A stretch of 64,000 nucleotides of DNA from contig NZ_MAOC01000004.1 of NCBI RefSeq assembly GCF_001884135.1, positions 84,013 to 148,012 of the forward strand, in the 5' to 3' direction. This DNA comes from Bacillus nitratireducens (lineage in GTDB: Bacteria > Bacillota > Bacilli > Bacillales > Bacillaceae_G). Position numbers and translations under genes: made by a program. Within the stretch, counting starts at the first letter, position 1, and each line of letters begins with the position of its first letter. Positions 1-64,000 of the stretch are shown here, piece by piece. The notes beneath the pieces are model-generated. The model saw only the letters and a program-made list of their open reading frames with translations, searched no databases and was not told the origin of the DNA.

Positions 1-1
1 A

Positions 2-475
2 CTCGTATCTGAAGTATCAAACAATATTGATGCAGAAGAGAAAGCAAAGCTTGGTAAAATTGGTTACTATTTAAGCACCATTCGAACTGTTAAAAACGCT
101 GAAACATTCCCAGTAAAAATTACTTACGACGGACAAGTGTATGAAGATGAAGCTGTCCTTGTTATGGTTGGAAACGGTGAATATCTCGGAGGTATCCCAT
201 CCTTTATTCCGAACGTAAAATGTGATGATGGAACACTTGATATTTTCGTAGTCAAATCAACAGGCATTCAAGCGTTTAAAGATTATATCGGAAAGAAACT
301 ATTTGAAGACTCAAACGAAAATGATATCTTCCACGTAAAAGCGAAATCCATTCAGATTGAAACAGAAGAAGAAAAAGAAGTAGATACTGATGGAGAAAGC
401 TCGCTCCATACACCGTGTCATATTGAACTATTACAAGGGCACTTTACGATGATTTATAATCCTGCGGTTGTGTAA
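2..475 (+). CDS. Diacylglycerol kinase-family lipid kinase, C-terminal part (5' truncated by window edge)
   Basis: The reading frame is open from the first bases of the window to a TAA at 473-475, so only about 157 C-terminal residues are present. The stretch with NGEYLGGIPSFIPN followed by CDDGTLDIFVV fits the C-terminal beta-sandwich of the YegS/BmrU/DagK family, where a glycine-rich NG-x-Y-x-GG turn precedes a DG-x-LD-x-F motif. These cytoplasmic, membrane-associated enzymes phosphorylate diacylglycerol or related lipids with ATP. The catalytic DGK domain with the GGDGT motif would lie upstream of the window. An internal ATG at 137 is in frame but lies inside the domain and is not a credible start. 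The gene ends in a strong hairpin terminator at 483-505. Confidence 0.8.
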   Translation, partial: LVSEVSNNIDAEEKAKLGKIGYYLSTIRTVKNAETFPVKITYDGQVYEDEAVLVMVGNGEYLGGIPSFIPNVKCDDGTLDIFVVKSTGIQAFKDYIGKKLFEDSNENDIFHVKAKSIQIETEEEKEVDTDGESSLHTPCHIELLQGHFTMIYNPAVV

Positions 476-482
476 TAAAAAA

Positions 483-505
483 ACGAGTGCTAGCACTCGT
501 TTTTT
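483..505. terminator. Bidirectional terminator between lipid kinase and DUF2199 gene
   Basis: A perfect dyad, ACGAGTGCT/AGCACTCGT, is preceded by A residues and followed by TTTTT. It lies between two convergent genes and can serve both. Confidence 0.85.
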
Positions 506-515
506 CTCTTCTAAT

Positions 516-1025
516 CTAGTTATATCGTTGAATCATTTCTTGTATTTCTTTAACTCTCTCTAAAGTAATTCCATTTCTTTGTTCGATCGCTAAAGGATGC
601 TCGGTTGGTTCTAATTCAACATACGGTGCCATTCCAACTTCTCTTATATGTATATTTGTTTTTAAATTTAATGTTTCTGGATAAACTGGTATTTCTACAG
701 ATAACCAACCAAAATAAGGGTCACTATTTTCTCGGCCTCTCTCATCCCACTTTTCTAATACCTCATCATAACTTTCTTTACTAAGTGATACCCACACAGT
801 CCATATGAATTTTTCGTGGTAATCAATGATAGGAATCTCTAAACAACCTCTAATAAAGTAATGTTCATCGTCCATTACGCAAAGTTCTGATGTTAAATGG
901 AGGCGTTCCTCTCTTTTATGAGACGCTACCTCATAATAATAATATGGTGCTTCACTTCCGTAACATAAAGGAAGTGTAAAACGATTCATTTGTACTTTTT
1001 CTCCAGATTTTCTTCTTCTTTTCAT
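516..1025 (-). CDS. DUF2199-like protein
   Basis: 169 residues with no signal peptide or membrane segment. The block around residues 40-85 (ERLHLTSELCVMDDEHYFIRG, then LEIPI, then WTVWVSLS) fits the DUF2199 family, whose members carry an FIRG-x-LE-x-PI core and a W-x-VWVSLS segment. The function of that family is unknown. The start ATG is preceded by AGGAGAAAG at a good distance, which supports the basic N-terminus MKRRRK, although the domain itself begins near residue 13. It is followed on the same strand by the convergent terminator at 483-505. The call rests on motif recall only. Confidence 0.6.
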   Translation of the reverse strand: MKRRRKSGEKVQMNRFTLPLCYGSEAPYYYYEVASHKREERLHLTSELCVMDDEHYFIRGCLEIPIIDYHEKFIWTVWVSLSKESYDEVLEKWDERGRENSDPYFGWLSVEIPVYPETLNLKTNIHIREVGMAPYVELEPTEHPLAIEQRNGITLERVKEIQEMIQRYN

Positions 1026-1059
1026 CTGTTATTCTTTCTCCTAGTCTTTTCATTCACAC

Positions 1060-1755
1060 TCAGTATTCATCAATATTTTCAAAATCAAACTCCACCCAAT
1101 TTTTCCAGTGCGTATTAGAATCCTCATTCACAATAATGGTTGGATCTTTCTTCTCTATAGCAGCCGCTACTGATTGGAAGAATTCATTTTCACTTACTTT
1201 TTCATCTTCAACATGTTGCCATTCTTCCGTTTCATACACTACTTCCCAGTCGCCTTCTAAACCGCACTCTTCTAAAATTTCTTCTTTATCCCACCATACT
1301 AAATTCCGAGCTTCGTCATTAGTAGCAAGCATACGTATGAAATATGTGGGATAAGACTCTGTCGTTTGTACTTCTATTCCATGATTCACATAATCTTCTT
1401 CTGTAAATTCATATTCAAAATGATGCTCGCGGATTTTCAAACTACCGTTATGAATATCAAGTATAAATTCACCTTCATCATCAAATAATTCATAATCTCC
1501 ATCATTTAATTGCAAAATAGCATCATCACCAATTAAATGATTCACTCTATCACCATATACTTGAATATCATTACATACACCTAATGATCCTACTCCAACA
1601 AATTGAAATACCATTAACCAATCCTCATTATTTTTAAAGAAAAGAGAGAATTTCACTTGTGACATATTCATTTCCGCATTATCTAGGGTAGGAAATTCAT
1701 AGTTACTTTGTTTTTTATCTAATAGTTTTAAAATATCTTTTTGCATCTGTATCAT
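1060..1755 (-). CDS. Hypothetical acidic cytoplasmic protein
   Basis: About 231 residues, very acidic and rich in Trp and Tyr, without a signal peptide or membrane helices. I do not recognise the family. The N-terminal half reads like a small beta-rich sensor domain and the C-terminal half repeats WDKEE and WEVVYETEEW-type segments. I prefer the ATG at 1755 because the upstream GTG at 1761 lies within the AGAGGTG ribosome binding site; an ATG three codons further in is also possible. It lies 34 bases upstream of the DUF2199 gene on the same strand, so the two may be co-transcribed. Confidence 0.55.
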   Translation of the reverse strand: MIQMQKDILKLLDKKQSNYEFPTLDNAEMNMSQVKFSLFFKNNEDWLMVFQFVGVGSLGVCNDIQVYGDRVNHLIGDDAILQLNDGDYELFDDEGEFILDIHNGSLKIREHHFEYEFTEEDYVNHGIEVQTTESYPTYFIRMLATNDEARNLVWWDKEEILEECGLEGDWEVVYETEEWQHVEDEKVSENEFFQSVAAAIEKKDPTIIVNEDSNTHWKNWVEFDFENIDEY

Positions 1756-1849
1756 CTTCACCTCTATATAAATTTTTCAATTTCACTAGAGTATAACATA
1801 GACATATTTGTTTGCGACATTCTAATAATATCGCTCAAAAAATAGCAAA

Positions 1850-2242
1850 TTGGCCTGTTTGCATGCCCTAGTTCTTTTTAGATACAATGAAGGAAAGAAG
1901 CAACCTGACACATTGGAGGATATTGCTATGAACCGAGATCCTATTTTACAAAAAGCAATAAACAAGTGGGAACGTATGAGTCAAGATTCTTCTTTCCGAC
2001 AAGCCTATGACGCAAGGGTGAAAGTTTTAATGGATGAAGCAGCAAAATTCGCCCACGCAGAGACAGAAGGAATAAAAAAAGGGATTGAAAAAGGCATTGA
2101 AAAGGGTCGAAAAGAAGGGGTTCAGCAGGGGAAAATTCAAATAATTAAAAATATGTATGATCTTGGTATACCACTTGAAACGATTGCTAAGGCAAGTAAA
2201 TTAAGTGTGCATGAGGTTGAGCATATTTTAGGACATAAATAG
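1850..2242 (+). pseudogene. C-terminal fragment of an Rpn-family (PD-(D/E)XK) nuclease/transposase-like protein
   Basis: 130 codons are open from a TTG at 1850, with an in-frame TAG at 1844-1846 just upstream. The content matches only the C-terminal part of Rpn/YhgA-type proteins (formerly called PD-(D/E)XK transposases): a helical segment followed by the repetitive charged linker EGIKKGIEKGIEKGRKEG, then a short helix-turn-helix-like tail (GIPLETIAKASKLSVHEVEHIL). The N-terminal nuclease domain with the catalytic D/E-x-K residues is absent. An internal ATG at 1930 could still give a short product. I infer a decayed mobile-type nuclease gene. Confidence 0.7.
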
Positions 2243-2248
2243 TAATAA

Positions 2249-2278
2249 AAAAGAGCTTGAATGGTTTCAAGCTCTTTT
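2249..2278. terminator. Bidirectional terminator
   Basis: AAAAGAGCTTGAA and TTCAAGCTCTTTT form a 13-bp stem with a four-base loop between the converging Rpn fragment and the next minus-strand gene. Confidence 0.9.
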
Positions 2279-2281
2279 CTA

Positions 2282-3046
2282 TCAACTTTCCTCAATTCTT
2301 TCCATCTTCCAAACTAAATTATCTGGATTGTTTTTCTCTAAAAAGGTTAACATCCACATAGTTTTTCCTTTGTCGTTCATCAACATCACTTTATGGTTTA
2401 ACTTCCAAGCCACGTCACTAACATAATTAGACATTTTATACATATCTTCTTCTCTCATAAGCTTTTCCTTTTTGATTAATCGTCTCGTTCTATACTCCCT
2501 TATTTCTAAGTACATATCAGCATAAGCCACTTCATGCTGCCAAATTATACTACATACATATTTTTTATTCGGACTACTCTTCTTTATATATACAAGTTCA
2601 TTTTTATAATCCAAATCCAGTACCTTATTGTATGCTTTTTCTAACATCTCTATATCCCAATCACATTTCACAGCTAAACTCTTCATTTCAGTATGAACGA
2701 TTTGAAGGGCTAATTCTTTTTTCTCTCTATCTGATAAATATGGAAAATCCTTTACACTCCCGTACTCTACAAACACATTCATATATTCAGGAAAAATCCG
2801 ATATTTCTCCTCCCACTGATTTAATAATGAAATATCATCCACACAGTGAACCCAGATACCTTTTTCATAGTCTGTTCTTAACTTTGGCATATGTCGCTCG
2901 TATAAAGAAGTAATACAGCTCGTTTCTTTAAAAAAAGATATCTCTTCCTCGTAGTTACTTGAGGATGTTAATTGTAATACCTCTAGACTACTTATATTCT
3001 CTTTTCTTTTTAGAAAACTTAATCGGATATCTCTTATAATTGGCAT
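2282..3046 (-). CDS. Hypothetical protein, family not recognised
   Basis: 254 residues, rich in charged residues, Trp and Tyr, with no signal peptide or transmembrane segment. I do not recognise a domain. The C-terminal third (MWMLTFLEKNNPDNLVWKM) reads like a beta-strand pair and the middle like a helical region with several Lys/Glu patches. The ATG at 3046 follows a purine-rich GAGAGAG. It ends only a few bases from the terminator at 2249-2278. There are no informative neighbours, so I propose no function. Confidence 0.5.
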   Translation of the reverse strand: MPIIRDIRLSFLKRKENISSLEVLQLTSSSNYEEEISFFKETSCITSLYERHMPKLRTDYEKGIWVHCVDDISLLNQWEEKYRIFPEYMNVFVEYGSVKDFPYLSDREKKELALQIVHTEMKSLAVKCDWDIEMLEKAYNKVLDLDYKNELVYIKKSSPNKKYVCSIIWQHEVAYADMYLEIREYRTRRLIKKEKLMREEDMYKMSNYVSDVAWKLNHKVMLMNDKGKTMWMLTFLEKNNPDNLVWKMERIEES

Positions 3047-3098
3047 TTACTCTCTCCTTCTTAATTCTACGACTATATAATTGATTCTCTAGCGCCAA

Positions 3099-3428
3099 CT
3101 AATCAATTTCAACCCATCCCATTCCCATATAGAGAAATAAAACTCCCACTACTAAAAAAAGCCCACCAACTAAAAAATAGAACGGTGCTCCGTGCAGCGG
3201 ATCACAAAATAGCTCTAGAATGTTTTGTGCCACTACTGTCCATTTATCTTTTTTTGAATTTTTTTCTTTTATTTCTTTTACAAACCTATACATACTTAAA
3301 CCAATAAAAATGATGCCTATTAATAGACACCCTACTATGATAAGAATTCCCAAATATAACACTCCATTGAATCCTTGATATGTATACCCTATTTTAACTA
3401 AAAAAGCGAAAGAGAACATCATTTTCAC
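3099..3428 (-). CDS. Small membrane protein, start uncertain
   Basis: Up to 109 residues with three likely membrane segments, near residues 22-47, 81-100 and possibly the N-terminus, and a charged loop (KEIKEKNSKKDKW) between them. I do not recognise the family. The first codons of this frame (from the ATG at 3428) are made by the right arm of the hairpin terminator of the upstream permease gene (3401-3450), so translation from that ATG is doubtful. An in-frame GTG near residue 23 (LYLGILIIVG), preceded by AAGGATTC, is an alternative start. It could also be a decayed 3' gene fragment captured downstream of the transporter. Confidence 0.4.
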   Translation of the reverse strand: MKMMFSFAFLVKIGYTYQGFNGVLYLGILIIVGCLLIGIIFIGLSMYRFVKEIKEKNSKKDKWTVVAQNILELFCDPLHGAPFYFLVGGLFLVVGVLFLYMGMGWVEID

Positions 3429-3450
3429 TATGTTCTCTTTCGCCTTTTTT
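3401..3450 (-). terminator. Terminator of the first FtsX-type ABC operon
   Basis: GCGAAAGAGAACAT at 3406-3419 pairs with ATGTTCTCTTTCGC at 3430-3443, a perfect 14-bp stem flanked by A and T runs. It lies just after the permease stop codon and overlaps the 5' end of the next ORF. Confidence 0.88.
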
Positions 3451-5371
3451 ATTTACTCACAATCCGAAAATAAGAACGAACCGTTAAGAAATAATATCCA
3501 ATATAAATAACACTATACACACCAATACTTATTAATAATGGCACTGCGATTTCATACGGAATTACTGTCGATAAACCTTTTATCGCAAATAAACTGTGTG
3601 AAATTCCAACTACTAACGGAATGAAGAAGATAAATCTCATTTGTTTTGCGATTGCTTTTTTCATTTCCTTTTTCGTTACCCCAAGCTTTCGAAGAACGAT
3701 GTAACGTTCACGATCTGCATGTGCTTCTGTTAATTGTTTGAAGTAAATGATAGAACCCGTTGCAAGTAAAAATACAAGTCCTAAGAACATACCACTAAAC
3801 ATAATTAATCCTGACATTTCAATACCATCTCGGAAAATAGTGTAAAAATCGCTAAATTGATTATTTCCTTCTGCATCTTCTTCTGGAATTACTTGTTTTA
3901 ATTTCTCTGTTAGCACTTTACTATTTCTTTCATCTTTTACATCAATGTTTTGTACAGTGTGAGAACCGAATGTCTTCTTCGCCTGCTCGTACACTTCATC
4001 TGGAACGACAACTACAAGTTCATATAAGTTTGTAATGTTTCGTGCTTTTACTTCTTTCACTTGTACCGGTGCTACTTCTCCAATTTGGAATATAGCCTTT
4101 CTATTTTTATAAACGCCACTATCCCTATTTCCTTCACTATACATACCATCAAACGCGTATGCTTCTGTTTTCTTCAAATCCACTATTTCTTCATTTAAAT
4201 ATTTCGCAATTTTATTAAATGATGATTGCGCCATAAGATTAGTCGTTCTTGATTTTAAGGCATCTTTATTTGAAACATCGTCACCAAATTCACCGACTAC
4301 TTTTACTGTTTCTAACTCATATTGATGAATAACTTCATTCTTTTCTATTTCCTCTTTTAAAATCTCCTTCACTTTACGATCTACATGATCATCTTTCTTT
4401 TCATATGAATAACTAACTGGCTTATATTTTTTCGCCTGCATATATGCGTTGTAGTACATTGTTACAGAAGTTCCAACTGCTGTTAATGTTACTGCGCTTA
4501 ATACTGCAATTGTTGCTAACGATTTTGCATTTCCTTTAATGCGGTATAGTAATTGAGATGTTGTAACAATTTGCATTCCGTTATAAAATGAAGATTTTTT
4601 GTTTCGCACTCTTTTTAATGCAAAAATAGTAAAGAACATAAATAATAAATACGTTCCAAGTACTGTTGCTAATAAAATGTAAAGAGCAAGTGGCATAAAG
4701 TTATCATCGTTAGCATTTTTAATAGCTGTTACTGATAAGAAATACCCTGAACCAATTAATAATACAGAAACGATAGCCATAATTTTAGAACCCTTTGGCA
4801 TTCCTTCGCCTTCATTATCTGCACGGAATAACTCGATTAACTTAAATTGATAAATAACACGATATCCTTTAAAAGATGTGTATAAAATAATAAAACAAAA
4901 AATAACTGCTGTATCTATAACCGCCCCAATTGGTACTTCAAAATGAACATTTACGCCCAATTCCATCATACTTACTAGTAACTGAAGGAACGATTTTGAA
5001 AGTAAACTACCAATTACAATTCCAATTACTAATGACAGGAAGCCCATCAACATATTTTCATAAAATAGCATTTTACCAATTTCTTTTTTTCTAATACCTA
5101 GTAAAGAATACAGACCTATTTCTTTCTTACGCTTCCGTGTGAAAAATCCATTTGAATATATAATAAATATCGCGACAAAAATAATAAGCATGACACTCGC
5201 AAGTTGAAACCCATTGTTCACTCGCTCTCCAGCTTCTCCTACTTGTGAATTGTACTGCAATGATTTAAATGTAAAATAAATGACGATACTAAAAATCATT
5301 GAAGCAAAGTAAATAAAATAATCTTTAAAATTTCGTTTTATATTACGAAGTGCAATGCTATACAAGCTCAC
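3449..5371 (-). CDS. FtsX-type (BceB-like) ABC transporter permease, module 1
   Basis: 640 residues. The arrangement is that of BceB/YxdM/VraG permeases: one N-terminal helix (residues about 18-37), FtsX-type helix groups near 55-75, 105-130, 150-180, 195-215 and 225-250, one near 285-305, then an extracellular domain of roughly 200 residues (about 310-520) and three C-terminal helices. The motif SNGFFTRKRKKEIGLYSLLGIRKKEIGKMLFYENM is typical of this family. Such permeases sense and give resistance to peptide antibiotics acting on lipid II-cycle intermediates, usually with a paired sensor kinase. It overlaps its ATPase gene by 14 bases. No kinase or response regulator is adjacent. It is a close paralogue of the permease at 9410-11359. 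Confidence 0.88.
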   Translation of the reverse strand: MSLYSIALRNIKRNFKDYFIYFASMIFSIVIYFTFKSLQYNSQVGEAGERVNNGFQLASVMLIIFVAIFIIYSNGFFTRKRKKEIGLYSLLGIRKKEIGKMLFYENMLMGFLSLVIGIVIGSLLSKSFLQLLVSMMELGVNVHFEVPIGAVIDTAVIFCFIILYTSFKGYRVIYQFKLIELFRADNEGEGMPKGSKIMAIVSVLLIGSGYFLSVTAIKNANDDNFMPLALYILLATVLGTYLLFMFFTIFALKRVRNKKSSFYNGMQIVTTSQLLYRIKGNAKSLATIAVLSAVTLTAVGTSVTMYYNAYMQAKKYKPVSYSYEKKDDHVDRKVKEILKEEIEKNEVIHQYELETVKVVGEFGDDVSNKDALKSRTTNLMAQSSFNKIAKYLNEEIVDLKKTEAYAFDGMYSEGNRDSGVYKNRKAIFQIGEVAPVQVKEVKARNITNLYELVVVVPDEVYEQAKKTFGSHTVQNIDVKDERNSKVLTEKLKQVIPEEDAEGNNQFSDFYTIFRDGIEMSGLIMFSGMFLGLVFLLATGSIIYFKQLTEAHADRERYIVLRKLGVTKKEMKKAIAKQMRFIFFIPLVVGISHSLFAIKGLSTVIPYEIAVPLLISIGVYSVIYIGYYFLTVRSYFRIVSK

Positions 5372-6128
5372 TTATAGCACCTCCAGAAATAGAAGACATA
5401 ACATCTACAATTTTTTGGAAGAACTGTTTACGTGTAAGCTCCCCGCGATATAACTCTTTATATAATTCTCCATCTTTAATGAATACAACTCGCTTGCAAT
5501 AACTCGCAGCGAATGCATCGTGCGTTACCATTAAAATTGTTGCACGATCTTTTTCATTTAATGATTTCATACTTTCTAATAAATCTGTCGCTGACTTAGA
5601 ATCAAGCGCACCAGTTGGCTCATCCCCAAAAATCATACTTGGATTTGTTACAATCGCTCTTGACGCTGCGCAGCGCTGCTTTTGTCCCCCTGATATTTCG
5701 TATGGATATTGATTTAAAATATGATCTATTCCAAATTTCTTTGCAATCATCTCAACGCGAGATTCTACCTCTTTCGCCTTCACTTTTGATAAAGCTAGGG
5801 GCAATGCAATATTTTCTCGTACTGTTAACGTATCTAATAAGTTATAATCTTGAAAAATGAATCCTAAATGATTACGGCGGAATAACGCCAATTCATCATC
5901 ATTCATCTTCACAATATCTTTTCCATCAATTAAAATCTCGCCTTTTGATGTTATATCAATAGTAGAAAGAACATTTAAAAGCGTCGTTTTCCCAGAACCA
6001 GATGGCCCCATAATACCGACAAATTCTCCTTCTTTCACCTGTAAATGAATATCTTTCAGCGCTTCAAATGTATTAATACCTGTATTATATATTTTCGAAA
6101 TCCCTTTCGCTTCTAGCATTGTTTTCAT
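5358..6128 (-). CDS. BceA-like ABC transporter ATPase, module 1
   Basis: 256 residues, the usual size for MacB/LolD-type ATPases. It has Walker A GPSGSGKTTLL (about 42-52), the signature SGGQKQR (about 147-153) and Walker B MIFGDEPTGALDSKSA (about 165-180), followed by the H-loop MVTHD. After this comes the extra C-terminal segment found in BceA-type proteins (ELYKELYRGELTRKQFFQKIVDVMSSISGG). It would energise the permease encoded by the overlapping downstream gene. The start ATG at 6128 follows AGGAGG. The promoter at 6182-6236 carries three TTAAGAAA boxes, also present upstream of yxeA and the methyltransferase gene. It is nearly the same length as, and very similar to, the ATPase at 11346-12116. 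Confidence 0.92.
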   Translation of the reverse strand: MKTMLEAKGISKIYNTGINTFEALKDIHLQVKEGEFVGIMGPSGSGKTTLLNVLSTIDITSKGEILIDGKDIVKMNDDELALFRRNHLGFIFQDYNLLDTLTVRENIALPLALSKVKAKEVESRVEMIAKKFGIDHILNQYPYEISGGQKQRCAASRAIVTNPSMIFGDEPTGALDSKSATDLLESMKSLNEKDRATILMVTHDAFAASYCKRVVFIKDGELYKELYRGELTRKQFFQKIVDVMSSISGGAISELV

Positions 6129-6181
6129 CTATCTATACCTCCTGTTATGATTCTTGATGTTCCCTTTAAGCAACAGAGTTC

Positions 6182-6236
6182 AGTATAAATAGATTTTCTT
6201 AACAAATAGTCACGGGGTTTCTTAATATTTTCTTAA
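6182..6236 (-). promoter_or_regulatory. TTAAGAAA-box promoter P1, upstream of ABC module 1
   Basis: Read on the minus strand: TTAAGAAA (6236-6229), 3 bases, TTAAGAAA (6225-6218), 15 bases, TTAAGAAA (6202-6195), 7 bases, TATACT (6187-6182). There is no good -35 hexamer; the last box occupies that region, as expected for activation by an OmpR-type regulator. The ATPase start codon lies about 53 bases downstream of the -10. Box spacing and -10 distance are identical to P2 at 6928-6982. Confidence 0.75.
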
Positions 6237-6282
6237 AAAGAAAAATCCAAAACCATACAAGATGATTACGGATTTCCTATAG

Positions 6283-6462
6283 TTAAAATATTAAATTACA
6301 TTTCGAGCAAAAAGGAGCAGAATTTCCTCTTCTAATTTTCGCATTACATTTTGGACAATATACATATCTCTCTTCTATCTTTTCTCGTTCTATCATTTGT
6401 AAGGATACTATTCTCATACTACACATAAATCCAATTAAAATAAGACTAACAATGAGTAGCAC
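6283..6462 (-). CDS. Small zinc-ribbon membrane protein (59 aa)
   Basis: A GTG at 6462, preceded by AGGGGG eight bases away, opens 59 codons ending in TAA at 6283. The product has one N-terminal hydrophobic helix (LLIVSLILIGFMCSM) followed by a charged linker and a C-terminal pair of CxxC knuckles (YCPKCNAKIRRGNSAPFCSKCNLIF), the layout of a zinc ribbon of the zinc_ribbon_2 kind. It probably sits in the membrane with the ribbon in the cytoplasm. The gene lies between yxeA and the ABC transporter on the same strand, in a position where it could be read from the yxeA promoter if the terminator at 6503-6533 is leaky. Function unknown. Confidence 0.65.
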   Translation of the reverse strand: MLLIVSLILIGFMCSMRIVSLQMIEREKIEERYVYCPKCNAKIRRGNSAPFCSKCNLIF

Positions 6463-6502
6463 AACTCTCGCCCCCTCTCACTACACTTTACCATAAAATA
6501 AC

Positions 6503-6533
6503 AAAACCGATTCCCACATTGAGAATCGGTTTT
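6503..6533 (-). terminator. Terminator after yxeA
   Basis: AAAACCGATTC pairs with GAATCGGTTTT around a 9-base loop, 5 bases beyond the yxeA stop codon. The T run works on the minus strand. Confidence 0.85.
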
Positions 6534-6537
6534 ATAC

Positions 6538-6885
6538 TTACAATCCTAATTTCGCCTTCGCTCCATCAGGAATTTTATCTGTTGTTACTTGCACTTTATC
6601 ATGTAAGAACTTACCTCTCGTAAGCACATGCCAGTATGAGCCTTTTGGTAATTCATCTACTTCATCAATTGTAACTTCTTTTTCCTTACCATTTTCATCA
6701 TAAGCTTTCACCTTATATTCACGACCTTTATTTCCACCTAACTCTTTACCAGCGTTATCAATTATTGCATAATGGTGCTCTATATCAAGGAAGGGATTCA
6801 TTTGATCTAACTTAGCGCTCCCATTTAATAAATATACCGCTCCTGCTATGATGACAAGTAATGATGCAAGGATAAATCTTTTCAT
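6538..6885 (-). CDS. yxeA: YxeA-family (DUF1093) exported protein
   Basis: 115 residues with an N-terminal hydrophobic segment (FILASLLVIIAGAVYLL) that serves as a signal peptide or membrane anchor. A small beta-rich domain follows, with the family features NPF near residue 30, a Y-x-V-KAYDENGKEKEVTIDE segment and KGSYWHV. In B. subtilis yxeA lies beside the yxdLM ABC transporter under YxdJK control, and here it is likewise beside a BceAB-like transporter, which supports the call and suggests a role in the peptide-antibiotic response. It has its own promoter (6928-6982) with the same TTAAGAAA box set as the transporter, and its own terminator. The molecular function of the family is not established. 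Confidence 0.82.
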   Translation of the reverse strand: MKRFILASLLVIIAGAVYLLNGSAKLDQMNPFLDIEHHYAIIDNAGKELGGNKGREYKVKAYDENGKEKEVTIDEVDELPKGSYWHVLTRGKFLHDKVQVTTDKIPDGAKAKLGL

Positions 6886-6927
6886 CTATATTCCGCCTTT
6901 CATTATGTTTTCTTTAAGATGTTTCTA

Positions 6928-6982
6928 AGTATAGAGCGTATTTCTTAATAAAAACTCGTACGGTTTCTTAACATTTTCTTAA
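6928..6982 (-). promoter_or_regulatory. TTAAGAAA-box promoter P2, upstream of yxeA
   Basis: On the minus strand: TTAAGAAA (6982-6975), 3 bases, TTAAGAAA (6971-6964), 15 bases, TTAAGAAA (6948-6941), 7 bases, TATACT (6933-6928). The yxeA ATG lies about 42 bases downstream of the -10. The layout is the same as P1. Confidence 0.75.
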
Positions 6983-7044
6983 ACTAAAAGTGAAATATTA
7001 ATTAGCGATACCAAAATAAACAAAAGTAACCCTTTACACTACCA

Positions 7045-7082
7045 TTGACAAAATTACACCTTTAGTGTAATTTTACACTAAA
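7045..7082 (+). promoter_or_regulatory. Promoter and palindromic operator of the XRE regulator gene
   Basis: TTGACA at 7045-7050, 17 bases, then TAATTT at 7068-7073. A perfect inverted repeat, TTTAGTGTAA-TT-TTACACTAAA, spans 7061-7082 over the -10. Further TTACAC half-sites occur at 7034-7039 and 7054-7059. The layout fits autorepression by the HTH protein encoded 20 bases downstream. Confidence 0.75.
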
Positions 7083-7101
7083 ACGAAAAAGGAGCCGTAT
7101 T

Positions 7102-7560
7102 ATGGATAAACAAGAATTTATTGAACTCGTTAATTCAAAATTAAAACTCATCCGTGTTGAAAATGATTTATCACAAGATAAAATGTCAGAAATTATTGGT
7201 TTATCGAAGAAAACATTAGTGGAAATTGAAAAAGGAAGACGTACGCTAACATGGTCAGGTGCAGTTTGTGTCGTAACACTCTTCGAACAGAGCGATACAG
7301 TCCAAATGACATTTGGGGATGATGTGAATGAAATTATAAAAACAATCGCTTTCACACATTACAATACGAAATTCCCGAAGACGTTAGGAGGAAAATTGTG
7401 GTGGCGACGAATAAAAGAATTAAACGGTTATCAAATACAACAAAACATTTTATCTCAACATTATAGAATTTTAGATACAGAAGACCGCAGAATATGCCAC
7501 TCATTCGAATTGGATGAAATTGAAAAGCGCTTTATGGAAATGGCAAAAGCATCTCAATAA
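7102..7560 (+). CDS. XRE-family helix-turn-helix transcriptional regulator
   Basis: 152 residues. The N-terminal 55-60 residues form a Cro/CI-type HTH (KLKLIRVENDLSQDKMSEIIGLSKKTLVEIEKGRR), with the usual LSQDKMSEIIG turn. The remaining 90 residues are a mixed-charge domain I do not recognise (contains KTLGGKLWWRRIKELNGYQIQQNILSQHYRIL). ATG at 7102 follows AAGGAGCC. The palindrome at 7061-7082 over its own -10 predicts autoregulation. The next gene, a small membrane protein, is 74 bases downstream on the same strand and is probably co-transcribed. The stop codon TAA is formed by the first bases of a shortened copy of the structured intergenic repeat. Confidence 0.85.
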   Translation: MDKQEFIELVNSKLKLIRVENDLSQDKMSEIIGLSKKTLVEIEKGRRTLTWSGAVCVVTLFEQSDTVQMTFGDDVNEIIKTIAFTHYNTKFPKTLGGKLWWRRIKELNGYQIQQNILSQHYRILDTEDRRICHSFELDEIEKRFMEMAKASQ

Positions 7561-7613
7561 AGTAAACCTTTAATCAGTTGGGGCTTTACTGCCCTTTAAT
7601 ACGAGATAAAATA
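7557..7613 (+). repeat. Shortened, diverged copy of the structured intergenic repeat
   Basis: The sequence begins ATAAAGT, continues CTTTAATCAGTTGGGGCTTT and ends TACTGCCC...GATAA. These match the two ends of the 159-bp element at 43691-43849 and 62177-62335 with the middle deleted. The ATAAAG start supplies the TAA stop of the XRE gene. Confidence 0.6.
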
Positions 7614-7633
7614 AATTCCGGAGTATAATTCAA

Positions 7634-8017
7634 ATGAAAAAACAGACAAGTATCACGATTTTAAATACGCTAATCATTAGCACCTTAGTATTCAATTTGT
7701 TTATTTTCACATCGAGAATGAGCTTTTTACCTTGGTATATTGAAGATGGATGGGAATATTTAGGATTATTATTTACATCCTTTATTTTCTTACTTTGCTT
7801 CTTTCAATCTTCGAAGCTTCATAAAGATGGAAAGTTAACTGCGCTACAAAAGTTCATTCCACTTGCTTCTGCCGCACTTTCAATCTTTGTTCTTATCACT
7901 CCATCAAGTGATTTTATGACTATATTAGCCAATCTGATCAATACAATCATATTAACAATTTATATAATTGTATTTCAGACAATGCCTAATGTAAGTAATA
8001 AGGAGTTATTACATTAA
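7634..8017 (+). CDS. Small four-helix membrane protein
   Basis: 127 residues with four predicted transmembrane segments (about residues 8-28, 42-60, 75-92 and 95-117), a short cytoplasmic loop (SSKLHKDGKLTALQK) and few charged residues. I do not recognise the family. ATG at 7634 follows CGGAG at ten bases. It lies behind the XRE regulator gene, separated by a shortened repeat element, and ends in a strong terminator, so the two likely form an operon in which the regulator controls the membrane protein. Such HTH/membrane pairs are sometimes immunity or stress modules; that is only an inference. Confidence 0.6.
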   Translation: MKKQTSITILNTLIISTLVFNLFIFTSRMSFLPWYIEDGWEYLGLLFTSFIFLLCFFQSSKLHKDGKLTALQKFIPLASAALSIFVLITPSSDFMTILANLINTIILTIYIIVFQTMPNVSNKELLH

Positions 8018-8053
8018 AAGGGAGAGTTATTTTACAAAATAACTCTCCCTTTT
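8016..8053. terminator. Bidirectional terminator
   Basis: An 18-bp perfect stem (AAAAGGGAGAGTTATTTT with its complement) and a two-base spacer between convergent genes. It overlaps the stop codon of the upstream gene. Confidence 0.92.
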
Positions 8054-8088
8054 ATACTACTCTCAATAACCATAAACCTTTATTCTAT

Positions 8089-8688
8089 TTACTTACTCAT
8101 CACTGTACTTCTTCTTTGCTTATACAAGTAAGCACCACTCGCAACAACAAAAACAAGCCCGCAAAAATACACGCCATACTCTATCGCAATCGCTACAATC
8201 TTGTTAATGTGTTGTCCAAATAATGAACCGAGTACAAAGTAAACGAGTGTCCAAACAAACCCTGTTGTATAGGAATACAAGGCATACATCTTAAATGACA
8301 TGTTATTCATTCCAACTAAATACGGTACAATATGTCTTACAACTGGTATGAAGTAACTTGTGACTAACGCATAATGGCCATACTTCTCTACCATTTGTTG
8401 AGATTTCAAAAGATATTTCGCTTTTTTCTTTTTCATTAGCTTATCAAGTACTTTTGTACCAAATATTTTCCCTAATATATAACCTAATGATAGCCCAGAT
8501 ACGACACCTAAATATGTTAATAAAAACGCTGGAATGACACTTAATATCCCTAGTGAAGATACAAAACCACCACTCATTACAATCATTTCATCTGGAATTG
8601 GCATACCGATAATACCTAACCATAAGCAGAAAAATAATGCCCCATAACCGTACTGCTCAATATAAGATAATAATTCGTGCAATTCCAT
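8089..8688 (-). CDS. DedA-family membrane protein
   Basis: 199 residues with four to five membrane segments and the DedA/VTT signatures: FLCLWLGIIGMPIPDEMIVMSGG near residues 19-42 (the E/D-containing re-entrant loop) and GHYALVTSYFIPVVRHIVPYLVGMNNMSFKMYALYSYTTG (F-x-P-x-x-R and G-x-N-x-M). DedA proteins are membrane transporters, several of which recycle undecaprenyl phosphate or flip phospholipids such as phosphatidylethanolamine. The start ATG overlaps the stop of the upstream methyltransferase gene by one base (TAATG), so the two are translationally coupled and read from the TTAAGAAA-box promoter P3. The context suggests a lipid-based response to membrane stress. Confidence 0.9.
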   Translation of the reverse strand: MELHELLSYIEQYGYGALFFCLWLGIIGMPIPDEMIVMSGGFVSSLGILSVIPAFLLTYLGVVSGLSLGYILGKIFGTKVLDKLMKKKKAKYLLKSQQMVEKYGHYALVTSYFIPVVRHIVPYLVGMNNMSFKMYALYSYTTGFVWTLVYFVLGSLFGQHINKIVAIAIEYGVYFCGLVFVVASGAYLYKQRRSTVMSK

Positions 8689-9266
8689 TATGCATACGCT
8701 CTCCTTAGCCCTTTTTTACAGCTAAAGACGTAAGCTGGCGGGAAATTGAGCCACACTTTTTCGAGTGTAATTTCAGGAAAGAAATGCTGTATAAATCCTT
8801 TTTTCACAAGTGAATATTGAAATGTAATAAATTCACCGTTCTCATGTATCGCCTCCATTACATTGTTTAAAATGCGCTTTGAAACTTCTTCTGGTAAAGA
8901 AGTAAAAGGCAATCCTGATAAGACATAATCGATGTAGTCTATATTTAACTCTTTCATATACTTCTTTATATTTTCCGCTGAACCGTGTATAACAATGACG
9001 TTCTGCTCATTTTTAAACTTTCTCGTTAACTCTTTGCAAAACACTTCATTAATTTCAATAAGAAGAAATATTGTCTCCTTCTTCTTTCTCTTCATAATTT
9101 CTTTCGTAAAAACACCTGTACCAGGCCCTAACTCTACGATACATTTCGCTCTATTAAAATCAATAATATTTACCATTTTCTTTGCTAATATTTTTGAACT
9201 TGGCGCAACTGCACCAGTATGTTTCGGATGTTTAATAAATTCATGTAAGAATGTTATGAGCTGCAC
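8688..9266 (-). CDS. Phospholipid N-methyltransferase-like class I SAM methyltransferase
   Basis: About 192 residues. SAM motif I is visible (CIVELGPGTGVFTKEI), followed by an acidic motif II (FLLIEIN), motif III (VIVIHGSAENIKKYM) and a motif IV LSGLPFTSLP. This PFTSLP variant and the N-terminal HPKHTGAVAPSSKILAKKM are shared with PmtA-type phospholipid N-methyltransferases and rRNA-dimethylase-like relatives. The likely role is membrane-lipid head-group methylation, though a different small substrate is possible. I place the start at the GTG at 9266 because GGGGAGAGG lies five bases upstream; the frame is open to a TTG at 9290 without a ribosome binding site. It is coupled to dedA and preceded by promoter P3. 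Confidence 0.75.
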   Translation of the reverse strand: MQLITFLHEFIKHPKHTGAVAPSSKILAKKMVNIIDFNRAKCIVELGPGTGVFTKEIMKRKKKETIFLLIEINEVFCKELTRKFKNEQNVIVIHGSAENIKKYMKELNIDYIDYVLSGLPFTSLPEEVSKRILNNVMEAIHENGEFITFQYSLVKKGFIQHFFPEITLEKVWLNFPPAYVFSCKKGLRRAYA

Positions 9267-9310
9267 ATAAACCTCTCCCCATTCGTTCAATAGTTTTTAA
9301 CTTGTTTCTA

Positions 9311-9365
9311 AGTATAACTATCGTTTCTTAATAAAAATTGAGGAGATTTCTTAAGATTTTATGAA
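9311..9365 (-). promoter_or_regulatory. TTAAGAAA-box promoter P3, upstream of methyltransferase-dedA
   Basis: On the minus strand: a degenerate box TCATAAAA (9365-9358), 3 bases, TTAAGAAA (9354-9347), 15 bases, TTAAGAAA (9331-9324), 7 bases, TATACT (9316-9311). Spacing is the same as P1 and P2. The methyltransferase start is about 44 bases downstream of the -10. Confidence 0.72.
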
Positions 9366-9373
9366 GAATTAAA

Positions 9374-9404
9374 AAACAGCCACCGCCTATAGCGATAGCT
9401 GCTC
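9374..9404 (-). terminator. Terminator of ABC module 2
   Basis: On the minus strand GCAGCTATCGC pairs, with G-U pairs, with GGCGGTGGCTGT and is followed by TTTTTT. It lies just past the permease stop codon. Confidence 0.75.
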
Positions 9405-9409
9405 ATTTA

Positions 9410-11359
9410 TTACTTCGCGCTCACAATCTTATAATAAGAGCGAACTGTTAAGAAGTAATATCCAATATAAATGACGCCATATACTCCGATACTAATTAGA
9501 AGCGGAATCATAATTTCAAATGGTAATAAATTTGCTAAGCCTTTTAGTGCAAATAAGCTATGCAGAATTCCGATTACTAACGGAATCGCAAAGATAAAGC
9601 TTACTTGTTTTGCAATAGCTTTTTTCATTTCTTGTTTCGTTACACCAACTTTACGAAGTACAACGTAACGCTCACGATCTGCATTTGCTTCAGTTAATTG
9701 CTTAAAGTAAATAATAGAGCCTGTTGCCAGTAAGAATACAAGTCCTAAGAACATTCCGATGAACATCATAAGTCCCGTTCCTTCAAGCCCCATTTGGAAA
9801 CCAGTATAGAAATCTCTAAATGATGGTACCATTTCTGATTCACCAACTGGCATCACTTTTGCTAACTTTTCTGTTACTACTTTACTGTTTCTTTCATCTT
9901 TTACATCAATATTTTTTACAGTACGTGTTCCAAATGCTTGCTTCGCCTGTTCATACATTTCATCTGAAACGACAATCACTAATTCACCTAAGTTCGTAAT
10001 TGCTGTATTATTTGCACCTTGAATCGTTAATGTCTTCGTTTCATTGCCAATTTGGAATACTGCTTTACTTCCTTTATATTGAGGACTAAACTCATACCCT
10101 TCAATATAAGAACTGTCATATATAAATGCTTCACCAGTAGCTACATTCACTGTTTCTGCATCGATTTTTTTAGCAAGTTTATTAAATTCGGACTGAGACA
10201 TAAACTGATATTTCTCTGAAATCGTGTAGTTTAGATTGAGAATGAAGTCCACTTTATCCCCTTCAAACTTCCCTTTTACAGGAACCGTCTCAATTTCAAA
10301 TTGATCTTTGACAGGGTGATTCGCCTTCTCTTCAGCAAGGATCGCATTTACTTTCTTATCTAGCTCTTCATCTTTTTTCTCATAAGAATAACTGTACGGC
10401 GCAGCTACTTTTGATTGTGTAAATGTATTGTAATACATCGTAACTGACGTACCAACCGCTGTTAATGTTACTGCACTTAAAATAGAAATTGTCGCCAGTG
10501 ACTTTGCATTTCCTTTAATACGATATAGTAACTGTGACGTCGTTACCATATTCATACCGTTATAAAACGATGATTTATTATTTTTTGCACGTTTTAATAC
10601 GAATACTGTAAAGAACATAAATAGTAAGTACGTACCTAATACTGTCGCCAGTAAAATGTAAAGTGCGACTACCATAAAGTCGGCATACTTAAGTGCTTTC
10701 ATATACATTAATGCTAAGAAATAACCTGAACCGATTAAGAAAACTGAAATTAATGCCATAATTACTGACCCTTTTGGCATTGCTTCTCCTTCACGTTCAG
10801 CGCGGAAAAGTTCAATTAGCTTGAATCGATAAATTAAACGATATCCTTGAAGTGATGTATACAATATAATCACAAAGAAAATAATTGCTGTATCAACAAT
10901 TGCAGCCATCGGTACTTCAAAATGTACATTTAAGTTTAATCCCATCATGCTTACTAATAATTCAAGGAATAGTTTCGAAAGGACGCTACCAATCGCAATC
11001 CCTATAATTAAAGACATTAATCCCATTAACATGTTTTCATAAAAGAGCATTTTACCGATCTGTCTTTTACGAATACCAAGTAACGAATATAGTCCAACTT
11101 CTTTTTTACGCTTTCGTGTAAAGAAGCCGTTCGAATATATAATGAACACCGCTACGAATATAATTAGCATGACACTTGAAACTTGAAACGCACCGCTAAT
11201 TTTTTTAGAACCTTCCGCAGCTTTTTCCATTTGTGAATTGTACTGCAACGCCTTAAATGTAAAATAAATGACGATGCTAAATATCATAGATGCAAAATAT
11301 ACAAAGTAGTCTTTAAAGTTCCGCTGTATGTTGCGGAGGGCAATGCTAGATAAGGTCAT
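9410..11359 (-). CDS. FtsX-type (BceB-like) ABC transporter permease, module 2
   Basis: 649 residues and closely similar over its length to the permease at 3449-5371: the same opening (SIALRNIQRNFKDYFVYFASMIFSIVIYFTF), the FFTRKRKKEVGLYSLLGIRKRQIGKMLFYENM motif, a divergent extracellular domain at about residues 315-530, and a conserved C-terminal helix block ending in VRSYYKIVSAK. The membrane parts are much better conserved than the extracellular domain, which suggests that the two modules recognise different peptides. It overlaps its ATPase gene by 14 bases. Unlike module 1, its promoter region lacks the TTAAGAAA boxes and faces a divergent AraC-type regulator. Confidence 0.88.
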   Translation of the reverse strand: MTLSSIALRNIQRNFKDYFVYFASMIFSIVIYFTFKALQYNSQMEKAAEGSKKISGAFQVSSVMLIIFVAVFIIYSNGFFTRKRKKEVGLYSLLGIRKRQIGKMLFYENMLMGLMSLIIGIAIGSVLSKLFLELLVSMMGLNLNVHFEVPMAAIVDTAIIFFVIILYTSLQGYRLIYRFKLIELFRAEREGEAMPKGSVIMALISVFLIGSGYFLALMYMKALKYADFMVVALYILLATVLGTYLLFMFFTVFVLKRAKNNKSSFYNGMNMVTTSQLLYRIKGNAKSLATISILSAVTLTAVGTSVTMYYNTFTQSKVAAPYSYSYEKKDEELDKKVNAILAEEKANHPVKDQFEIETVPVKGKFEGDKVDFILNLNYTISEKYQFMSQSEFNKLAKKIDAETVNVATGEAFIYDSSYIEGYEFSPQYKGSKAVFQIGNETKTLTIQGANNTAITNLGELVIVVSDEMYEQAKQAFGTRTVKNIDVKDERNSKVVTEKLAKVMPVGESEMVPSFRDFYTGFQMGLEGTGLMMFIGMFLGLVFLLATGSIIYFKQLTEANADRERYVVLRKVGVTKQEMKKAIAKQVSFIFAIPLVIGILHSLFALKGLANLLPFEIMIPLLISIGVYGVIYIGYYFLTVRSYYKIVSAK

Positions 11360-12116
11360 CAGCCATACCTCCAGAAATAGAAGACATTACGTCAACGACT
11401 TTTTGGAAGAATTGTTTACGCGTTAATTCACCGCGGTGTAATTCTTTATATAACTCACCATCTTTAATGAAAATAACTCGTTTACAATAACTCGCCGCAA
11501 ATGCATCGTGTGTTACCATTAAAATTGTAGAGTTATCATATTCATTTAACGACTTCATACTTTCTAATAAATCTGTCGCTGATTTAGAATCAAGTGCTCC
11601 AGTCGGCTCGTCCCCAAATATCATACTAGGACTTGTAACGATCGCGCGCGATGCTGCGCAGCGCTGCTTCTGTCCACCAGATACTTGATATGGGAACTGA
11701 CTTAAAATATGATCAATACCGAATTTCTTTGAGATTTCAAGAACGCGGCGATCAATCTCACTCGCTTTCACCTTTGATAACGCAAGAGGTAACGCAATAT
11801 TCTCTTTCACCGTTAACGTATCTAATAAGTTATAATCTTGGAAAATGAAACCTAAATGATCACGGCGGAATAACGCCAGCTTATCATCGTTCATCTTCAC
11901 GATATCTTTTCCATCAATTAAAATTTCACCGTTCGTCGCATTATCAATTGTAGAAAGAACATTTAAAAGAGTCGTCTTACCCGAACCAGAAGGTCCCATA
12001 ATTCCAACGAACTCCCCTTCTTTTACTTGTAAGTTAATACCTTTTAAAGCTGCAAATTTATTCCCACCTGTGTCATATACTTTTTCAATATTTTTTGCTT
12101 CTAACACTGTTTTCAT
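11346..12116 (-). CDS. BceA-like ABC transporter ATPase, module 2
   Basis: 256 residues from the ATG at 12116, matching the length and N-terminus (MKTVLEAK) of the module 1 ATPase (MKTMLEAK). GAGGG lies eight bases upstream of this ATG; the frame extends five codons further to 12131 without a better site. It has Walker A GPSGSGKTTLL, signature SGGQKQR, Walker B MIFGDEPTGALDSKSA and the same C-terminal RGELTRKQFFQKVVDVMSSISGG tail. It probably powers the overlapping permease in antimicrobial-peptide sensing or removal. The upstream region holds one of two 28-bp dyads shared with the divergent AraC-type gene. Confidence 0.92.
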   Translation of the reverse strand: MKTVLEAKNIEKVYDTGGNKFAALKGINLQVKEGEFVGIMGPSGSGKTTLLNVLSTIDNATNGEILIDGKDIVKMNDDKLALFRRDHLGFIFQDYNLLDTLTVKENIALPLALSKVKASEIDRRVLEISKKFGIDHILSQFPYQVSGGQKQRCAASRAIVTSPSMIFGDEPTGALDSKSATDLLESMKSLNEYDNSTILMVTHDAFAASYCKRVIFIKDGELYKELHRGELTRKQFFQKVVDVMSSISGGMADDLI

Positions 12117-12190
12117 CTCGACATCCCTCATTTCTTCTATTCTCTATTTTCAACTATATACACTCTCTACTCTTGCCACTATCGATGTTT

Positions 12191-12218
12191 CTTACACAAA
12201 CATGACAGTTATGTAAGG
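12191..12218. promoter_or_regulatory. Dyad operator copy 1 (ABC module 2 side)
   Basis: CTTACA-N15-TGTAAGG. The internal spacer shares AACAT-n-ACA-n-TT with the second copy at 12308-12335; 23 of 28 positions are identical. It lies about 75 bases upstream of the ATPase start. A regulator that binds both copies is implied. Confidence 0.7.
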
Positions 12219-12307
12219 CACATAAGCGGAGAAATCAAAATTTAACCTAATGAGCTAAAGTACTTTGTTACTATAACATTGGGATATCATACCATCCATT
12301 CATTCTC

Positions 12308-12335
12308 CTTACAGGAACATTACAATTTTGTAAGG
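12308..12335. promoter_or_regulatory. Dyad operator copy 2 (AraC side)
   Basis: CTTACA-N15-TGTAAGG, with an inner palindrome TTACAA-TT-TTGTAA at 12320-12333. It lies about 88 bases upstream of the AraC-type start codon and exactly 117 bases from copy 1. Confidence 0.7.
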
Positions 12336-12422
12336 TTAAAAATGCCCCCTACAAAGTTGTGCATGAAATGTCGGATGGAGCTATTTCATTCTTGCTATTC
12401 TATATACGAAGGAGGTCATAGT

Positions 12423-13295
12423 ATGGATTCACTTAAAAACATGAATGCTGCAATGCAGTATATTGAAGACAACCTTACACACGAAATTGATTTTAAAGAA
12501 GTGGCAAAAATAGCTTTCTGCTCCGAATATCATTTCAAAAGAATGTTTTCTTTTTTAGCTGGCATATCACTATCAGAATATATTCGCTGTAGACGTCTTA
12601 CTCTTGCTGCCTTTGAACTAAAAGATAGCGATGCAAAAGTCATTGATGTCGCTATAAAATATGGATACAACTCACCAGATTCATTTACACGTGCATTTCA
12701 AAATTTGCACGGAATAACACCTTCCAAAGCTCGAAGTACTAGTCGTTCTTTGAAAGCTTATTCACCAATGACCTTCCAACTATCTATTCAAGGAGGAAAT
12801 GAAATGAACTATCGAATTGAAGAAAAAGAGCCTTTTCAAATCATTGGTATACAAAAACGAGTACCGATTGTTTTTAATGGTGTAAACGAAGAAATTGCTT
12901 CTATGTGGAAAAGTTTAGATCCGGGGGCTATCCAAACATTAAAGTCCCTTTCAAATATTGAACCTACTGGAATTATTAGTGCCTCTACTAACTTTTCTGA
13001 AGGAAGAATGGAGGAGAAAGGAGAACTCGATCATTATATTGGGGTAGCCACAACAAAAACTTGTCCAGAGCAATTCAAACAACTTGAAGTCGCAGCTTCA
13101 ACGTGGGCTATATTTGAAGCTATCGGTCCATTTCCTGATGCATTACAAAATGTGTGGGGACGTATTTATTCCGAATGGTTCCCTTCTTCGAACTATGAAC
13201 TAGCGGAAGGACCGGAAATATTGTGGAATGAACAGAAAGATATATCGTCGCCGAATTTCAGAAGCGAGATATGGGTACCTGTTTTAAAAAAGTAA
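12423..13295 (+). CDS. AraC-family regulator with C-terminal GyrI-like ligand-binding domain
   Basis: 290 residues. Two HTH motifs lie in the first 105 residues ([19 protein letters not shown] and [32 protein letters not shown]), as in AraC/XylS proteins. The remaining part, from about residue 130, has the Rob/SbmC/GyrI-like effector fold: [18 protein letters not shown] at its start and [39 protein letters not shown] near its end, typical of small-molecule-sensing domains. The start is the ATG at 12423 with GGAGG upstream; the frame is open back to 12279 without a ribosome site. It is divergent from ABC module 2, with a pair of identical-geometry dyads between them, so it probably controls that transporter and itself. 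Confidence 0.88.
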
Positions 13296-13321
13296 TATAA
13301 AGGTCTAAAATTTTTCAAAAT

Positions 13322-13362
13322 AAAGAAGCTGCTCTTCCTCTTTAAAGGAAAAGCAGCTTTTT
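13322..13362. terminator. Bidirectional terminator
   Basis: AAGCTGCT-c-TTCCT pairs with AGGAA-a-AGCAGCTT and is followed by a T run, between the convergent AraC gene and the ABC-2 permease gene. Confidence 0.85.
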
Positions 13363-14935
13363 ATTTTATACTTCTTCTCGACTCGTTCTTATACAAGAAA
13401 ATAGTAATAATCGCAAGCACTATAACAACTACAAAAGTAAATACTCTGTAGTTCGAGATCGTAGCAGTACCGATTAACAAGGCAGGTATAACAGCAGTAA
13501 TTAAGCCACCAAACATACCGACAAACGATCCTACACTTTGTTTTACTATTTGAGTTTCTGATATCCAATCATAATAACCAAATCGATTATTAATAAAAAT
13601 CCCCCATACTGCCGAAAAAAATGAATATGCTATCGGTGTTATTACGATTAAAAGGGAACTCCAAACATCTAGTTTTAATCCTATTATCAATAATACGGCA
13701 CTAATAATTGATGCAGGTATACTTAATGAAAGATTCACAAGAATTTTACTGTCATAGATCATCTTTGGCGCTATAGGCAACGACTTAATAATCCATACAT
13801 TTTTTCCTTCTAATGACAATGACACACATGTTGTACACGTCATCGAAATAGCTGCTGCAACAGCAAATGGCGCAACCTTCTGCAACAGGGTCTCAATTCC
13901 AGGGTACTCTATTAATTGACTTGGTCCTACTACAACTATAGCTAGCGCGAAAGCTAGCGCCATCACGACTCCCATTCCACTATTTATGACATACACTGTA
14001 GAAGAAAAGAAACGCTTCATCTCTTTTTTATACAATGCGGCCAATACACTTTCTTTTCTCATACTATGAATCTCATAATTTGAAAGCATATGATAAGTGG
14101 TAATCCCTGTGTTTATTTGCTTATATTTTAGTGAAAGTATTTTTACAAAAAGATAATACCAAATAACTGATATCCCAACAAACAGGATGAAAGCCACAAT
14201 ATCAACATTAACAATTGCTTTTTGAAACATATTAGCTAATGGGTAAACTTTAGTTAATTGCTCTGAAACAATTGCACCCATTCCATTCATATCATTAAGG
14301 CTATATTGAGCATTTCCGCTTTTTAGCATAAAGAAACCGAATGTAATAATTACTATAAAACTTAAAGTCGTAGTTATTTTATTCGTATTTTTAAATTTAG
14401 AAGCGATTGCCGTAATAGCAGCTCCAAAGATCGCTGCTATTGTTGTTGGAATTAAAGATGCTATAAACATACTGATAAACCACATAAAGTAAAAAGAAAC
14501 TGATGGCCTCTCATGTATGCCATAAACAACTCCCATTGGTAGCATGATTATGATTGAAAAGAGTGTATTCAGCATATATAAATACAAAAACCTACTTGTA
14601 ATAACAGTACTTACACGAATCGGTAATGACATTAAAAGATCGTAATCCTTAAAAGCAAAAATCTCTCCATTTGCCTTAAATATAGTGAAAAACAACGTCA
14701 ATACACTGCTAATAACTAGTGCATAAACTGGGATAATTTCACTTATTCCTAGTTTCACCAACCCATATGCTGAGGCACCACAATATAGCATTAACATGAC
14801 ACCAACTAAGACAATAGATGCTGAAAGTAAAATTTTATTCTGCTTCTTTTTCTTATCTTTTTCGTATTTAAAAGTATTTAAACCAAGCTGTGTTATCAAG
14901 CGTATTTTTAAAAGACCTAGACTACTAATATTCAT
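13361..14935 (-). CDS. ABC-2-type exporter membrane subunit (YthQ-like)
   Basis: About 524 residues, almost entirely hydrophobic, with roughly 12 membrane segments grouped in two halves and a cytoplasmic linker near residues 275-305 (YKQINTGITTYHMLSNYEIHSMRKESVLAALYKKEMKRFF). The segment FKANGEIFAFKDYDLLMSLPIRVSTVITSRFLYLYMLN is typical of large Firmicute exporters of the YthQ/EcsB kind. ATG at 14935 follows AAGGAG at seven bases and overlaps the end of the ATPase gene by 11 bases. With its partner it likely exports a hydrophobic or peptide substrate; the substrate is unknown. It sits among antimicrobial-peptide resistance genes, next to SdpRI. Confidence 0.8.
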   Translation of the reverse strand: MNISSLGLLKIRLITQLGLNTFKYEKDKKKKQNKILLSASIVLVGVMLMLYCGASAYGLVKLGISEIIPVYALVISSVLTLFFTIFKANGEIFAFKDYDLLMSLPIRVSTVITSRFLYLYMLNTLFSIIIMLPMGVVYGIHERPSVSFYFMWFISMFIASLIPTTIAAIFGAAITAIASKFKNTNKITTTLSFIVIITFGFFMLKSGNAQYSLNDMNGMGAIVSEQLTKVYPLANMFQKAIVNVDIVAFILFVGISVIWYYLFVKILSLKYKQINTGITTYHMLSNYEIHSMRKESVLAALYKKEMKRFFSSTVYVINSGMGVVMALAFALAIVVVGPSQLIEYPGIETLLQKVAPFAVAAAISMTCTTCVSLSLEGKNVWIIKSLPIAPKMIYDSKILVNLSLSIPASIISAVLLIIGLKLDVWSSLLIVITPIAYSFFSAVWGIFINNRFGYYDWISETQIVKQSVGSFVGMFGGLITAVIPALLIGTATISNYRVFTFVVVIVLAIITIFLYKNESRRSIK

Positions 14936-15641
14936 TAGCAAGCTCCTTCATAAAGAGCTCTTCCAATGAGCCTTCCTTTATTAAAGAATTCACTTCCCCT
15001 GAAAGTGCTAATTTCCCTCTATTAATCATCGCTATTTTATTACATAACTTCTCCGCCACATCTAAAACGTGCGTAGAAAAGAAAATCGCACTTCCCTTTT
15101 CACAAAGCTCCTTCATAATACCTTTCAATACTACAGCAGCCTTTGGATCAAGACCAACGAAAGGTTCATCTAAAACTAATAATTTCGGTTTATGCAAAAC
15201 CGCTGATATAATCGCCACTTTTTGTTTCATACCATGTGAATAAGAAGATATTAAATCACCTAGGTACGGTGTAATTTCAAAAGCATCTCCGTACTTTTGT
15301 ATCTCCTTTTCCCGATCTTTTGCAGACACCTTAAACACATCCGCAACAAAATTTAAATATTGAATTCCTGTTAATTGCTCATATAAATCTGGATTATCGG
15401 GAATATACGCCATTACTCTCTTGCATGCAATCGGATCCTTTTTTACTGAATATCCATCAACAAAAATTTCACCCTCTTCAAAATCTATAACTCCAACTAA
15501 CGACTTAATTGTTGTACTTTTCCCCGCACCGTTATGCCCAATAAATCCAAAGATATCTCCTGCTTGAACAGTAATATTTAACTGATCTACTGCTTTTTTG
15601 CCACCTTTGTATGTCTTGCTAAAATTTATAATTTCTAACAT
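14925..15641 (-). CDS. ABC-2-type transporter ATPase (YthP-like)
   Basis: 238 residues. Walker A GHNGAGKSTTIKSL (about 34-47), Q-loop replaced by AYIPDNPDLYEQLTG, a signature variant SSYSHGMKQK and Walker B LLVLDEPFVGLDPKA, then the switch STHVLD. These are standard for DrrA/CcmA-type ATPases of ABC-2 exporters. It is the first gene of a two-gene unit with the overlapping permease gene. ATG at 15641 follows GGGGG. The 160-base gap upstream holds a degenerate hairpin of the intergenic repeat family at 15700-15732. Confidence 0.9.
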   Translation of the reverse strand: MLEIINFSKTYKGGKKAVDQLNITVQAGDIFGFIGHNGAGKSTTIKSLVGVIDFEEGEIFVDGYSVKKDPIACKRVMAYIPDNPDLYEQLTGIQYLNFVADVFKVSAKDREKEIQKYGDAFEITPYLGDLISSYSHGMKQKVAIISAVLHKPKLLVLDEPFVGLDPKAAVVLKGIMKELCEKGSAIFFSTHVLDVAEKLCNKIAMINRGKLALSGEVNSLIKEGSLEELFMKELANEY

Positions 15642-15699
15642 GTGATTTCCCCCAAACTATCTTTTTAACTGAATTTTCAGACCTAAAAGCAAAAAATTT

Positions 15700-15732
15700 A
15701 CTCAGCGAGCTTTTTCGTTATCCCCACTGAGT
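15700..15732. repeat. Degenerate hairpin resembling the 5' stem of the structured repeat
   Basis: ACTCAG and CTGAGT bound a stem with TCCCCA and a TTTTTCGTT loop, comparable to the ATCAGTGGGGG...CCCCCACTGAT stem of the full elements. On the minus strand it is followed by TTTTTT and may terminate sdpI transcription. Confidence 0.4.
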
Positions 15733-15801
15733 ATTAAAATCTCTTAACACATAGAAACTATAAATATAAAATTTGACTAGTACAGTTCAATCCCTTATTG
15801 C

Positions 15802-16437
15802 TCACAATTGCATTTCTTTTTTATATAAAACGTAAGAATATAAATTTGTTATGAGGACAGCAACTACTATAATCCCTAGCATCATATAAGATCTCCAATC
15901 AGCTGGAGCGAAAACACTTATAATCATAACGAGTCCTAAAGCTACAAATACTTTTCCACTAAATCGATGTGTTTTCCGCCATACTTCTTCATTACTTAAC
16001 GTCCAAGGATTACGCATCCCAACGAAAAAGTTAGGCTTACACTGCGGTAAATAATTACCCATCACTAAAAATAAAACGCCAACTAATAATTCTGGGACTC
16101 GGTTAATGAATAAATTATATCCTAGTCCACTTGTAATAATATCTATATTTCCTACAAATAGTAACAGGAGTATCCCGTTATTCATCATCATAAAAGCTTT
16201 AGAAAATTTCTCGTAATTTGCTTTCCTTGGATCAATCTTTGGTATCACATTTAGAAATACATATAACGCAATCATAATTCCAACCATAGAAATCATTCCG
16301 TAAAGTTTAGAAGAATAACCATCTACCTTACCACCACTCCAATGTGTCGCGATTGTATCCGGTAAATGTGGCCAAGCAAACGCCCATGCGATACAAGTTA
16401 TAAGAATTAATATAATTGCAAAAAGATGTTTTTTCAT
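15802..16437 (-). CDS. sdpI: SdpI-family immunity/signalling membrane protein
   Basis: 211 residues with about six membrane segments. The opening LPDTIATHWSGGKVDGYSSK is the DUF1648 motif and the segment GNYLPQCKPNFFVGMRNPWTLSNEEVWRKTHRFSGKVFVALG is the SdpI signature. In B. subtilis SdpI protects against the SdpC cannibalism toxin and sequesters SdpR at the membrane when toxin is bound. It overlaps the sdpR-like gene by four bases (ATGA). No sdpA, sdpB or sdpC-like gene is present in the window, so this is an orphan immunity unit that may defend against neighbours' toxins. Confidence 0.88.
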   Translation of the reverse strand: MKKHLFAIILILITCIAWAFAWPHLPDTIATHWSGGKVDGYSSKLYGMISMVGIMIALYVFLNVIPKIDPRKANYEKFSKAFMMMNNGILLLLFVGNIDIITSGLGYNLFINRVPELLVGVLFLVMGNYLPQCKPNFFVGMRNPWTLSNEEVWRKTHRFSGKVFVALGLVMIISVFAPADWRSYMMLGIIVVAVLITNLYSYVLYKKEMQL

Positions 16438-16706
16438 TTCCCCTCTTCCCCCTTATTCGTAAACGTAAACACCCAGGTCAATAAATCTTGAAATACAGTT
16501 GTGTTCAACGAATACACAACGAATTGCCCTTTTTTTTCATCTTGAATAAGTTCAGCATTTTTAAGTGCATTTAAGTGGTGTGAAATACTTGGCTTTGTCA
16601 TATTGAACTGTTCAGCAATCTCACCAGCAGTTAGATCACCTTCTTTTAATAAGTCTAAAATTTTTCGCCTTGTTGGGTCTGCTAATGCTTTAAATGCTTG
16701 ATTCAA
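16434..16706 (-). CDS. sdpR: SdpR-like ArsR-family repressor
   Basis: 90 residues from a TTG at 16706, matching the length and start of B. subtilis SdpR (MN-x-x-FKA-x-x-DPTRRKILDLL). The winged helix is clear: LKEGDLTAGEIAEQFNMTKPSISHHLNALKNAELIQDEKKGQFVVYSLN. The frame is open to a GTG at 16724, but the GGAAG ribosome site sits seven bases before the TTG and nothing comparable precedes the GTG. There are no metal-binding cysteines. A perfect palindrome at 16734-16753, just upstream, is the expected operator, so autorepression relieved by SdpI is likely. Confidence 0.88.
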   Translation of the reverse strand: MNQAFKALADPTRRKILDLLKEGDLTAGEIAEQFNMTKPSISHHLNALKNAELIQDEKKGQFVVYSLNTTVFQDLLTWVFTFTNKGEEGK

Positions 16707-16733
16707 TGTCTTTCTTCCTTTCACTAATTAGAC

Positions 16734-16753
16734 ATTTAGATATTTATCTAAAT
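16734..16753. promoter_or_regulatory. SdpR-type operator
   Basis: Perfect inverted repeat ATTTAGATA-TT-TATCTAAAT immediately upstream of the sdpR start. Spacing and AT content fit an ArsR-family repressor site. Confidence 0.75.
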
Positions 16754-16860
16754 ATTAAATTAAAAACCAATAATTGTCAATTGTATCCATAGCCCTTTTT
16801 ACTTTTCACACTTTTGACCTATACTGTTTATTAGCTTCCATTTCAACATAATGAAAAGAC

Positions 16861-16890
16861 TTGAAACACATGATACACTATAGCTACAAT
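16861..16890 (+). promoter_or_regulatory. SigA-type promoter of the BceRS-like operon
   Basis: TTGAAA at 16861-16866, 18 bases, TACAAT at 16885-16890, about 25 bases before the ATG at 16915. Confidence 0.5.
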
Positions 16891-16914
16891 TGTTTTTTTA
16901 GGAGGAATATACAT

Positions 16915-17610
16915 ATGTATAAAATTTTAATCGTTGAAGACGATCCAAATATTTCATCATTACTACAATCTCACATTCAAAAATATGGCTATGAAGCTGT
17001 TGTTGCAGAGAACTTCGATGATATTATGGAATCGTTTAACGCTGTGAAACCACATCTTGTTTTACTTGATGTAAACTTACCGAAATTCGATGGTTTCTAC
17101 TGGTGCCGTCAAATTCGCCATGAATCTACTTGCCCAATTATTTTCATTTCAGCGCGTGCTGGTGAGATGGAACAAATTATGGCGATTGAAAGCGGTGCGG
17201 ATGATTATATTACAAAACCGTTCCACTATGACGTTGTAATGGCGAAAATTAAAGGTCAATTACGTCGTATTTACGGTGATTATGCACCAAATATTTCTGA
17301 ACGTATCGTTGAAGTAGAAGGTTTAAAACTATTCCCAGAACGCCCAGAAATTCATTTCGGCGCTGAGCAAGTTCTTTTAACAAAGAAAGAGGCGATTTTA
17401 GCAGAAATGTTATTATCTAAATTCCCTCGTACAGCGAGCCGTGAAGATTTATTAGCTGCTTTATGGGATGATGAGAGCTTCGTTGAAGAAAATACATTAA
17501 ACGTAAACATTACGCGTCTTCGTAAAAAGTTCAATGAGCTTGGTATTGAAAATGCTATTGAAACAGTACGTGGACTTGGGTATCGTTTTAACGCAACTTG
17601 GAGTGAATAA
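16915..17610 (+). CDS. BceR/GraR-like OmpR-family response regulator
   Basis: 231 residues. The receiver domain has the acidic pair E8-D9-D10 (VEDDPN), phospho-acceptor Asp52 (LLDVNLPKFDG), Thr/Ser near 80 (FISARAG) and Lys near 102 (YITKPF). The C-terminal winged helix ends in NVNITRLRKKFNELGIENAIETVRGLGYRF, which matches the BceR/GraR/YxdJ group. ATG at 16915 follows GGAGG; the longer frame back to 16861 contains the promoter and is rejected. The gene is three bases ahead of the kinase gene. It probably activates the downstream permease/ATPase genes; whether it binds the TTAAGAAA boxes at 6-9 kb cannot be told from sequence. Confidence 0.9.
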   Translation: MYKILIVEDDPNISSLLQSHIQKYGYEAVVAENFDDIMESFNAVKPHLVLLDVNLPKFDGFYWCRQIRHESTCPIIFISARAGEMEQIMAIESGADDYITKPFHYDVVMAKIKGQLRRIYGDYAPNISERIVEVEGLKLFPERPEIHFGAEQVLLTKKEAILAEMLLSKFPRTASREDLLAALWDDESFVEENTLNVNITRLRKKFNELGIENAIETVRGLGYRFNATWSE

Positions 17611-17612
17611 GC

Positions 17613-18635
17613 ATGAAGCTATTTTTACGTGATCATTTTGCATTTTTCCTACTATATGTATTAAACTTCGGAATCATTTTCGTTCTTTATGATGCAGTAG
17701 ACGGATTTCAAAATAATAAGTTTTACTTCATCGTTTTAAGCTTATACTTATTCATCTGTTTCCTCGCTTATCGTTACGTTCGTAACCGTAGAATGTATCA
17801 CAGATTAAGTGAACCACCAGAGAAAATGGAAGATGCATTTATTGAAAGAGCGACTGCTCCTATGCCCCACAGTGTAAACGAGCTCGTTCGTACGCAATAT
17901 CGCCTATTCCAAAAAGACTTACAAACATTCGAAGTAAAACAGCAAGAACACCAATTATTTATTAACCATTGGGTACATCAAATGAAAACGCCTGTTTCTG
18001 TTATGCAGCTTATGGTGCTTGAAATGGAAGATGAACATTTAATCCCGAAATTCAAAAAAGAGCTAGAGCGATTAAATCAAGGGCTCGATATGGCTTTATA
18101 CATGGCAAGATTAAATAACTTCCATGAGGACTTCCATGTTGAGACGATTTCATTAAAAGATACTGTAACAAAAAATATTAACGGATTAAAAGAACTATTC
18201 ATTCGAAATGGAGTCTTCCCAGTTTTAGAAGTTCATTCAGATTTAAAAGTTGCTTCTGATGCGAAATGGCTAAAGTTCATCATTTATCAGTTAATGACAA
18301 ATGCCGTTCGCTATTCTGGTGAACGCGGAAAGAAAGTTTTCTTATCAGCTTACCGAAATGGAAAAGATATTATTTTGGAAGTTCGTGACGAAGGTGTCGG
18401 TATTCCGCAAGAAGATGTTCGAAGAGTGTTTGAACCATTTTACACTGGAAAAAATGGTCGTACATTCGGGGAATCTACTGGTATGGGACTTTATATTGTA
18501 AGTAAAATTTGTGATTATTTAGGTCATTCCGTGAAACTAGACTCTGAAGTTGGTAAAGGAACGACGATTAAAATCATCTTCCACAACGCTGCAAATAATC
18601 AAGAAGAGCATACGGAGAAGGTGACTGAAGCATGA
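17613..18635 (+). CDS. BceS-like intramembrane-sensing histidine kinase
   Basis: 340 residues. Two N-terminal helices (about 9-30 and 36-56) are joined by only a few residues (DAVDGFQNN), so there is no extracellular sensor domain, the hallmark of BceS/GraS/YxdK kinases that sense through their ABC permease. H-box INHWVHQMKTPVSVM with His122, N-box LMTNAVRY, and G-boxes DEGVGIPQEDV and GESTGMGLYIV are all present. It follows the response regulator gene directly and ends 94 bases before the first permease gene, with a terminator-like hairpin between. Its input is probably one of the three permeases encoded downstream. Confidence 0.9.
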   Translation: MKLFLRDHFAFFLLYVLNFGIIFVLYDAVDGFQNNKFYFIVLSLYLFICFLAYRYVRNRRMYHRLSEPPEKMEDAFIERATAPMPHSVNELVRTQYRLFQKDLQTFEVKQQEHQLFINHWVHQMKTPVSVMQLMVLEMEDEHLIPKFKKELERLNQGLDMALYMARLNNFHEDFHVETISLKDTVTKNINGLKELFIRNGVFPVLEVHSDLKVASDAKWLKFIIYQLMTNAVRYSGERGKKVFLSAYRNGKDIILEVRDEGVGIPQEDVRRVFEPFYTGKNGRTFGESTGMGLYIVSKICDYLGHSVKLDSEVGKGTTIKIIFHNAANNQEEHTEKVTEA

Positions 18636-18652
18636 TCGGAACATATGCTAGC

Positions 18653-18690
18653 AAAATGTATGAGAACTTACTCTCATACATTTTTTGCAA
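18653..18690 (+). terminator. Terminator/attenuator between kinase and permease genes
   Basis: AAAATGTATGAGA pairs with TCTCATACATTTT around a 6-base loop and is followed by TTG. It separates the regulatory genes from the transport genes and would limit read-through. Confidence 0.85.
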
Positions 18691-18729
18691 TAAAACTACA
18701 TATTTGCCTTCTAGCGGGAGGTACATATT

Positions 18730-20700
18730 ATGACATTTTGGCAGTTTGCCTTTAAAAATGTAACACGTAATTCCAGAGCTTATTTCGCTTATTTCGTAAG
18801 CAGTTCCTTTTCCATTGCTGTTTTCTTTTCGTTTGCTGTTTATTTATTTCATCCGAAATTACAAAACTCCAATATGATCTCTGAAGTTTCAGGGTTAATG
18901 ATATTTTCAGAAGTTGTCATTGTCTTGTTCTCTTTTTTCTTTTTACTATATTCAATCGGATCGTTTTTAAAAGTACGTAAAAAACAATTCGGTGTTTTGA
19001 CCGTTTTAGGAATATCAAGAAAACAATTACACCGTCTCGTTTTTATGGAAAATATGTTAATCGGTATTTTATCTATCTTTTTCGGCATGCAGTTTGGTTT
19101 TGTATTTTCACAGTTTTTCTTATTAGTTACAGCGAAAATCACACACCTACCAGGGATATATTTATATCCCCCTACGAATGCTTTCATTTTAACAACAATT
19201 GTTTTTCTTGGCCTTTTTATCGTTGTGTCTACATTTACACCGATGCTCATTCGAACGAAAAAATCAGTACATCTCTTAAAAGCAAATGGTGGAAAACAAA
19301 AAGAACGAAAGCCATCCATACTCATTTCTCTATTTGGTGCTATATGTTTAATAGGTGGCTACGCTTTAGCGAGCAAACCAATATATTTCGTATCAATAAG
19401 CCCACAAATAGCAATGGTTTATATGCTTTCAAGTATTTTCGTCATTCCGGCACTCGTTTCAATCGGAACATATTTCTTCTTTTCGCAAATTAGTTTCTTG
19501 CTCATTCACCTGTTGAAAAAGAGACGAAATTTTTATATGAAGCGTATTAATATGCTCTGGATTTCTGATTTAGCTAGCCGCATTCGATCAAATATTAATA
19601 TGCTTTTCGTTGTGGCAATGCTATCTACAATTGCTTTTACGATGATTACATTTTTATATGGGTTCGGGAAATTTATGAAACTTGATGTTGAACGAAATTC
19701 ACCATTCGCATTTTCATATTTCTCATTTGATGAGAATCCATTTACTTCCCAGCACTTAAATTGGTTAGAAAAACAATTAGAAGATGGGCAATTCTCTTAC
19801 GACAAAATTAAAGTAGATTTATACGCTACGCCTGTAGAAGCGAAAAATAATACAGAAATTTATTATGACACATATGCCATAAAGCAAAGTGACTATAATA
19901 AGCTCGCTACGTCATTACAATTACAAAAGCTATTTATAAATGAGAATGAAACATATGTATTATCTGGAGCAGCATATGTCCCACTATTTACTTCACTCGA
20001 TCCAAATTACAATAGAACACATATTACACTCGCTAATACAAATTATAAGCTACAAATAAAAGGGATCAAAATAGATAATACCCTCCCGTCTACTTTTGCT
20101 TATGAAACATTAGTATTATCTGATTCTGTCGTTAACAATTTGCCAACTAACACTAAACATGTGACAGTCTATAATTACAACGTAGAAAACTGGGAGAATA
20201 CATATGCTATTGCTGATGAGTTTGTAAAACGAGCAGATAAAGACCGCGCGAGTATCAAGCACGAAGGATCTCTCGTTCGTATTTTTGAATCAGGCAACTC
20301 TTTATACAGAATCAAATCCGGAAGTGCTTCCTACTTCCTCATTGGTACATTCCTTGGGATTATTTTCTTTATTGGAGCTGGTAGTGTACTGTACTTCCGT
20401 ATGTATACAGATTTAACAAACGAGCAAGAAAAATATGCAACGATTACGAAGATTGGCTTAACAGAATCAGAAATGAAGCGTTCAGCGACCATTCAACTTG
20501 GAATCTTATTTTTCGTTCCATACATTATGGCTTCTATTCATACGATGTTTGCGACAAAGATGTTGCAAGATATTATTAACTTATCATTGTTCGCTGAAAT
20601 TACAGTTGTACTTGTGATTTTTGGAACGGTTGAGATTATCTTTTTCCTATTAATTCGTTCACTTTATATGCAAAAATTATCGCAACATATTAAGTTTTAA
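18730..20700 (+). CDS. FtsX-type (BceB-like) permease A of the three-permease cluster
   Basis: 656 residues with the BceB-type plan of ten helices and an extracellular domain of about 190 residues between helices VII and VIII (about 330-530). Opening motif MTFWQFAFKNVTRNSRAYFAYFVSSSFSI and core LLYSIGSFLKVRKKQFGVLTVLGISRKQLHRLVFMENM. It belongs to a different subgroup from the permeases at 3-11 kb. It is closely similar to permease B at 20789-22747, especially in the membrane parts and the C-terminus (QKLSQHIKF in both), which points to tandem duplication. GGGAGG precedes the ATG. No ATPase gene directly accompanies it; the nearest on this strand is at 22767. Confidence 0.87.
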   Translation: MTFWQFAFKNVTRNSRAYFAYFVSSSFSIAVFFSFAVYLFHPKLQNSNMISEVSGLMIFSEVVIVLFSFFFLLYSIGSFLKVRKKQFGVLTVLGISRKQLHRLVFMENMLIGILSIFFGMQFGFVFSQFFLLVTAKITHLPGIYLYPPTNAFILTTIVFLGLFIVVSTFTPMLIRTKKSVHLLKANGGKQKERKPSILISLFGAICLIGGYALASKPIYFVSISPQIAMVYMLSSIFVIPALVSIGTYFFFSQISFLLIHLLKKRRNFYMKRINMLWISDLASRIRSNINMLFVVAMLSTIAFTMITFLYGFGKFMKLDVERNSPFAFSYFSFDENPFTSQHLNWLEKQLEDGQFSYDKIKVDLYATPVEAKNNTEIYYDTYAIKQSDYNKLATSLQLQKLFINENETYVLSGAAYVPLFTSLDPNYNRTHITLANTNYKLQIKGIKIDNTLPSTFAYETLVLSDSVVNNLPTNTKHVTVYNYNVENWENTYAIADEFVKRADKDRASIKHEGSLVRIFESGNSLYRIKSGSASYFLIGTFLGIIFFIGAGSVLYFRMYTDLTNEQEKYATITKIGLTESEMKRSATIQLGILFFVPYIMASIHTMFATKMLQDIINLSLFAEITVVLVIFGTVEIIFFLLIRSLYMQKLSQHIKF

Positions 20701-20720
20701 ATAAGAAAAAGGTGAGCTTT

Positions 20721-20792
20721 ATGAAAAGAGTATGCGGAAAAATCCCCCATACTCCTTTCACATTAACTCTATTAGGAGGTCTAGGCGCATGA
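20721..20792 (+). CDS. Possible 23-codon leader ORF before permease B
   Basis: ATG at 20721, preceded by AAAGGTGAG, opens 23 codons (MKRVCGKIPHTPF...GGLGA) and ends in a TGA that overlaps the permease ATG (ATGA). The 5' part contains a hairpin, GAGTATG (20728-20734) with CATACTC (20748-20754). The layout could couple or attenuate translation of permease B. The encoded peptide itself has no recognisable feature, so the ORF may be fortuitous. Confidence 0.35.
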   Translation: MKRVCGKIPHTPFTLTLLGGLGA

Positions 20793-22747
20793 CATTTTGG
20801 CAGTTTGCATTTAAAAACGTGACGCGGAACGCCAGAGCTTATTTCGCCTATTTTGTAAGCAGTGCGTTTTCCATTGCAATTTTCTTCTCGTTTGCAGTTT
20901 ATTTATTTCATCCTAAATTGCATATGACAGGCGTGAATGCTGCTCTGAACATATTAATGACAATCTCAGAAGTTGTCATTGTATTCTTTTCATTTTTCTT
21001 TTTACTATATTCAATCGGTACTTTCTTAAAAGTACGAAAAAAACAGTTCGGAATTTTAACAGTACTTGGCATATCTCCAAAGCAATTAAAGAGGCTCGTA
21101 TTTCTAGAAAACATGCTAATTGGTGGCCTATCCATATTTTTCGGCATTCAATTTGGCCTTGTCTTTTCACAGTTCTTTTTATTAGTTACCGCCAAAATTA
21201 CGCATGTGCCTGGTTTATATTTATATTGGTGGCCTACAGGTGCTATCGTTTTAACTATAATTATCTTTCTTGGACTCTTCATTCTCGTATCATCTTTTAC
21301 ACCGATGCTAATCCGTACGAGAAAAGCTGTACGTCTTTTAAAAGAAGGAACAAAACAAAAAGAAAGAAAAGCATCTGTACTCATCTCTCTCTTTGGTGCG
21401 ATGTGTTTAATATCTGGATATGTTTTAGCAGCAAACCCACTATATTTTATGTCACTAGGAGATATTGCTGGGCTTTTGTACGCTGCCTCCTGTATATTTG
21501 TCATCCCATCACTTGCTGCAGCTGGGACATATTTTTTCTTCTCACAAATTAGCTTCTTACTCATTCGCATATTAAAGACGAGAAGAAAATTTTATATGAA
21601 ACGTATTAATATGCTTTGGGTTTCTGATTTAGCAACTCGGATTCGGACAAATATTAACATGCTCTTTATCGTGACGATGTTATCGACACTCGCTTTCACA
21701 ATGATTACATTCTTATATGGATTTGGGAAATTCACAAAGTTTGATGAAATAAGGAAAAACCCTTTCCCGTTTACTTATTTATCACATACTGAAAATACGT
21801 TAGCTGATGAACATTTAAATTGGTTAGAACAAAAATTTAGCGAAGAGCAGTTTACTTATAAGAAATTTAAAACGAATATATATGAAGTGTCTTCGGCAGA
21901 AGATAATGCACAGCTCTATTATGCAATTAAACAAAGTGACTATAATATACTTGCTAAAGCATTAAATTGGGAAACGCTCACCGTAAGTAATAATGAGTCT
22001 TATATCCTTATTAAAGACATAGATGATCAATTCATCGGAACAGTTTTTGATCAAGAAAAGAGAAATACTCTGACACTTACTCAAAACTCTTTACAGCTAC
22101 AAGTGAAAGAATATAAAAGTTATAGCCCTTTCCCGAATAACTTAATATCACAACTTCTCGTATTATCTGATGAAAATGTAGAAGCCTTATCAACCACTTC
22201 AAAACAGATGAGTGTATATAGCTTCAAAGTTCCAGATTGGGAAAAGGCACATAATATCGGTTCAGCATTTATAACAAAAATTGATAATGACAATGCAGCT
22301 ATTCAGGCAGAACATCCACCGTTTCATGCAAGTGAAGCAAGCGACTCTCTATACAAAACAAAATTAAATGTTGCTTCGTTTTTCTTAATTGGTACTTTCC
22401 TAGGTGTTATTTTCTTTATCGGAGCTGGCAGTGTTCTTTACTTCCGGATGTATACAGATTTAACAAATGAGCAAGAAAAGTATATAACGATTACAAAAAT
22501 CGGTTTAACAGAAGTCGAAATGAAGCAATCCGCTACAATTCAACTTGCGATTCTTTTCTTTGTTCCTTACATTATGGCATCGATCCATACAATGTTTGCG
22601 ACAAAAATGTTGCAAGAGATATTAAATCTATCATTATTCGCTGAAATTACAGTTGTACTTGTAATCTTTGGAACGGTTGAAATTATCTTTTTCCTTTTAA
22701 TTCGTTCCTTTTATATGCAAAAATTATCACAACATATTAAGTTTTAA
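20789..22747 (+). CDS. FtsX-type (BceB-like) permease B of the three-permease cluster
   Basis: 652 residues from the ATG at 20789, which has AGGAGG nine bases upstream and gives the same N-terminus (MTFWQFAFKNVTRN) as permease A. The frame open back to 20732 is not used. Topology and motifs are those of BceB-type permeases: RKKQFGILTVLGISPKQLKRLVFLENM near the second helix group and VLYFRMYTDLTNEQEKYITITKIGLTEVEMKQSATIQLAILFFVPYIMA in the last third. The extracellular part (about 335-530) diverges most from permease A. It directly precedes the only ATPase gene of the cluster (20 bases). Confidence 0.87.
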   Translation: MTFWQFAFKNVTRNARAYFAYFVSSAFSIAIFFSFAVYLFHPKLHMTGVNAALNILMTISEVVIVFFSFFFLLYSIGTFLKVRKKQFGILTVLGISPKQLKRLVFLENMLIGGLSIFFGIQFGLVFSQFFLLVTAKITHVPGLYLYWWPTGAIVLTIIIFLGLFILVSSFTPMLIRTRKAVRLLKEGTKQKERKASVLISLFGAMCLISGYVLAANPLYFMSLGDIAGLLYAASCIFVIPSLAAAGTYFFFSQISFLLIRILKTRRKFYMKRINMLWVSDLATRIRTNINMLFIVTMLSTLAFTMITFLYGFGKFTKFDEIRKNPFPFTYLSHTENTLADEHLNWLEQKFSEEQFTYKKFKTNIYEVSSAEDNAQLYYAIKQSDYNILAKALNWETLTVSNNESYILIKDIDDQFIGTVFDQEKRNTLTLTQNSLQLQVKEYKSYSPFPNNLISQLLVLSDENVEALSTTSKQMSVYSFKVPDWEKAHNIGSAFITKIDNDNAAIQAEHPPFHASEASDSLYKTKLNVASFFLIGTFLGVIFFIGAGSVLYFRMYTDLTNEQEKYITITKIGLTEVEMKQSATIQLAILFFVPYIMASIHTMFATKMLQEILNLSLFAEITVVLVIFGTVEIIFFLLIRSFYMQKLSQHIKF

Positions 22748-22766
22748 AAATAGAAAGGTGATTACT

Positions 22767-23519
22767 ATGGAAGAAGTTTTACACATAAAAAACGTCTCAA
22801 AAGTATATGAAGGAAAAGTCCCTCATACCGCTTTAAAAAATATAAATTTACATGTAGATAAAGGCGAATTCGTTGCGATTATGGGGCCGTCTGGGAGCGG
22901 TAAATCTACATTTTTAAACGTTATCTCTACAATTGATTCCCCTACTTCTGGTGATGTCGTTATTAACGGAAAAAAACCGCACACATTTCGTAGAGAGAAG
23001 TTAGCTATTTTCCGCCGCCAAGAGTTAGGGTTTGTTTTCCAAAACTTTAACCTACTGGATACACTGACAATCGGTGAAAATATCGTACTACCTTTAACTT
23101 TAGATAATGTTCCATTAAAAGAAATGGACGAAAAACTTGAGAACATTTCAAAAAAGCTTGGAATTGATCATATTTTGGACAAACGTATTTTTGAAGTTTC
23201 TGGAGGACAAGCACAGCGTACTGCAGTAGCGCGTGCTGTTATTCATCATCCATCACTTCTACTTGCCGATGAACCGACAGGAAACTTAGATTCGAAAGCA
23301 GCAATTGATGTAATGGAATTATTTACGAAATTAAATAAAGAAGAGGATGCCACAATTTTAATGGTTACTCACGATCCGTTTGCAGCAAGTTATTGTAACC
23401 GCGTTATTTTCATTAAAGATGGTGGGCTTTACAATGAATTACACCGCGGACTATATCGCGAGAAATTTTATCAAGAAATTTTAGATGTTTTAGCATTATT
23501 AGGAGGAAGACGTGGATGA
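22767..23519 (+). CDS. BceA-like ATPase shared by the three-permease cluster
   Basis: 250 residues from the ATG at 22767, six bases after AAAGGTG. Walker A GPSGSGKSTFL (about 41-51), signature SGGQAQR, Walker B LLLADEPTGNLDSKAA, H-loop MVTHD and the BceA-type tail (GGLYNELHRGLYREKFYQEILDVLALLGG). Its signature and tail differ clearly from the two ATPases at 5-12 kb, in line with a separate subgroup. Its end overlaps permease C by four bases. As the only ATPase in a cluster with three permeases, it probably serves more than one of them. Confidence 0.92.
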   Translation: MEEVLHIKNVSKVYEGKVPHTALKNINLHVDKGEFVAIMGPSGSGKSTFLNVISTIDSPTSGDVVINGKKPHTFRREKLAIFRRQELGFVFQNFNLLDTLTIGENIVLPLTLDNVPLKEMDEKLENISKKLGIDHILDKRIFEVSGGQAQRTAVARAVIHHPSLLLADEPTGNLDSKAAIDVMELFTKLNKEEDATILMVTHDPFAASYCNRVIFIKDGGLYNELHRGLYREKFYQEILDVLALLGGRRG

Positions 23520-25495
23520 CGTTTTGGCAATTTGCATTTAAGAATGTCTCACGTAATTCTAAAGCATATTTCGCTTATTTTGTAAGTAGTGCGTTTTCTA
23601 TAATGGTTTTCTTTTCATTTACTGTATACGCGTATCATCCGCGCTTACAAAGTGTACAAAGCTTTCAAGAACGTGACCCTCTAACGAACTTAGCTAGTAC
23701 AGCACAGCTTGTTATCGTTATGTTCTCGTTCTTCTTTCTCTTATACTCAATTGGAACATTTTTAAATGTACGGAAGCAGCAATTCGGGATACTCACGATT
23801 CTCGGTATCTCACAGAGACAATTAAAAAGACTGTTATTTACTGAAAATATGATAATCGGGATATTATCTATCTTTATCGGGATACAAGGTGGCCTTGTAT
23901 TTTCTAACTTTTTCTTATTAGTTACTTCGAAATTAACAAGTTCAAAAGGTCTCTATTTATATTGGCCAACAGAAGCGATAATCGTTACAACCGTAACATT
24001 TATCATTTTATTTTTAATCGTTTCTACGTTTACACCGATGTTTATTCGTACTCGTAAAACAGTCCATCTTATTAAAGGGAACAAGAAAGTGACAGCCGAA
24101 AAAAGGCCGTCTATACTCATCTCTTTATTCGCTTTAATTTGTTTAGGGCTATGCTATTATATTGCCGGTTACCCGCAAGGCTACGTAACTGAAAAGAATG
24201 TACAAAATGGATCTGTCTTCTTTATTATGTTATCTATTTTACCGCTCGTAGTAGTCGGGACATATTTATTCTTTTCACAAACATTTCTTCTTTTTATCTA
24301 TATTTTAAAGAAACGCAGAAAGTTTTATTTGAAACAAATAAATATGTTATGGATTTCAGACTTAGTTGCCCGTACCCGTAGTAATATTAATGTACTCTTT
24401 ATCGTTTCCATGCTATCTGCACTTGCATTTACGATTATTATCGGACTATTTGCTGCGAATAATAATACAAAAGCGTCGATACTAGAACGATATCCAATTC
24501 CCTTCACATACAAATTAGAAGGGGACCATTCCCTTGAACGAAAGCACATTAATACTATTGAATCCGAACTTTCCAGTGCTCATTTTCAATATAAAAAATA
24601 CAAATTTACGCTTTTAAAAGATGATGCTTCAAAAGAAGAGATTGCAATTATGAAAATGAGTGATTATAACGAAATTGCTAAGCAGTTAAGGAGACCTATA
24701 ATCACCCTTGATGCAAAAGAAGTTTATATTATTTCTCGCTATTCACCAGAACTATTAAACCTTGTATCAAATCCATTTGTAAAACAAAATACAATTACAC
24801 TTGAATCAAATAAAAAGGAATTTTATATAAAGGGATTTATTAAAAAAGGAATAGCACCACCATTTGCATTACCAAATTTAGTTATTATGCAAGATTATGC
24901 AATCGATACTATGGTTCCTCATATTGAAACAATTACGGTTTATAACTATTTCGTGGAGAATTGGGAAAATGCAATTGTTCCAACTAAAAATATATTAAAA
25001 AGTATGAGTAATGACACCGAAAAATATTATGAGGCACATAAAAACGATAAGCATGCTGCTCCCGTCCCTTTTAATATTTATACAGCTACTGATGAGTTAC
25101 TCCATAATAAAGAAAATGCAGTTGCTCAATTCTTTATTTGGGCATTTCTTGGCTTTATTTTCTTTATCGGTGCGGCTAGTGTTTTATACTTCCGTATGTA
25201 TAACGACTTAACGAATGAAAAACAAAAGTACATTACGATTACAAAACTTGGCTTAACAGAATCAGAAATGTTTCGTTCTGCAACGATTCAATTAGGAATT
25301 TTATTTTTCGTTCCTTACATCGTTGCTGGTGTTCACACGTTATTTGCGGTTAAGTTTTTACAAAGCATGTTCGCTTTTTCTTTACTAAAAGAGTTATTGA
25401 TTGTACTCACCTTTTTCGGGATTATCGAGATTATTTTCTTCTTCTTAATCCGTTCTCTGTACATTAATAAATTATCACAGCATATTAAAGTATGA
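23516..25495 (+). CDS. FtsX-type (BceB-like) permease C of the three-permease cluster
   Basis: 659 residues with the same plan as permeases A and B (MTFWQFAFKNVSRNSKAYFAYFVSSAFSI; RKQQFGILTILGISQRQLKRLLFTENM; final YINKLSQHIKV) but more divergent, particularly in the extracellular domain (about 325-545). It is translationally coupled to the ATPase gene (ATGA overlap), which makes this pair the likely original transporter, with A and B added by duplication upstream. The likely role is detection and resistance of peptide antibiotics with the BceRS-like system. It ends in a strong bidirectional terminator. Confidence 0.88.
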   Translation: MTFWQFAFKNVSRNSKAYFAYFVSSAFSIMVFFSFTVYAYHPRLQSVQSFQERDPLTNLASTAQLVIVMFSFFFLLYSIGTFLNVRKQQFGILTILGISQRQLKRLLFTENMIIGILSIFIGIQGGLVFSNFFLLVTSKLTSSKGLYLYWPTEAIIVTTVTFIILFLIVSTFTPMFIRTRKTVHLIKGNKKVTAEKRPSILISLFALICLGLCYYIAGYPQGYVTEKNVQNGSVFFIMLSILPLVVVGTYLFFSQTFLLFIYILKKRRKFYLKQINMLWISDLVARTRSNINVLFIVSMLSALAFTIIIGLFAANNNTKASILERYPIPFTYKLEGDHSLERKHINTIESELSSAHFQYKKYKFTLLKDDASKEEIAIMKMSDYNEIAKQLRRPIITLDAKEVYIISRYSPELLNLVSNPFVKQNTITLESNKKEFYIKGFIKKGIAPPFALPNLVIMQDYAIDTMVPHIETITVYNYFVENWENAIVPTKNILKSMSNDTEKYYEAHKNDKHAAPVPFNIYTATDELLHNKENAVAQFFIWAFLGFIFFIGAASVLYFRMYNDLTNEKQKYITITKLGLTESEMFRSATIQLGILFFVPYIVAGVHTLFAVKFLQSMFAFSLLKELLIVLTFFGIIEIIFFFLIRSLYINKLSQHIKV

Positions 25496-25497
25496 AT

Positions 25498-25532
25498 AAA
25501 ATAGCCTTGTGCAATATGCACAAGGCTATTTT
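25498..25532. terminator. Strong bidirectional terminator
   Basis: A 16-bp perfect stem (AAAATAGCCTTGTGCA and its complement) with a three-base loop, between permease C and the convergent yjcZ-like gene. Confidence 0.93.
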
Positions 25533-25549
25533 CAATAGTTTTTAAATAA

Positions 25550-25744
25550 TTAGCAGCAATATCCACCATAGCCGCCAGCATAACCGCCGTAACCACCATA
25601 ACCACAAGAACCGCCACCGCCGAAGCAGCTAGCACCGATGATGATTAATAAAATAAACAATACGATTAGAAGCGCAAAACCGCCGCCGCAACCATGGTGT
25701 CTGCGGTTACAATCATCATGTCTGTGTTCACACTTTTCGCTCAT
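25550..25744 (-). CDS. YjcZ-family sporulation-associated peptide
   Basis: 64 residues: a His/Cys-rich N-terminus (CEHRHDDCNRRHHGCGGG), one hydrophobic helix (FALLIVLFILLIIIGASCF) and a Gly/Tyr-rich tail (CGYGGYGGYAGGYGGYCC). The helix FALLIVLFILLIIIGA is the conserved core of the YjcZ/SscA family of small proteins made during sporulation and found in the coat or spore membrane. The long N-terminal and Gly-Tyr extensions are larger than in the shortest members. GGAGG precedes the ATG. It is monocistronic. Confidence 0.82.
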   Translation of the reverse strand: MSEKCEHRHDDCNRRHHGCGGGFALLIVLFILLIIIGASCFGGGGSCGYGGYGGYAGGYGGYCC

Positions 25745-25887
25745 TACTCTATTCCTCCTTTAGTATCATTCATAACAAGATCGTCTTGCTCTAAATGAGG
25801 GGATTCCATTTATATTATGTTTTCAGGGCAAATCGGAAGCTTGGCCTTCCTAAAAACGGGCTTGTTTCATGAAAAGAGCCCCAACAC

Positions 25888-25925
25888 AAAAAGAGGATAC
25901 CTTTAAATAGGCACCCCCTTCTTTT
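25888..25925 (-). terminator. Terminator of gntP-like gene
   Basis: On the minus strand AGGGGGTGCC pairs, with G-U pairs, with GGTATCCTCT and is followed by TTTT. It lies directly after the permease stop. Confidence 0.75.
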
Positions 25926-27249
25926 AAACAAACATATTAAGTAAAAGCGCAAAGCCGAATGCAATAAATGATAACAATGTCTCCAACACCGTCCACGTTT
26001 TAAACGTTTCTTTTACTGTCAAACCTAAATACTCTTTTACAAGCCAGAATCCTGCATCATTTACATGAGAAAACATTAATGATCCTGCACCCGTTGCAAT
26101 AACGAGCAACTCTAAATTCACTCCAGACATGTGCTGAATAACCGGTGAAACAATTCCAGCTGCCGTCGTCAATGCTACTGTCGCTGATCCTGTTGCAATT
26201 CGAATTAATCCAGCTACCATGAAAGCTAAAACAATTGGTGATAACGATATATGCTCTGCCATTTGTGCAATAGCTGTTCCAACGCCGCTTTCAATTAATA
26301 TTTGTTTAAATCCGCCGCCTGCACCAATAATTAAAATAATGGAACCGACAGGTAGTAAACTTTCATCTGTTAATTTTTTAATCACCTTTTTATTAATACC
26401 TTGTCTTATTCCAAGTAAATAAAATGCTGCGAAACATGAAATAAGTAAAGCAATTACTGGACTGCCTACAAATACGAAAAATTCAGTTATCTTTTTCGGT
26501 AATGAAATATACGGTGCAACTACTGATAAAATCATCAATACAACTGGTAATAAAATAATAAAGAATGAAACTTTACGACTCGGTAAATCAGTTGATACAG
26601 TCGTAACTCGAACAAGCTCTGGTTCATTTTCAGGTATAACCCTCTTATGTATCCACTTTGCAAATATCGGTCCTGCGATAATAGCTGTTGGTAACGCAAT
26701 AATTAAGGAATATAAAAGCACCTTTCCTAAGTTCGCGTTATAAATGCCGATTGCTGTCATCGCTCCTGGATGTGGTGGTACTAGTCCGTGAACAATAGAT
26801 AATCCAGCAATAACAGGTAAAGCAATTAATAATATATTTTGCTTCGTCGTTTTTCGAATCGAAATAACAAGTGGTAATAAAATGACAATCCCCACTTCAA
26901 AAAATACCGGAATCCCTATAACAAATCCTGCAAATAACATAGCCCAAGGTAGTTTCTTCACACCGAAAAATCGAATAAAGAAATCTGCTACTTGCATACC
27001 GGCCCCTGAATCGGACATCATTTTTCCTAAAATTGTTCCGAGAGCCAAAATACCAACTAAATGCCCTAGTACACTACCAACACCAGTTTCATAGGCAGTC
27101 ACTATTTTCGTTAAATTCAGTCCAGACATAATGGCTAAAAATAAACTCGCAACTGTTAAACTAATAAATGCATGCCATTTCCACCATGATACCCCTAAAA
27201 TAACAATCGCGATCGCAAGTAACGTGACGATTAATAAGTATATATCCAT
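25924..27249 (-). CDS. GntP-family gluconate/sugar-acid:H+ symporter
   Basis: 441 residues with about 12 to 14 membrane segments. Family features: WWKWHAFISLTVASLFLAIMSGL at the start, VGSVLGHLVGILALGTILGKMMSDSGAG, FFEVGIVILLPL, GLVPPHPGAMTA and a C-terminal HVNDAGFWLVKEYLGLTVKETFKTWTVLET. GntP proteins import gluconate and related aldonic acids. It is downstream of the sugar-acid operon on the same strand but behind a terminator and a repeat element, so it may have its own promoter. The adjacent KDG kinase, aldolase and ammonia-lyase genes suggest that its substrate is an amino-sugar acid or its acyl derivative rather than plain gluconate. Confidence 0.88.
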   Translation of the reverse strand: MDIYLLIVTLLAIAIVILGVSWWKWHAFISLTVASLFLAIMSGLNLTKIVTAYETGVGSVLGHLVGILALGTILGKMMSDSGAGMQVADFFIRFFGVKKLPWAMLFAGFVIGIPVFFEVGIVILLPLVISIRKTTKQNILLIALPVIAGLSIVHGLVPPHPGAMTAIGIYNANLGKVLLYSLIIALPTAIIAGPIFAKWIHKRVIPENEPELVRVTTVSTDLPSRKVSFFIILLPVVLMILSVVAPYISLPKKITEFFVFVGSPVIALLISCFAAFYLLGIRQGINKKVIKKLTDESLLPVGSIILIIGAGGGFKQILIESGVGTAIAQMAEHISLSPIVLAFMVAGLIRIATGSATVALTTAAGIVSPVIQHMSGVNLELLVIATGAGSLMFSHVNDAGFWLVKEYLGLTVKETFKTWTVLETLLSFIAFGFALLLNMFV

Positions 27250-27267
27250 CTCTCATTCCCCTTACTT

Positions 27268-27336
27268 TTACCCCATATTTGTGGACAGTAAACACCTTAT
27301 TGGTGCGGGATGAATCCAATTAAAGTCTCACTTTAT
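27268..27336 (-). repeat. Diverged short copy of the structured intergenic repeat
   Basis: On the minus strand the sequence begins ATAAAGTGAGACTTTAAT and ends GGTGTTTACTGTCCACAAATATGGGGTAA, matching both ends of the full 159-bp elements with a deleted middle. It lies between the gntR terminator and gntP. Confidence 0.55.
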
Positions 27337-27338
27337 AA

Positions 27339-27360
27339 AAAAAGAGGGCGAATACCCTCC
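27339..27360 (-). terminator. Terminator after the GntR-family gene
   Basis: On the minus strand GGAGGG-TATTCG-CCCTC followed by TTTTTTT, three bases past the stop codon. Confidence 0.85.
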
Positions 27361-27362
27361 TT

Positions 27363-28088
27363 TTATACGTCATAATTAACTACATAATGCTGCATTTCTG
27401 TATTATAGTAGCCTTCGCTATATTCAATTACTTCGCCAACTTCATCGTAAGAATAACGCATACGTTTTAATAATGCGGCACCTTCTTTTTCACCTAACGC
27501 TTCTGCAACAAAACTAGGCGCAAATCCAACAGCGAATTCATCTCTGAAGTTTTCTAAATGTATACCTCGGTCTTCAACTAAATCGTAAAGCGATTGTAAG
27601 TCAAAGTCCGATAAATCTGTACTTGCCATTCGTGCTGAGAAATAGTGCGTATAATGAATGTACGGCGCATCATTTAACGTATATAAACGTTCAATACGAA
27701 AACTCTCCTTACCGAATAATCGAAAAGGCACTGTTCCTTCTTCATTATGAACGACTTCTGCTTTTAGCAATTTCTTTTGTACTTTATATCCTTCTTCCAC
27801 TAACACTTCTGTAAATTTTTTACCCTTTGACAGTTTTGTCGCAGAAGTATTGCGAATAACTTTCGTTCCTTTACCACTCTTCTTTTCCAAATATCCTTCT
27901 TGAGCGAGTTCTTTAATGGCGTTACGCACTGTAATTTTACTCACCTTGAACTCTTCTTCTAACTGCGGTTCGGAAGGAATATTCGTATGAATCGCATATA
28001 CACCATGCAATATTCGATCACGAATAATATTTTTTATTTGTAAATATAATGGTCCTTTTTTTCTCGTTACGTTCACCGCTACACCCAC
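27363..28088 (-). CDS. GntR-family (HutC/UTRA-type) regulator of the sugar-acid operon
   Basis: Up to 241 residues. The winged helix occupies residues 12-75 (PLYLQIKNIIRDRILHGVYAIHTNIPSEPQLEEEFKVSKITVRNAIKELAQEGYLEKKSGKGTKV), followed by a UTRA ligand-binding domain (FRIERLYTLNDAPYIHYTHYFSARM... and SYDEVGEVIEYSEGYYNTEMQHYVV). The frame starts with a GTG overlapping the kinase stop by one base; a GTG four codons later is an alternative. It is the last gene of the operon it probably controls, with a candidate operator at 32147-32158 before the first gene. The effector is probably a sugar acid or phosphorylated intermediate. Confidence 0.88.
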   Translation of the reverse strand: MGVAVNVTRKKGPLYLQIKNIIRDRILHGVYAIHTNIPSEPQLEEEFKVSKITVRNAIKELAQEGYLEKKSGKGTKVIRNTSATKLSKGKKFTEVLVEEGYKVQKKLLKAEVVHNEEGTVPFRLFGKESFRIERLYTLNDAPYIHYTHYFSARMASTDLSDFDLQSLYDLVEDRGIHLENFRDEFAVGFAPSFVAEALGEKEGAALLKRMRYSYDEVGEVIEYSEGYYNTEMQHYVVNYDV

Positions 28089-29104
28089 TACCTTTCTACA
28101 TCACCTACTGATGCCGTCATTGCCCGAAGTATATCCTTCTCTGATGACATTGGCGTATCACCGACGATTGTATGTGCAAGCATTCCAGCTGCTGACGCAA
28201 ATGAAACAGCTTTCTCTGGTGCAAACTCTTCTATCTCGCCATGAATAATCCCGCTCGTATAAGCATCTCCAGCACCTATTCTATCATATACAGAAAACGT
28301 AAGTGTTTTTGCAAAAGTGAACGCACCATCTTTACATATAAACCCGCGAAGCGAGTGTGTATTATCGCTATTAATAGAGCGATGTGTACCAGCGATTGTA
28401 GCGATATGATATGTCTCAGCCACTTTTGGAATAAGATCAACAAGTTGTGCTTCTCGCTCCGTCTCTTCTGTTTTCATTCCAAGAACGAACATTGCATCTT
28501 TTTCGTTCATCATAACGATATCAGCAAGAGCTAGCATTTCTTCATAATGCGGTTTCGCTTGCTCATATCCGTCTTCTCCCCAAAGCGATGGACGATAATT
28601 ACAATCAAAAACGACAGTGCCTCCGTTTTCTTTAACTGCTTTCGCTAAAGATTTCATATGATGGCGTACAGTATCATTCATCGCAAGTGTAATCCCGCAA
28701 AAATGAACGATATCAATTTCCTTGGCGATTTTTTCAAATTGGTACATCTCTTCACATGCCGTATTGAAGCTACTCTCTAATCGATTTGAATATGTAACGC
28801 GGCTTGCACGTGCACCAAATCCGTTTTCTAAAAAGTACATGCCGACATATTTACCGCCTCTTGAAATAAACGGCACCCGAATGCCTAACTTTTGAATATG
28901 TGATATCGCAGCATCCCCAACAGAGTTTTCCGGTAAAGTTGAAATAAGAAAACCTTCATGTCCTAGATGAGAAAGCGCCGCTGCAACATTCACACCTGTA
29001 CCAGAAAATGAGTAATTTAACGTATTTGCTTGCGACAATAGTTCATATCCTGGTACTTGCAGGCGCATCATTACTTCGCCGAATGCTGCAATTTTCTTAC
29101 GCAT
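28088..29104 (-). CDS. kdgK: PfkB-family sugar kinase, probable 2-keto-3-deoxygluconate kinase
   Basis: About 338 residues. N-terminal AAFGEVMMRL, the substrate-binding YSFSGTGVNVAAALSHLG, PfkB signature 1 region, NYRPSLWG and the C-terminal DRIGAGDAYTSGIIHG, which carries the anion hole and catalytic Asp (GAGD). Ribokinase-family KDG kinases phosphorylate 2-keto-3-deoxy-D-gluconate to KDGP. The next upstream gene encodes a KDGP aldolase, which makes this assignment likely. I use the ATG at 29104, which overlaps the aldolase gene by eight bases; a TTG three codons earlier is possible. Confidence 0.85.
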   Translation of the reverse strand: MRKKIAAFGEVMMRLQVPGYELLSQANTLNYSFSGTGVNVAAALSHLGHEGFLISTLPENSVGDAAISHIQKLGIRVPFISRGGKYVGMYFLENGFGARASRVTYSNRLESSFNTACEEMYQFEKIAKEIDIVHFCGITLAMNDTVRHHMKSLAKAVKENGGTVVFDCNYRPSLWGEDGYEQAKPHYEEMLALADIVMMNEKDAMFVLGMKTEETEREAQLVDLIPKVAETYHIATIAGTHRSINSDNTHSLRGFICKDGAFTFAKTLTFSVYDRIGAGDAYTSGIIHGEIEEFAPEKAVSFASAAGMLAHTIVGDTPMSSEKDILRAMTASVGDVER

Positions 29105-29852
29105 ATTGATCAACTAGCTTCTTCACTACCGCTAATAACTCACGAACATCTTCTGTTTTCGTATTACCAGTTTCTTTATCAATAATAGAAGAGTACACGT
29201 GCGGGATAACTTGCTCTACGTTTGCCTCTAGCGCAATACGCACAATTGTTTCAAAGTTTTCTTTATCAATTCCGCCCGTTGGCTCTAATGCAAATCCTTC
29301 TTCCGCACATGCTTTCGCAACAGCGCGATATTCTTCTTCATGAGCTAGCCCTTTCATCGGGAAGTATTTCAAGGAATTTCCGCCCATATCACGTACAAGT
29401 GCGATTGCTGTTTTAATTGGGACGATTGCTTTTTCTTCCCCAGCTGCACTAATTGGACCAGTAGAAATATTTACGTACCCTACTTTTCCTGTTGGTGATA
29501 CTAAACTATTAATCCAGCTATCTTTTCCGCCTAGATTTGCACGTGTCGCTCCAACTGAAGGAAACACTTGGTTAATATGGCTACCAGGGTAATGCTTCGC
29601 AATTTCAGCTACAACTGCCGCTTGGCGATTATCTCCTGCTCCTAGTCCGATTGATACAGCGTCATCAATTTCTTTTCCATATGCTTTCATCGCTGTAACT
29701 GCTTCTTCTACTGTTGGATAGTCTTTTGATAACACTCCAACAACTACATAACCTTCTGCTGCTTCAAAAATGTCTTTCGCATTTTCGATATTGTTCGCTA
29801 ATACATTTAATGCTACGCGGCCTTTATAAAAACGTTTTTGAATGTTTGTCAT
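29097..29852 (-). CDS. dgaF: KDGP aldolase, DgaF-type
   Basis: 251 residues, soluble. Features of the DgaF-type family of 2-dehydro-3-deoxy-phosphogluconate aldolases: RVALNVLANNIENAKDIFEAAEGYVVVGVLSKDYPTVEEAV at the start, GLGAGDNRQ, INQVFPSVGATRA, LVSPTGKVGYVNISTGP and GNSLKYFPMKGLAHEEEY, then EPTGGIDKENFETI. The NSLKYFP segment probably carries the Schiff-base lysine. It would split KDGP into pyruvate and glyceraldehyde 3-phosphate. It lies between the kinase gene (eight-base overlap) and the DgaE-type gene (one-base gap). Confidence 0.85.
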   Translation of the reverse strand: MTNIQKRFYKGRVALNVLANNIENAKDIFEAAEGYVVVGVLSKDYPTVEEAVTAMKAYGKEIDDAVSIGLGAGDNRQAAVVAEIAKHYPGSHINQVFPSVGATRANLGGKDSWINSLVSPTGKVGYVNISTGPISAAGEEKAIVPIKTAIALVRDMGGNSLKYFPMKGLAHEEEYRAVAKACAEEGFALEPTGGIDKENFETIVRIALEANVEQVIPHVYSSIIDKETGNTKTEDVRELLAVVKKLVDQYA

Positions 29853-29853
29853 T

Positions 29854-30957
29854 TTAGTTTCCCCCTACAATTTCTCTCATTTTTTCTTCAATCACATATA
29901 TATCATCACCTTGAAGTGGACGTGGATCAATATCAAAGAATCCTTGTCTTACTCCGTAATCACGCGTGTAAATAGCAATTTCCCCTTCGCGTAATGCATT
30001 TACGACGTCTTTTGCTGATTTATTTAACTCGTTCTCGTTAATATGAATACGTGCTCTAAAGATTGCTCTTCCTGCCTCATCTTGAACGATCGTTACATTT
30101 ACACCGTTTAATTCTTTCAGCGGCATAAGTACTTGTAATAACTCTTTTTCTTGTTCACTCTTATCTTCTTTTACTCCATACTCATCAAGCGCTTGAAGTA
30201 AACCGAAAGTTGTTTCTTTCCCAACTTTCATACTTCTTCCGATGCAATGTAATTGCACTTTCAGCCACTCAATATATTTTCGTTTCCCGCCGACAATACC
30301 AGAAGTAGGTCCTTCAATTGCCTTTGAACCGCTATAAATGGCAAGATCTGAATACTTCACATACTTTTGAATATCTTCTTCAGCTGCCGCATCGACGATA
30401 AGTGGTACGTTATTTCGCTGCGCGACTTCCCATGCTTCTTCAACAGAAATCATATTTTTTTGTACGGCATGATGGGATTTCACATATAGAATCGCTGCTG
30501 TATTTTCACCAATCGCATCTTCAATATGTTCTGCTTTCCCTTCATTTGCATAGCCAACTTCTACAAGTTTACCGCCGCCTAAATAAATCATCGTTTCAAC
30601 AGGAGCACCGTATTGAACGTTATGACCTTTTAACATAATCACTTCGTTTTTCACGATGACCTCTTGATGAAGTCGTTCACTTTTACGACGGTTTCCTTCT
30701 GTAACGATACCAGCGATAGAAAGCGCAATTCCGCTTGATGCTGAATTTACAACAACTGCTGCCTCTGAATCTAGAATTCTCGCAATATGGTCTCCCGCTT
30801 TATCTACTAAATCAGCAATTTCCACATAATTTTGTCCACCATGTTTCATCGCATCCATAACTGTATCTGTAGGAGCAGATACACCTAAAATACTCATTCT
30901 ACCGCTCGCATTAATCACTCTTTTTAATCCGTACTTAGCATTCAATGAATGACCCAT
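29854..30957 (-). CDS. dgaE: DgaE-type PLP-dependent ammonia lyase
   Basis: 367 residues in the SelA/DgaE group of fold-type I PLP enzymes. Visible features: YGLKRVINASGRMSILGVSAPTDTVMDAM at the start, AAVVVNSASSGIALSIAGI, LIVDAAAEEDIQKYVKYSDLAIYSGSKAIEGPTSGIVGGKR with the PLP-binding lysine in SGSKAIEGP, and a C-terminal small domain. In Salmonella DgaE converts D-glucosaminate-6-phosphate to KDGP and ammonia. Here there is a KDG kinase instead of a PTS, so the substrate is probably unphosphorylated 2-amino-2-deoxy-gluconate or a similar acid. Its start overlaps the end of the metallohydrolase gene by 23 bases. Confidence 0.85.
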   Translation of the reverse strand: MGHSLNAKYGLKRVINASGRMSILGVSAPTDTVMDAMKHGGQNYVEIADLVDKAGDHIARILDSEAAVVVNSASSGIALSIAGIVTEGNRRKSERLHQEVIVKNEVIMLKGHNVQYGAPVETMIYLGGGKLVEVGYANEGKAEHIEDAIGENTAAILYVKSHHAVQKNMISVEEAWEVAQRNNVPLIVDAAAEEDIQKYVKYSDLAIYSGSKAIEGPTSGIVGGKRKYIEWLKVQLHCIGRSMKVGKETTFGLLQALDEYGVKEDKSEQEKELLQVLMPLKELNGVNVTIVQDEAGRAIFRARIHINENELNKSAKDVVNALREGEIAIYTRDYGVRQGFFDIDPRPLQGDDIYVIEEKMREIVGGN

Positions 30958-32035
30958 TGATTACAACCCCTTTCGTATCAATTCTTCTTTCAGCAACACG
31001 CTGATCCCCTTCTGAATCAATTAACGTAATCGGTTCATCTTTCACCGTAAATAAAGTTAAGTTTGCAATATCGCCTTCTTGAATACGGCCAAGCTCTGGT
31101 TTTTTCAGCCACTCTGCCGCATTTTTCGTAACCGCATCAATTACTTCTTCTAGCGGATAACCTAAGTAAAGGAATTTCGAAAGAACGTGAGCCATACTAT
31201 ACACTGGACCGTGTATACGATTCTTCCGGTAAATGTCTGTACTAATTGTATTAAAGGCAATACCGTGACGCTTCGCCGCTTCTGCTACTTTAAAAGAAAA
31301 ACTAGCATTACCGTGACCAACATCTAAATGAATACCGCGATTCACTGCATCTAGTAATACAGGTAGCGGTTTGTCTTCTTCATCAAATAAATTATTTTCT
31401 TTCCCGTTTAAGTAATGTGTAATGACATCATCTTTTGCTAAAAGAGGTACAACTTCCTCAATGCGAGGAGGCGCTGAGCCGATATGTACCATAATCGGTA
31501 ATGATGTGTCACGAGATAAAGAGCGTGCAACATGAAGCGGTTCAATTCCACTATCACAAACAACACTTTTACTCATTCTCGCCTTTAACCCAACGATTAC
31601 ATCTTTATACTTTTCTACTGCTTCTATTACTTTCTCTCTATCTATCCATTCCATATTGGATAATTCATCAATTCGTTTCAAACCGATGCGAGAAATATTT
31701 AAAAAGGCAAATAAATTCGTTTTCGCCTGCTCTCTACTTTGTACTAAATCTGCAATACGATCAGCTCCGCAGCTACCCGCATCAACAATTGTCGTTACCC
31801 CTTGCTTAACGCCAATTTCATCCACCTCATCGCCATACGGATCAAACTCTGGAAAAGCATGAACGTGTAAATCAATCCAGCCACTCGATACGTAAGTACC
31901 TGAGTAATCAAGAACCTTTCCACCTTCACCAGCACCAGCTTTTGTCACCTGTGCGATTTTATTATTTTCAATTACAATGTCAATCTCTTCCCCGTTCACA
32001 CGTTTCACATTACGTAGTACGAATCGTTCTGTCAT
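30935..32035 (-). CDS. Amidohydrolase/deacetylase-family metallohydrolase
   Basis: 366 residues of the dihydroorotase/adenine-deaminase-like amidohydrolase superfamily. Metal ligands are visible: HxH in SGWIDLHVHAFPEFDPYGDEVDE, a lysine likely to be carbamylated in VIVGLKARMSKSV, His in LPIMVHIGSAPP, and another in HLDVGHGNASFSF; the final Asp is probably in NTISTDIYR. This family is regularly linked to DgaE/DgaF genes and is thought to deacylate N-acyl amino acids or N-acyl sugar acids. As the first gene of the operon it may remove an acyl group before the ammonia lyase acts. GGGTGG precedes the ATG at 32035. Confidence 0.85.
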   Translation of the reverse strand: MTERFVLRNVKRVNGEEIDIVIENNKIAQVTKAGAGEGGKVLDYSGTYVSSGWIDLHVHAFPEFDPYGDEVDEIGVKQGVTTIVDAGSCGADRIADLVQSREQAKTNLFAFLNISRIGLKRIDELSNMEWIDREKVIEAVEKYKDVIVGLKARMSKSVVCDSGIEPLHVARSLSRDTSLPIMVHIGSAPPRIEEVVPLLAKDDVITHYLNGKENNLFDEEDKPLPVLLDAVNRGIHLDVGHGNASFSFKVAEAAKRHGIAFNTISTDIYRKNRIHGPVYSMAHVLSKFLYLGYPLEEVIDAVTKNAAEWLKKPELGRIQEGDIANLTLFTVKDEPITLIDSEGDQRVAERRIDTKGVVINGSFIEC

Positions 32036-32109
32036 TGTATTTCCACCCTTTTCTATAAGAAGCCATAAGAATACGCTTACATTAAAGTTTCATTTTTTAT
32101 ATCTCTTTC

Positions 32110-32158
32110 ACATATTTAGAGTATCACGAAAAAAACGAAAAGTAAATATAACGTTATA
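32110..32158 (-). promoter_or_regulatory. Promoter and candidate GntR operator of the sugar-acid operon
   Basis: A perfect 12-bp palindrome TATAACGTTATA lies at 32147-32158. On the minus strand TTTACT follows it directly and GATACT comes 16 bases later, about 75 to 90 bases before the first start codon. The placement suits control by the GntR-type protein of the operon. Confidence 0.5.
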
Positions 32159-32201
32159 ATGTTTAATGGTAAATAAAAAGACAATCCATTTCTTATATGC
32201 C

Positions 32202-32233
32202 AAAAGACTGACCCATAACGGACCAGCCTTTTT
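32202..32233 (-). terminator. Terminator after the VanY-like gene
   Basis: On the minus strand AAAGGCTGGTCC pairs, with G-U pairs, with GGGTCAGTCTTTT. It lies three bases after the stop codon. Confidence 0.8.
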
Positions 32234-32235
32234 CT

Positions 32236-33096
32236 CTATTCCTGAACCGTCACAATAACCCCGTCCATATTATTCCCCGAAATTTCATACTGCTTATTCG
32301 CTGGAACATTCACGTTCATACGACCTGAAACTTTATAATAAGAAACCGTATATTTCTTACCTTCAACCTCAGTTGAAACTTCTTTTTCCTCTTTTAAGAA
32401 GTCCAAATATTCCTCTAACGTAATCTTCTTTTTTTGCATAATTGCGCTATGAGGTAGGCCGACATAACGTATGTGCCACGGCTCATATTGAATGCCCGTA
32501 ATATTACTTTTATTTTTCGGATAACGTAAAACAAACCCGTGCTTCCATACGTTCTCTTCAATCCATTTTCCTTCAGGAGCTTTCTCCATTTTCTTTTGAG
32601 TAGACCCAACGTCGAGTGATAACCCTAAATTATGTTCACTATATCCTGCTGGAAGTGCATAATCAGATCCCATTTCTTTATATAATTTACTTTGTTCTTG
32701 AAAATCTCGGTAACCGCTACTCATTAAGAAATGCTCTACTCCATCTTTCCCAGCTGCATCGACAACGTTCAAAAACTTTTTTACAACACCCTTTGATAAG
32801 CGAAGATTTCTATCAAATATTACATAGCCTCTTACTAATTCACTATTGTGATTTACATTTATAATATCGGACCTAACACTATCTTTTTTAACCGGATAAT
32901 CTTTATTAACTAATAATAGATCACCTTTATAAATTTCTTCTTTTGTCACTTCTACCTTTTCAGTATTCGCAGCTTTTACTTTATTATCTTTTTCTGCAAT
33001 TTTAACGTCGATCTCCTTTTGAAATAATGGTGATATATAAAAGCCTACACATGCTGTACATACTATAAATAGAGAAATAAATACCCACTTTTTCAT
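32236..33096 (-). CDS. VanY-family D-alanyl-D-alanine carboxypeptidase
   Basis: 286 residues with an N-terminal hydrophobic anchor (WVFISLFIVCTACVGFYI) and a peptidase M15B domain. Catalytic motifs: SSGYRDFQEQ (about 127-135), SEHNLGLSLDV with zinc ligands His155 and Asp162, and EPWHIRYVG with Glu205 and His208. The enzyme trims the terminal D-Ala from peptidoglycan pentapeptides on the outer face of the membrane. A C-terminal extension of about 70 residues follows (EEYLDFLKEEKEVSTEVEGKKYTVSYY...). AGGAGG precedes the ATG. It lies 82 bases behind the VanRS-like genes on the same strand, so it is probably their target. No vanH, ligase or vanX gene is present. Confidence 0.9.
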   Translation of the reverse strand: MKKWVFISLFIVCTACVGFYISPLFQKEIDVKIAEKDNKVKAANTEKVEVTKEEIYKGDLLLVNKDYPVKKDSVRSDIINVNHNSELVRGYVIFDRNLRLSKGVVKKFLNVVDAAGKDGVEHFLMSSGYRDFQEQSKLYKEMGSDYALPAGYSEHNLGLSLDVGSTQKKMEKAPEGKWIEENVWKHGFVLRYPKNKSNITGIQYEPWHIRYVGLPHSAIMQKKKITLEEYLDFLKEEKEVSTEVEGKKYTVSYYKVSGRMNVNVPANKQYEISGNNMDGVIVTVQE

Positions 33097-33178
33097 TTCT
33101 AGTTCCTCCTTAACTTAACTTACGTATAGAATAGAAAAAACTATTAAAATAAAAAGTGGGGTAAAGTTTAAATTTTTA

Positions 33179-34285
33179 TTAAATTGTTTCGCTTTCTTCT
33201 TTTGGCAATCTCACTTCAAATATCGTTCTAATAACATCGCTTTCAGCAGAAATCGTACCATCATGCTGCTCGATAATATTTTTTGCGATAAATAGTCCAA
33301 GGCCTGTTCCGCCACGGTCCTCTGTTCTCGATTTATCACCTGTATAAAACACATCAAAAAGATACGGTAAATCTTCTTCTGGAATGCTATCTCCGTAATT
33401 TATAATTTGTACAACAACTTCTTCATTATCGATATACCCATTCATATCAACAAATTGTCCATCGCATCCGTATCGAACGGCATTTGTTAACAAGTTTTCA
33501 AATACTCTAGCTAGCAATTTCCCATCACCATTAATTGGTAAATGAGGATCAACATTCAGCCTAGCTTCTAAATGATGTTTCTCTAATAGCGGATATAATT
33601 CCTCGTCTAACTGTATGAGTAATTCACTTATATCAATTTGCTTTTTATCTAGCTTTAGCATGCCATAATTCATACGTGTAATTTCAAATAGTTCATCAAT
33701 TAAACTTTCCAGTCTTTGCGATTTTGTATATGCAATCGTAGAAAAATGCTTAATTTGTTCCTTCGTTAAATTCTCATCTTTAAGAATTAAATCTAAATAT
33801 CCTAACACAGATGTTAGCGGCGTTCTTAAATCATGAGCTAAGTTAACAATTAACTGGTCTTTACTACTCTCTGCAAAGTCTCCTCGTTCCACTGCTTCTT
33901 TTAATTTTTCACTCGCTACATTAATTTCGCCGGCGATATATCCAAACTCATCATTTGATAAAACGCGAACTTGATTTGTAAAATCCCCATTCGCCAAATG
34001 ATGAATCCCGTCTGAAATTTCATCAAAATACTTTAAATATGGTCTAGTAAGGAAGAAAAAAAACATAATAGACAGAGGGATGAATATAAGTAAAAAGAAA
34101 GTAATATCCCCAATCCCTCTTATAACTGAACGAAATTGAGCTAAAGGATCCTCATAATGCACCGCTAATTTATAGTAAATCCGTAATCCTTCATAAATTA
34201 AATACGTTACACCAGCTGCTAATACCATACTTAACGCAAATAGCATAACCATCTTCGAGCGAAAGCTTCTCATCTTTTTAGCCAT
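33179..34285 (-). CDS. VanS-like sensor histidine kinase
   Basis: 368 residues. Two membrane segments (about 10-30 and 60-80) flank a short extracytoplasmic loop of about 30 residues, followed by a HAMP domain (82-135), the H-box LIVNLAHDLRTPLTSVLGYL with His151, N-box NLLTNAVRYG, and G-boxes GDSIPEEDLPYLFDVFYTGDKSR and GGTGLGLFIAK. The loop size and order resemble VanS of the VanB-unrelated groups and YcbM-type kinases. It overlaps the response regulator gene by eight bases. It likely responds to cell-wall stress and controls the VanY-like gene. Confidence 0.87.
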   Translation of the reverse strand: MAKKMRSFRSKMVMLFALSMVLAAGVTYLIYEGLRIYYKLAVHYEDPLAQFRSVIRGIGDITFFLLIFIPLSIMFFFFLTRPYLKYFDEISDGIHHLANGDFTNQVRVLSNDEFGYIAGEINVASEKLKEAVERGDFAESSKDQLIVNLAHDLRTPLTSVLGYLDLILKDENLTKEQIKHFSTIAYTKSQRLESLIDELFEITRMNYGMLKLDKKQIDISELLIQLDEELYPLLEKHHLEARLNVDPHLPINGDGKLLARVFENLLTNAVRYGCDGQFVDMNGYIDNEEVVVQIINYGDSIPEEDLPYLFDVFYTGDKSRTEDRGGTGLGLFIAKNIIEQHDGTISAESDVIRTIFEVRLPKEESETI

Positions 34286-34976
34286 TGAAAGTATACCCTA
34301 CTCCCCACACTGTTTTTATTAACTTATTCTTTCTTTTATCTTCTCCAAGTTTTTTCCGCAAAGTACGGATATGTACCATAACTGTATTTCCGCCTTCATA
34401 ATAATCATCTGCCCATACTTGCTGGAATATATTTTCCACACTGTACACTTTCTTCGGGTGACTTGCTAATACATATAAAATATCAAATTCTTTTGGTGTT
34501 AATTCAATTGGCTCTCCGTACACATTTACTGTTCGGCGCTCAGGATCAATAACAATTCCACCAATTTCCAAAGCAGATTTACTCTCTTCTATTTTCGGCT
34601 GATTTAACGTAAGAAATCGGCGTAGTTGTGCATTTACGCGGGCAACTAATTCAATCGGTGTAAAAGGCTTCGTCATATAATCATCTGCGCCTAATACAAG
34701 ACCTGTCACCTTATCAAAATCAGATGTTTTCGCACTTAAGAAAATGATTGGCATATGATGTTTTGCGCGAATTTGGCGCGTCACTTCATAACCATCCATT
34801 TTCGGCATCATAATATCTAAGACCACTAATTCGATTGGCTGCGTTTGAATAATATGCATGGCTTCTTCTCCATCAGCTGCTTTAACGACGTGGTACCCTT
34901 CTTTTTCTAAATGTATCTCTATTAAATCAGCAATTTCTGCCTCATCATCTGCTATTAAAATTGAAATGTTCTTCAT
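34278..34976 (-). CDS. VanR-like OmpR-family response regulator
   Basis: 232 residues. Receiver domain with D10-D11 (IADDEAE), phospho-acceptor Asp54 (VVLDIMMPKMDG), FLSAKTS and YMTKPF, then an OmpR-type winged helix (ELTPKEFDILYVLASHPKKVYSVENIFQQVWADDYYEGGNTVMVHIRTLRKKLGEDKRKNKLIKTVWGVGYTFNG). The domain order and the VWADDYYEGGNTVMVHIRTLRKKLGE stretch are VanR-like. GGGGGAG precedes the ATG. Its upstream region is only 54 bases and contains a short repeat element after menC, so the promoter is probably within or just beyond that element. Confidence 0.9.
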   Translation of the reverse strand: MKNISILIADDEAEIADLIEIHLEKEGYHVVKAADGEEAMHIIQTQPIELVVLDIMMPKMDGYEVTRQIRAKHHMPIIFLSAKTSDFDKVTGLVLGADDYMTKPFTPIELVARVNAQLRRFLTLNQPKIEESKSALEIGGIVIDPERRTVNVYGEPIELTPKEFDILYVLASHPKKVYSVENIFQQVWADDYYEGGNTVMVHIRTLRKKLGEDKRKNKLIKTVWGVGYTFNG

Positions 34977-34987
34977 TTTACTCCCCC

Positions 34988-35032
34988 TTTTATCCCGCTA
35001 TTTGCGGGTATCCTGATTAAGGATTAGATTCA
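34988..35032 (-). repeat. Very short copy of the structured intergenic repeat
   Basis: On the minus strand it runs from the menC TGA through CTTAATCAG and then directly into CCCGCAAATAGCGGGATAA, that is, the two ends of the 159-bp element joined. The 3' part forms a CCCGC/GCGGG hairpin. Confidence 0.55.
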
Positions 35033-36136
35033 CCTCTCCAAAATAATCCGCTGCTTCGTGATTTCCGCCAGCCTTCCGCGATCTACTTCATACTCAGCTT
35101 CAACGCTTTGCGGTACAATCACTTTCCCGCTCTCAAGCATCACTTCTGGCGAAATAATATCCCTCTTCCAATGTCGGCTAGAGGCAGATATATCACCTGG
35201 AATCGTAAAGTTTGGCAGTGAAGCAAGCGCAACATTTTGTGCACGTGAGATTCCCATCTCCACCATACCGCCGCACCAAACAGGTATGTTATGCTCCATA
35301 CAATAATTATGGATTTGAACCGATTCTGTTAATCCACCCACTCGCCCTGGTTTAATATTAACGATGCGGCAACTGCCAAGCGTAATCGCAACACGTGCAT
35401 CTTCTAGACTGTGGATACTTTCATCTAAACAAATCGGTGTTTCCATTTTCCTTTGCAACTGTGCATGATCAAGAAAATCATAATCCGCTAACGGTTGTTC
35501 AATCATCATCAATTGAAATTCATCTAATCGTTTCACCCTCTCTGTATCCGCTAATGTATACGCTGAATTTGCATCAGCCATTAACGGAATACTTGGGAAC
35601 TCTTTACGAATTTCTTCCAATAACTCGTAATCATGCTCTGGCTTTATTTTCACTTTAAAACGCTCATATCCTTCTTCTGCATACTTCTCGATTTGTTTTA
35701 ACATAATCGGAATTGTACTGATACCAATCACAACGCCTACTTCAATTTCAGTCCTAGTTCCGCCAAGTAATGTCGCTAATGACTTCTTTTGACGTTTTGC
35801 ATATAAATCCCAAACAGCCCCTTCGATCCCCGCCTTTGCCATTCTGTTTCTCTTTATATGCTGGAACAAACCTGGCACTTCATTCGGATGAGAAATCTCC
35901 GCCTTTAATAAATCCGGTATTAAAAAATCTTGTATTACATGCAGCGCTGTCTTCACTGTTTCTTCCGTATACCACGGCTCAGAGAATGCAACGACTTCGC
36001 CAAATCCAATGTGCCCGTCTGTATCTTCTAATTCAATGACGATACTCTCACGCTTTTCGTAAGTCCCGTAGCTCGCAGTAAACGGGATTACGAGTGGCAT
36101 TTCCGTTATATGAAGTGTCGCTTTTTTTATTTCCAC
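35030..36136 (-). CDS. menC: o-Succinylbenzoate synthase
   Basis: 368 residues, enolase superfamily. It dehydrates SHCHC to 2-succinylbenzoate in menaquinone synthesis. Visible features: N-terminal capping domain (ITEMPLVIPFTASYGTYEKRESIVIEL), the K-x-K catalytic motif (RFKVKIKPEHD), the metal ligands Asp in MADANSAY, Glu in MMIEQPL and Asp in CLDESI, and the second catalytic Lys in IVNIKPGRVGG. The length fits the Bacillus MenC group. It is the last gene of the menFDHBEC operon, with menE ending right before its start (no gap). Confidence 0.93.
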   Translation of the reverse strand: MEIKKATLHITEMPLVIPFTASYGTYEKRESIVIELEDTDGHIGFGEVVAFSEPWYTEETVKTALHVIQDFLIPDLLKAEISHPNEVPGLFQHIKRNRMAKAGIEGAVWDLYAKRQKKSLATLLGGTRTEIEVGVVIGISTIPIMLKQIEKYAEEGYERFKVKIKPEHDYELLEEIRKEFPSIPLMADANSAYTLADTERVKRLDEFQLMMIEQPLADYDFLDHAQLQRKMETPICLDESIHSLEDARVAITLGSCRIVNIKPGRVGGLTESVQIHNYCMEHNIPVWCGGMVEMGISRAQNVALASLPNFTIPGDISASSRHWKRDIISPEVMLESGKVIVPQSVEAEYEVDRGRLAEITKQRIILER

Positions 36137-37582
36137 TTACATCTCCTCCACTAATTGTCTTAACTCTCGTCTTAACAATTTTTTCGAAGCATTTCGTGGT
36201 AATTCCTCTAAGAAACACGCTTTCTTCGGCACTTTATATTTCGCTAATTTCTCCTCGCAAAAATGAAGGATTTCTTCTTCTGTTATTTCTCCACTTTTTA
36301 CAACAAAGGCAGCGGGTACTTGTCCCCATTTATCGTCAGTCATACCGACAACACCGGCTTCCACCACCATCGGATGAGAAAGCAACACTTCTTCAATTTG
36401 AGCCGGGTATATATTTTCTCCGCCAGAAATAATTAAATCACTGCGGCGATCTAATACGTATAAAAATCCTTCTTCATCTAAATAACCGAGGTCGCCAGTG
36501 TGAAGCCATCCATTTTGAATTGTTTCGCGCGTCGCATCTTCACGGTTAAAGTAACCACCTGTTACGTTTGGTCCTTTTACTACAATTTCGCCTTCCGCAA
36601 ACGGCGGTACTACTACGCCATCTTTTTCAATACGAAGTTGGCACTGAAATAGTGGTTTCCCGGCTGATCCTACTTTCGTTAACATGTAATCTGCGGATAA
36701 CGTACAAATTTGCGACGACGTTTCTGTCATACCATACGTTTGATACACAGGAATTCCTTTTTCTACACATGTTTCTAGTAGGGGTTTCGGGGCTGGTCCT
36801 CCGCCAAGTAACATGCATCGTAAAGAAGATGGATATGTCTCTCCTCCAAGTCTCTCTAATAAATCAGTTAACATTTTAGAAACGACAGAAATGATTGTAA
36901 CACCTCTCGTTTGAAGTGCTTTATGAATAAAATCAGCATCATATTTCGGAACGAGTAAAATGCGCATTCCGTACATAACATTTTTCATTAAAAGAGATAA
37001 CCCACCAACGTGGAACATCGGCATACAAGCTAGCCAGCAATCATCATCTCGAAGCCCTAAATTAAGCGAAGAACCGACTGCGCTTGCCCAGTGATTGCCG
37101 TACGTTAAAATAACGCCTTTCGGCTTCCCTGTCGTCCCTGACGTATAAATAATTGTCATCGCTTCTTCTAAAGAGAATTCTTCTTGTATATAGGCTTCCG
37201 CCTTCGGTCCCTTCATCATTTCAGCAAATGAATAGACGGCAGCACCCTGAGCTTCAAAATCTTGATCCGTCACTAAGCACATAACTTCAGCATCATCCAT
37301 TTGCCAAAGTAGCTCTTCTCTTGAAAGACGCGTATTTAAAAGTACAGCTACTGCACCTACATAAGATAGGGCGTGAATAACTGTAATCATCTCCATACCA
37401 TTTTTCATCAGAACAGCCACCTTTTGCCCACGCTTCACTCCTACATGCGTGAGGTGTTCACAAACAGATACTACTTTTTCATGCAGCTGCATAAAAGTAA
37501 CCTTTTCATCCTCTATTTCAATTGCAGTGCGATCTGGTGTTAAAAATGTACGTTGCATTAACCAATTTGGCATCGTCTCCAT
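36137..37582 (-). CDS. menE: 2-Succinylbenzoate-CoA ligase
   Basis: 481 residues, adenylate-forming ANL superfamily. The P-loop [23 protein letters not shown], the A5 motif [10 protein letters not shown]7 [17 protein letters not shown]8 [24 protein letters not shown] and the catalytic lysine in [14 protein letters not shown] are all present. It activates o-succinylbenzoate to its CoA thioester. I use the ATG at 37582, with AGGAG eight bases upstream; a GTG one codon earlier is possible. It is separated from menB by a 120-base gap with a hairpin. Confidence 0.93.
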
Positions 37583-37606
37583 CACTCATTCTCCTTTCAT
37601 GAAAGA

Positions 37607-37635
37607 AAGAGACTTGATATGACATCAAGTCTCTT
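37607..37635 (-). terminator. Hairpin between menB and menE
   Basis: AAGAGACTTGAT pairs with ATCAAGTCTCTT around a five-base loop, followed on the minus strand by TCTTTC. The T tract is broken, so it is a partial terminator or processing site that may lower menE-menC expression relative to menB. Confidence 0.6.
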
Positions 37636-37704
37636 AGTTGTTTTGTTTCCGGTTTGATCTTTTGGTCGCGACTCACATTGCGTGCGAGCCGCTTCCGCTT
37701 TTGA

Positions 37705-38523
37705 TCACGGGAAACGAGGGAATTGACCGAAGTCCGGACTGCGTTTTTCTTTGAACGCGTCGCGACCTTCTTTTGCTTCGTCAGTTGTATAGTACAATAA
37801 CGTTGCATCTCCAGCTAGTTGTTGAATACCAGCTAGACCGTCTGTGTCTGCGTTGAATGCAGCTTTTAGGAAACGAAGTGCCATTGGGCTGTTTGCTAAG
37901 ATTTCTTGTGCCCATTGTACTGTTTCTGCTTCAAGCTCTTCTAATGGTACTACTGTGTTTACTAAGCCCATATCAAGCGCTTCTTGTGCGCTGTATTGAC
38001 GGCATAGGTACCAAATTTCGCGAGCTTTCTTGTGGCCTACCATACGAGCTAAGTAACCAGCTCCGTATCCACCGTCAAAGCTTCCTACTTTAGGACCAGT
38101 TTGTCCGAATACAGCGTTGTCTGCAGCGATTGTTAAGTCACATACGATATGAAGTACGTGTCCACCACCGATTGCATAACCTGCTACCATTGCGATAACT
38201 GGTTTAGGAATTGCGCGAATTAGACGTTGTAAGTCTAATACGTTTAAACGAGGGATTTGGTCGTCACCTACATATCCACCATGACCGCGAACTTTTTGGT
38301 CGCCGCCAGAACAGAATGCACGTCCACCTTCACCTGTTAAAATGATAACGCCAACATTTGTATCATCACGAGCGTGTGCAAAAGCATTGATTAACTCCAT
38401 TACCGTTTTAGGACGGAATGCGTTATGTACTTCAGGGCGGTTAATCGAAATCTTTGCGATACCATTGTATGTTGAATAAATAATATCTTCGTAATTGCCT
38501 TCTTTTACCCATTCAATAGCCAT
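37705..38523 (-). CDS. menB: 1,4-Dihydroxy-2-naphthoyl-CoA synthase
   Basis: 272 residues, crotonase superfamily. It closes the naphthoquinone ring from OSB-CoA. Features: [20 protein letters not shown], the first oxyanion loop [61 protein letters not shown] with the second oxyanion glycine and catalytic Asp, and the C-terminal [24 protein letters not shown] typical of MenB. AGGAGG precedes the ATG. Confidence 0.96.
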
Positions 38524-38591
38524 TACTATTACCTCCTTTTATATTTCTGATCTCCTCTATAAGTGCAACTTCCTTCTTGCTGAAAAAAGCA

Positions 38592-42546
<3,955 letters not shown>

Positions 42547-42596
42547 AATTGTCTCCCCCCTATGGGCGAAAAATAGTCATAATTACGCTTGATTTT

Positions 42597-42626
42597 AAGA
42601 TACACCTCAAACGAAAGGCCTGTCAA
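42597..42626 (-). promoter_or_regulatory. menF promoter
   Basis: On the minus strand TTGACA (42626-42621), 18 bases, TATCTT (42602-42597). The -35 is part of the 12-bp repeat TGTCAACGTTTA (42621-42632). Confidence 0.6.
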
Positions 42627-42680
42627 CGTTTAGCATTTCTGAGAAATTCACCTTCTCTTCCTAGAAAATAAACGTTGACA
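42621..42680. promoter_or_regulatory. Inverted repeat containing both -35 elements of menF and menA
   Basis: TGTCAACGTTTA (42621-42632) and TAAACGTTGACA (42669-42680) are exact reverse complements, 36 bases apart. Each includes a TTGACA -35 and the AACGTT palindrome. This could be a paired site for a shared regulator. Confidence 0.6.
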
Positions 42681-42703
42681 CTAAATGATGCTTTTTCTAC
42701 ACT
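42675..42703 (+). promoter_or_regulatory. menA promoter
   Basis: TTGACA (42675-42680), 17 bases, TACACT (42698-42703), about 38 bases upstream of the menA ATG. Confidence 0.7.
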
Positions 42704-42740
42704 TAATTGTGTACAATATGTGACCTAAGGAGGATTCAAC

Positions 42741-43694
42741 ATGGAAATGAACGTCGAAACGAATTCCTCTCCTACGGCGCCAAAGCCAAGTAAACAAACA
42801 GGCTGGCGCATTTGGTGGAGTTTATTACGTCCCCATACATTAACAGCAGCTTTCGTTCCTGTTTTCATCGGAACAGCGTATGCGATGCAGGTCGGAGGTA
42901 TAAATCAAATACATCTCCCTCTTTTCCTTATAATGCTTCTTGCTTGTCTTCTCATTCAAGCAGCAACGAACATGTTTAATGAATACTTTGATTATAAAAG
43001 AGGGCTCGATCACGAAGGTTCAGTTGGCATCGGCGGCGCTATCGTTCGCGATGGCATTCAGCCAAAAACAGTGCTTAACTTAGCATTTGGATTTTTCGGC
43101 ATCGCAATACTATTAGGTGTTTATATTTGTATGAATTCTAGCTGGTGGCTTGCTGCAATCGGTCTTGTTTGTATGGCCGTTGCTTATCTTTATACAGGTG
43201 GCCCACTTCCAATTGCATATACACCATTTGGAGAGTTAACAGCCGGATTATTTATGGGTGTCATTATTATTGGGATTTCATTCTTTATTCAAACTGGAAC
43301 TGTAACATCAGAAGTCATTTTACTATCTATTCCAAGCTCCATTTTAATTGGTGCGATCTTACTAGCTAATAACATTCGTGACTTGGATGGCGATAAAGAA
43401 AACGGGCGTAAAACGTTAGCAATTCTCGTTGGACGCGAAAGAGCCGTTGGTGTACTTGCCTCTATGTTCATCGTATCCTACATTTGGACAATCGCATTAA
43501 TCATCGTTAACATCGTATCACCATGGATGCTTATCGTATTCTTAAGTGCACCGAAAGCATTTAAAGCGACGAAAGGCTTTATCGGCAAAAGCATTCCAAT
43601 GGAAATGGTACCTGCGATGATTTCAACAGCAAAAACAAATACAATTTTCGGTTTCCTAATGGGAATCGGATTATTGCTTGGATACTTCCTATAA
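42741..43694 (+). CDS. menA: 1,4-Dihydroxy-2-naphthoate polyprenyltransferase
   Basis: 317 residues, UbiA family, with about eight or nine membrane helices. The first Asp-rich motif is NMFNEYFDYKRGLDHEG and the second DLDGDKENGRKTLAILVGRE; both bind Mg-diphosphate. It attaches the prenyl chain to DHNA at the membrane to give demethylmenaquinone. AGGAGG precedes the ATG. It is divergent from menF. Its stop codon TAA is the first part of an intact structured repeat (43691-43849). Confidence 0.95.
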   Translation: MEMNVETNSSPTAPKPSKQTGWRIWWSLLRPHTLTAAFVPVFIGTAYAMQVGGINQIHLPLFLIMLLACLLIQAATNMFNEYFDYKRGLDHEGSVGIGGAIVRDGIQPKTVLNLAFGFFGIAILLGVYICMNSSWWLAAIGLVCMAVAYLYTGGPLPIAYTPFGELTAGLFMGVIIIGISFFIQTGTVTSEVILLSIPSSILIGAILLANNIRDLDGDKENGRKTLAILVGRERAVGVLASMFIVSYIWTIALIIVNIVSPWMLIVFLSAPKAFKATKGFIGKSIPMEMVPAMISTAKTNTIFGFLMGIGLLLGYFL

Positions 43695-43849
43695 AGTGAA
43701 ACTTTAATCAGTGGGGGTTTTGTTCATCCCCACTGATTATTAGCCCTTCACCAATCGGGCGTTTACGGGCAGCAGGGCTCCCACCTAACTTCTTTGCTCC
43801 AGCCAAATTTTAAGGTGGGAGTTTTACTGCCCAGCAAATAGCTGGATAG
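43691..43849 (+). repeat. Structured intergenic repeat, full copy A (bcr-family-like)
   Basis: About 159 bp, beginning ATAAAGTGAAACTTTAATCA and ending CAGCAAATAGCTGGATA. It is closely similar over its whole length to 62177-62335. It holds a 5' stem (ATCAGTGGGG with CCCCACTGAT), a middle stem (CTCCCACCT with AGGTGGGAG) and a 3' stem (CCAGC with GCTGG). The length and structure fit the B. cereus-group bcr repeats, probably bcr1; that name is from memory and unchecked. It supplies the menA stop codon. Confidence 0.8.
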
Positions 43850-43880
43850 AAAGGAGCTGCTTACGCAGCTCCTTTTTTTA
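43850..43880 (+). terminator. Terminator after copy A
   Basis: AAGGAGCTGC-TTAC-GCAGCTCCTT followed by TTTTT, directly after the repeat element. Confidence 0.92.
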
Positions 43881-43973
43881 TATACCAACTTCTAAGCTGA
43901 AATTCATCTCATAATTCCCACCTCCAACGCTCATACTATGTAAAGAAACTGAATTGTAGGAAGGTGGACGACT

Positions 43974-44705
43974 ATGTTAACTCCACAACAAATAAATCAA
44001 TTTAAATCTATTTTAGAAAAACAACAGCAAGAAGTTGAACAAACAATACAAACTCATGAGAATACAGATCGTGCTTCTGAACGTGATTCAGTAGGAGAAT
44101 TGTCTAGCTATGACAACCATCCAGGTGATATGGCTACAGAATTGTACGAACGTGAGAAAGATTTCGGTCTCATCGAATTTTGGCATAAACAACTAGAAGA
44201 TACGAAACATGCCCTACAAAAAATTGAGGCTGGTACGTACGGTATTTGCGAAGTGTCTGGTGAGGAAATTCCGTTCGAAAGATTAGAAGCAATGCCGACT
44301 GCTACAACGTGTATACAGCACACTACAAATAAATTGGATATGAACACCCGACCAGTTGAAGAAGAGGTGTTGGCTCCTTCGTTTCATAAGCACGACGAAG
44401 ATCATTCTGTAGAGTACGATGCTGAAGATGCATGGCAAGACGTCGCAAATTACGGAACGTCTGAAACTCCATCTGATTTAGAAAGACAAGATTCAAAAAA
44501 CTATAATGGCATGTACGTAAATAGTGAAGAGAATGTAGGCTTCGTTGAGGATTTTGAAAACTTTATTGGTACGGATATGTATGGCAAAAACCCACAAGTT
44601 TTCGCTACAGAGGAACATGAAGAATATGAGCAAATGCTTGATGACTTTGAAGAACGTACTTTTAAAGGTGAATTATCTTCAAATGAATCTAGCTCCAAAG
44701 AATAA
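43974..44705 (+). CDS. yteA: YteA-family DksA/TraR-like sporulation protein
   Basis: 243 residues. N-terminal coiled coil (QFKSILEKQQQEVEQTIQTHEN), the family motif SVGELSSYDNHPGDMATELYEREKDFGL, then a degenerate DksA-type C4 zinc finger: YGICEVSGEEIPFERLEAMPTATTCIQH, where only two of the four cysteines remain (C-x-x-S and C-x-x-H). An acidic C-terminal tail of about 110 residues follows. DksA-like proteins act on RNA polymerase; the YteA group is expressed in sporulation, but its target is not known to me. GGAAGGTGG precedes the ATG. It is monocistronic. Confidence 0.85.
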   Translation: MLTPQQINQFKSILEKQQQEVEQTIQTHENTDRASERDSVGELSSYDNHPGDMATELYEREKDFGLIEFWHKQLEDTKHALQKIEAGTYGICEVSGEEIPFERLEAMPTATTCIQHTTNKLDMNTRPVEEEVLAPSFHKHDEDHSVEYDAEDAWQDVANYGTSETPSDLERQDSKNYNGMYVNSEENVGFVEDFENFIGTDMYGKNPQVFATEEHEEYEQMLDDFEERTFKGELSSNESSSKE

Positions 44706-44738
44706 AAAAAGCATTCCGAAATTCGGAATGCTTTTTAT
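44705..44738. terminator. Bidirectional terminator yteA/cspD
   Basis: AAAAAGCATTCCGAA and TTCGGAATGCTTTTT form a 15-bp stem between convergent genes. Confidence 0.92.
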
Positions 44739-44748
44739 CGTTAGCTAA

Positions 44749-44949
44749 TTAGTTTTTTGTAACGTTAGCTGCTTGTGGTCCGCGGTTGCCTTCAACGATT
44801 TCGAAAGAAACTTCTTGACCTTCTTCTAAAGTTTTGAATCCGTCGCCTTGAATAGCTGAGAAATGTACGAATACGTCTTCTCCGCCTTCAACTTCGATGA
44901 AACCGAAACCTTTTTCGCCGTTAAACCATTTAACTTTACCTGTTTGCAT
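44749..44949 (-). CDS. cspD: Cold shock protein CspD
   Basis: 66 residues, a single cold-shock OB-fold domain. RNP1 [20 protein letters not shown] and RNP2 DVFVHFSAI are intact, as are [26 protein letters not shown]. The start MQTGKVKWF matches the CspD type rather than CspA/CspB. It binds single-stranded RNA and DNA as a chaperone. GGAGG precedes the ATG. It has a long leader of about 135 bases and a promoter at 45093-45121, typical of csp genes controlled at the mRNA level. Confidence 0.95.
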
Positions 44950-45121
44950 GTCATGTACCTCCTAAATAAAAATGAAACTATGAATCCACATGAAAAGGTG
45001 GATATAAAGGACATGAATGTATAACAAGCTTACAGCCTTTAATTCAACGTGCTTTATTTCCGTACCACATTATGTAGCTCAATAGTGACTTCACTATATC
45101 ACGCTCAATCCAAAACGTCAA
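44950..45121 (-). promoter_or_regulatory. cspD promoter and long 5' leader
   Basis: On the minus strand TTGACG (45121-45116), 17 bases, TATAGT (45098-45093). Transcription would start near 45086, leaving a leader of about 135 bases that contains a TCCAC/GTGGA hairpin at 44985-45002. Such leaders carry cold-responsive structure in other csp genes. Confidence 0.65.
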
Positions 45122-45276
45122 ATGAGAACACTTTCACTCCAGCGTTTTTTATAATCCTAGTATAACCATAAATTCCTATTCTATTTTACTTTTATTTGAA
45201 AATTAACAAAACTGTAGTTTTCTAATCTCTTTAAATTCTGTACAATATGATTATCTATTACATTGAGGTGAAGAAA

Positions 45277-46059
45277 ATGAAGGCACATGAAATCGAATAT
45301 AAATTATATGGCGATGATATGCAGTTCGTTGAAATTGAATTGGACCCAGAAGAAAGCGTTATCGCTGAAGCTGGCGCAATGATGATGATGGAAGATCATA
45401 TTGAAATGGAAACAATCTTCGGCGATGCTTCAGGACCATCTGGCGGCTTATTTGGAAAATTAATGGGCGCTGGTAAACGTCTCGTTACAGGTGAAAGCAT
45501 GTTTATGACTGTATTTACAAATACAGGTCATGGCAAACGCCACGTATCATTCGCCGCTCCGTATCCAGGAAAAATTATTCCTGTTGATTTAACAGAGTAT
45601 CAAGGAAAAGTCGTTTGTCAAAAAGACGCATTTCTTTGTGCCGCAAAAGGTGTTTCTATCGGAATCGAGTTTACAAAGAAAATTGGAACTGGTTTCTTCG
45701 GTGGTGAAGGTTTCATCATGCAGAAACTTGAAGGTGACGGACTTGCTTTCATGCACGCAGGTGGAACTGTATATAAACGTGAATTGAAACCTGGTGAAAA
45801 ACTTCGCATTGATACAGGTTGTCTCGTTGCAATGACAAAAGACGTTAACTATGATGTTGAATTCGTTGGAAAAGTAAAAACAGCCCTATTTGGCGGCGAA
45901 GGTTTATTCTTTGCAACGTTAGAAGGTCCTGGAACTGTTTGGATTCAGTCTTTAACACTTAGTCGCTTAGCAGCGCGCCTTACAAGTCCAGCAGCTCAAA
46001 GCAGCGGTGAAGGCAGCGTTTTAGGCGGACTTGGTCGCCTTTTAGATGGGAAAGAATAA
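45277..46059 (+). CDS. AIM24/TIGR00266-family protein
   Basis: 260 residues from the ATG at 45277 with GAGGTG upstream; the frame extends back to 45247 without a site. Family features: [29 protein letters not shown], the Gly-rich [85 protein letters not shown] and a final [14 protein letters not shown]. It is a soluble beta-helix-like protein; its function in bacteria is unknown. Monocistronic, with a terminator at 46111-46146. Confidence 0.9.
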
Positions 46060-46110
46060 ATAGTGTCCTTCTGGGGCCATAGCCATCAACTTAAGAGAAT
46101 GAATAAAATT

Positions 46111-46146
46111 AAAACACTCTTTCATACTACATGAAAGGGTGTTTTA
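46111..46146 (+). terminator. Terminator after the AIM24-family gene
   Basis: AAAACACTCTTTCAT-ACTAC-ATGAAAGGGTGTTTT followed by AATTTT. The far end also overlaps the stop codon of the opposite-strand fragment at 46144-46287. Confidence 0.88.
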
Positions 46147-46287
46147 ATTTTCGCCTACAAACAACAACAAGTTGGTTGAGAAGTTACACATACTAGGTGA
46201 AGAATTCCGAAATGAATTTTCCGAATCATCAGTCCATGATGTTAGATAATATCTCCAGACATAATGCTGTCCTCGTTTTTTCTCCAT
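46144..46287 (-). pseudogene. 5' fragment of a DUF4238-like (QHYV motif) gene
   Basis: 47 codons starting at an ATG with GGGGTG seven bases upstream. The N-terminus MEKKRGQHYVWRYYLTSWTD carries the QHYV-x-R-x-YL-x-x-(W/F)-x motif found at the start of DUF4238-type proteins, some of which are encoded near defence genes. After residue 21 the sequence loses resemblance and soon ends, so only the very start of the gene remains. The family call rests on one short motif. The surrounding 330 bases contain no other gene. Confidence 0.4.
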
Positions 46288-46474
46288 TTTGGTTCACCCC
46301 GCATTATTTAGATAAAATCTGCCTTAAGCCTACGGGGCAGGTTAGTTTAATAAGGTAATATTTGGATTACAATAGATATAAGTAAAAAATTAATAAGGTT
46401 TACTTCAGTAAAATAAGGTATATTATATTGGTTGAATAGATTCTCTTTAAAGACAAGAAAAGTAGGTGAACAAA

Positions 46475-46624
46475 GTGGGAAAATATCAATTGGATTACAA
46501 AAGTCAGGTAGCTGTGGCAAAGTTTCATGAAAAACAGACGCCTGCCAAATTTGATAAAAAGCAGCAACTTGAAAAATTGCGTGCGGAATATTTGAAAAAG
46601 AAGCAAAAACAAACTGATAAATAA
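46475..46624 (+). CDS. Small basic hypothetical protein (49 aa)
   Basis: A GTG at 46475, with AGGTG six bases upstream, opens 49 codons ending in TAA at 46624. The peptide is very basic and helical (DKKQQLEKLRAEYLKKKQKQTDK), with no membrane segment. A plausible promoter, TTTACT (46399-46404) then TATTAT 16 bases later, lies upstream, and the TTTACT-TC-AGTAAA dyad is at 46399-46412. I do not recognise the family. The ribosome site, promoter and codon pattern make it likely to be real. Confidence 0.5.
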   Translation: MGKYQLDYKSQVAVAKFHEKQTPAKFDKKQQLEKLRAEYLKKKQKQTDK

Positions 46625-46730
46625 CATGTTACGTTTTCCCTAATTTTCTGTATATGGTGCAAACAAATACAAGAAAATAGGTAAGTTATTCATCGTTCAA
46701 ATATATACAGGCTATTTTTCAAACCTCTTA

Positions 46731-46764
46731 TTTAATGAACTAACGCATGCGTTAGTTCATTAAA
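46731..46764. repeat. Perfect 34-bp palindrome
   Basis: Two 17-base arms, TTTAATGAACTAACGCA and its exact complement, meet with no spacer. There is no following T tract on the plus strand, so it is not a normal terminator. The ACTAACG...CGTTAGT core resembles TetR-family operators. Confidence 0.75.
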
Positions 46765-46771
46765 TATAAAT

Positions 46772-46808
46772 AAAAAAGTCGATTCCTTGAGATTGAAATC
46801 GATTTTTT
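46772..46808 (-). terminator. Terminator after the MerR-family gene
   Basis: On the minus strand AAAAAATCGATT pairs with AATCGA-C-TTTTTT around a 10-base loop. It overlaps the stop codon region of the MerR gene. Confidence 0.75.
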
Positions 46809-47577
46809 ATTTAGGTGGACTATACAAACCATTTTTAACCATATAACATTCCATCGCTTCATTAAGCCATAACTCTTCTTCCTCTGTATAAGGAGAGGGC
46901 ATCACATTATTATATTGTTCTTCTACATTCTCTAATTTACCTAGAGAATACATTGTCTCTTCGCCGACATACTTAAGAGTCGCTTTCATATGTTCATCAA
47001 CCAATTTTTGCACTTCTGAATCCTCAATTTGTCTTCCAAATAACCTTTTCACTTCTTTTGCTAAACGAACAAACTCTTTATCAAGTGCTATGCCCTCTTC
47101 TTCCGGCTTATTATATAATCCATCAGCCACTTCTTTTGATACATATTCTTCAAGCCATAAACGTTGTTCGTTTTCTTTTTGGATACTATTAATTAAGCTC
47201 ATTAATATGTTACTATCTACCTCTTCATCTTCCTTAAGGCATACCATTGTTCGTTCAATCGCCTTTATCGAAACTTCAAGTTGTTTTTTCTTTTCTTCAA
47301 AAGCTACCCTTTGATTTTGTAATGTTTCTTTTAAGCTTATATTCAAACTTTTCACATTGAGCATGCCACGAATTTCTTCTAAACTATATCCTAATACTTT
47401 AAGACTCACTATTTTTTGGAGCGCTAATATATCTTTATCTTTATATACACGGTGTCCTGAACTTATATTTTTTTCAGGTTTAAGCAATCCAATTTCATCG
47501 TAATATTGTAGTGTCCGTATTGATGTGCCTGTTCTCTTTGAAAACTCACCAATTGAATAGCCTTCCTTTTTGCTCAT
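46807..47577 (-). CDS. MerR-family regulator with TipAS-type effector domain
   Basis: 256 residues. N-terminal MerR winged helix (YSIGEFSKRTGTSIRTLQYYDEIGLLKPEKNISSGHRVY), a dimerisation helix (about 80-125), and a C-terminal all-helical domain of about 110 residues (RLWLEEYVSKEVADGLYNKPEEEGIALDKEFVRLAKEVKRLFG... EEELWLNEAMECYMVKNGLY) that fits TipAS, the domain that binds thiopeptide antibiotics or other drugs. It probably activates its own promoter, which has the 19-base spacer typical of MerR targets (47610-47640). AGGAGG precedes the ATG. No obvious efflux target is adjacent. Confidence 0.87.
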   Translation of the reverse strand: MSKKEGYSIGEFSKRTGTSIRTLQYYDEIGLLKPEKNISSGHRVYKDKDILALQKIVSLKVLGYSLEEIRGMLNVKSLNISLKETLQNQRVAFEEKKKQLEVSIKAIERTMVCLKEDEEVDSNILMSLINSIQKENEQRLWLEEYVSKEVADGLYNKPEEEGIALDKEFVRLAKEVKRLFGRQIEDSEVQKLVDEHMKATLKYVGEETMYSLGKLENVEEQYNNVMPSPYTEEEELWLNEAMECYMVKNGLYSPPK

Positions 47578-47609
47578 CCTACACTCCTCCTAACAATATG
47601 TTTACAAAA

Positions 47610-47640
47610 ATCATACTCCCTCACGTAACTGTAGGTTCAA
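47610..47640 (-). promoter_or_regulatory. MerR-type promoter with 19-base spacer
   Basis: On the minus strand TTGAAC (47640-47635), 19 bases, TATGAT (47615-47610). The spacer contains an imperfect dyad CCTACAGT...ACGTGAGG. Confidence 0.75.
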
Positions 47641-47718
47641 GCCTTTTTTCAAAAAGAATGAATCAAGTTCCTCACTGCATATATTGAACTATACCTTTTC
47701 TTAAGGAGGGCTTTCTTG

Positions 47719-48441
47719 ATGCGTACTCCTTTATCCTTTGATAAAGATACTGCCATATTATTAGCATCTTGCTGCGATCTAACGTATGAACAATATAAAC
47801 AAAATGGGATTTTTGAAATACCTGATGGATTCCAATATGTACAAGGCTTTCAAGGGACAGCGATTCAAACGATGGAATGGTTTGGGTTCATATTAGAATC
47901 TGAAGATACGATTATTGTAGCTTTTAGGGGTACACAAACAGATACAGACTGGATTATCGATTCACTCGTCAACCAAAGACCATACCCATATGCTTTAAAT
48001 AGTGGAAATGTCCATAACGGCTTCCTTTCTATTTATGAATCTTGCCGAGATTCTATTATGGATATGCTCGTATCATTGCCAGCCCATAAGAAACTTCTTG
48101 CAACAGGTCATAGCTTAGGAGGGGCACTCGCTACATTACACATACTAGATGCACGTATAAATACTGCCTTCTCACAGTACGGTCTTTATACATTTGCCTC
48201 TCCAAAAGTTGGAGATATCGCCTTTCGAAATTATTATAAACTGCAAGTAGCTAGTAGCTTTCGTTTCGTCAACTTATTCGATGTCGTTCCACTTCTCCCT
48301 CCCCGAAACATAAATTTTAATGATCGTGATTGGGAATATGCACACGTTCATCACAACATGACATTTACGAAAAATACAAAATCCATTATAAATAATCATT
48401 CCATTACAACATACAAAACATGTCTGACTTCTCATTTTTAA
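47719..48441 (+). CDS. Class 3 lipase-family alpha/beta hydrolase
   Basis: 240 residues from the ATG at 47719 (AAGGAGGG eight bases upstream). Lipase_3 features: IIVAFRGTQTDTDWIIDSLVNQ near residue 72, the nucleophile elbow TGHSLGGALATL (Ser near 133), TFASPKVGD and a downstream Asp/His region (FVNLFDVVPLLPP ... YAHVHHNM). No signal peptide is apparent, so it is probably cytoplasmic or exported by a non-classical route. It likely hydrolyses acylglycerols or other esters. Confidence 0.87.
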   Translation: MRTPLSFDKDTAILLASCCDLTYEQYKQNGIFEIPDGFQYVQGFQGTAIQTMEWFGFILESEDTIIVAFRGTQTDTDWIIDSLVNQRPYPYALNSGNVHNGFLSIYESCRDSIMDMLVSLPAHKKLLATGHSLGGALATLHILDARINTAFSQYGLYTFASPKVGDIAFRNYYKLQVASSFRFVNLFDVVPLLPPRNINFNDRDWEYAHVHHNMTFTKNTKSIINNHSITTYKTCLTSHF

Positions 48442-48518
48442 CCAGTAAACAATTGGAAATTGAATATTTATATACTATAATAAATCTATGAAATGACTTT
48501 CGGATGAGGGGACCTTAC

Positions 48519-48653
48519 ATGCTAAAATTTTTCTTTGCACTTTTTCTTATAATAATTTTTTCGTTTACAGGTTTCTTTACATTTTCATACTTTGCGACAG
48601 GGGAATATGGTGGAACAGGTATAATATATACCACTATCCCATTTCTTTCTTAA
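48519..48653 (+). CDS. Small hydrophobic peptide (44 aa)
   Basis: ATG at 48519 with GAGGGG upstream, 44 codons to TAA at 48653. The peptide is a single membrane helix (LKFFFALFLIIIFSFTGFFTFSYF) followed by a short Gly/Thr-rich tail (TGEYGGTGIIYTTIPFLS). It is followed by a strong terminator. I do not recognise it; the ribosome site and terminator suggest that it is expressed. Confidence 0.5.
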   Translation: MLKFFFALFLIIIFSFTGFFTFSYFATGEYGGTGIIYTTIPFLS

Positions 48654-48664
48654 GCAAAATAAGT

Positions 48665-48697
48665 AAAACGAGCTTAATCTCATTAAGCTCGTTTTAT
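48665..48697 (+). terminator. Terminator after the small hydrophobic peptide
   Basis: AAAACGAGCTTAAT pairs with ATTAAGCTCGTTTT around a three-base loop. Confidence 0.9.
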
Positions 48698-48738
48698 TTT
48701 TCTAAGCAATCGTATTCCTGATTTAAAGGTGAATAAAT

Positions 48739-48763
48739 AAAAGCCCCTTCAAAAGGGGCTTTT
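48739..48763 (-). terminator. Terminator of the glg operon
   Basis: AAAAGCCCCTT-CAA-AAGGGGCTTTT, just after the glgP stop codon. Confidence 0.92.
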
Positions 48764-48765
48764 AT

Positions 48766-51174
48766 CTAAAACAGTTTAACAGTATTACCAATTCCCCAAA
48801 TTTCATTACTGTACTGCAAAATTGTTCGATCACTCGCAAAATGCCCAGATTGTGCAATGTTCAAAATCGACATTTCCAGCCATTTCTGCCTATTTTCATA
48901 GGCCCTTCCGACAGCTTCTTGTCTTTCAGCATATGGGCTAAAATCCCGAAGAACGAAGTATTCATCGTTTTGAATAACGAGAGAATCATAAATCGCTTCA
49001 AATTCAGCTCCCGACTGTGCAAAGAAACCATTCGTTAACTGATCTACTACTTTTTTAATATGCATATTATGGTGATAATAATCACTTGCACGATATCCAC
49101 CATTTTGATAGTAATGAAGAACCTCATCTGCCGTTAAGCCAAAAATGAAGCAGGCATCATCACCGACCCTGTCTTTTATTTCAATATTAGCCCCATCTAA
49201 CGTTCCGAGTGTGATTGCACCATTCATCATGAATTTCATGTTACCTGTTCCCGATGCTTCTTTACTCGCAGTTGAAATTTGTTCACTTACATCTGCCGCC
49301 GGGAATATATCTTCAGCTAAAGAAACTCGGTAGTTTTCTAGAAAGATAACTTTCATAAACTGACTTACGTACGGATCATTATTTACTTTTCTTGCAAGCT
49401 CATTTATTAATTTAATAATTTTCTTCGCATAATAATAGCCAGGTGATGCTTTCGCTCCAAAAATAAAAGTACGCGGGTAAAATGAAAAACTAGTATCCTC
49501 TTTTAAACGGTTATACAAGTATAAAATATGAAGAACATTTAATAATTGTCGTTTATAGGCATGTAGTCTTTTCACTTGCACATCAAAAATAGAATTTGGA
49601 TCAATCGTGATCCCCATTTTATTATGAATGCGCTCCGCTAAAATAATCTTACGCTCTTGTTTTACCCCTGCAAGCATTTCTTGGAAACTAACATCGTGTT
49701 GAAATGTTTGCAGAGCTTGAAGCTTAATCGGTTCTTTCTTCCACTCTGTTCCAATCGCTTCCGAAATAAGATTCGTCAGCTGCGGATTCGCCTTCATTAG
49801 CCAGCGCCTATGAGCAATTCCATTCGTTTTATTATTAAACTTATCTGGATAAAATTCATAGAACAATCTCATTTCACGCTGCTTTAAAATTTCTGTGTGG
49901 ATTTTCGCTACACCATTAACGCTATGGCTACCGACAATCGCTAAATGAGCCATTTTCACAAGGTCATGCGCAATAATGGCCATGTCCTCAATACGCTTCC
50001 AATCGTACGTATAACGGTCCCAAAGCTCATGACAGAAACGTTCATTAATTTCTTCAATAATCATATAAATTCTCGGTAATAACGGTTTAAAAATGTGAAT
50101 TGGCCATTTCTCAAGCGCTTCTGATAACGTCGTATGATTCGTATAGGAAATCGTCTGCGTTGTTATGTGCCAAGCTTCTTCCCATGTCAATTTTTCTTCG
50201 TCTAATAAAATACGCATAAGTTCTGGAATTGCTAGAACCGGATGTGTATCGTTTATATGAATCGCGATTTTTTCATGTAACTGACGAAGACTACCGTGTC
50301 TCTCCCTGTGCATACGAACGATATTTTGCAAACTTGCTGATACGAGGAAATATTGTTGTTTCAAACGAAGTATTTTCCCCTCATCATGCGTATCATCTGG
50401 ATATAAAAACTCCGATACAGCCTCTGTTTCACGCTTATATTTCAAAATATCTTTACAATTTTGCGGGAATGGAACTGGCTCCGCATTCCAAAGTCTGAGC
50501 GTGTTTACAGTACTTGTTTCATACCCTATAACTGGTACATCGTATGGTACTGCCATAATAACTTCTGCATTTGTATGCCTGAACTCTAAACGCCCATCAA
50601 TTTCTAGCGGTTCAACGCTTCCGAAATAACTTACTTCTACAGCTTGATCATACCTTCTTACTTCCCAAACATTTTCATGAAGAAGCCACTGTTCTGGAAA
50701 TTCTACTTGATAGCCATCAACAATTTTTTGATCAAACAGGCCATGCTTATAACGAATACCACAGCCATGTCCTGGTAAGTTTAAAGAAGCAAGCGAGTCG
50801 AGGAAACAGGCTGCTAATCGTCCAAGCCCACCATTTCCAAGTCCTGCATCTGCTTCAACTTCTTCTAACTCGTGCAAAGAAATTCCAAGTTCAGAAAGCC
50901 CCTTTTCACATACATCCCTGATACCTAAGTTTAATATGTTGCTTCCAAGCAAACGCCCGAGTAAAAATTCAATGGATAAGTAATACATTTGCTTTTGGTC
51001 TCCAGACCGATAACTTTCATTCGTTGCAATCCATTGACTATTCATATACTCACGTACCATATGACCAAGCGTATTATACTGATCACGAGTTGTAGAATCT
51101 TTGAAACTTTTCCCATACATCGTTTCTAATTTTTCTAGAAAAGCGGATTTGAAACTTTCAACATGAGTAAACAT
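48766..51174 (-). CDS. glgP: Glycogen phosphorylase
   Basis: 802 residues, GT35. Features: QMYYLSIEFLLGRLLGSNILNLG, EVEADAGLGNGGLGRLAACFLDSLA, GIRYKHGLFDQKI, HINDTHPVLAIPELMRILLDE, KRLHAYKRQLLNVLHILYLYNR and the PLP lysine in EASGTGNMKFMMNGAITLGTLDGANIE. It releases glucose-1-phosphate from glycogen. It is the last gene of the operon, 18 bases after glgA, so synthesis and breakdown enzymes are made together, as in B. subtilis. Confidence 0.96.
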   Translation of the reverse strand: MFTHVESFKSAFLEKLETMYGKSFKDSTTRDQYNTLGHMVREYMNSQWIATNESYRSGDQKQMYYLSIEFLLGRLLGSNILNLGIRDVCEKGLSELGISLHELEEVEADAGLGNGGLGRLAACFLDSLASLNLPGHGCGIRYKHGLFDQKIVDGYQVEFPEQWLLHENVWEVRRYDQAVEVSYFGSVEPLEIDGRLEFRHTNAEVIMAVPYDVPVIGYETSTVNTLRLWNAEPVPFPQNCKDILKYKRETEAVSEFLYPDDTHDEGKILRLKQQYFLVSASLQNIVRMHRERHGSLRQLHEKIAIHINDTHPVLAIPELMRILLDEEKLTWEEAWHITTQTISYTNHTTLSEALEKWPIHIFKPLLPRIYMIIEEINERFCHELWDRYTYDWKRIEDMAIIAHDLVKMAHLAIVGSHSVNGVAKIHTEILKQREMRLFYEFYPDKFNNKTNGIAHRRWLMKANPQLTNLISEAIGTEWKKEPIKLQALQTFQHDVSFQEMLAGVKQERKIILAERIHNKMGITIDPNSIFDVQVKRLHAYKRQLLNVLHILYLYNRLKEDTSFSFYPRTFIFGAKASPGYYYAKKIIKLINELARKVNNDPYVSQFMKVIFLENYRVSLAEDIFPAADVSEQISTASKEASGTGNMKFMMNGAITLGTLDGANIEIKDRVGDDACFIFGLTADEVLHYYQNGGYRASDYYHHNMHIKKVVDQLTNGFFAQSGAEFEAIYDSLVIQNDEYFVLRDFSPYAERQEAVGRAYENRQKWLEMSILNIAQSGHFASDRTILQYSNEIWGIGNTVKLF

Positions 51175-51192
51175 TTATTCACCACCTCAATG

Positions 51193-52623
51193 TTATTCCA
51201 TGAGACCTTTATACAATTTCTTGTACGCAAGAGCCGATTTCCCCCAGCTATAATCTTCAGTCATCGCTTGCTTTACAAGCCTATCCCATACCGGTTTATC
51301 TTGATAAAACTCAATTGCACGAAGAACTGTATGTAACATGTCATGTGCATTAAAGTTCGTAAAGCTAAAGCCATTTCCAATTCCAGTTTCTTCATCGTAA
51401 GAATGTACAGTATCATTTAATCCGCCTGTTTCTCTTACAATTGGAATCGTACCATATGCTAGTGCAATAAGTTGTCCAAGGCCACACGGTTCAAACAGCG
51501 ATGGCATTAAAAACAAATCGCTTCCCGCATATACTTGATGCGCTAACTCTTCATTAAATCCGATATATACTTTTACCTTTTCTGGATACTCGTATGCCAT
51601 CCATTCAAAGAACTGCTCGTATTCAGAATCGCCTGATCCCAAAATAATACATTGTACATCTTCTTCCATTATTTCACGGAATACAGTACGTACTAGATCA
51701 AGCCCCTTTTGCTTCGTTAATCGTGTTACCATCGAAATAACTGGCGTATCTTCTTTTTCTGGCAAACCAAAATAACGCTGCAATGCACGTTTATTTTCAT
51801 TCTTTCCATCTAATGACTCTGCACTATACTGAGCAGTAATATACGAATCTGTTTCTGGATTATATACGCTCGTATCAATTCCATTTACAATGCCACTAAG
51901 CTTATTGTTATTCTTTCGTAACAATCCATCTAACTTCTCACCGAAAAACTCATATTGAATCTCTTCTTTATATGTCGGGCTAACCGCTGTAATTTGGTCA
52001 GATGCGATAATACCGCCTTTCATAAAGTTCACGTTTCCATAAAACTCAAGCTGTTCACTATGAAAATATTCATGACCAAGCTCCAGTAAGTCGTACATCA
52101 CTTCAGGAGGAAATACACCTTGGAACTGCAAGTTATGAATCGTATATACTGTTTTAATATGCTCATATAACGGGTTATCTTGATACTTTTCACGAAGCAA
52201 GAAATTAACCATAGCTGTGTGCCAATCATGGCTATGAAGAACATCTACTTCGAAATCAAGATGCGGAATACACTCTAAAACTGCTTTTGAAAAATAAGAA
52301 AAACGCTCCCCATCATCATAATGACCATATAGAGAATCTCTCTTAAAATAATATTCATTATCTATTAAGTAATACGTAATCCCATCCTGCTCACCTTTTA
52401 AAATCCCGCAATATTGGTTTCTCCATCCAAGAGGAACGTTAATTACTTTATGAAGCGTACATCCTTCTCTTAGCTCTTTCGGGATAAGACTGTAGTTCGG
52501 AAGTATAATGCGAACATTCACTCCTAATTTTTTTAATTCTTTTGGGAGCGCTCCTGCTACATCAGCTAGACCTCCGGATTTAATAAACGGTACACATTCT
52601 GATACTGCAAATAAAATATTCAC
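51193..52623 (-). CDS. glgA: Glycogen synthase
   Basis: About 476 residues from the GTG at 52623, which gives the standard start [26 protein letters not shown]5 family: KSGGLADV binds ADP-glucose, and [32 protein letters not shown] is the C-terminal sugar-nucleotide site. The frame is open for another 30 codons to 52713, but that part reaches into a hairpin at 52712-52749 and does not resemble the family, so I do not include it. The ribosome binding site at the GTG is weak. It elongates alpha-1,4-glucan from ADP-glucose. Confidence 0.93.
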
Positions 52624-52711
52624 CTGTTGTTCCACTGCACGAAAAGCGTATACATCACAAATCGCTCTTCTTACAGCTTCCTCCCTTCGAGTTTTCATGT
52701 AGAGTAAAACC

Positions 52712-52749
52712 ATAATTAGTGGGGGTTTTCTAAATCCCCCACTAATTAT
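52712..52749. repeat. Hairpin between glgD and glgA, related to the structured repeat
   Basis: ATAATTAGTGGGGG and CCCCCACTAATTAT form a perfect 14-bp stem with a 10-base loop. The GTGGGGG...CCCCCAC core matches the 5' stem of the 159-bp elements. It starts 11 bases after the glgD stop and may attenuate glgA-glgP transcription or stabilise an mRNA end. Confidence 0.7.
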
Positions 52750-52760
52750 GTACCTGCTAT

Positions 52761-53795
52761 TTACGAATAACTATTGATTGTACTATTTTGTACACTACCT
52801 TTTTCTACAACATATGGCTCATCAGCACTTCCTTTTAACACTACGCCGTCGCCAAGTTTCACGTCTTTATCAATAATAACACCGTCTATTATACAATTAT
52901 CTCCAATTTTACTCTTTTGCATAATAATGCTATTACGAACAATTGAACCTTTTCCAATTTTAACAGAACGGGAGATAACACTATTTTCTACTTCTCCTTC
53001 AATAATACTGCCGTTTGCAATCATTGTATTTTTCACGGCTGCACCCTTCAGGTAACGAGTTGGTGGTTCATCTTTTACTTTCGTAAAGATCGGTGCTTCT
53101 TTCTTAAATAATTGCTTCCAAATAGAAGGCTGCAAAATTTCTAAGCTATGTTTATAGTAACTTTCAATCGAATCAATAATTGCTACATATCCTGTATGCT
53201 CATACGTAGCAATATGCAGTGATTTTCCGCGCTTTTCTCTCACTACATCAAATAAACTATATTGCTCCACATCTTTATATGTCTCAAATAAATCTAGCAA
53301 TAATTGTTTCTTTAACACATATGTTTGAAGCGAAACCCCTTCATGACAAACTTCAGTAATATCTGCAGACGTATGTATATGTCGCTTTAGCACCGCTTGA
53401 AAATTTAACGCTGTTACAAGATGGCTATTCGTAATAACAACATACTCTTCTCTGCTTCTTAGAAAATAATCAATATGTCTTCTAAAATGTGCAAAAGATC
53501 CAAATTCGTCATGATCACATTGGCAATTCGGTGGGAATAAAAACAGGCCATCACGCTTTCTATCTAAATCCCACTGTTTTCCTGAACCGACATGATCCAT
53601 TAAAGAACGATTTTTATGACTTGTAAAAACCGCCACGCTATGAATATTAGAATTCACCATATTTGAAAGCATGAAATCAATGAGTCGGTAACGGCCTCCA
53701 AACGGTAACGCCGCTAATGAACGATGCCCTGTTACTTTCTTTAAGGAAGGAAAACTTCCCGTTGCATTAATAATTCCTAACATTTTTTCTCCCAT
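52761..53795 (-). CDS. glgD: Glucose-1-phosphate adenylyltransferase, GlgD subunit
   Basis: 344 residues. It resembles GlgC in its N-terminal nucleotidyltransferase fold ([25 protein letters not shown]) and C-terminal left-handed beta-helix repeats ([35 protein letters not shown]), but the glycine-rich GG-x-G-x-RL catalytic loop of GlgC is replaced by [13 protein letters not shown]. This is the usual pattern of GlgD, a regulatory partner that forms the GlgCD complex. GGGGG lies eight bases before the ATG. Confidence 0.93.
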
Positions 53796-53813
53796 TCATT
53801 TCATCCCCCTTTT

Positions 53814-54944
53814 CTATTTTCCTTCAGCAATTAGTACTACATCGTCAACATTTTTTTCTGGGCGAATTATTGTCCCATCTTCAATAACCATTTCTGATCC
53901 AACAATCGCTCTTTCAATCACAACGTTTTTACCAATCTTTGCCCCAGGCATAACGACAGAATCGATTACCATACTACCTTCTTCTACCGTTACTCCTTGG
54001 AATAAAACAGAATGCTTCACGTCCCCTTCAATGACGCATCCTTCATTAATAAGTGATTCTTCTACTTTTGCCTGTTCTGCAATATATTGAGGCGGCTCGT
54101 TTGGATTCACAGAATAAATGCGCCAATTACGATCGTTCAAGTTCAACGATGTTTCATCACGAAGTAAATCCATATTCGCTTCCCATAAGCTTTTCACCGT
54201 TCCAACATCTTTCCAATATCCTTCAAACGGATACGCCATCAACTTCTTCCCTTCATCTAATAGAAGTGGAAGTACATCTTTTCCGAAGTCATTACTAGAT
54301 TCAGGATTTCTTGCATCCATCTCTAAATATTCTTTTAAAATAGCCCAGTTAAAAATATAAATTCCCATTGATGCAAGGTTACTTCTTGGAAATTGCGGTT
54401 TCTCCTCAAATTCAACAACTTCCATCTCTTCATTTGTATTCATGATGCCAAAGCGACTTGCTTCATCCCAAGGCACTTCAATAACAGAAATTGAAACATC
54501 TGCTTCTTTCTCAATATGGTAATCTAGCATTTTACTGTAATCCATTTTATAAATATGATCGCCTGATAAAATAAGGACATATTCTGGTTCGTACTGACTT
54601 AAATAGTTTAAGTTTTGATAAATAGCACTTGCCGTACCTGTATACCACTTCACCCCTGAAGACTCCGCATAGGGAGGTAACACAGTGACTCCACCGTTTA
54701 CACGATCAAGATCCCAAGCATTTCCGATTCCAATATAATTATGAAGTTCTAGCGGTTGATATTGTGTTAAAATCCCCACCGTTTCAATACCGGAGTTTGC
54801 GCAGTTACTTAACGTAAAATCAATAATGCGATATTTACCACCAAATGGAACAGCTGGCTTAGCTAAATTTTTTGTTAATGCACTTAAACGACTACCTTTT
54901 CCCCCTGCTAGTAACATTGCTACGCACTTTTGTTTTTGAGCCAT
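53814..54944 (-). CDS. glgC: Glucose-1-phosphate adenylyltransferase, GlgC subunit
   Basis: 376 residues. Catalytic loop [29 protein letters not shown], the substrate region [23 protein letters not shown] and WKDVGTV. The C-terminal beta-helix domain (about 290-370) is also visible. It makes ADP-glucose from glucose-1-phosphate and ATP. Its start overlaps the 3' end of glgB by 53 bases in another frame. A GGGGAG lies about 11 bases before the ATG. Confidence 0.96.
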
Positions 54945-56829
54945 CTTGTTTTTTGCTCCCCTTTCTCGTCTTCACTGGTCGTAATATGGATACGCCAAAT
55001 GGTGGAATTGTAATTTCTACATGTGCCGCTTGATTATGATACGGTTCTAGAACTGCCTTGAGACGTTTCTTATTCACTTGCCCCGATCCGCCATATTGCT
55101 CAGCATCACTGTTTAAAATTTCGTTATAATACTCGAAATCTGGTACACCTACTTTATAGTTTTCATATGTAGCTTTCGTAAAATTACATACGACAACTAA
55201 CGCATCTTCTTGCTTATCCCCTTGGCGAATAAACGAGAAAATACTTTGCTCATTATTATTAGCATCAATCCACTGAAACCCTTCAGGCGAGTGATCTAAC
55301 TGCCAAAGTGGTTTTGAACGCTTATACAATGCTATGAGCTCTTTAAAGTAATCATGCATATTACGATGCATTTCAAAATCATGTAAATTCCAATCTAAAT
55401 CTTCAAGATCTTTCCACTCATCAAATTGGCCAAATTCTCCACCCATAAAGAGTAATTTCTTACCTGGATGAGTAAAGAAATATCCATATAATAAACGAAG
55501 TTGGGCGAACTTATCCCAGTACTCTCCTGGCATTTTATTTAATAACGACTTTTTCCCATGAACGACTTCATCATGAGAAAGTGGCAATATGAAGTTTTCA
55601 GAGTGAGCATATAGTAAAGAGAATGTCATTTTCTCATGAATGTATTTCCGGTACTCTGGTGCACATTCCATATATTTCAGCACGTCATTCATCCAACCCA
55701 TATTCCATTTATAATTGAATCCAAGTCCACCCTCATACGTTGGAGCTGTTACAAGCGGCCAAGCTGTTGAATCTTCTGCTGTCATAAGAAACTCTTCATC
55801 TTCTGCAAACACAGCTTCATTTAACTCTCTTAAGAAAGAAACAGCGTGTTCATTACTTTGCTCTTTTCCTTCTTTATTCCAGTACAGCATATTCGCAACT
55901 GCATCTACCCTGAAACCATCAATATGGAAATACCTCATCCAAAATAATGCATTTGAAATTAAGAAATTACGTACTTCTCTCTTCCCTAAATCAAAATTAA
56001 CAGTTCCCCATATCAGGTTTTCTTGTACATCTATATCTTTATATTCATAAGTCGGTGTCCCATCAAACAAATATAAACCGTGAGCATCTTTACAAAAATG
56101 CCCCGGCACCCAATCTAAAATGACACCGATTCCATATTTATGACATTCATCGACAAAATACATCAAATCATGTGGCGTGCCGAATCTACTTGTTGCTGCA
56201 TAATACCCTGTTCCTTGATATCCCCAAGAACGATCATATGGATGCTCAACAAGCGGCATAATTTCAATATGTGTAAATTGATGTTCCACCACATACGGAA
56301 TGAGCTCCTCGGCCATTTCTCTGTAAGAATACAGAGCGCCATCTTCTTTCTTTTTCCAAGAACCGAAATGTAATTCATAAACTGTCATCGCTTCTTTATA
56401 AATCGATTTTTTCTTTCTCTTACGAATCCAGTTTTTATCATTCCATTCATATCCCTCTATATCAAAAACTACAGATGCCGTATTTGGTCTTACTTCTGCA
56501 TATACTGCGTAAGGATCTGCTTTTAAAATAACGGAACCGTCCATCGTTTCAATCGCATACTTGTATATCTCATTCTCTGCAATATGCGGTACAAACAAGG
56601 ACCAAATCCCCTCTTCTGTCACTTGTAGCATCTTATGTTGCTCATAATCCCATTCATTAAAATCTCCAACAACACTCATTGCTTTCGCATGAGGAGCCCA
56701 TACTGTAAATCGTACACCTCGCATCCCATCTTCCGTCACAATATGTGCCCCAAAGATGTTATAACTGTCATAGTACTTTTCTGTATGAAACTCATCTCGT
56801 TTCACTTCTTCACAATTTATTACATCCAA
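54892..56829 (-). CDS. glgB: 1,4-alpha-glucan branching enzyme
   Basis: 645 residues from a TTG at 56829 (GAGGTG six bases upstream), the usual length in this group; a GTG three codons earlier is possible. Domains: CBM48 at about 30-120, GH13 catalytic barrel with [12 protein letters not shown] (nucleophile Asp), TAEDSTAWP (acid/base Glu) and LSHDEVVHG (third Asp), then an all-beta C-terminal domain ending GVSILRP. A basic tail of about 25 residues ([14 protein letters not shown]...) follows, part of it encoded over the start of glgC. It introduces alpha-1,6 branches. First gene of the glgBCDAP operon. Confidence 0.96.
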
Positions 56830-56839
56830 TATGTTCACC

Positions 56840-57180
56840 TCACTAAGATGACAGAATTTTTTTACTCTTTATCATTTCTGCGAAAAACTGAAATATCCTT
56901 GTTATTTTTTAAAAAATATTCGTTTTTTTCTTTAATTTCGCTTAAAATATTCAAATTTACTGTGTAAAATATCGAATTTTGACGAATATTCATTGCAAAC
57001 GCTTCATTCCCTACTAGTCTTTCATCCTATTATTTATTTCTCAACCTTTATTTCATTAGATTTATCCTATTTTACTCGCTATTTATCACTTAAAATCGTA
57101 ACAAAATAATCTGTCATAAAAAATGTTTCTCAACATCTTTTTGTCACAATTTTCTTGAAATGGAAAATTCATAAGCATAT
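56840..57180. other. Intergenic region between glgB and the TasA-family gene; no gene seen
   Basis: Very AT-rich. I see no ORF with a ribosome site, no RNA gene and no hairpin terminator. Several AAAATATTC/GAATATT-like words occur at 56913-56990 upstream of glgB, and the glgB promoter must lie here, but I cannot assign a confident -35/-10 pair. Confidence 0.5.
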
Positions 57181-57182
57181 AC

Positions 57183-57222
57183 TTGTTCTCAATAAAGAAC
57201 ATCAATCCTTCGCCAATATAAT
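57183..57222 (+). promoter_or_regulatory. Promoter with SinR-like operator before the TasA-family gene
   Basis: A dyad GTTCT-CAATAA-AGAAC (57185-57200) within TTGTTCTC...AAGAACA matches the B. subtilis SinR site (GTTCTYT and its complement, with the same 6-base spacing). It overlaps the expected -35 position of a perfect TATAAT at 57217-57222. The start codon is about 79 bases downstream. This suggests repression by SinR. Confidence 0.6.
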
Positions 57223-57300
57223 TCATACTGAAATGCTATGTTTACTCTATTCATATTCCATGCGAACGTTTGATGAAAATTTAAACTAGGGGGCTTTCTT

Positions 57301-57906
57301 ATGTCATTAAAACAAAAAGTAGGAATGGGAGTTGTCACAGCCACACTTGGCTTATCCCTTACATTCGGTGGTGTATTCGCCTATTTCAGTGATTCTGAAA
57401 CATCGAATAATTCATTTCAAGCTGGAACACTAGACCTTTCTCTTAATCCAAGTGTAATCGTTGATGTGAAAGATTTAAAGCCTGGTGATTTTATTGAAAG
57501 AAATTTCAAGCTTGAAAACAAAGGAACATTGGATATTGCAAAAGTATCACTCGAAACATCCTATGAAGTTACAGATGCAAAGCAAAACAATGCTGGTGAA
57601 GATTTAGGTGAACATATCGTCGTAAAGTTTCTAGTTAACGATGGTAAGCCATCTAATCCAAATGATGATCACGAGGTTTTATGGGAAACAAAACTATCAG
57701 AACTAAAAACTATGAAGCCTGAGGATGTAGCTACTTCTCTAGAACGTCATAACTTAATAGATGGTATTAAATCTGATGAAACGGATTACTTACACGTTCT
57801 ATTCTCATTTGAAGATAATGACCAAGATCAAAATAAGTTTCAAGGTGATTCTTTACAACTAAACTGGACATTCAATGCAGAACAAACAAAAGGTGAAGAG
57901 AAATAA
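57301..57906 (+). CDS. TasA/camelysin (CalY)-family secreted protein
   Basis: 201 residues. A SipW-type signal peptide (MSLKQKVGMGVVTATLGLSLTFGGVFA, then YFSDSE) is followed by NNSFQAGTLDLSLNP and VDVKDLKPGDFIERNFKLENKGTLDI, the beginning of the TasA/CalY jelly-roll fold, and near the end FQGDSLQLNWTFNAEQ. These proteins form extracellular biofilm fibres or sit on the cell surface; camelysin is also listed as a peptidase (M73), which is disputed. No sipW-like signal peptidase is nearby, so processing must rely on one elsewhere. GGGGG precedes the ATG. It lies 47 bases before a secreted protease gene, with which it is probably co-transcribed from a SinR-like promoter. Confidence 0.88.
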   Translation: MSLKQKVGMGVVTATLGLSLTFGGVFAYFSDSETSNNSFQAGTLDLSLNPSVIVDVKDLKPGDFIERNFKLENKGTLDIAKVSLETSYEVTDAKQNNAGEDLGEHIVVKFLVNDGKPSNPNDDHEVLWETKLSELKTMKPEDVATSLERHNLIDGIKSDETDYLHVLFSFEDNDQDQNKFQGDSLQLNWTFNAEQTKGEEK

Positions 57907-57953
57907 TCTTATTTTTTCTCTATTAAAAAATACAAATTATCGGAGGCTTATAC

Positions 57954-60900
57954 ATGAAAAAGAAAAATCGTTTTGTTACGGGAATTGTAACGGCTGGCGT
58001 TCTATTTTCAACAGCTCTTCCTTTCAATGTTCTTGCTGAAAGCCCTATTAACCAAATTGACTTATCAAATGCTCATTCTTTACTATCAAAACTTTCCAAA
58101 GGAGAGCGCCTGGCATTACAAACATTGGATGCCAATCCTGGCTTTACTATTTCACCAGATATTAATACAAGTAGTTCTGAACCAGTAAATATCATTGTAG
58201 AGTTTCAAACTGCACCAGTAAAAATTAATGAATTGGAACAAAAAGCAAAAGGATTGCAGGCTGCTCCTGAAAATATAAAGGCACGTATTGATCAAGAGCA
58301 TGAAGAATTCCAAGAAGGATTAAAACGCCTTCACCAATTCAGCCCATCAGTGAAATCAGGAAATTTCCAGTCTGTACAAATTAAACGCTCTTATAAACAT
58401 GCGATGAACGGCGTGGCGATGACATTACCAGCTAATACAGTTGAAGAACTGTTGCGAATTGGCGTCGTAAAACGTATTTGGAAAGATTACGAAGTAAAAT
58501 TAAATTTACCGAAACAAGCTGAGCAAAAAGCACCTCAAAAACTAACTGATAGCATTCCGCAAATTGGGGTAGATAAGTTACATAGCGAGGGCATTACCGG
58601 AAAAGGAATTAAAGTCGGAGTATTAGATACAGGTATTGATTACAATCACCCTGACTTAAAAGATGTGTATAAAGGCTATCGCGCAAAACCGGGTGAAGAT
58701 TCTAGTAAGGTAGACCCAAACTCTGTAAAAGGTTGGGACTTTATTAATAACGATGCAGATCCGATGGAAACAACTTATACAGAGTGGCAACAATCTGGCG
58801 CTCCTGAATTTGATAATCGTGGTTCTTCCTTCTACACAGCACACGGTACTCACGTAGCAGGTATCGTTTCTGCTCAAAAGAAAACTAAATCAGATTCAGC
58901 AGTAAAAGGTGTTGCACCTGACATTGAACTGTATAACTATCGCGTACTCGGTCCTTATGGAAGCGGAGATAGTTCTGGTATTATTGCTGCAATCGATAAA
59001 TCTATTTCTGACGGTATGAATGTCATTAACTTATCGTTAGGTGACGATAGTAACAATCCGCTTGATCCAACATCTATCGCTGTTAATAACGCAATGCTTT
59101 CCGGTGTTGTTACAGTCGTTGCTGCTGGTAACTCTGGTCCAAATCCAGCGACACTCGGATCACCAGGTGCTTCTCCATTTGCTATTACAGTTGGGGCAAG
59201 CGATAGCTCTATTTCCTTACCGAAACTATCAGGTCATGCTGGACAATTACAATTCCCTAACCTAATTTTATTCGGCAAAAACTTCACTGATAAAATAGAA
59301 GATTTCAAAGGACAATCTCTCCCTATTGAATCTGTAGGAATCGGTACTCCTGACGAGTTTAGTAAAAAGGATGTAAAAGGAAAAATCGCACTCGTTGCAC
59401 GTGGTACACTCTCATTTGATGAAAAAATCGCTAATGCGAAACAAGCTGGTGCAAAAGCCGTTATTATTTATAACAATGTGGACGGAGAAATTCCTTTCTA
59501 CATTGGTGAAAGCACAAAATACATTCCAGCCTTCCGCCTAACGAAAGAAGATGGCGAAAAACTAAAAGCTCAAATTGAACAAGGCAGCACATCCTTAACT
59601 TTCGATGAAATCAATTACATTCAAACAGAAGGTGATCACCTTGCAGACTTTAGCTCACGTGGCCCTGTTACATCGAATGATGATATTAAACCTGATATTA
59701 CAGCGCCTGGTGTTGCGGTACTTTCAACAGTACCTGAATATATTAACGACCCACAAGAGGGTGAAAACTATGATGTTTCCTATGAGCGTATGCAAGGAAC
59801 ATCCATGGCGTCTCCACATATCGCTGGCGTTGCTGCTCTTATTTTGCAAGAACACCCAGAATACTCTCCATTCGATGTAAAGGCATCTCTTATGAACACA
59901 GCTGATGATTTAAAAGAAAAGTATTCCGTATATGAAGTGGGAGCTGGACGAGTAGATGCTTATAACTCTGTTCACACTGAAACAAGTTTTAAAGTGTTAG
60001 ATACGACAAAAACAGTTGTAAATGATGAAGTGATTGAAGTACCAGAAGAAACTGGATCCATTGCATTCGGAAAGTACTATCAAAAAGACGGGGAATCTAT
60101 TGAACAAAAACGAAAAATTAAAATTGAAAATCGCAATAAACAAGAGAAGAAAGAATTTAAAACAGAAATTTCTTATACACCAGCATCTTCTGCTATTAAC
60201 GATGCTACCGCAAACGGTGTAAAAGTTTCTACTTCTGAAATACTTACGATTGATGCTGGTAAATCAGATGAAATTGAGGCAAAAATTAATATTCCAGCTG
60301 GTGCAAAACAAGGCCGATATGAAGGATATATTCATATTACAAACACGAAAAATAAAGAAGAAACGTATCAAATTCCGTTCTCTATTCGTGTATCAGAGCC
60401 TGGTATTGAAAATGCACTATTATCAAGAAAAACAATCTCAACTGATACATCTACATTCAATCCATACCGTGAATCATATGTTCACGGGGCATTCCAATTA
60501 AACAGCGAACTTGAAACGTTAGATCTTATTGTGAAAGACTCAAAAACAAATAAAGCGCTCGGCTTCATTGGAACATTAAACACGAGTGAACTAAAAACGG
60601 ATGTGTATTACTACTTAGATTCATTCTTTAACGGCAGAGTGTATCCTTTTACAAATGATCCTGCAAAACCAATTGGTGATGAGAAAATCGACTTACCAGA
60701 AGGAGATTACACAATTGAATTTGTTGGCTATGATAAAGCCGGGAAAGCACGTGTGAAAGGTGATTATGTCGTAATTGATAATACACCGCCAGAAGTGAAA
60801 TTAACTGGATTACAGCCTGGTATTTATGAACTAAATGAAGAAAACTACACAGTAGAAGACGGTAAAAAAGCACTATGGATTAAAGGAAATGTATATGATT

Positions 60901-62177
60901 CAAACGTTGACTACTTAAAAGGAAAAGGATTAAACATTACGCAAGAGGCTAACGGAGTTATGTACTATGACTATTCTCCATACTTGCATAAGTTTTTACC
61001 GATTACTGAAAATGGTGACTTTAAAGTTGGTATTACACCTGACTCCTTCAGAACGGAAGGCCCAATGAACACAGGCGTGTATATTTTCGATTATGCAACT
61101 GCAGGCCCTGACTATCCAAGCGGTGTAAATAACTATTGGTTTATCCCGCAAGGTACTCAATATGCAAAAGCTAATTATAATAAAAAAGAATTATATAAAA
61201 ATGATGAATTCACTGTGACACTAGATGCTAAACACGTAAAACAATTTGTTGCTGGAGAATTTAACGTAAAATTCCTAGAGAAGAACTTCAAATTTGCAAA
61301 TGCGAAATTGAATCCTGCTTTTGAAAAACTCCTTTCTGAAAAAGGGGGAACGGCAAAAGTAAATGAACCAAAACTAGAAGAAGGTTCTGTTACAGTAGGC
61401 GGAGCTATTGATGATAAAAACTTCGCTGGATTAGACGGTGATTTCCCATTCATTGATGTAACTTTCAAAGTAGAAAATGATGAATTTTATGAAGCAAATG
61501 CTCAATTAGATTTACCAGTATTCGTTTACTGGAAACAAGGTGAATCAGAGCCAAACAGAATGCGTGTACTGCAAGATCCAACATTCTCAGTTATGTCTTT
61601 AAACTCACTAGTAGAAGGAAATATTAAACCTGGTGCATTCGTAAATGAACGTGGATATTTAGATGAAAAGTTCGATTATACGAAACTTGGCGTAAAAGTA
61701 TATGCAACTGATTCTTACCGTCATAAATTTGAAGGCTCACTAGATAAATACGGATACTTCAAATTAAATGGACTTCCTGTTAATAAACGTGACTATAACT
61801 TATTCGTAGAAGTCCCAGGGCATTTAACAAGCCGCCTAACAACGAAATTAGGCACTGAAAAAGATGGTAAGCTGCTTGGCCAATATTATTATGCACGACC
61901 TGATGAAAACCTTGCAGGTGATGTAAATGGAGATAAAGTCATTGATATTAAAGATGCTGAAATTATCGCTAGCAACTATGGTAAAAAGGGAGTATCTGTA
62001 AAAGACGGTGACCTTAACAAAGATGGTATTGTCGACGAAAAAGATATTCGTTTCGTTGAAAAGAACTTCTTGAAAAAAGGTCCAGATGCATCTAAATCAC
62101 AAACACCTGTTGAAAAATCAAAAAGCGGTACACTTGCAGACATTTTAAAGAAATTAGGATTAGCGCCTAAAAAATGA
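57954..62177 (+). CDS. Vpr-like S8 subtilisin-family serine protease with dockerin-like domain
   Basis: 1407 residues. A signal peptide (about 1-28) is followed by an inhibitor I9-like propeptide (about 60-175). The subtilase domain (about 185-660) has catalytic Asp225 (VGVLDTGIDYNHPDL), His297 (HGTHVAGI) and Ser617 (GTSMASPHIAGVAAL), and a PA domain is inserted at about 440-545 (KGKIALVARGTLSFDEKIANAKQAGAKAVIIYNN). An Fn3-like region follows (about 680-800), then further beta-rich domains (a cohesin-like part near 1080-1180), and a dockerin type I-like pair of calcium loops at about 1320-1385 (GDVNGDKVIDIKDAEII and GDLNKDGIVDEKDIRFV). GGAGG precedes the ATG. The stop codon overlaps the start of repeat copy B. 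Confidence 0.9.
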   Translation: MKKKNRFVTGIVTAGVLFSTALPFNVLAESPINQIDLSNAHSLLSKLSKGERLALQTLDANPGFTISPDINTSSSEPVNIIVEFQTAPVKINELEQKAKGLQAAPENIKARIDQEHEEFQEGLKRLHQFSPSVKSGNFQSVQIKRSYKHAMNGVAMTLPANTVEELLRIGVVKRIWKDYEVKLNLPKQAEQKAPQKLTDSIPQIGVDKLHSEGITGKGIKVGVLDTGIDYNHPDLKDVYKGYRAKPGEDSSKVDPNSVKGWDFINNDADPMETTYTEWQQSGAPEFDNRGSSFYTAHGTHVAGIVSAQKKTKSDSAVKGVAPDIELYNYRVLGPYGSGDSSGIIAAIDKSISDGMNVINLSLGDDSNNPLDPTSIAVNNAMLSGVVTVVAAGNSGPNPATLGSPGASPFAITVGASDSSISLPKLSGHAGQLQFPNLILFGKNFTDKIEDFKGQSLPIESVGIGTPDEFSKKDVKGKIALVARGTLSFDEKIANAKQAGAKAVIIYNNVDGEIPFYIGESTKYIPAFRLTKEDGEKLKAQIEQGSTSLTFDEINYIQTEGDHLADFSSRGPVTSNDDIKPDITAPGVAVLSTVPEYINDPQEGENYDVSYERMQGTSMASPHIAGVAALILQEHPEYSPFDVKASLMNTADDLKEKYSVYEVGAGRVDAYNSVHTETSFKVLDTTKTVVNDEVIEVPEETGSIAFGKYYQKDGESIEQKRKIKIENRNKQEKKEFKTEISYTPASSAINDATANGVKVSTSEILTIDAGKSDEIEAKINIPAGAKQGRYEGYIHITNTKNKEETYQIPFSIRVSEPGIENALLSRKTISTDTSTFNPYRESYVHGAFQLNSELETLDLIVKDSKTNKALGFIGTLNTSELKTDVYYYLDSFFNGRVYPFTNDPAKPIGDEKIDLPEGDYTIEFVGYDKAGKARVKGDYVVIDNTPPEVKLTGLQPGIYELNEENYTVEDGKKALWIKGNVYDSNVDYLKGKGLNITQEANGVMYYDYSPYLHKFLPITENGDFKVGITPDSFRTEGPMNTGVYIFDYATAGPDYPSGVNNYWFIPQGTQYAKANYNKKELYKNDEFTVTLDAKHVKQFVAGEFNVKFLEKNFKFANAKLNPAFEKLLSEKGGTAKVNEPKLEEGSVTVGGAIDDKNFAGLDGDFPFIDVTFKVENDEFYEANAQLDLPVFVYWKQGESEPNRMRVLQDPTFSVMSLNSLVEGNIKPGAFVNERGYLDEKFDYTKLGVKVYATDSYRHKFEGSLDKYGYFKLNGLPVNKRDYNLFVEVPGHLTSRLTTKLGTEKDGKLLGQYYYARPDENLAGDVNGDKVIDIKDAEIIASNYGKKGVSVKDGDLNKDGIVDEKDIRFVEKNFLKKGPDASKSQTPVEKSKSGTLADILKKLGLAPKK

Positions 62178-62335
62178 TAAAGTGAAACTTTAATCAGTGG
62201 GGGTTTTGTTCATCCCCCACTGATTATTAGCCTTCACCAATCGGGCTTTTACGGGCAATTGATCCCCCACCTAACTTCTTTGCTTTCGCTGCATTTTGAG
62301 GTGGGGGTCTTACTGCCCGGCAAATAGCGGGATAA
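62177..62335 (+). repeat. Structured intergenic repeat, full copy B (bcr-family-like)
   Basis: 159 bp, very similar to copy A at 43691-43849. The stems ATCAGTGGGGG/CCCCCACTGAT, CCCCCACCT/AGGTGGGGG and CCCG/CGGG are kept, with compensating changes relative to copy A (for example GGGGG/CCCCC here, GGGAG/CTCCC there). It begins at the last base of the protease stop codon. Confidence 0.82.
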
Positions 62336-62336
62336 T

Positions 62337-62371
62337 AAAGAGCACTCTATATAAAATAGAGTGCTCTTTTC
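62337..62371 (+). terminator. Terminator after copy B
   Basis: AAAGAGCACTCTAT-ATAAA-ATAGAGTGCTCTTTT, directly after the repeat. Confidence 0.92.
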
Positions 62372-62453
62372 TATAAACGACCCTTATCCAGCAAAAGGGG
62401 TATATTGGGGATATACAAGGGAAACCGGAAAAGGAATTTATATTAAATTATAT

Positions 62454-62490
62454 AAAAACTCAGAGGTAGGAAGCAGTTTCCCGCCTCTGA
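62454..62490 (-). terminator. Terminator of ldh
   Basis: On the minus strand CAGAGG-CG-GGAA-ACTGC-TTCC-TA-CCTCTG followed by AGTTTTTA, about 16 bases after the ldh stop codon. Confidence 0.85.
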
Positions 62491-62505
62491 ATTATTTAGC
62501 AATTA

Positions 62506-63486
<981 letters not shown>

Positions 63487-63550
63487 TTATTATTGTTTAA
63501 GTAATTAATTAAAATACTAATTTAATGTTGTTTAACTTCTTTACATTCAT

Positions 63551-63614
63551 ATTGTAGCACGGATTATTGTGAATTACTTCACAAATTATGACCTATTTGT
63601 GAACTTTTTCACAT
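63551..63614 (-). promoter_or_regulatory. ldh promoter region with two Rex operators
   Basis: TTGTGAATTACTTCACAA (63567-63584) is an exact match to the Rex consensus TTGTGAA-N4-TTCACAA. A second, TTGTGAACTTTTTCACAT (63597-63614), matches at 17 of 18 positions apart from the spacer. A candidate -10, TACAAT on the minus strand, lies at 63556-63551, so the first box covers the -35 region. Confidence 0.85.
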
Positions 63615-63850
63615 AGAGTGTAAAGTTATTGGATTAGGTGTGGAATCCATACCAATTTAGGGGTTTTGTTTAGATTGTGAACGTGGATAGTTCCGTTTTT
63701 ATCGGTAAATGAAATTATATAGACGATTTTTGGAATATATCTACCGTAACTCAAAATATATCAACGATTCGATGACCTTTTCACACTCCATCGCTCTCTC
63801 CTTTCTATTAGTTAGACGATTCAAATAGAAAAAAGTATACAAGAAATCCA
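63615..63850. other. Intergenic region between ldh and the tRNA terminator; no confident gene
   Basis: AT-rich. A 42-codon frame on the minus strand (63626-63754, TTG start) has no ribosome site. Three imperfect copies of a word like TATAT-nn-AC(G/C) occur at about 21-base intervals between 63715 and 63775. I see no RNA gene. Confidence 0.4.
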
Positions 63851-63923
63851 TAAAAAAAAGCAGACTATCCAAAGTCCACTTTTACACAACAAAAAAGAGA
63901 TAGCAGATTATGCTATCTCTTTT
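63851..63923 (-). terminator. Two tandem terminators after tRNA-Glu
   Basis: AAAAGAGATAGCA-GATTA-TGCTATCTCTTTT at 63893-63923 and a weaker stem with G-U pairs at about 63853-63885, both on the minus strand just past the tRNA 3' end. Confidence 0.85.
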
Positions 63924-63927
63924 AGTA

Positions 63928-63999
63928 TGACCCGTACGGGATTCGAACCCGTGTTACCGCCGTGAAAGGGCGGTGTCTTAACCACTTGACCAACGGGCC
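63928..63999 (-). tRNA. tRNA-Glu (anticodon TTC)
   Basis: 72 bases on the minus strand starting GGCCCGTTGG and ending CGGGTCA. The acceptor stem GGCCCGT pairs with ACGGGTC, the anticodon arm CCGCC-CTTTCAC-GGCGG carries TTC, and the T arm has CGGGTTCGAATCCCG. No CCA is encoded. Upstream tRNAs of the same operon may lie beyond the window. Confidence 0.96.
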
Positions 64000-64000
64000 A

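What the first reader, a model, noticed from the sequence alone, without database searches (positions are those of the whole stretch)
6182..9365. Three promoters with an identical TTAAGAAA box array: a candidate envelope-stress regulon
P1 (6182-6236, ABC module 1), P2 (6928-6982, yxeA) and P3 (9311-9365, phospholipid methyltransferase-dedA) all read, on the minus strand, TTAAGAAA-N3-TTAAGAAA-N15-TTAAGAAA-N7-TATACT; only the first box of P3 is degenerate. Box starts are 11 and 23 bases apart, about one and two helical turns, and the last box replaces the -35. This is what an OmpR-type activator would need. It ties a peptide-antibiotic transporter, YxeA, a lipid-modifying enzyme and DedA into one response. 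The two response regulators in the window do not carry the array before their own genes, so the regulator is unknown.
Basis: partly seen in the sequence, partly recalled or inferred. Interest (0 to 1): 0.85.

Follow-up and report, generated by a model that had tools for sequence, protein, structure and literature searches.

The report
Shared switch for cell-envelope defence genes
Three neighbouring Bacillus promoters carry the same three-part DNA switch, and the same switch in many other Bacillota sits before genes of VanR-type cell-wall sensors and their targets, which suggests that one such sensor turns on a peptide-antibiotic pump, YxeA, a lipid methyltransferase and a DedA protein together.

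Summary
P1 and P2 carry the exact array and P3 has one degenerate box; in 100 shuffles the exact array never occurs. One correction: box 3 lies at -27 to -20, between the -35 and -10 positions, so it does not replace the -35.

The same array occurs in 97 stretches of a genome collection, 96 of them Bacillota by title. A matrix built from those sites scores P1-P3 at 49.5, 48.5 and 44.3; the next window site scores -0.2. In 46 of 98 arrays a VanR-like regulator starts within 400 bases. The 40 complete ones tested form one clade with the window's VanR.

Relatives of the window's methyltransferase give the clearest link. Of 30 loci read (of 54 found), 26 have a VanR-type regulator next door and 25 of those have the array; 0 of the 4 others have it.

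So P1-P3 look like a VanR-clade envelope-stress regulon. By array flavour they fit another VanR subgroup than the window's own VanR, so the regulator probably lies elsewhere in the genome, which is not held. Binding and induction are untested.

The parts
6182..6236 (-). P1: three TTAAGAAA boxes (6229-6236, 6218-6225, 6195-6202) and -10 TATACT (6182-6187), before the ABC ATPase gene
   Evidence: exact match, 0 of 100 shuffles; foreign-trained matrix score 49.5
6928..6982 (-). P2: three TTAAGAAA boxes (6975-6982, 6964-6971, 6941-6948) and -10 TATACT (6928-6933), before yxeA
   Evidence: exact match; matrix score 48.5
9311..9365 (-). P3: boxes 9358-9365 (degenerate), 9347-9354, 9324-9331 and -10 TATACT (9311-9316), before the methyltransferase-dedA operon
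   Evidence: 2 mismatches of 21; matrix score 44.3
5358..6128 (-). ABC transporter ATPase, target of P1
   Evidence: ORF; generic ABC ATPase hits, no curated cut-off reached among the 25 shown
3449..5371 (-). FtsX-type ABC permease, BceB-like by architecture (label recalled), target of P1
   Evidence: ORF; Pfam FtsX 70 bits
6538..6885 (-). YxeA family protein (DUF1093), target of P2
   Evidence: TIGR01655 49.1 bits, cut-off 29.65; PF06486
8688..9290 (-). class I methyltransferase (PlMT), related to ornithine-lipid and phospholipid N-methyltransferases; target of P3
   Evidence: best NCBIfam OlsG 121.4 bits, cut-off 350 not met; relatives next to VanR-type regulators
8089..8688 (-). DedA/VTT family membrane protein, second gene of the P3 operon
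   Evidence: PF09335 94.9 bits; UptA model 65.5 bits, cut-off 250 not met
34278..34976 (-). VanR-clade response regulator, candidate (not the favoured one) for P1-P3; no array of its own
   Evidence: vanR_FM 447.9 bits, cut-off 460; in the VanR clade; leader read
33179..34285 (-). VanS-like histidine kinase
   Evidence: HK_VanS 379.8 bits, cut-off 400
32236..33096 (-). VanY-like D,D-carboxypeptidase
   Evidence: vanY_AFMPt 413.8 bits, cut-off 425; PF02557
33125..33183 (-). degenerate array before vanY, in register with vanY arrays of other genomes
   Evidence: matrix score -7.3, below the best simulated window; same register in a vanM plasmid, Niallia, Bacillus and Rossellomorea; group-1 flavour, log ratio -52.7
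16861..17610 (+). BceR-like response regulator (label by kinship to the transporter-linked kind), considered and rejected as regulator of P1-P3
   Evidence: outside the VanR clade; different recognition helix

Best explanation
P1-P3 are targets of a phosphorylated VanR-clade (OmpR-family) response regulator that answers cell-envelope stress. A dimer binds boxes 1 and 2 (about -61 to -43, 11 bases apart); a further molecule or dimer binds box 3 (-27 to -20) next to RNA polymerase and makes up for the missing -35. This switches on together an ABC transporter, YxeA, and a lipid methyltransferase with a DedA protein. The regulator is most likely of the subgroup that in other genomes lies in the same operon as the methyltransferase, or beside the YxeA-ABC genes, and here would act in trans from elsewhere in the chromosome. 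Shown: the array, its spacing, its place before the same genes and before VanR-clade regulators elsewhere. Inferred: binding, activation, the inducing signal and the location of the regulator. For the clade alone (any VanR-clade regulator) my confidence is about 0.84; the figure below is for the subgroup.
For: Array in 97 stretches of a genome collection; 75 of 98 arrays have their best -10-like hexamer at the same distance. A VanR-like regulator starts within 400 bases in 46 of 98 arrays, the methyltransferase in 10. 40 array-adjacent regulators and 9 lying up to 2.3 kb downstream join the window's VanR in one clade, without 17 other Rossellomorea OmpR-type regulators (SH-aLRT 93, two partial regulators left out); the wider clade has 100/97 support. 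In 397 genomes 118 sites match against 7 for the reversed pattern. Methyltransferase relatives: 25 of 26 with a neighbouring VanR-type regulator carry the array, 0 of 4 without one within about 1.5 kb; shuffled leaders 13 of 1200. G119 has array-RR-HK followed by array-YxeA-ABC; G001 has array-ABC with RR-HK about 2 kb behind. Flavour test: P1 +29.0, P2 +28.8, P3 +34.4 towards the second subgroup's arrays; leave-one-out right for 14 of 14 and 16 of 16. Of 20 further downstream proteins scanned, about half act on the envelope: VanZ, PAP2, PBP1-type, S11 carboxypeptidase, NlpC/P60, GT28 and others.
Against: No genome of the window's organism could be read and none of the 19 genomes was a close relative, so the proposed regulator was not seen. 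The flavour test may reflect shared ancestry of orthologous promoters rather than regulator specificity; its sets are small, chosen by me and hold near-copies (two of the 16 are identical). The methyltransferase relatives use 10/23 spacing, not the 11/23 of P1-P3 (Lysinibacillus does use 11/23). Several VanR-clade regulators have no array before them, e.g. G005:C23 and G119:C12 and CesR. A DNA relative of the transporter (81% identity) on a B. arachidis plasmid has no array, and the window's second, similar ABC module (9410-12131) has none. 33 of 98 arrays precede genes not matched to any of the 17 window proteins compared.
Confidence: 0.57

Rival explanations
1. The window's own VanR (34278-34976, VanR-F/M type), 25 kb away, regulates P1-P3 in trans. 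It lost its own array and adopted the promoters after the original regulator was lost from the P3 operon.
For: It is a VanR-clade member whose near relatives have strong arrays before their own genes (L034 52.1, L069 49.0, L086 48.6) and the same recognition helix, NTVMVHIRTLRKKL. It is the only VanR-clade regulator seen in the window (ORFs of at least 120 aa).
Against: The arrays linked to this subgroup (vanR and vanY promoters) have another flavour; P1-P3 score +28.8 to +34.4 away from it, while the window's vanY site scores -52.7 towards it. In G240 both subgroups coexist, and the methyltransferase-dedA operon carries its own regulator.
Confidence: 0.27
2. A CiaR-like regulator (BAS0540 type) binds the arrays, since CiaR also recognises TTAAG repeats 11 bases apart.
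For: CiaR consensus NTTAAG-N5-TTTAAG with 10 bases to the -10 (passages of PMC3091779); BAS0540 bound such sites in gel shifts (passages of PMC4938410). Boxes 1-2 of P1 and P2 match with one mismatch (read by eye).
Against: CiaR sites have two repeats, not three at 11/23, and a different recognition helix, VVEVYVSKVRKKL, against NTVMVHIRTLRKKL in the window VanR. No CiaR sequence could be put into the trees, so its kinship to the array-linked regulators was not tested.
Confidence: 0.07
3. The BceR-like regulator in the window (16861-17610) controls P1-P3, as in classical bacitracin modules.
For: P1 drives a BceAB-like transporter.
Against: None of the 42 regulators of at least 180 aa within 400 bases downstream of an array scores better to the window's BceR-like protein than to its VanR; in G119 and G001 the transporter lies near a VanR-type regulator; the recognition helix differs.
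Confidence: 0.03
4. The arrays are chance or copies of one recently duplicated promoter.
For: The sequence is AT-rich, and the two-box part with mismatches is only weakly above chance.
Against: 0 of 100 shuffles for the three-box array; 118 against 7 in the reversed-pattern control; the spacers between boxes differ among P1, P2 and P3; found across Bacillota.
Confidence: 0.01

Closest known systems
VanR of glycopeptide-resistance clusters (VanR-A, -G, -M)
   Same: VanR-M is in the same clade. VanR-G has three direct-repeat sites, consensus (T/C)CGTANGAAA(T/A)T, whose TANGAAA core fits TTAAGAAA (passages of PMC4405338; the fit is my reading). The vanY-M leader carries the same array geometry.
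   Different: In vanG the sites lie upstream of the -35; here the last box lies at -27 to -20. Targets here are a transporter, YxeA and lipid-related genes, not vanHAX-type genes.
CroR (Enterococcus) and CesR (Listeria) cell-envelope stress regulators
   Same: A CroR-dependent motif TTTATTAA lies inside AAACTTTATTAAGAAA of the pbp4(5) promoter (passages of PMC9426447), and TTTATTAAGAAA occurs in P2 and P3. CesR falls in the VanR clade.
   Different: No three-box array at 11/23 is described in the passages seen; the 10.7-kb cesR region has no array. CroR itself was not placed in a tree.
CiaR of streptococci
   Same: TTAAG repeats 11 bases apart and the last repeat 10 bases before the -10.
   Different: Two boxes, other recognition helix, other targets.
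Clostridioides difficile RR_1586
   Same: OmpR-family; tandem DRTTAAGNWWW repeats, one listed site reads TCTTAAGAAATATTTAAGAATT (passages of PMC6222199).
   Different: Two-box model, sporulation-related regulator; its clade was not tested.
B. subtilis yxdJK-yxdLM-yxeA / BceRS-BceAB modules
   Same: Same transporter plus YxeA content (PMC3968067 passages).
   Different: Those are taken to be run by BceR-type regulators (recalled); here VanR-type.

Membership tests
VanR-clade (VanR/CesR-type) regulon | Array found next to VanR-clade regulator genes in other genomes | tested here: met
   46 of 98 arrays; 52 of 90 loci in a second set
VanR-clade (VanR/CesR-type) regulon | Array-linked regulators form one clade that excludes other OmpR-type regulators | tested here: met
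   SH-aLRT 93, just under the program's mark of 95; wider clade 100/97, which also holds members without an array
VanR-clade (VanR/CesR-type) regulon | Cognate regulator present in the same genome | tested here: inconclusive
   One VanR-clade member in the window, of another array flavour; whole genome not held
VanR-clade (VanR/CesR-type) regulon | Regulator binds the array and activates P1-P3 | not testable with these tools
   needs gel shift, footprint and reporter assays
VanR-clade (VanR/CesR-type) regulon | Induction by cell-wall antibiotics | not testable with these tools
   no expression data at hand
Glycopeptide-resistance VanR (VanR-F/M) proper | Window regulator passes the curated vanR_FM cut-off | tested here: not met
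   447.9 bits against 460
CiaR regulon | Two TTTAAG repeats with N5 between and N10 to the -10 | tested here: not met
   three boxes; the 11-base pair lies 23 bases further upstream (CiaR layout)
CiaR regulon | CiaR-type recognition helix in array-linked regulators | tested here: not met
   mostly (M/A/S)VHIR in the alignment against VVEVYVSKVRKKL
BceRS-BceAB module | BceR-type regulator beside the array or the transporter | tested here: not met
   0 of 42 adjacent regulators; VanR-type near the transporter in G119 and G001

The most novel reading that the evidence does not exclude
The three-box array (TTAAGAA, box starts 11 or 10 and then 23 apart, last box between the -35 and -10 positions) is the common output code of VanR-clade cell-wall sensors throughout Bacillota. 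In the window's lineage an undescribed VanR-type system, ancestrally in one operon with a lipid methyltransferase, has left its operon and now runs a scattered lipid-and-transport defence regulon in trans. Whole envelope-stress regulons could then be read from sequence alone.
Probability: 0.45. Interest if true: 0.72.

Novelty: new variant of a known kind. Interest (0 to 1): 0.58.

Why it matters
VanR-type systems are known mainly from vancomycin resistance and, in related form, from CroR and CesR. Here the same clade, with one rigid promoter grammar, is tied to transporters, YxeA (function unknown), a lipid methyltransferase and DedA, as well as to PBPs, carboxypeptidases and PAP2 phosphatases elsewhere. 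This gives a searchable signature for envelope-stress regulons, suggests a role for the methyltransferase-DedA pair and for YxeA, and shows that the same array geometry precedes vanY in the clinical vanM cluster.

Tried and rejected
Family of Priestia taiwanensis searched for the P1-P2 DNA: 19 genomes, only two short matches of 34 and 38 bases. Looking for other B. cereus-group copies in plasmid records: one B. arachidis plasmid with 81% identical transporter genes and no array, no YxeA match. Viral contigs: no relatives of the methyltransferase or YxeA confirmed. Listeria cesRK and a C. difficile VanR-like locus: no array within 10.7 kb each. A P. aryabhattai methyltransferase locus: no array. 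The loose pattern with free spacing is not enriched as a whole over its reversed control; control counts, swollen by simple repeats in some genomes, are of the same order (not summed). Only the 11/23 and 10/23 classes stand out. BceR, CiaR and chance are treated under the rivals.

Literature: ten searches listed no paper that I could recognise as describing this array before YxeA, the transporter or the methyltransferase. The library holds open-licence papers only; de Been et al. 2008, which predicted regulator sites in B. cereus, was seen only as a reference entry. PMC12724132 and PMC8541618 gave nothing on sites; PMC4132741 says that no LisR consensus was known. I saw only passages found by terms and one outline; I read no paper whole.
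Full report
WHAT IS THERE. P1 and P2 carry, on the minus strand, three exact TTAAGAAA boxes with starts 11 and 23 bases apart and TATACT seven bases after the last box; P3 has the same layout with a degenerate first box. The exact pattern occurs twice in the window and in none of 100 dinucleotide shuffles. The two-box part with mismatches is not far above chance, so the evidence rests on three boxes in fixed spacing. Taking the -10 as -12..-7, box 1 starts at about -61, box 2 at -50 and box 3 spans -27 to -20. The -35 slots (ACTATT, AGTTTT, AATTTT) show no -35 element.

IT IS NOT LOCAL. A scan of a collection with one genome for each of 84,980 species for TTAAGAA-N4-TTAAGAA-N16-TTAAGAA found 97 stretches (98 arrays). 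By title 96 are Bacillota and one is Flavobacterium (L064). My rough estimate of chance matches, from base composition and not from a call, was about one. In 75 of 98 the best -10-like hexamer sits at the same distance. No title names a B. cereus-group species, which suggests that this group is not held. A score matrix built from the 98 arrays ranks P1, P2 and P3 first in the window (49.5, 48.5, 44.3); the next site scores -0.2 and the best of 50 simulated windows 9.5. In 397 genomes of one order, the pattern with a -10 and up to 3 mismatches gave 118 matches in 94 genomes, against 7 for the reversed pattern (rows counted by eye). Many of the 118 are orthologous copies and not independent. With both gaps left free, the loose pattern as a whole is not enriched over its reversed control, but 25 of 124 distinct strings had spacing 11/23 and 7 had 10/23; the next commonest had 6 (the printed list was incomplete).

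WHICH REGULATOR FAMILY. I compared downstream genes with 17 window proteins. Within 400 bases downstream of the 98 arrays lie: a VanR-like response regulator in 46, the methyltransferase in 10, an ABC ATPase in 6, DedA, YxeA and VanY in 1 each, and none of these in 33. In 90 loci read from the order-wide set (of 118 sites; loci L205 and L206 resolve to one site) the counts are regulator 52, VanY 6, YxeA 3, ABC ATPase 3, DedA 2, other 24. Ten array-linked regulators tested all have a VanR model as best NCBIfam match, nine of the ten below the curated cut-offs. In a tree with the OmpR-type regulators of one Rossellomorea genome, 40 array-adjacent regulators and 9 lying up to 2.3 kb downstream form one clade with the window's VanR, apart from 17 other regulators of that genome (SH-aLRT 93; two partial regulators and one doubtful hit were left out). 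In a careful tree the wider VanR clade, with VanR-M, Listeria CesR and a C. difficile regulator, has 100/97 support; it also holds members without an array. The array-linked regulators mostly share an NTV(M/A/S)VHIR recognition helix with the window's VanR; the BceR-like regulator of the window does not. Pfam scans of 20 further downstream proteins, drawn mostly from the unmatched arrays (L033, L063 and L093 were already classed; some genes start 340 to 550 bases away), found VanZ, two PAP2 proteins, two PBP1-type proteins, an S11 carboxypeptidase, NlpC/P60, a phage-type lysozyme domain, a GH18, a GT28/MGDG-synthase-like protein and an ECF sigma factor; also two ABC ATPases, a methyltransferase, an amino-acid permease, a transposase-like nuclease, and four without a convincing family.

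THE SAME TARGETS ELSEWHERE. Lysinibacillus has array, methyltransferase, DedA, VanR-type regulator, kinase in a row (in some loci the stretch ends before the kinase or regulator). G119 has array-RR-HK followed by array-YxeA-ABC; G001 has array-ABC with RR-HK about 2 kb behind; G005 has array-YxeA-ABC; G240 and a Priestia megaterium plasmid have the methyltransferase with RR, HK and DedA. The clearest test: 52 of 397 genomes hold a relative of the window's methyltransferase at E up to 1e-30 (54 matches). I read the 30 loci that the tool supplied. 26 have a VanR-type regulator downstream, and 25 of these carry the array within 5 mismatches of 21 (spacing 10/23); none of the 4 without a regulator in the roughly 1.5 kb downstream does; shuffled leaders (simple base shuffles) reach this in 13 of 1200. 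So array and VanR-type regulator go together, and the window, with the array but no neighbouring regulator, is the exception that calls for a regulator in trans.

WHICH VANR. The clade has subgroups. The window's VanR (34278-34976) belongs to the VanR-F/M subgroup; the clinical VanR-M is 78.4% identical. In this subgroup arrays stand before vanR and, weaker, before vanY; in the window the vanR array is absent and the vanY one degenerate (score -7.3). I compared 14 arrays linked to this subgroup with 16 linked to the other one: 11 before the methyltransferase, 3 from G119 and G001, 2 before Paenibacillus regulators. Leave-one-out, 14 of 14 and 16 of 16 fall on the right side; P1, P2 and P3 score +29.0, +28.8 and +34.4 towards the second, the window's vanY site -52.7 towards the first. 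Caveats: I chose the sets, they contain near-copies, five of the 14 were assigned by a VanY neighbour alone, and orthologous promoters may resemble each other by descent. I therefore put about 0.57 on a VanR of the second subgroup elsewhere in the genome and 0.27 on the window's own VanR.

HOW IT LIKELY WORKS. By analogy with OmpR-family activators (established knowledge), a phosphorylated dimer would occupy boxes 1-2 and a further subunit pair box 3, touching RNA polymerase at a promoter without a -35. The output would be a transporter, YxeA, and a lipid methyltransferase with DedA. The inducing signal is inferred to be envelope stress from the company the array keeps. None of this has been shown experimentally.

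KNOWN RELATIVES. VanR-G binds three 12-bp direct repeats with consensus (T/C)CGTANGAAA(T/A)T upstream of the -35 (passages). CroR regulation of pbp4(5) needs a stretch that contains TTTATTAAGAAA (passages). CiaR uses two TTTAAG repeats and another recognition helix (passages). So the kind is known; the three-box grammar reaching to -20, its breadth, and its link to YxeA-ABC and methyltransferase-DedA genes are what I found no description of in ten searches of an open-licence library.

Noticed in passing
window 32236-34976: Chromosomal VanR-VanS-VanY cluster; its regulator groups with VanR-M of E. faecium vanM plasmids (96/88 support), which suggests a source lineage for that cluster's sensor genes.
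   Followed up: partly
L169:7819-7877: The vanY-M leader on an E. faecium vanM plasmid carries the same three-box geometry (score 6.6).
   Followed up: partly
L170 (NZ_CP100662.1): A record labelled Pseudomonas fluorescens plasmid pZL222 has the gene order of the window (glg, men, VanR-VanS-VanY) and a VanR 93 to 94% identical; it looks like B. cereus-group chromosomal DNA under the wrong name.
   Followed up: partly
L170:14746-15000: The gap between menC and the vanR gene is 255 bases here against 53 in the window, with several GATATAWTT-like repeats.
   Followed up: no
L265:4915-8288: A Hymenobacter (Bacteroidota) plasmid has the methyltransferase with a VanR-type system and at least two TTAAGA boxes before it: possible transfer between phyla.
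   Followed up: partly
L139-L233 (many): A large VanR subgroup with histidine kinases of about 700 aa carries the array before its own operon, often with TTAAGAT as third box; its function is unknown to me.
   Followed up: partly
window 9410-12131: A second ABC module similar to the P1 module has no array before it.
   Followed up: no
window 18730-25495: Three related FtsX-type permease genes (label by likeness to the P1 permease, not scanned), with one ATPase gene, lie behind the BceR-like two-component genes.
   Followed up: no
L078:141-614: An array stands before an ECF sigma factor gene, so the regulon may cascade.
   Followed up: no
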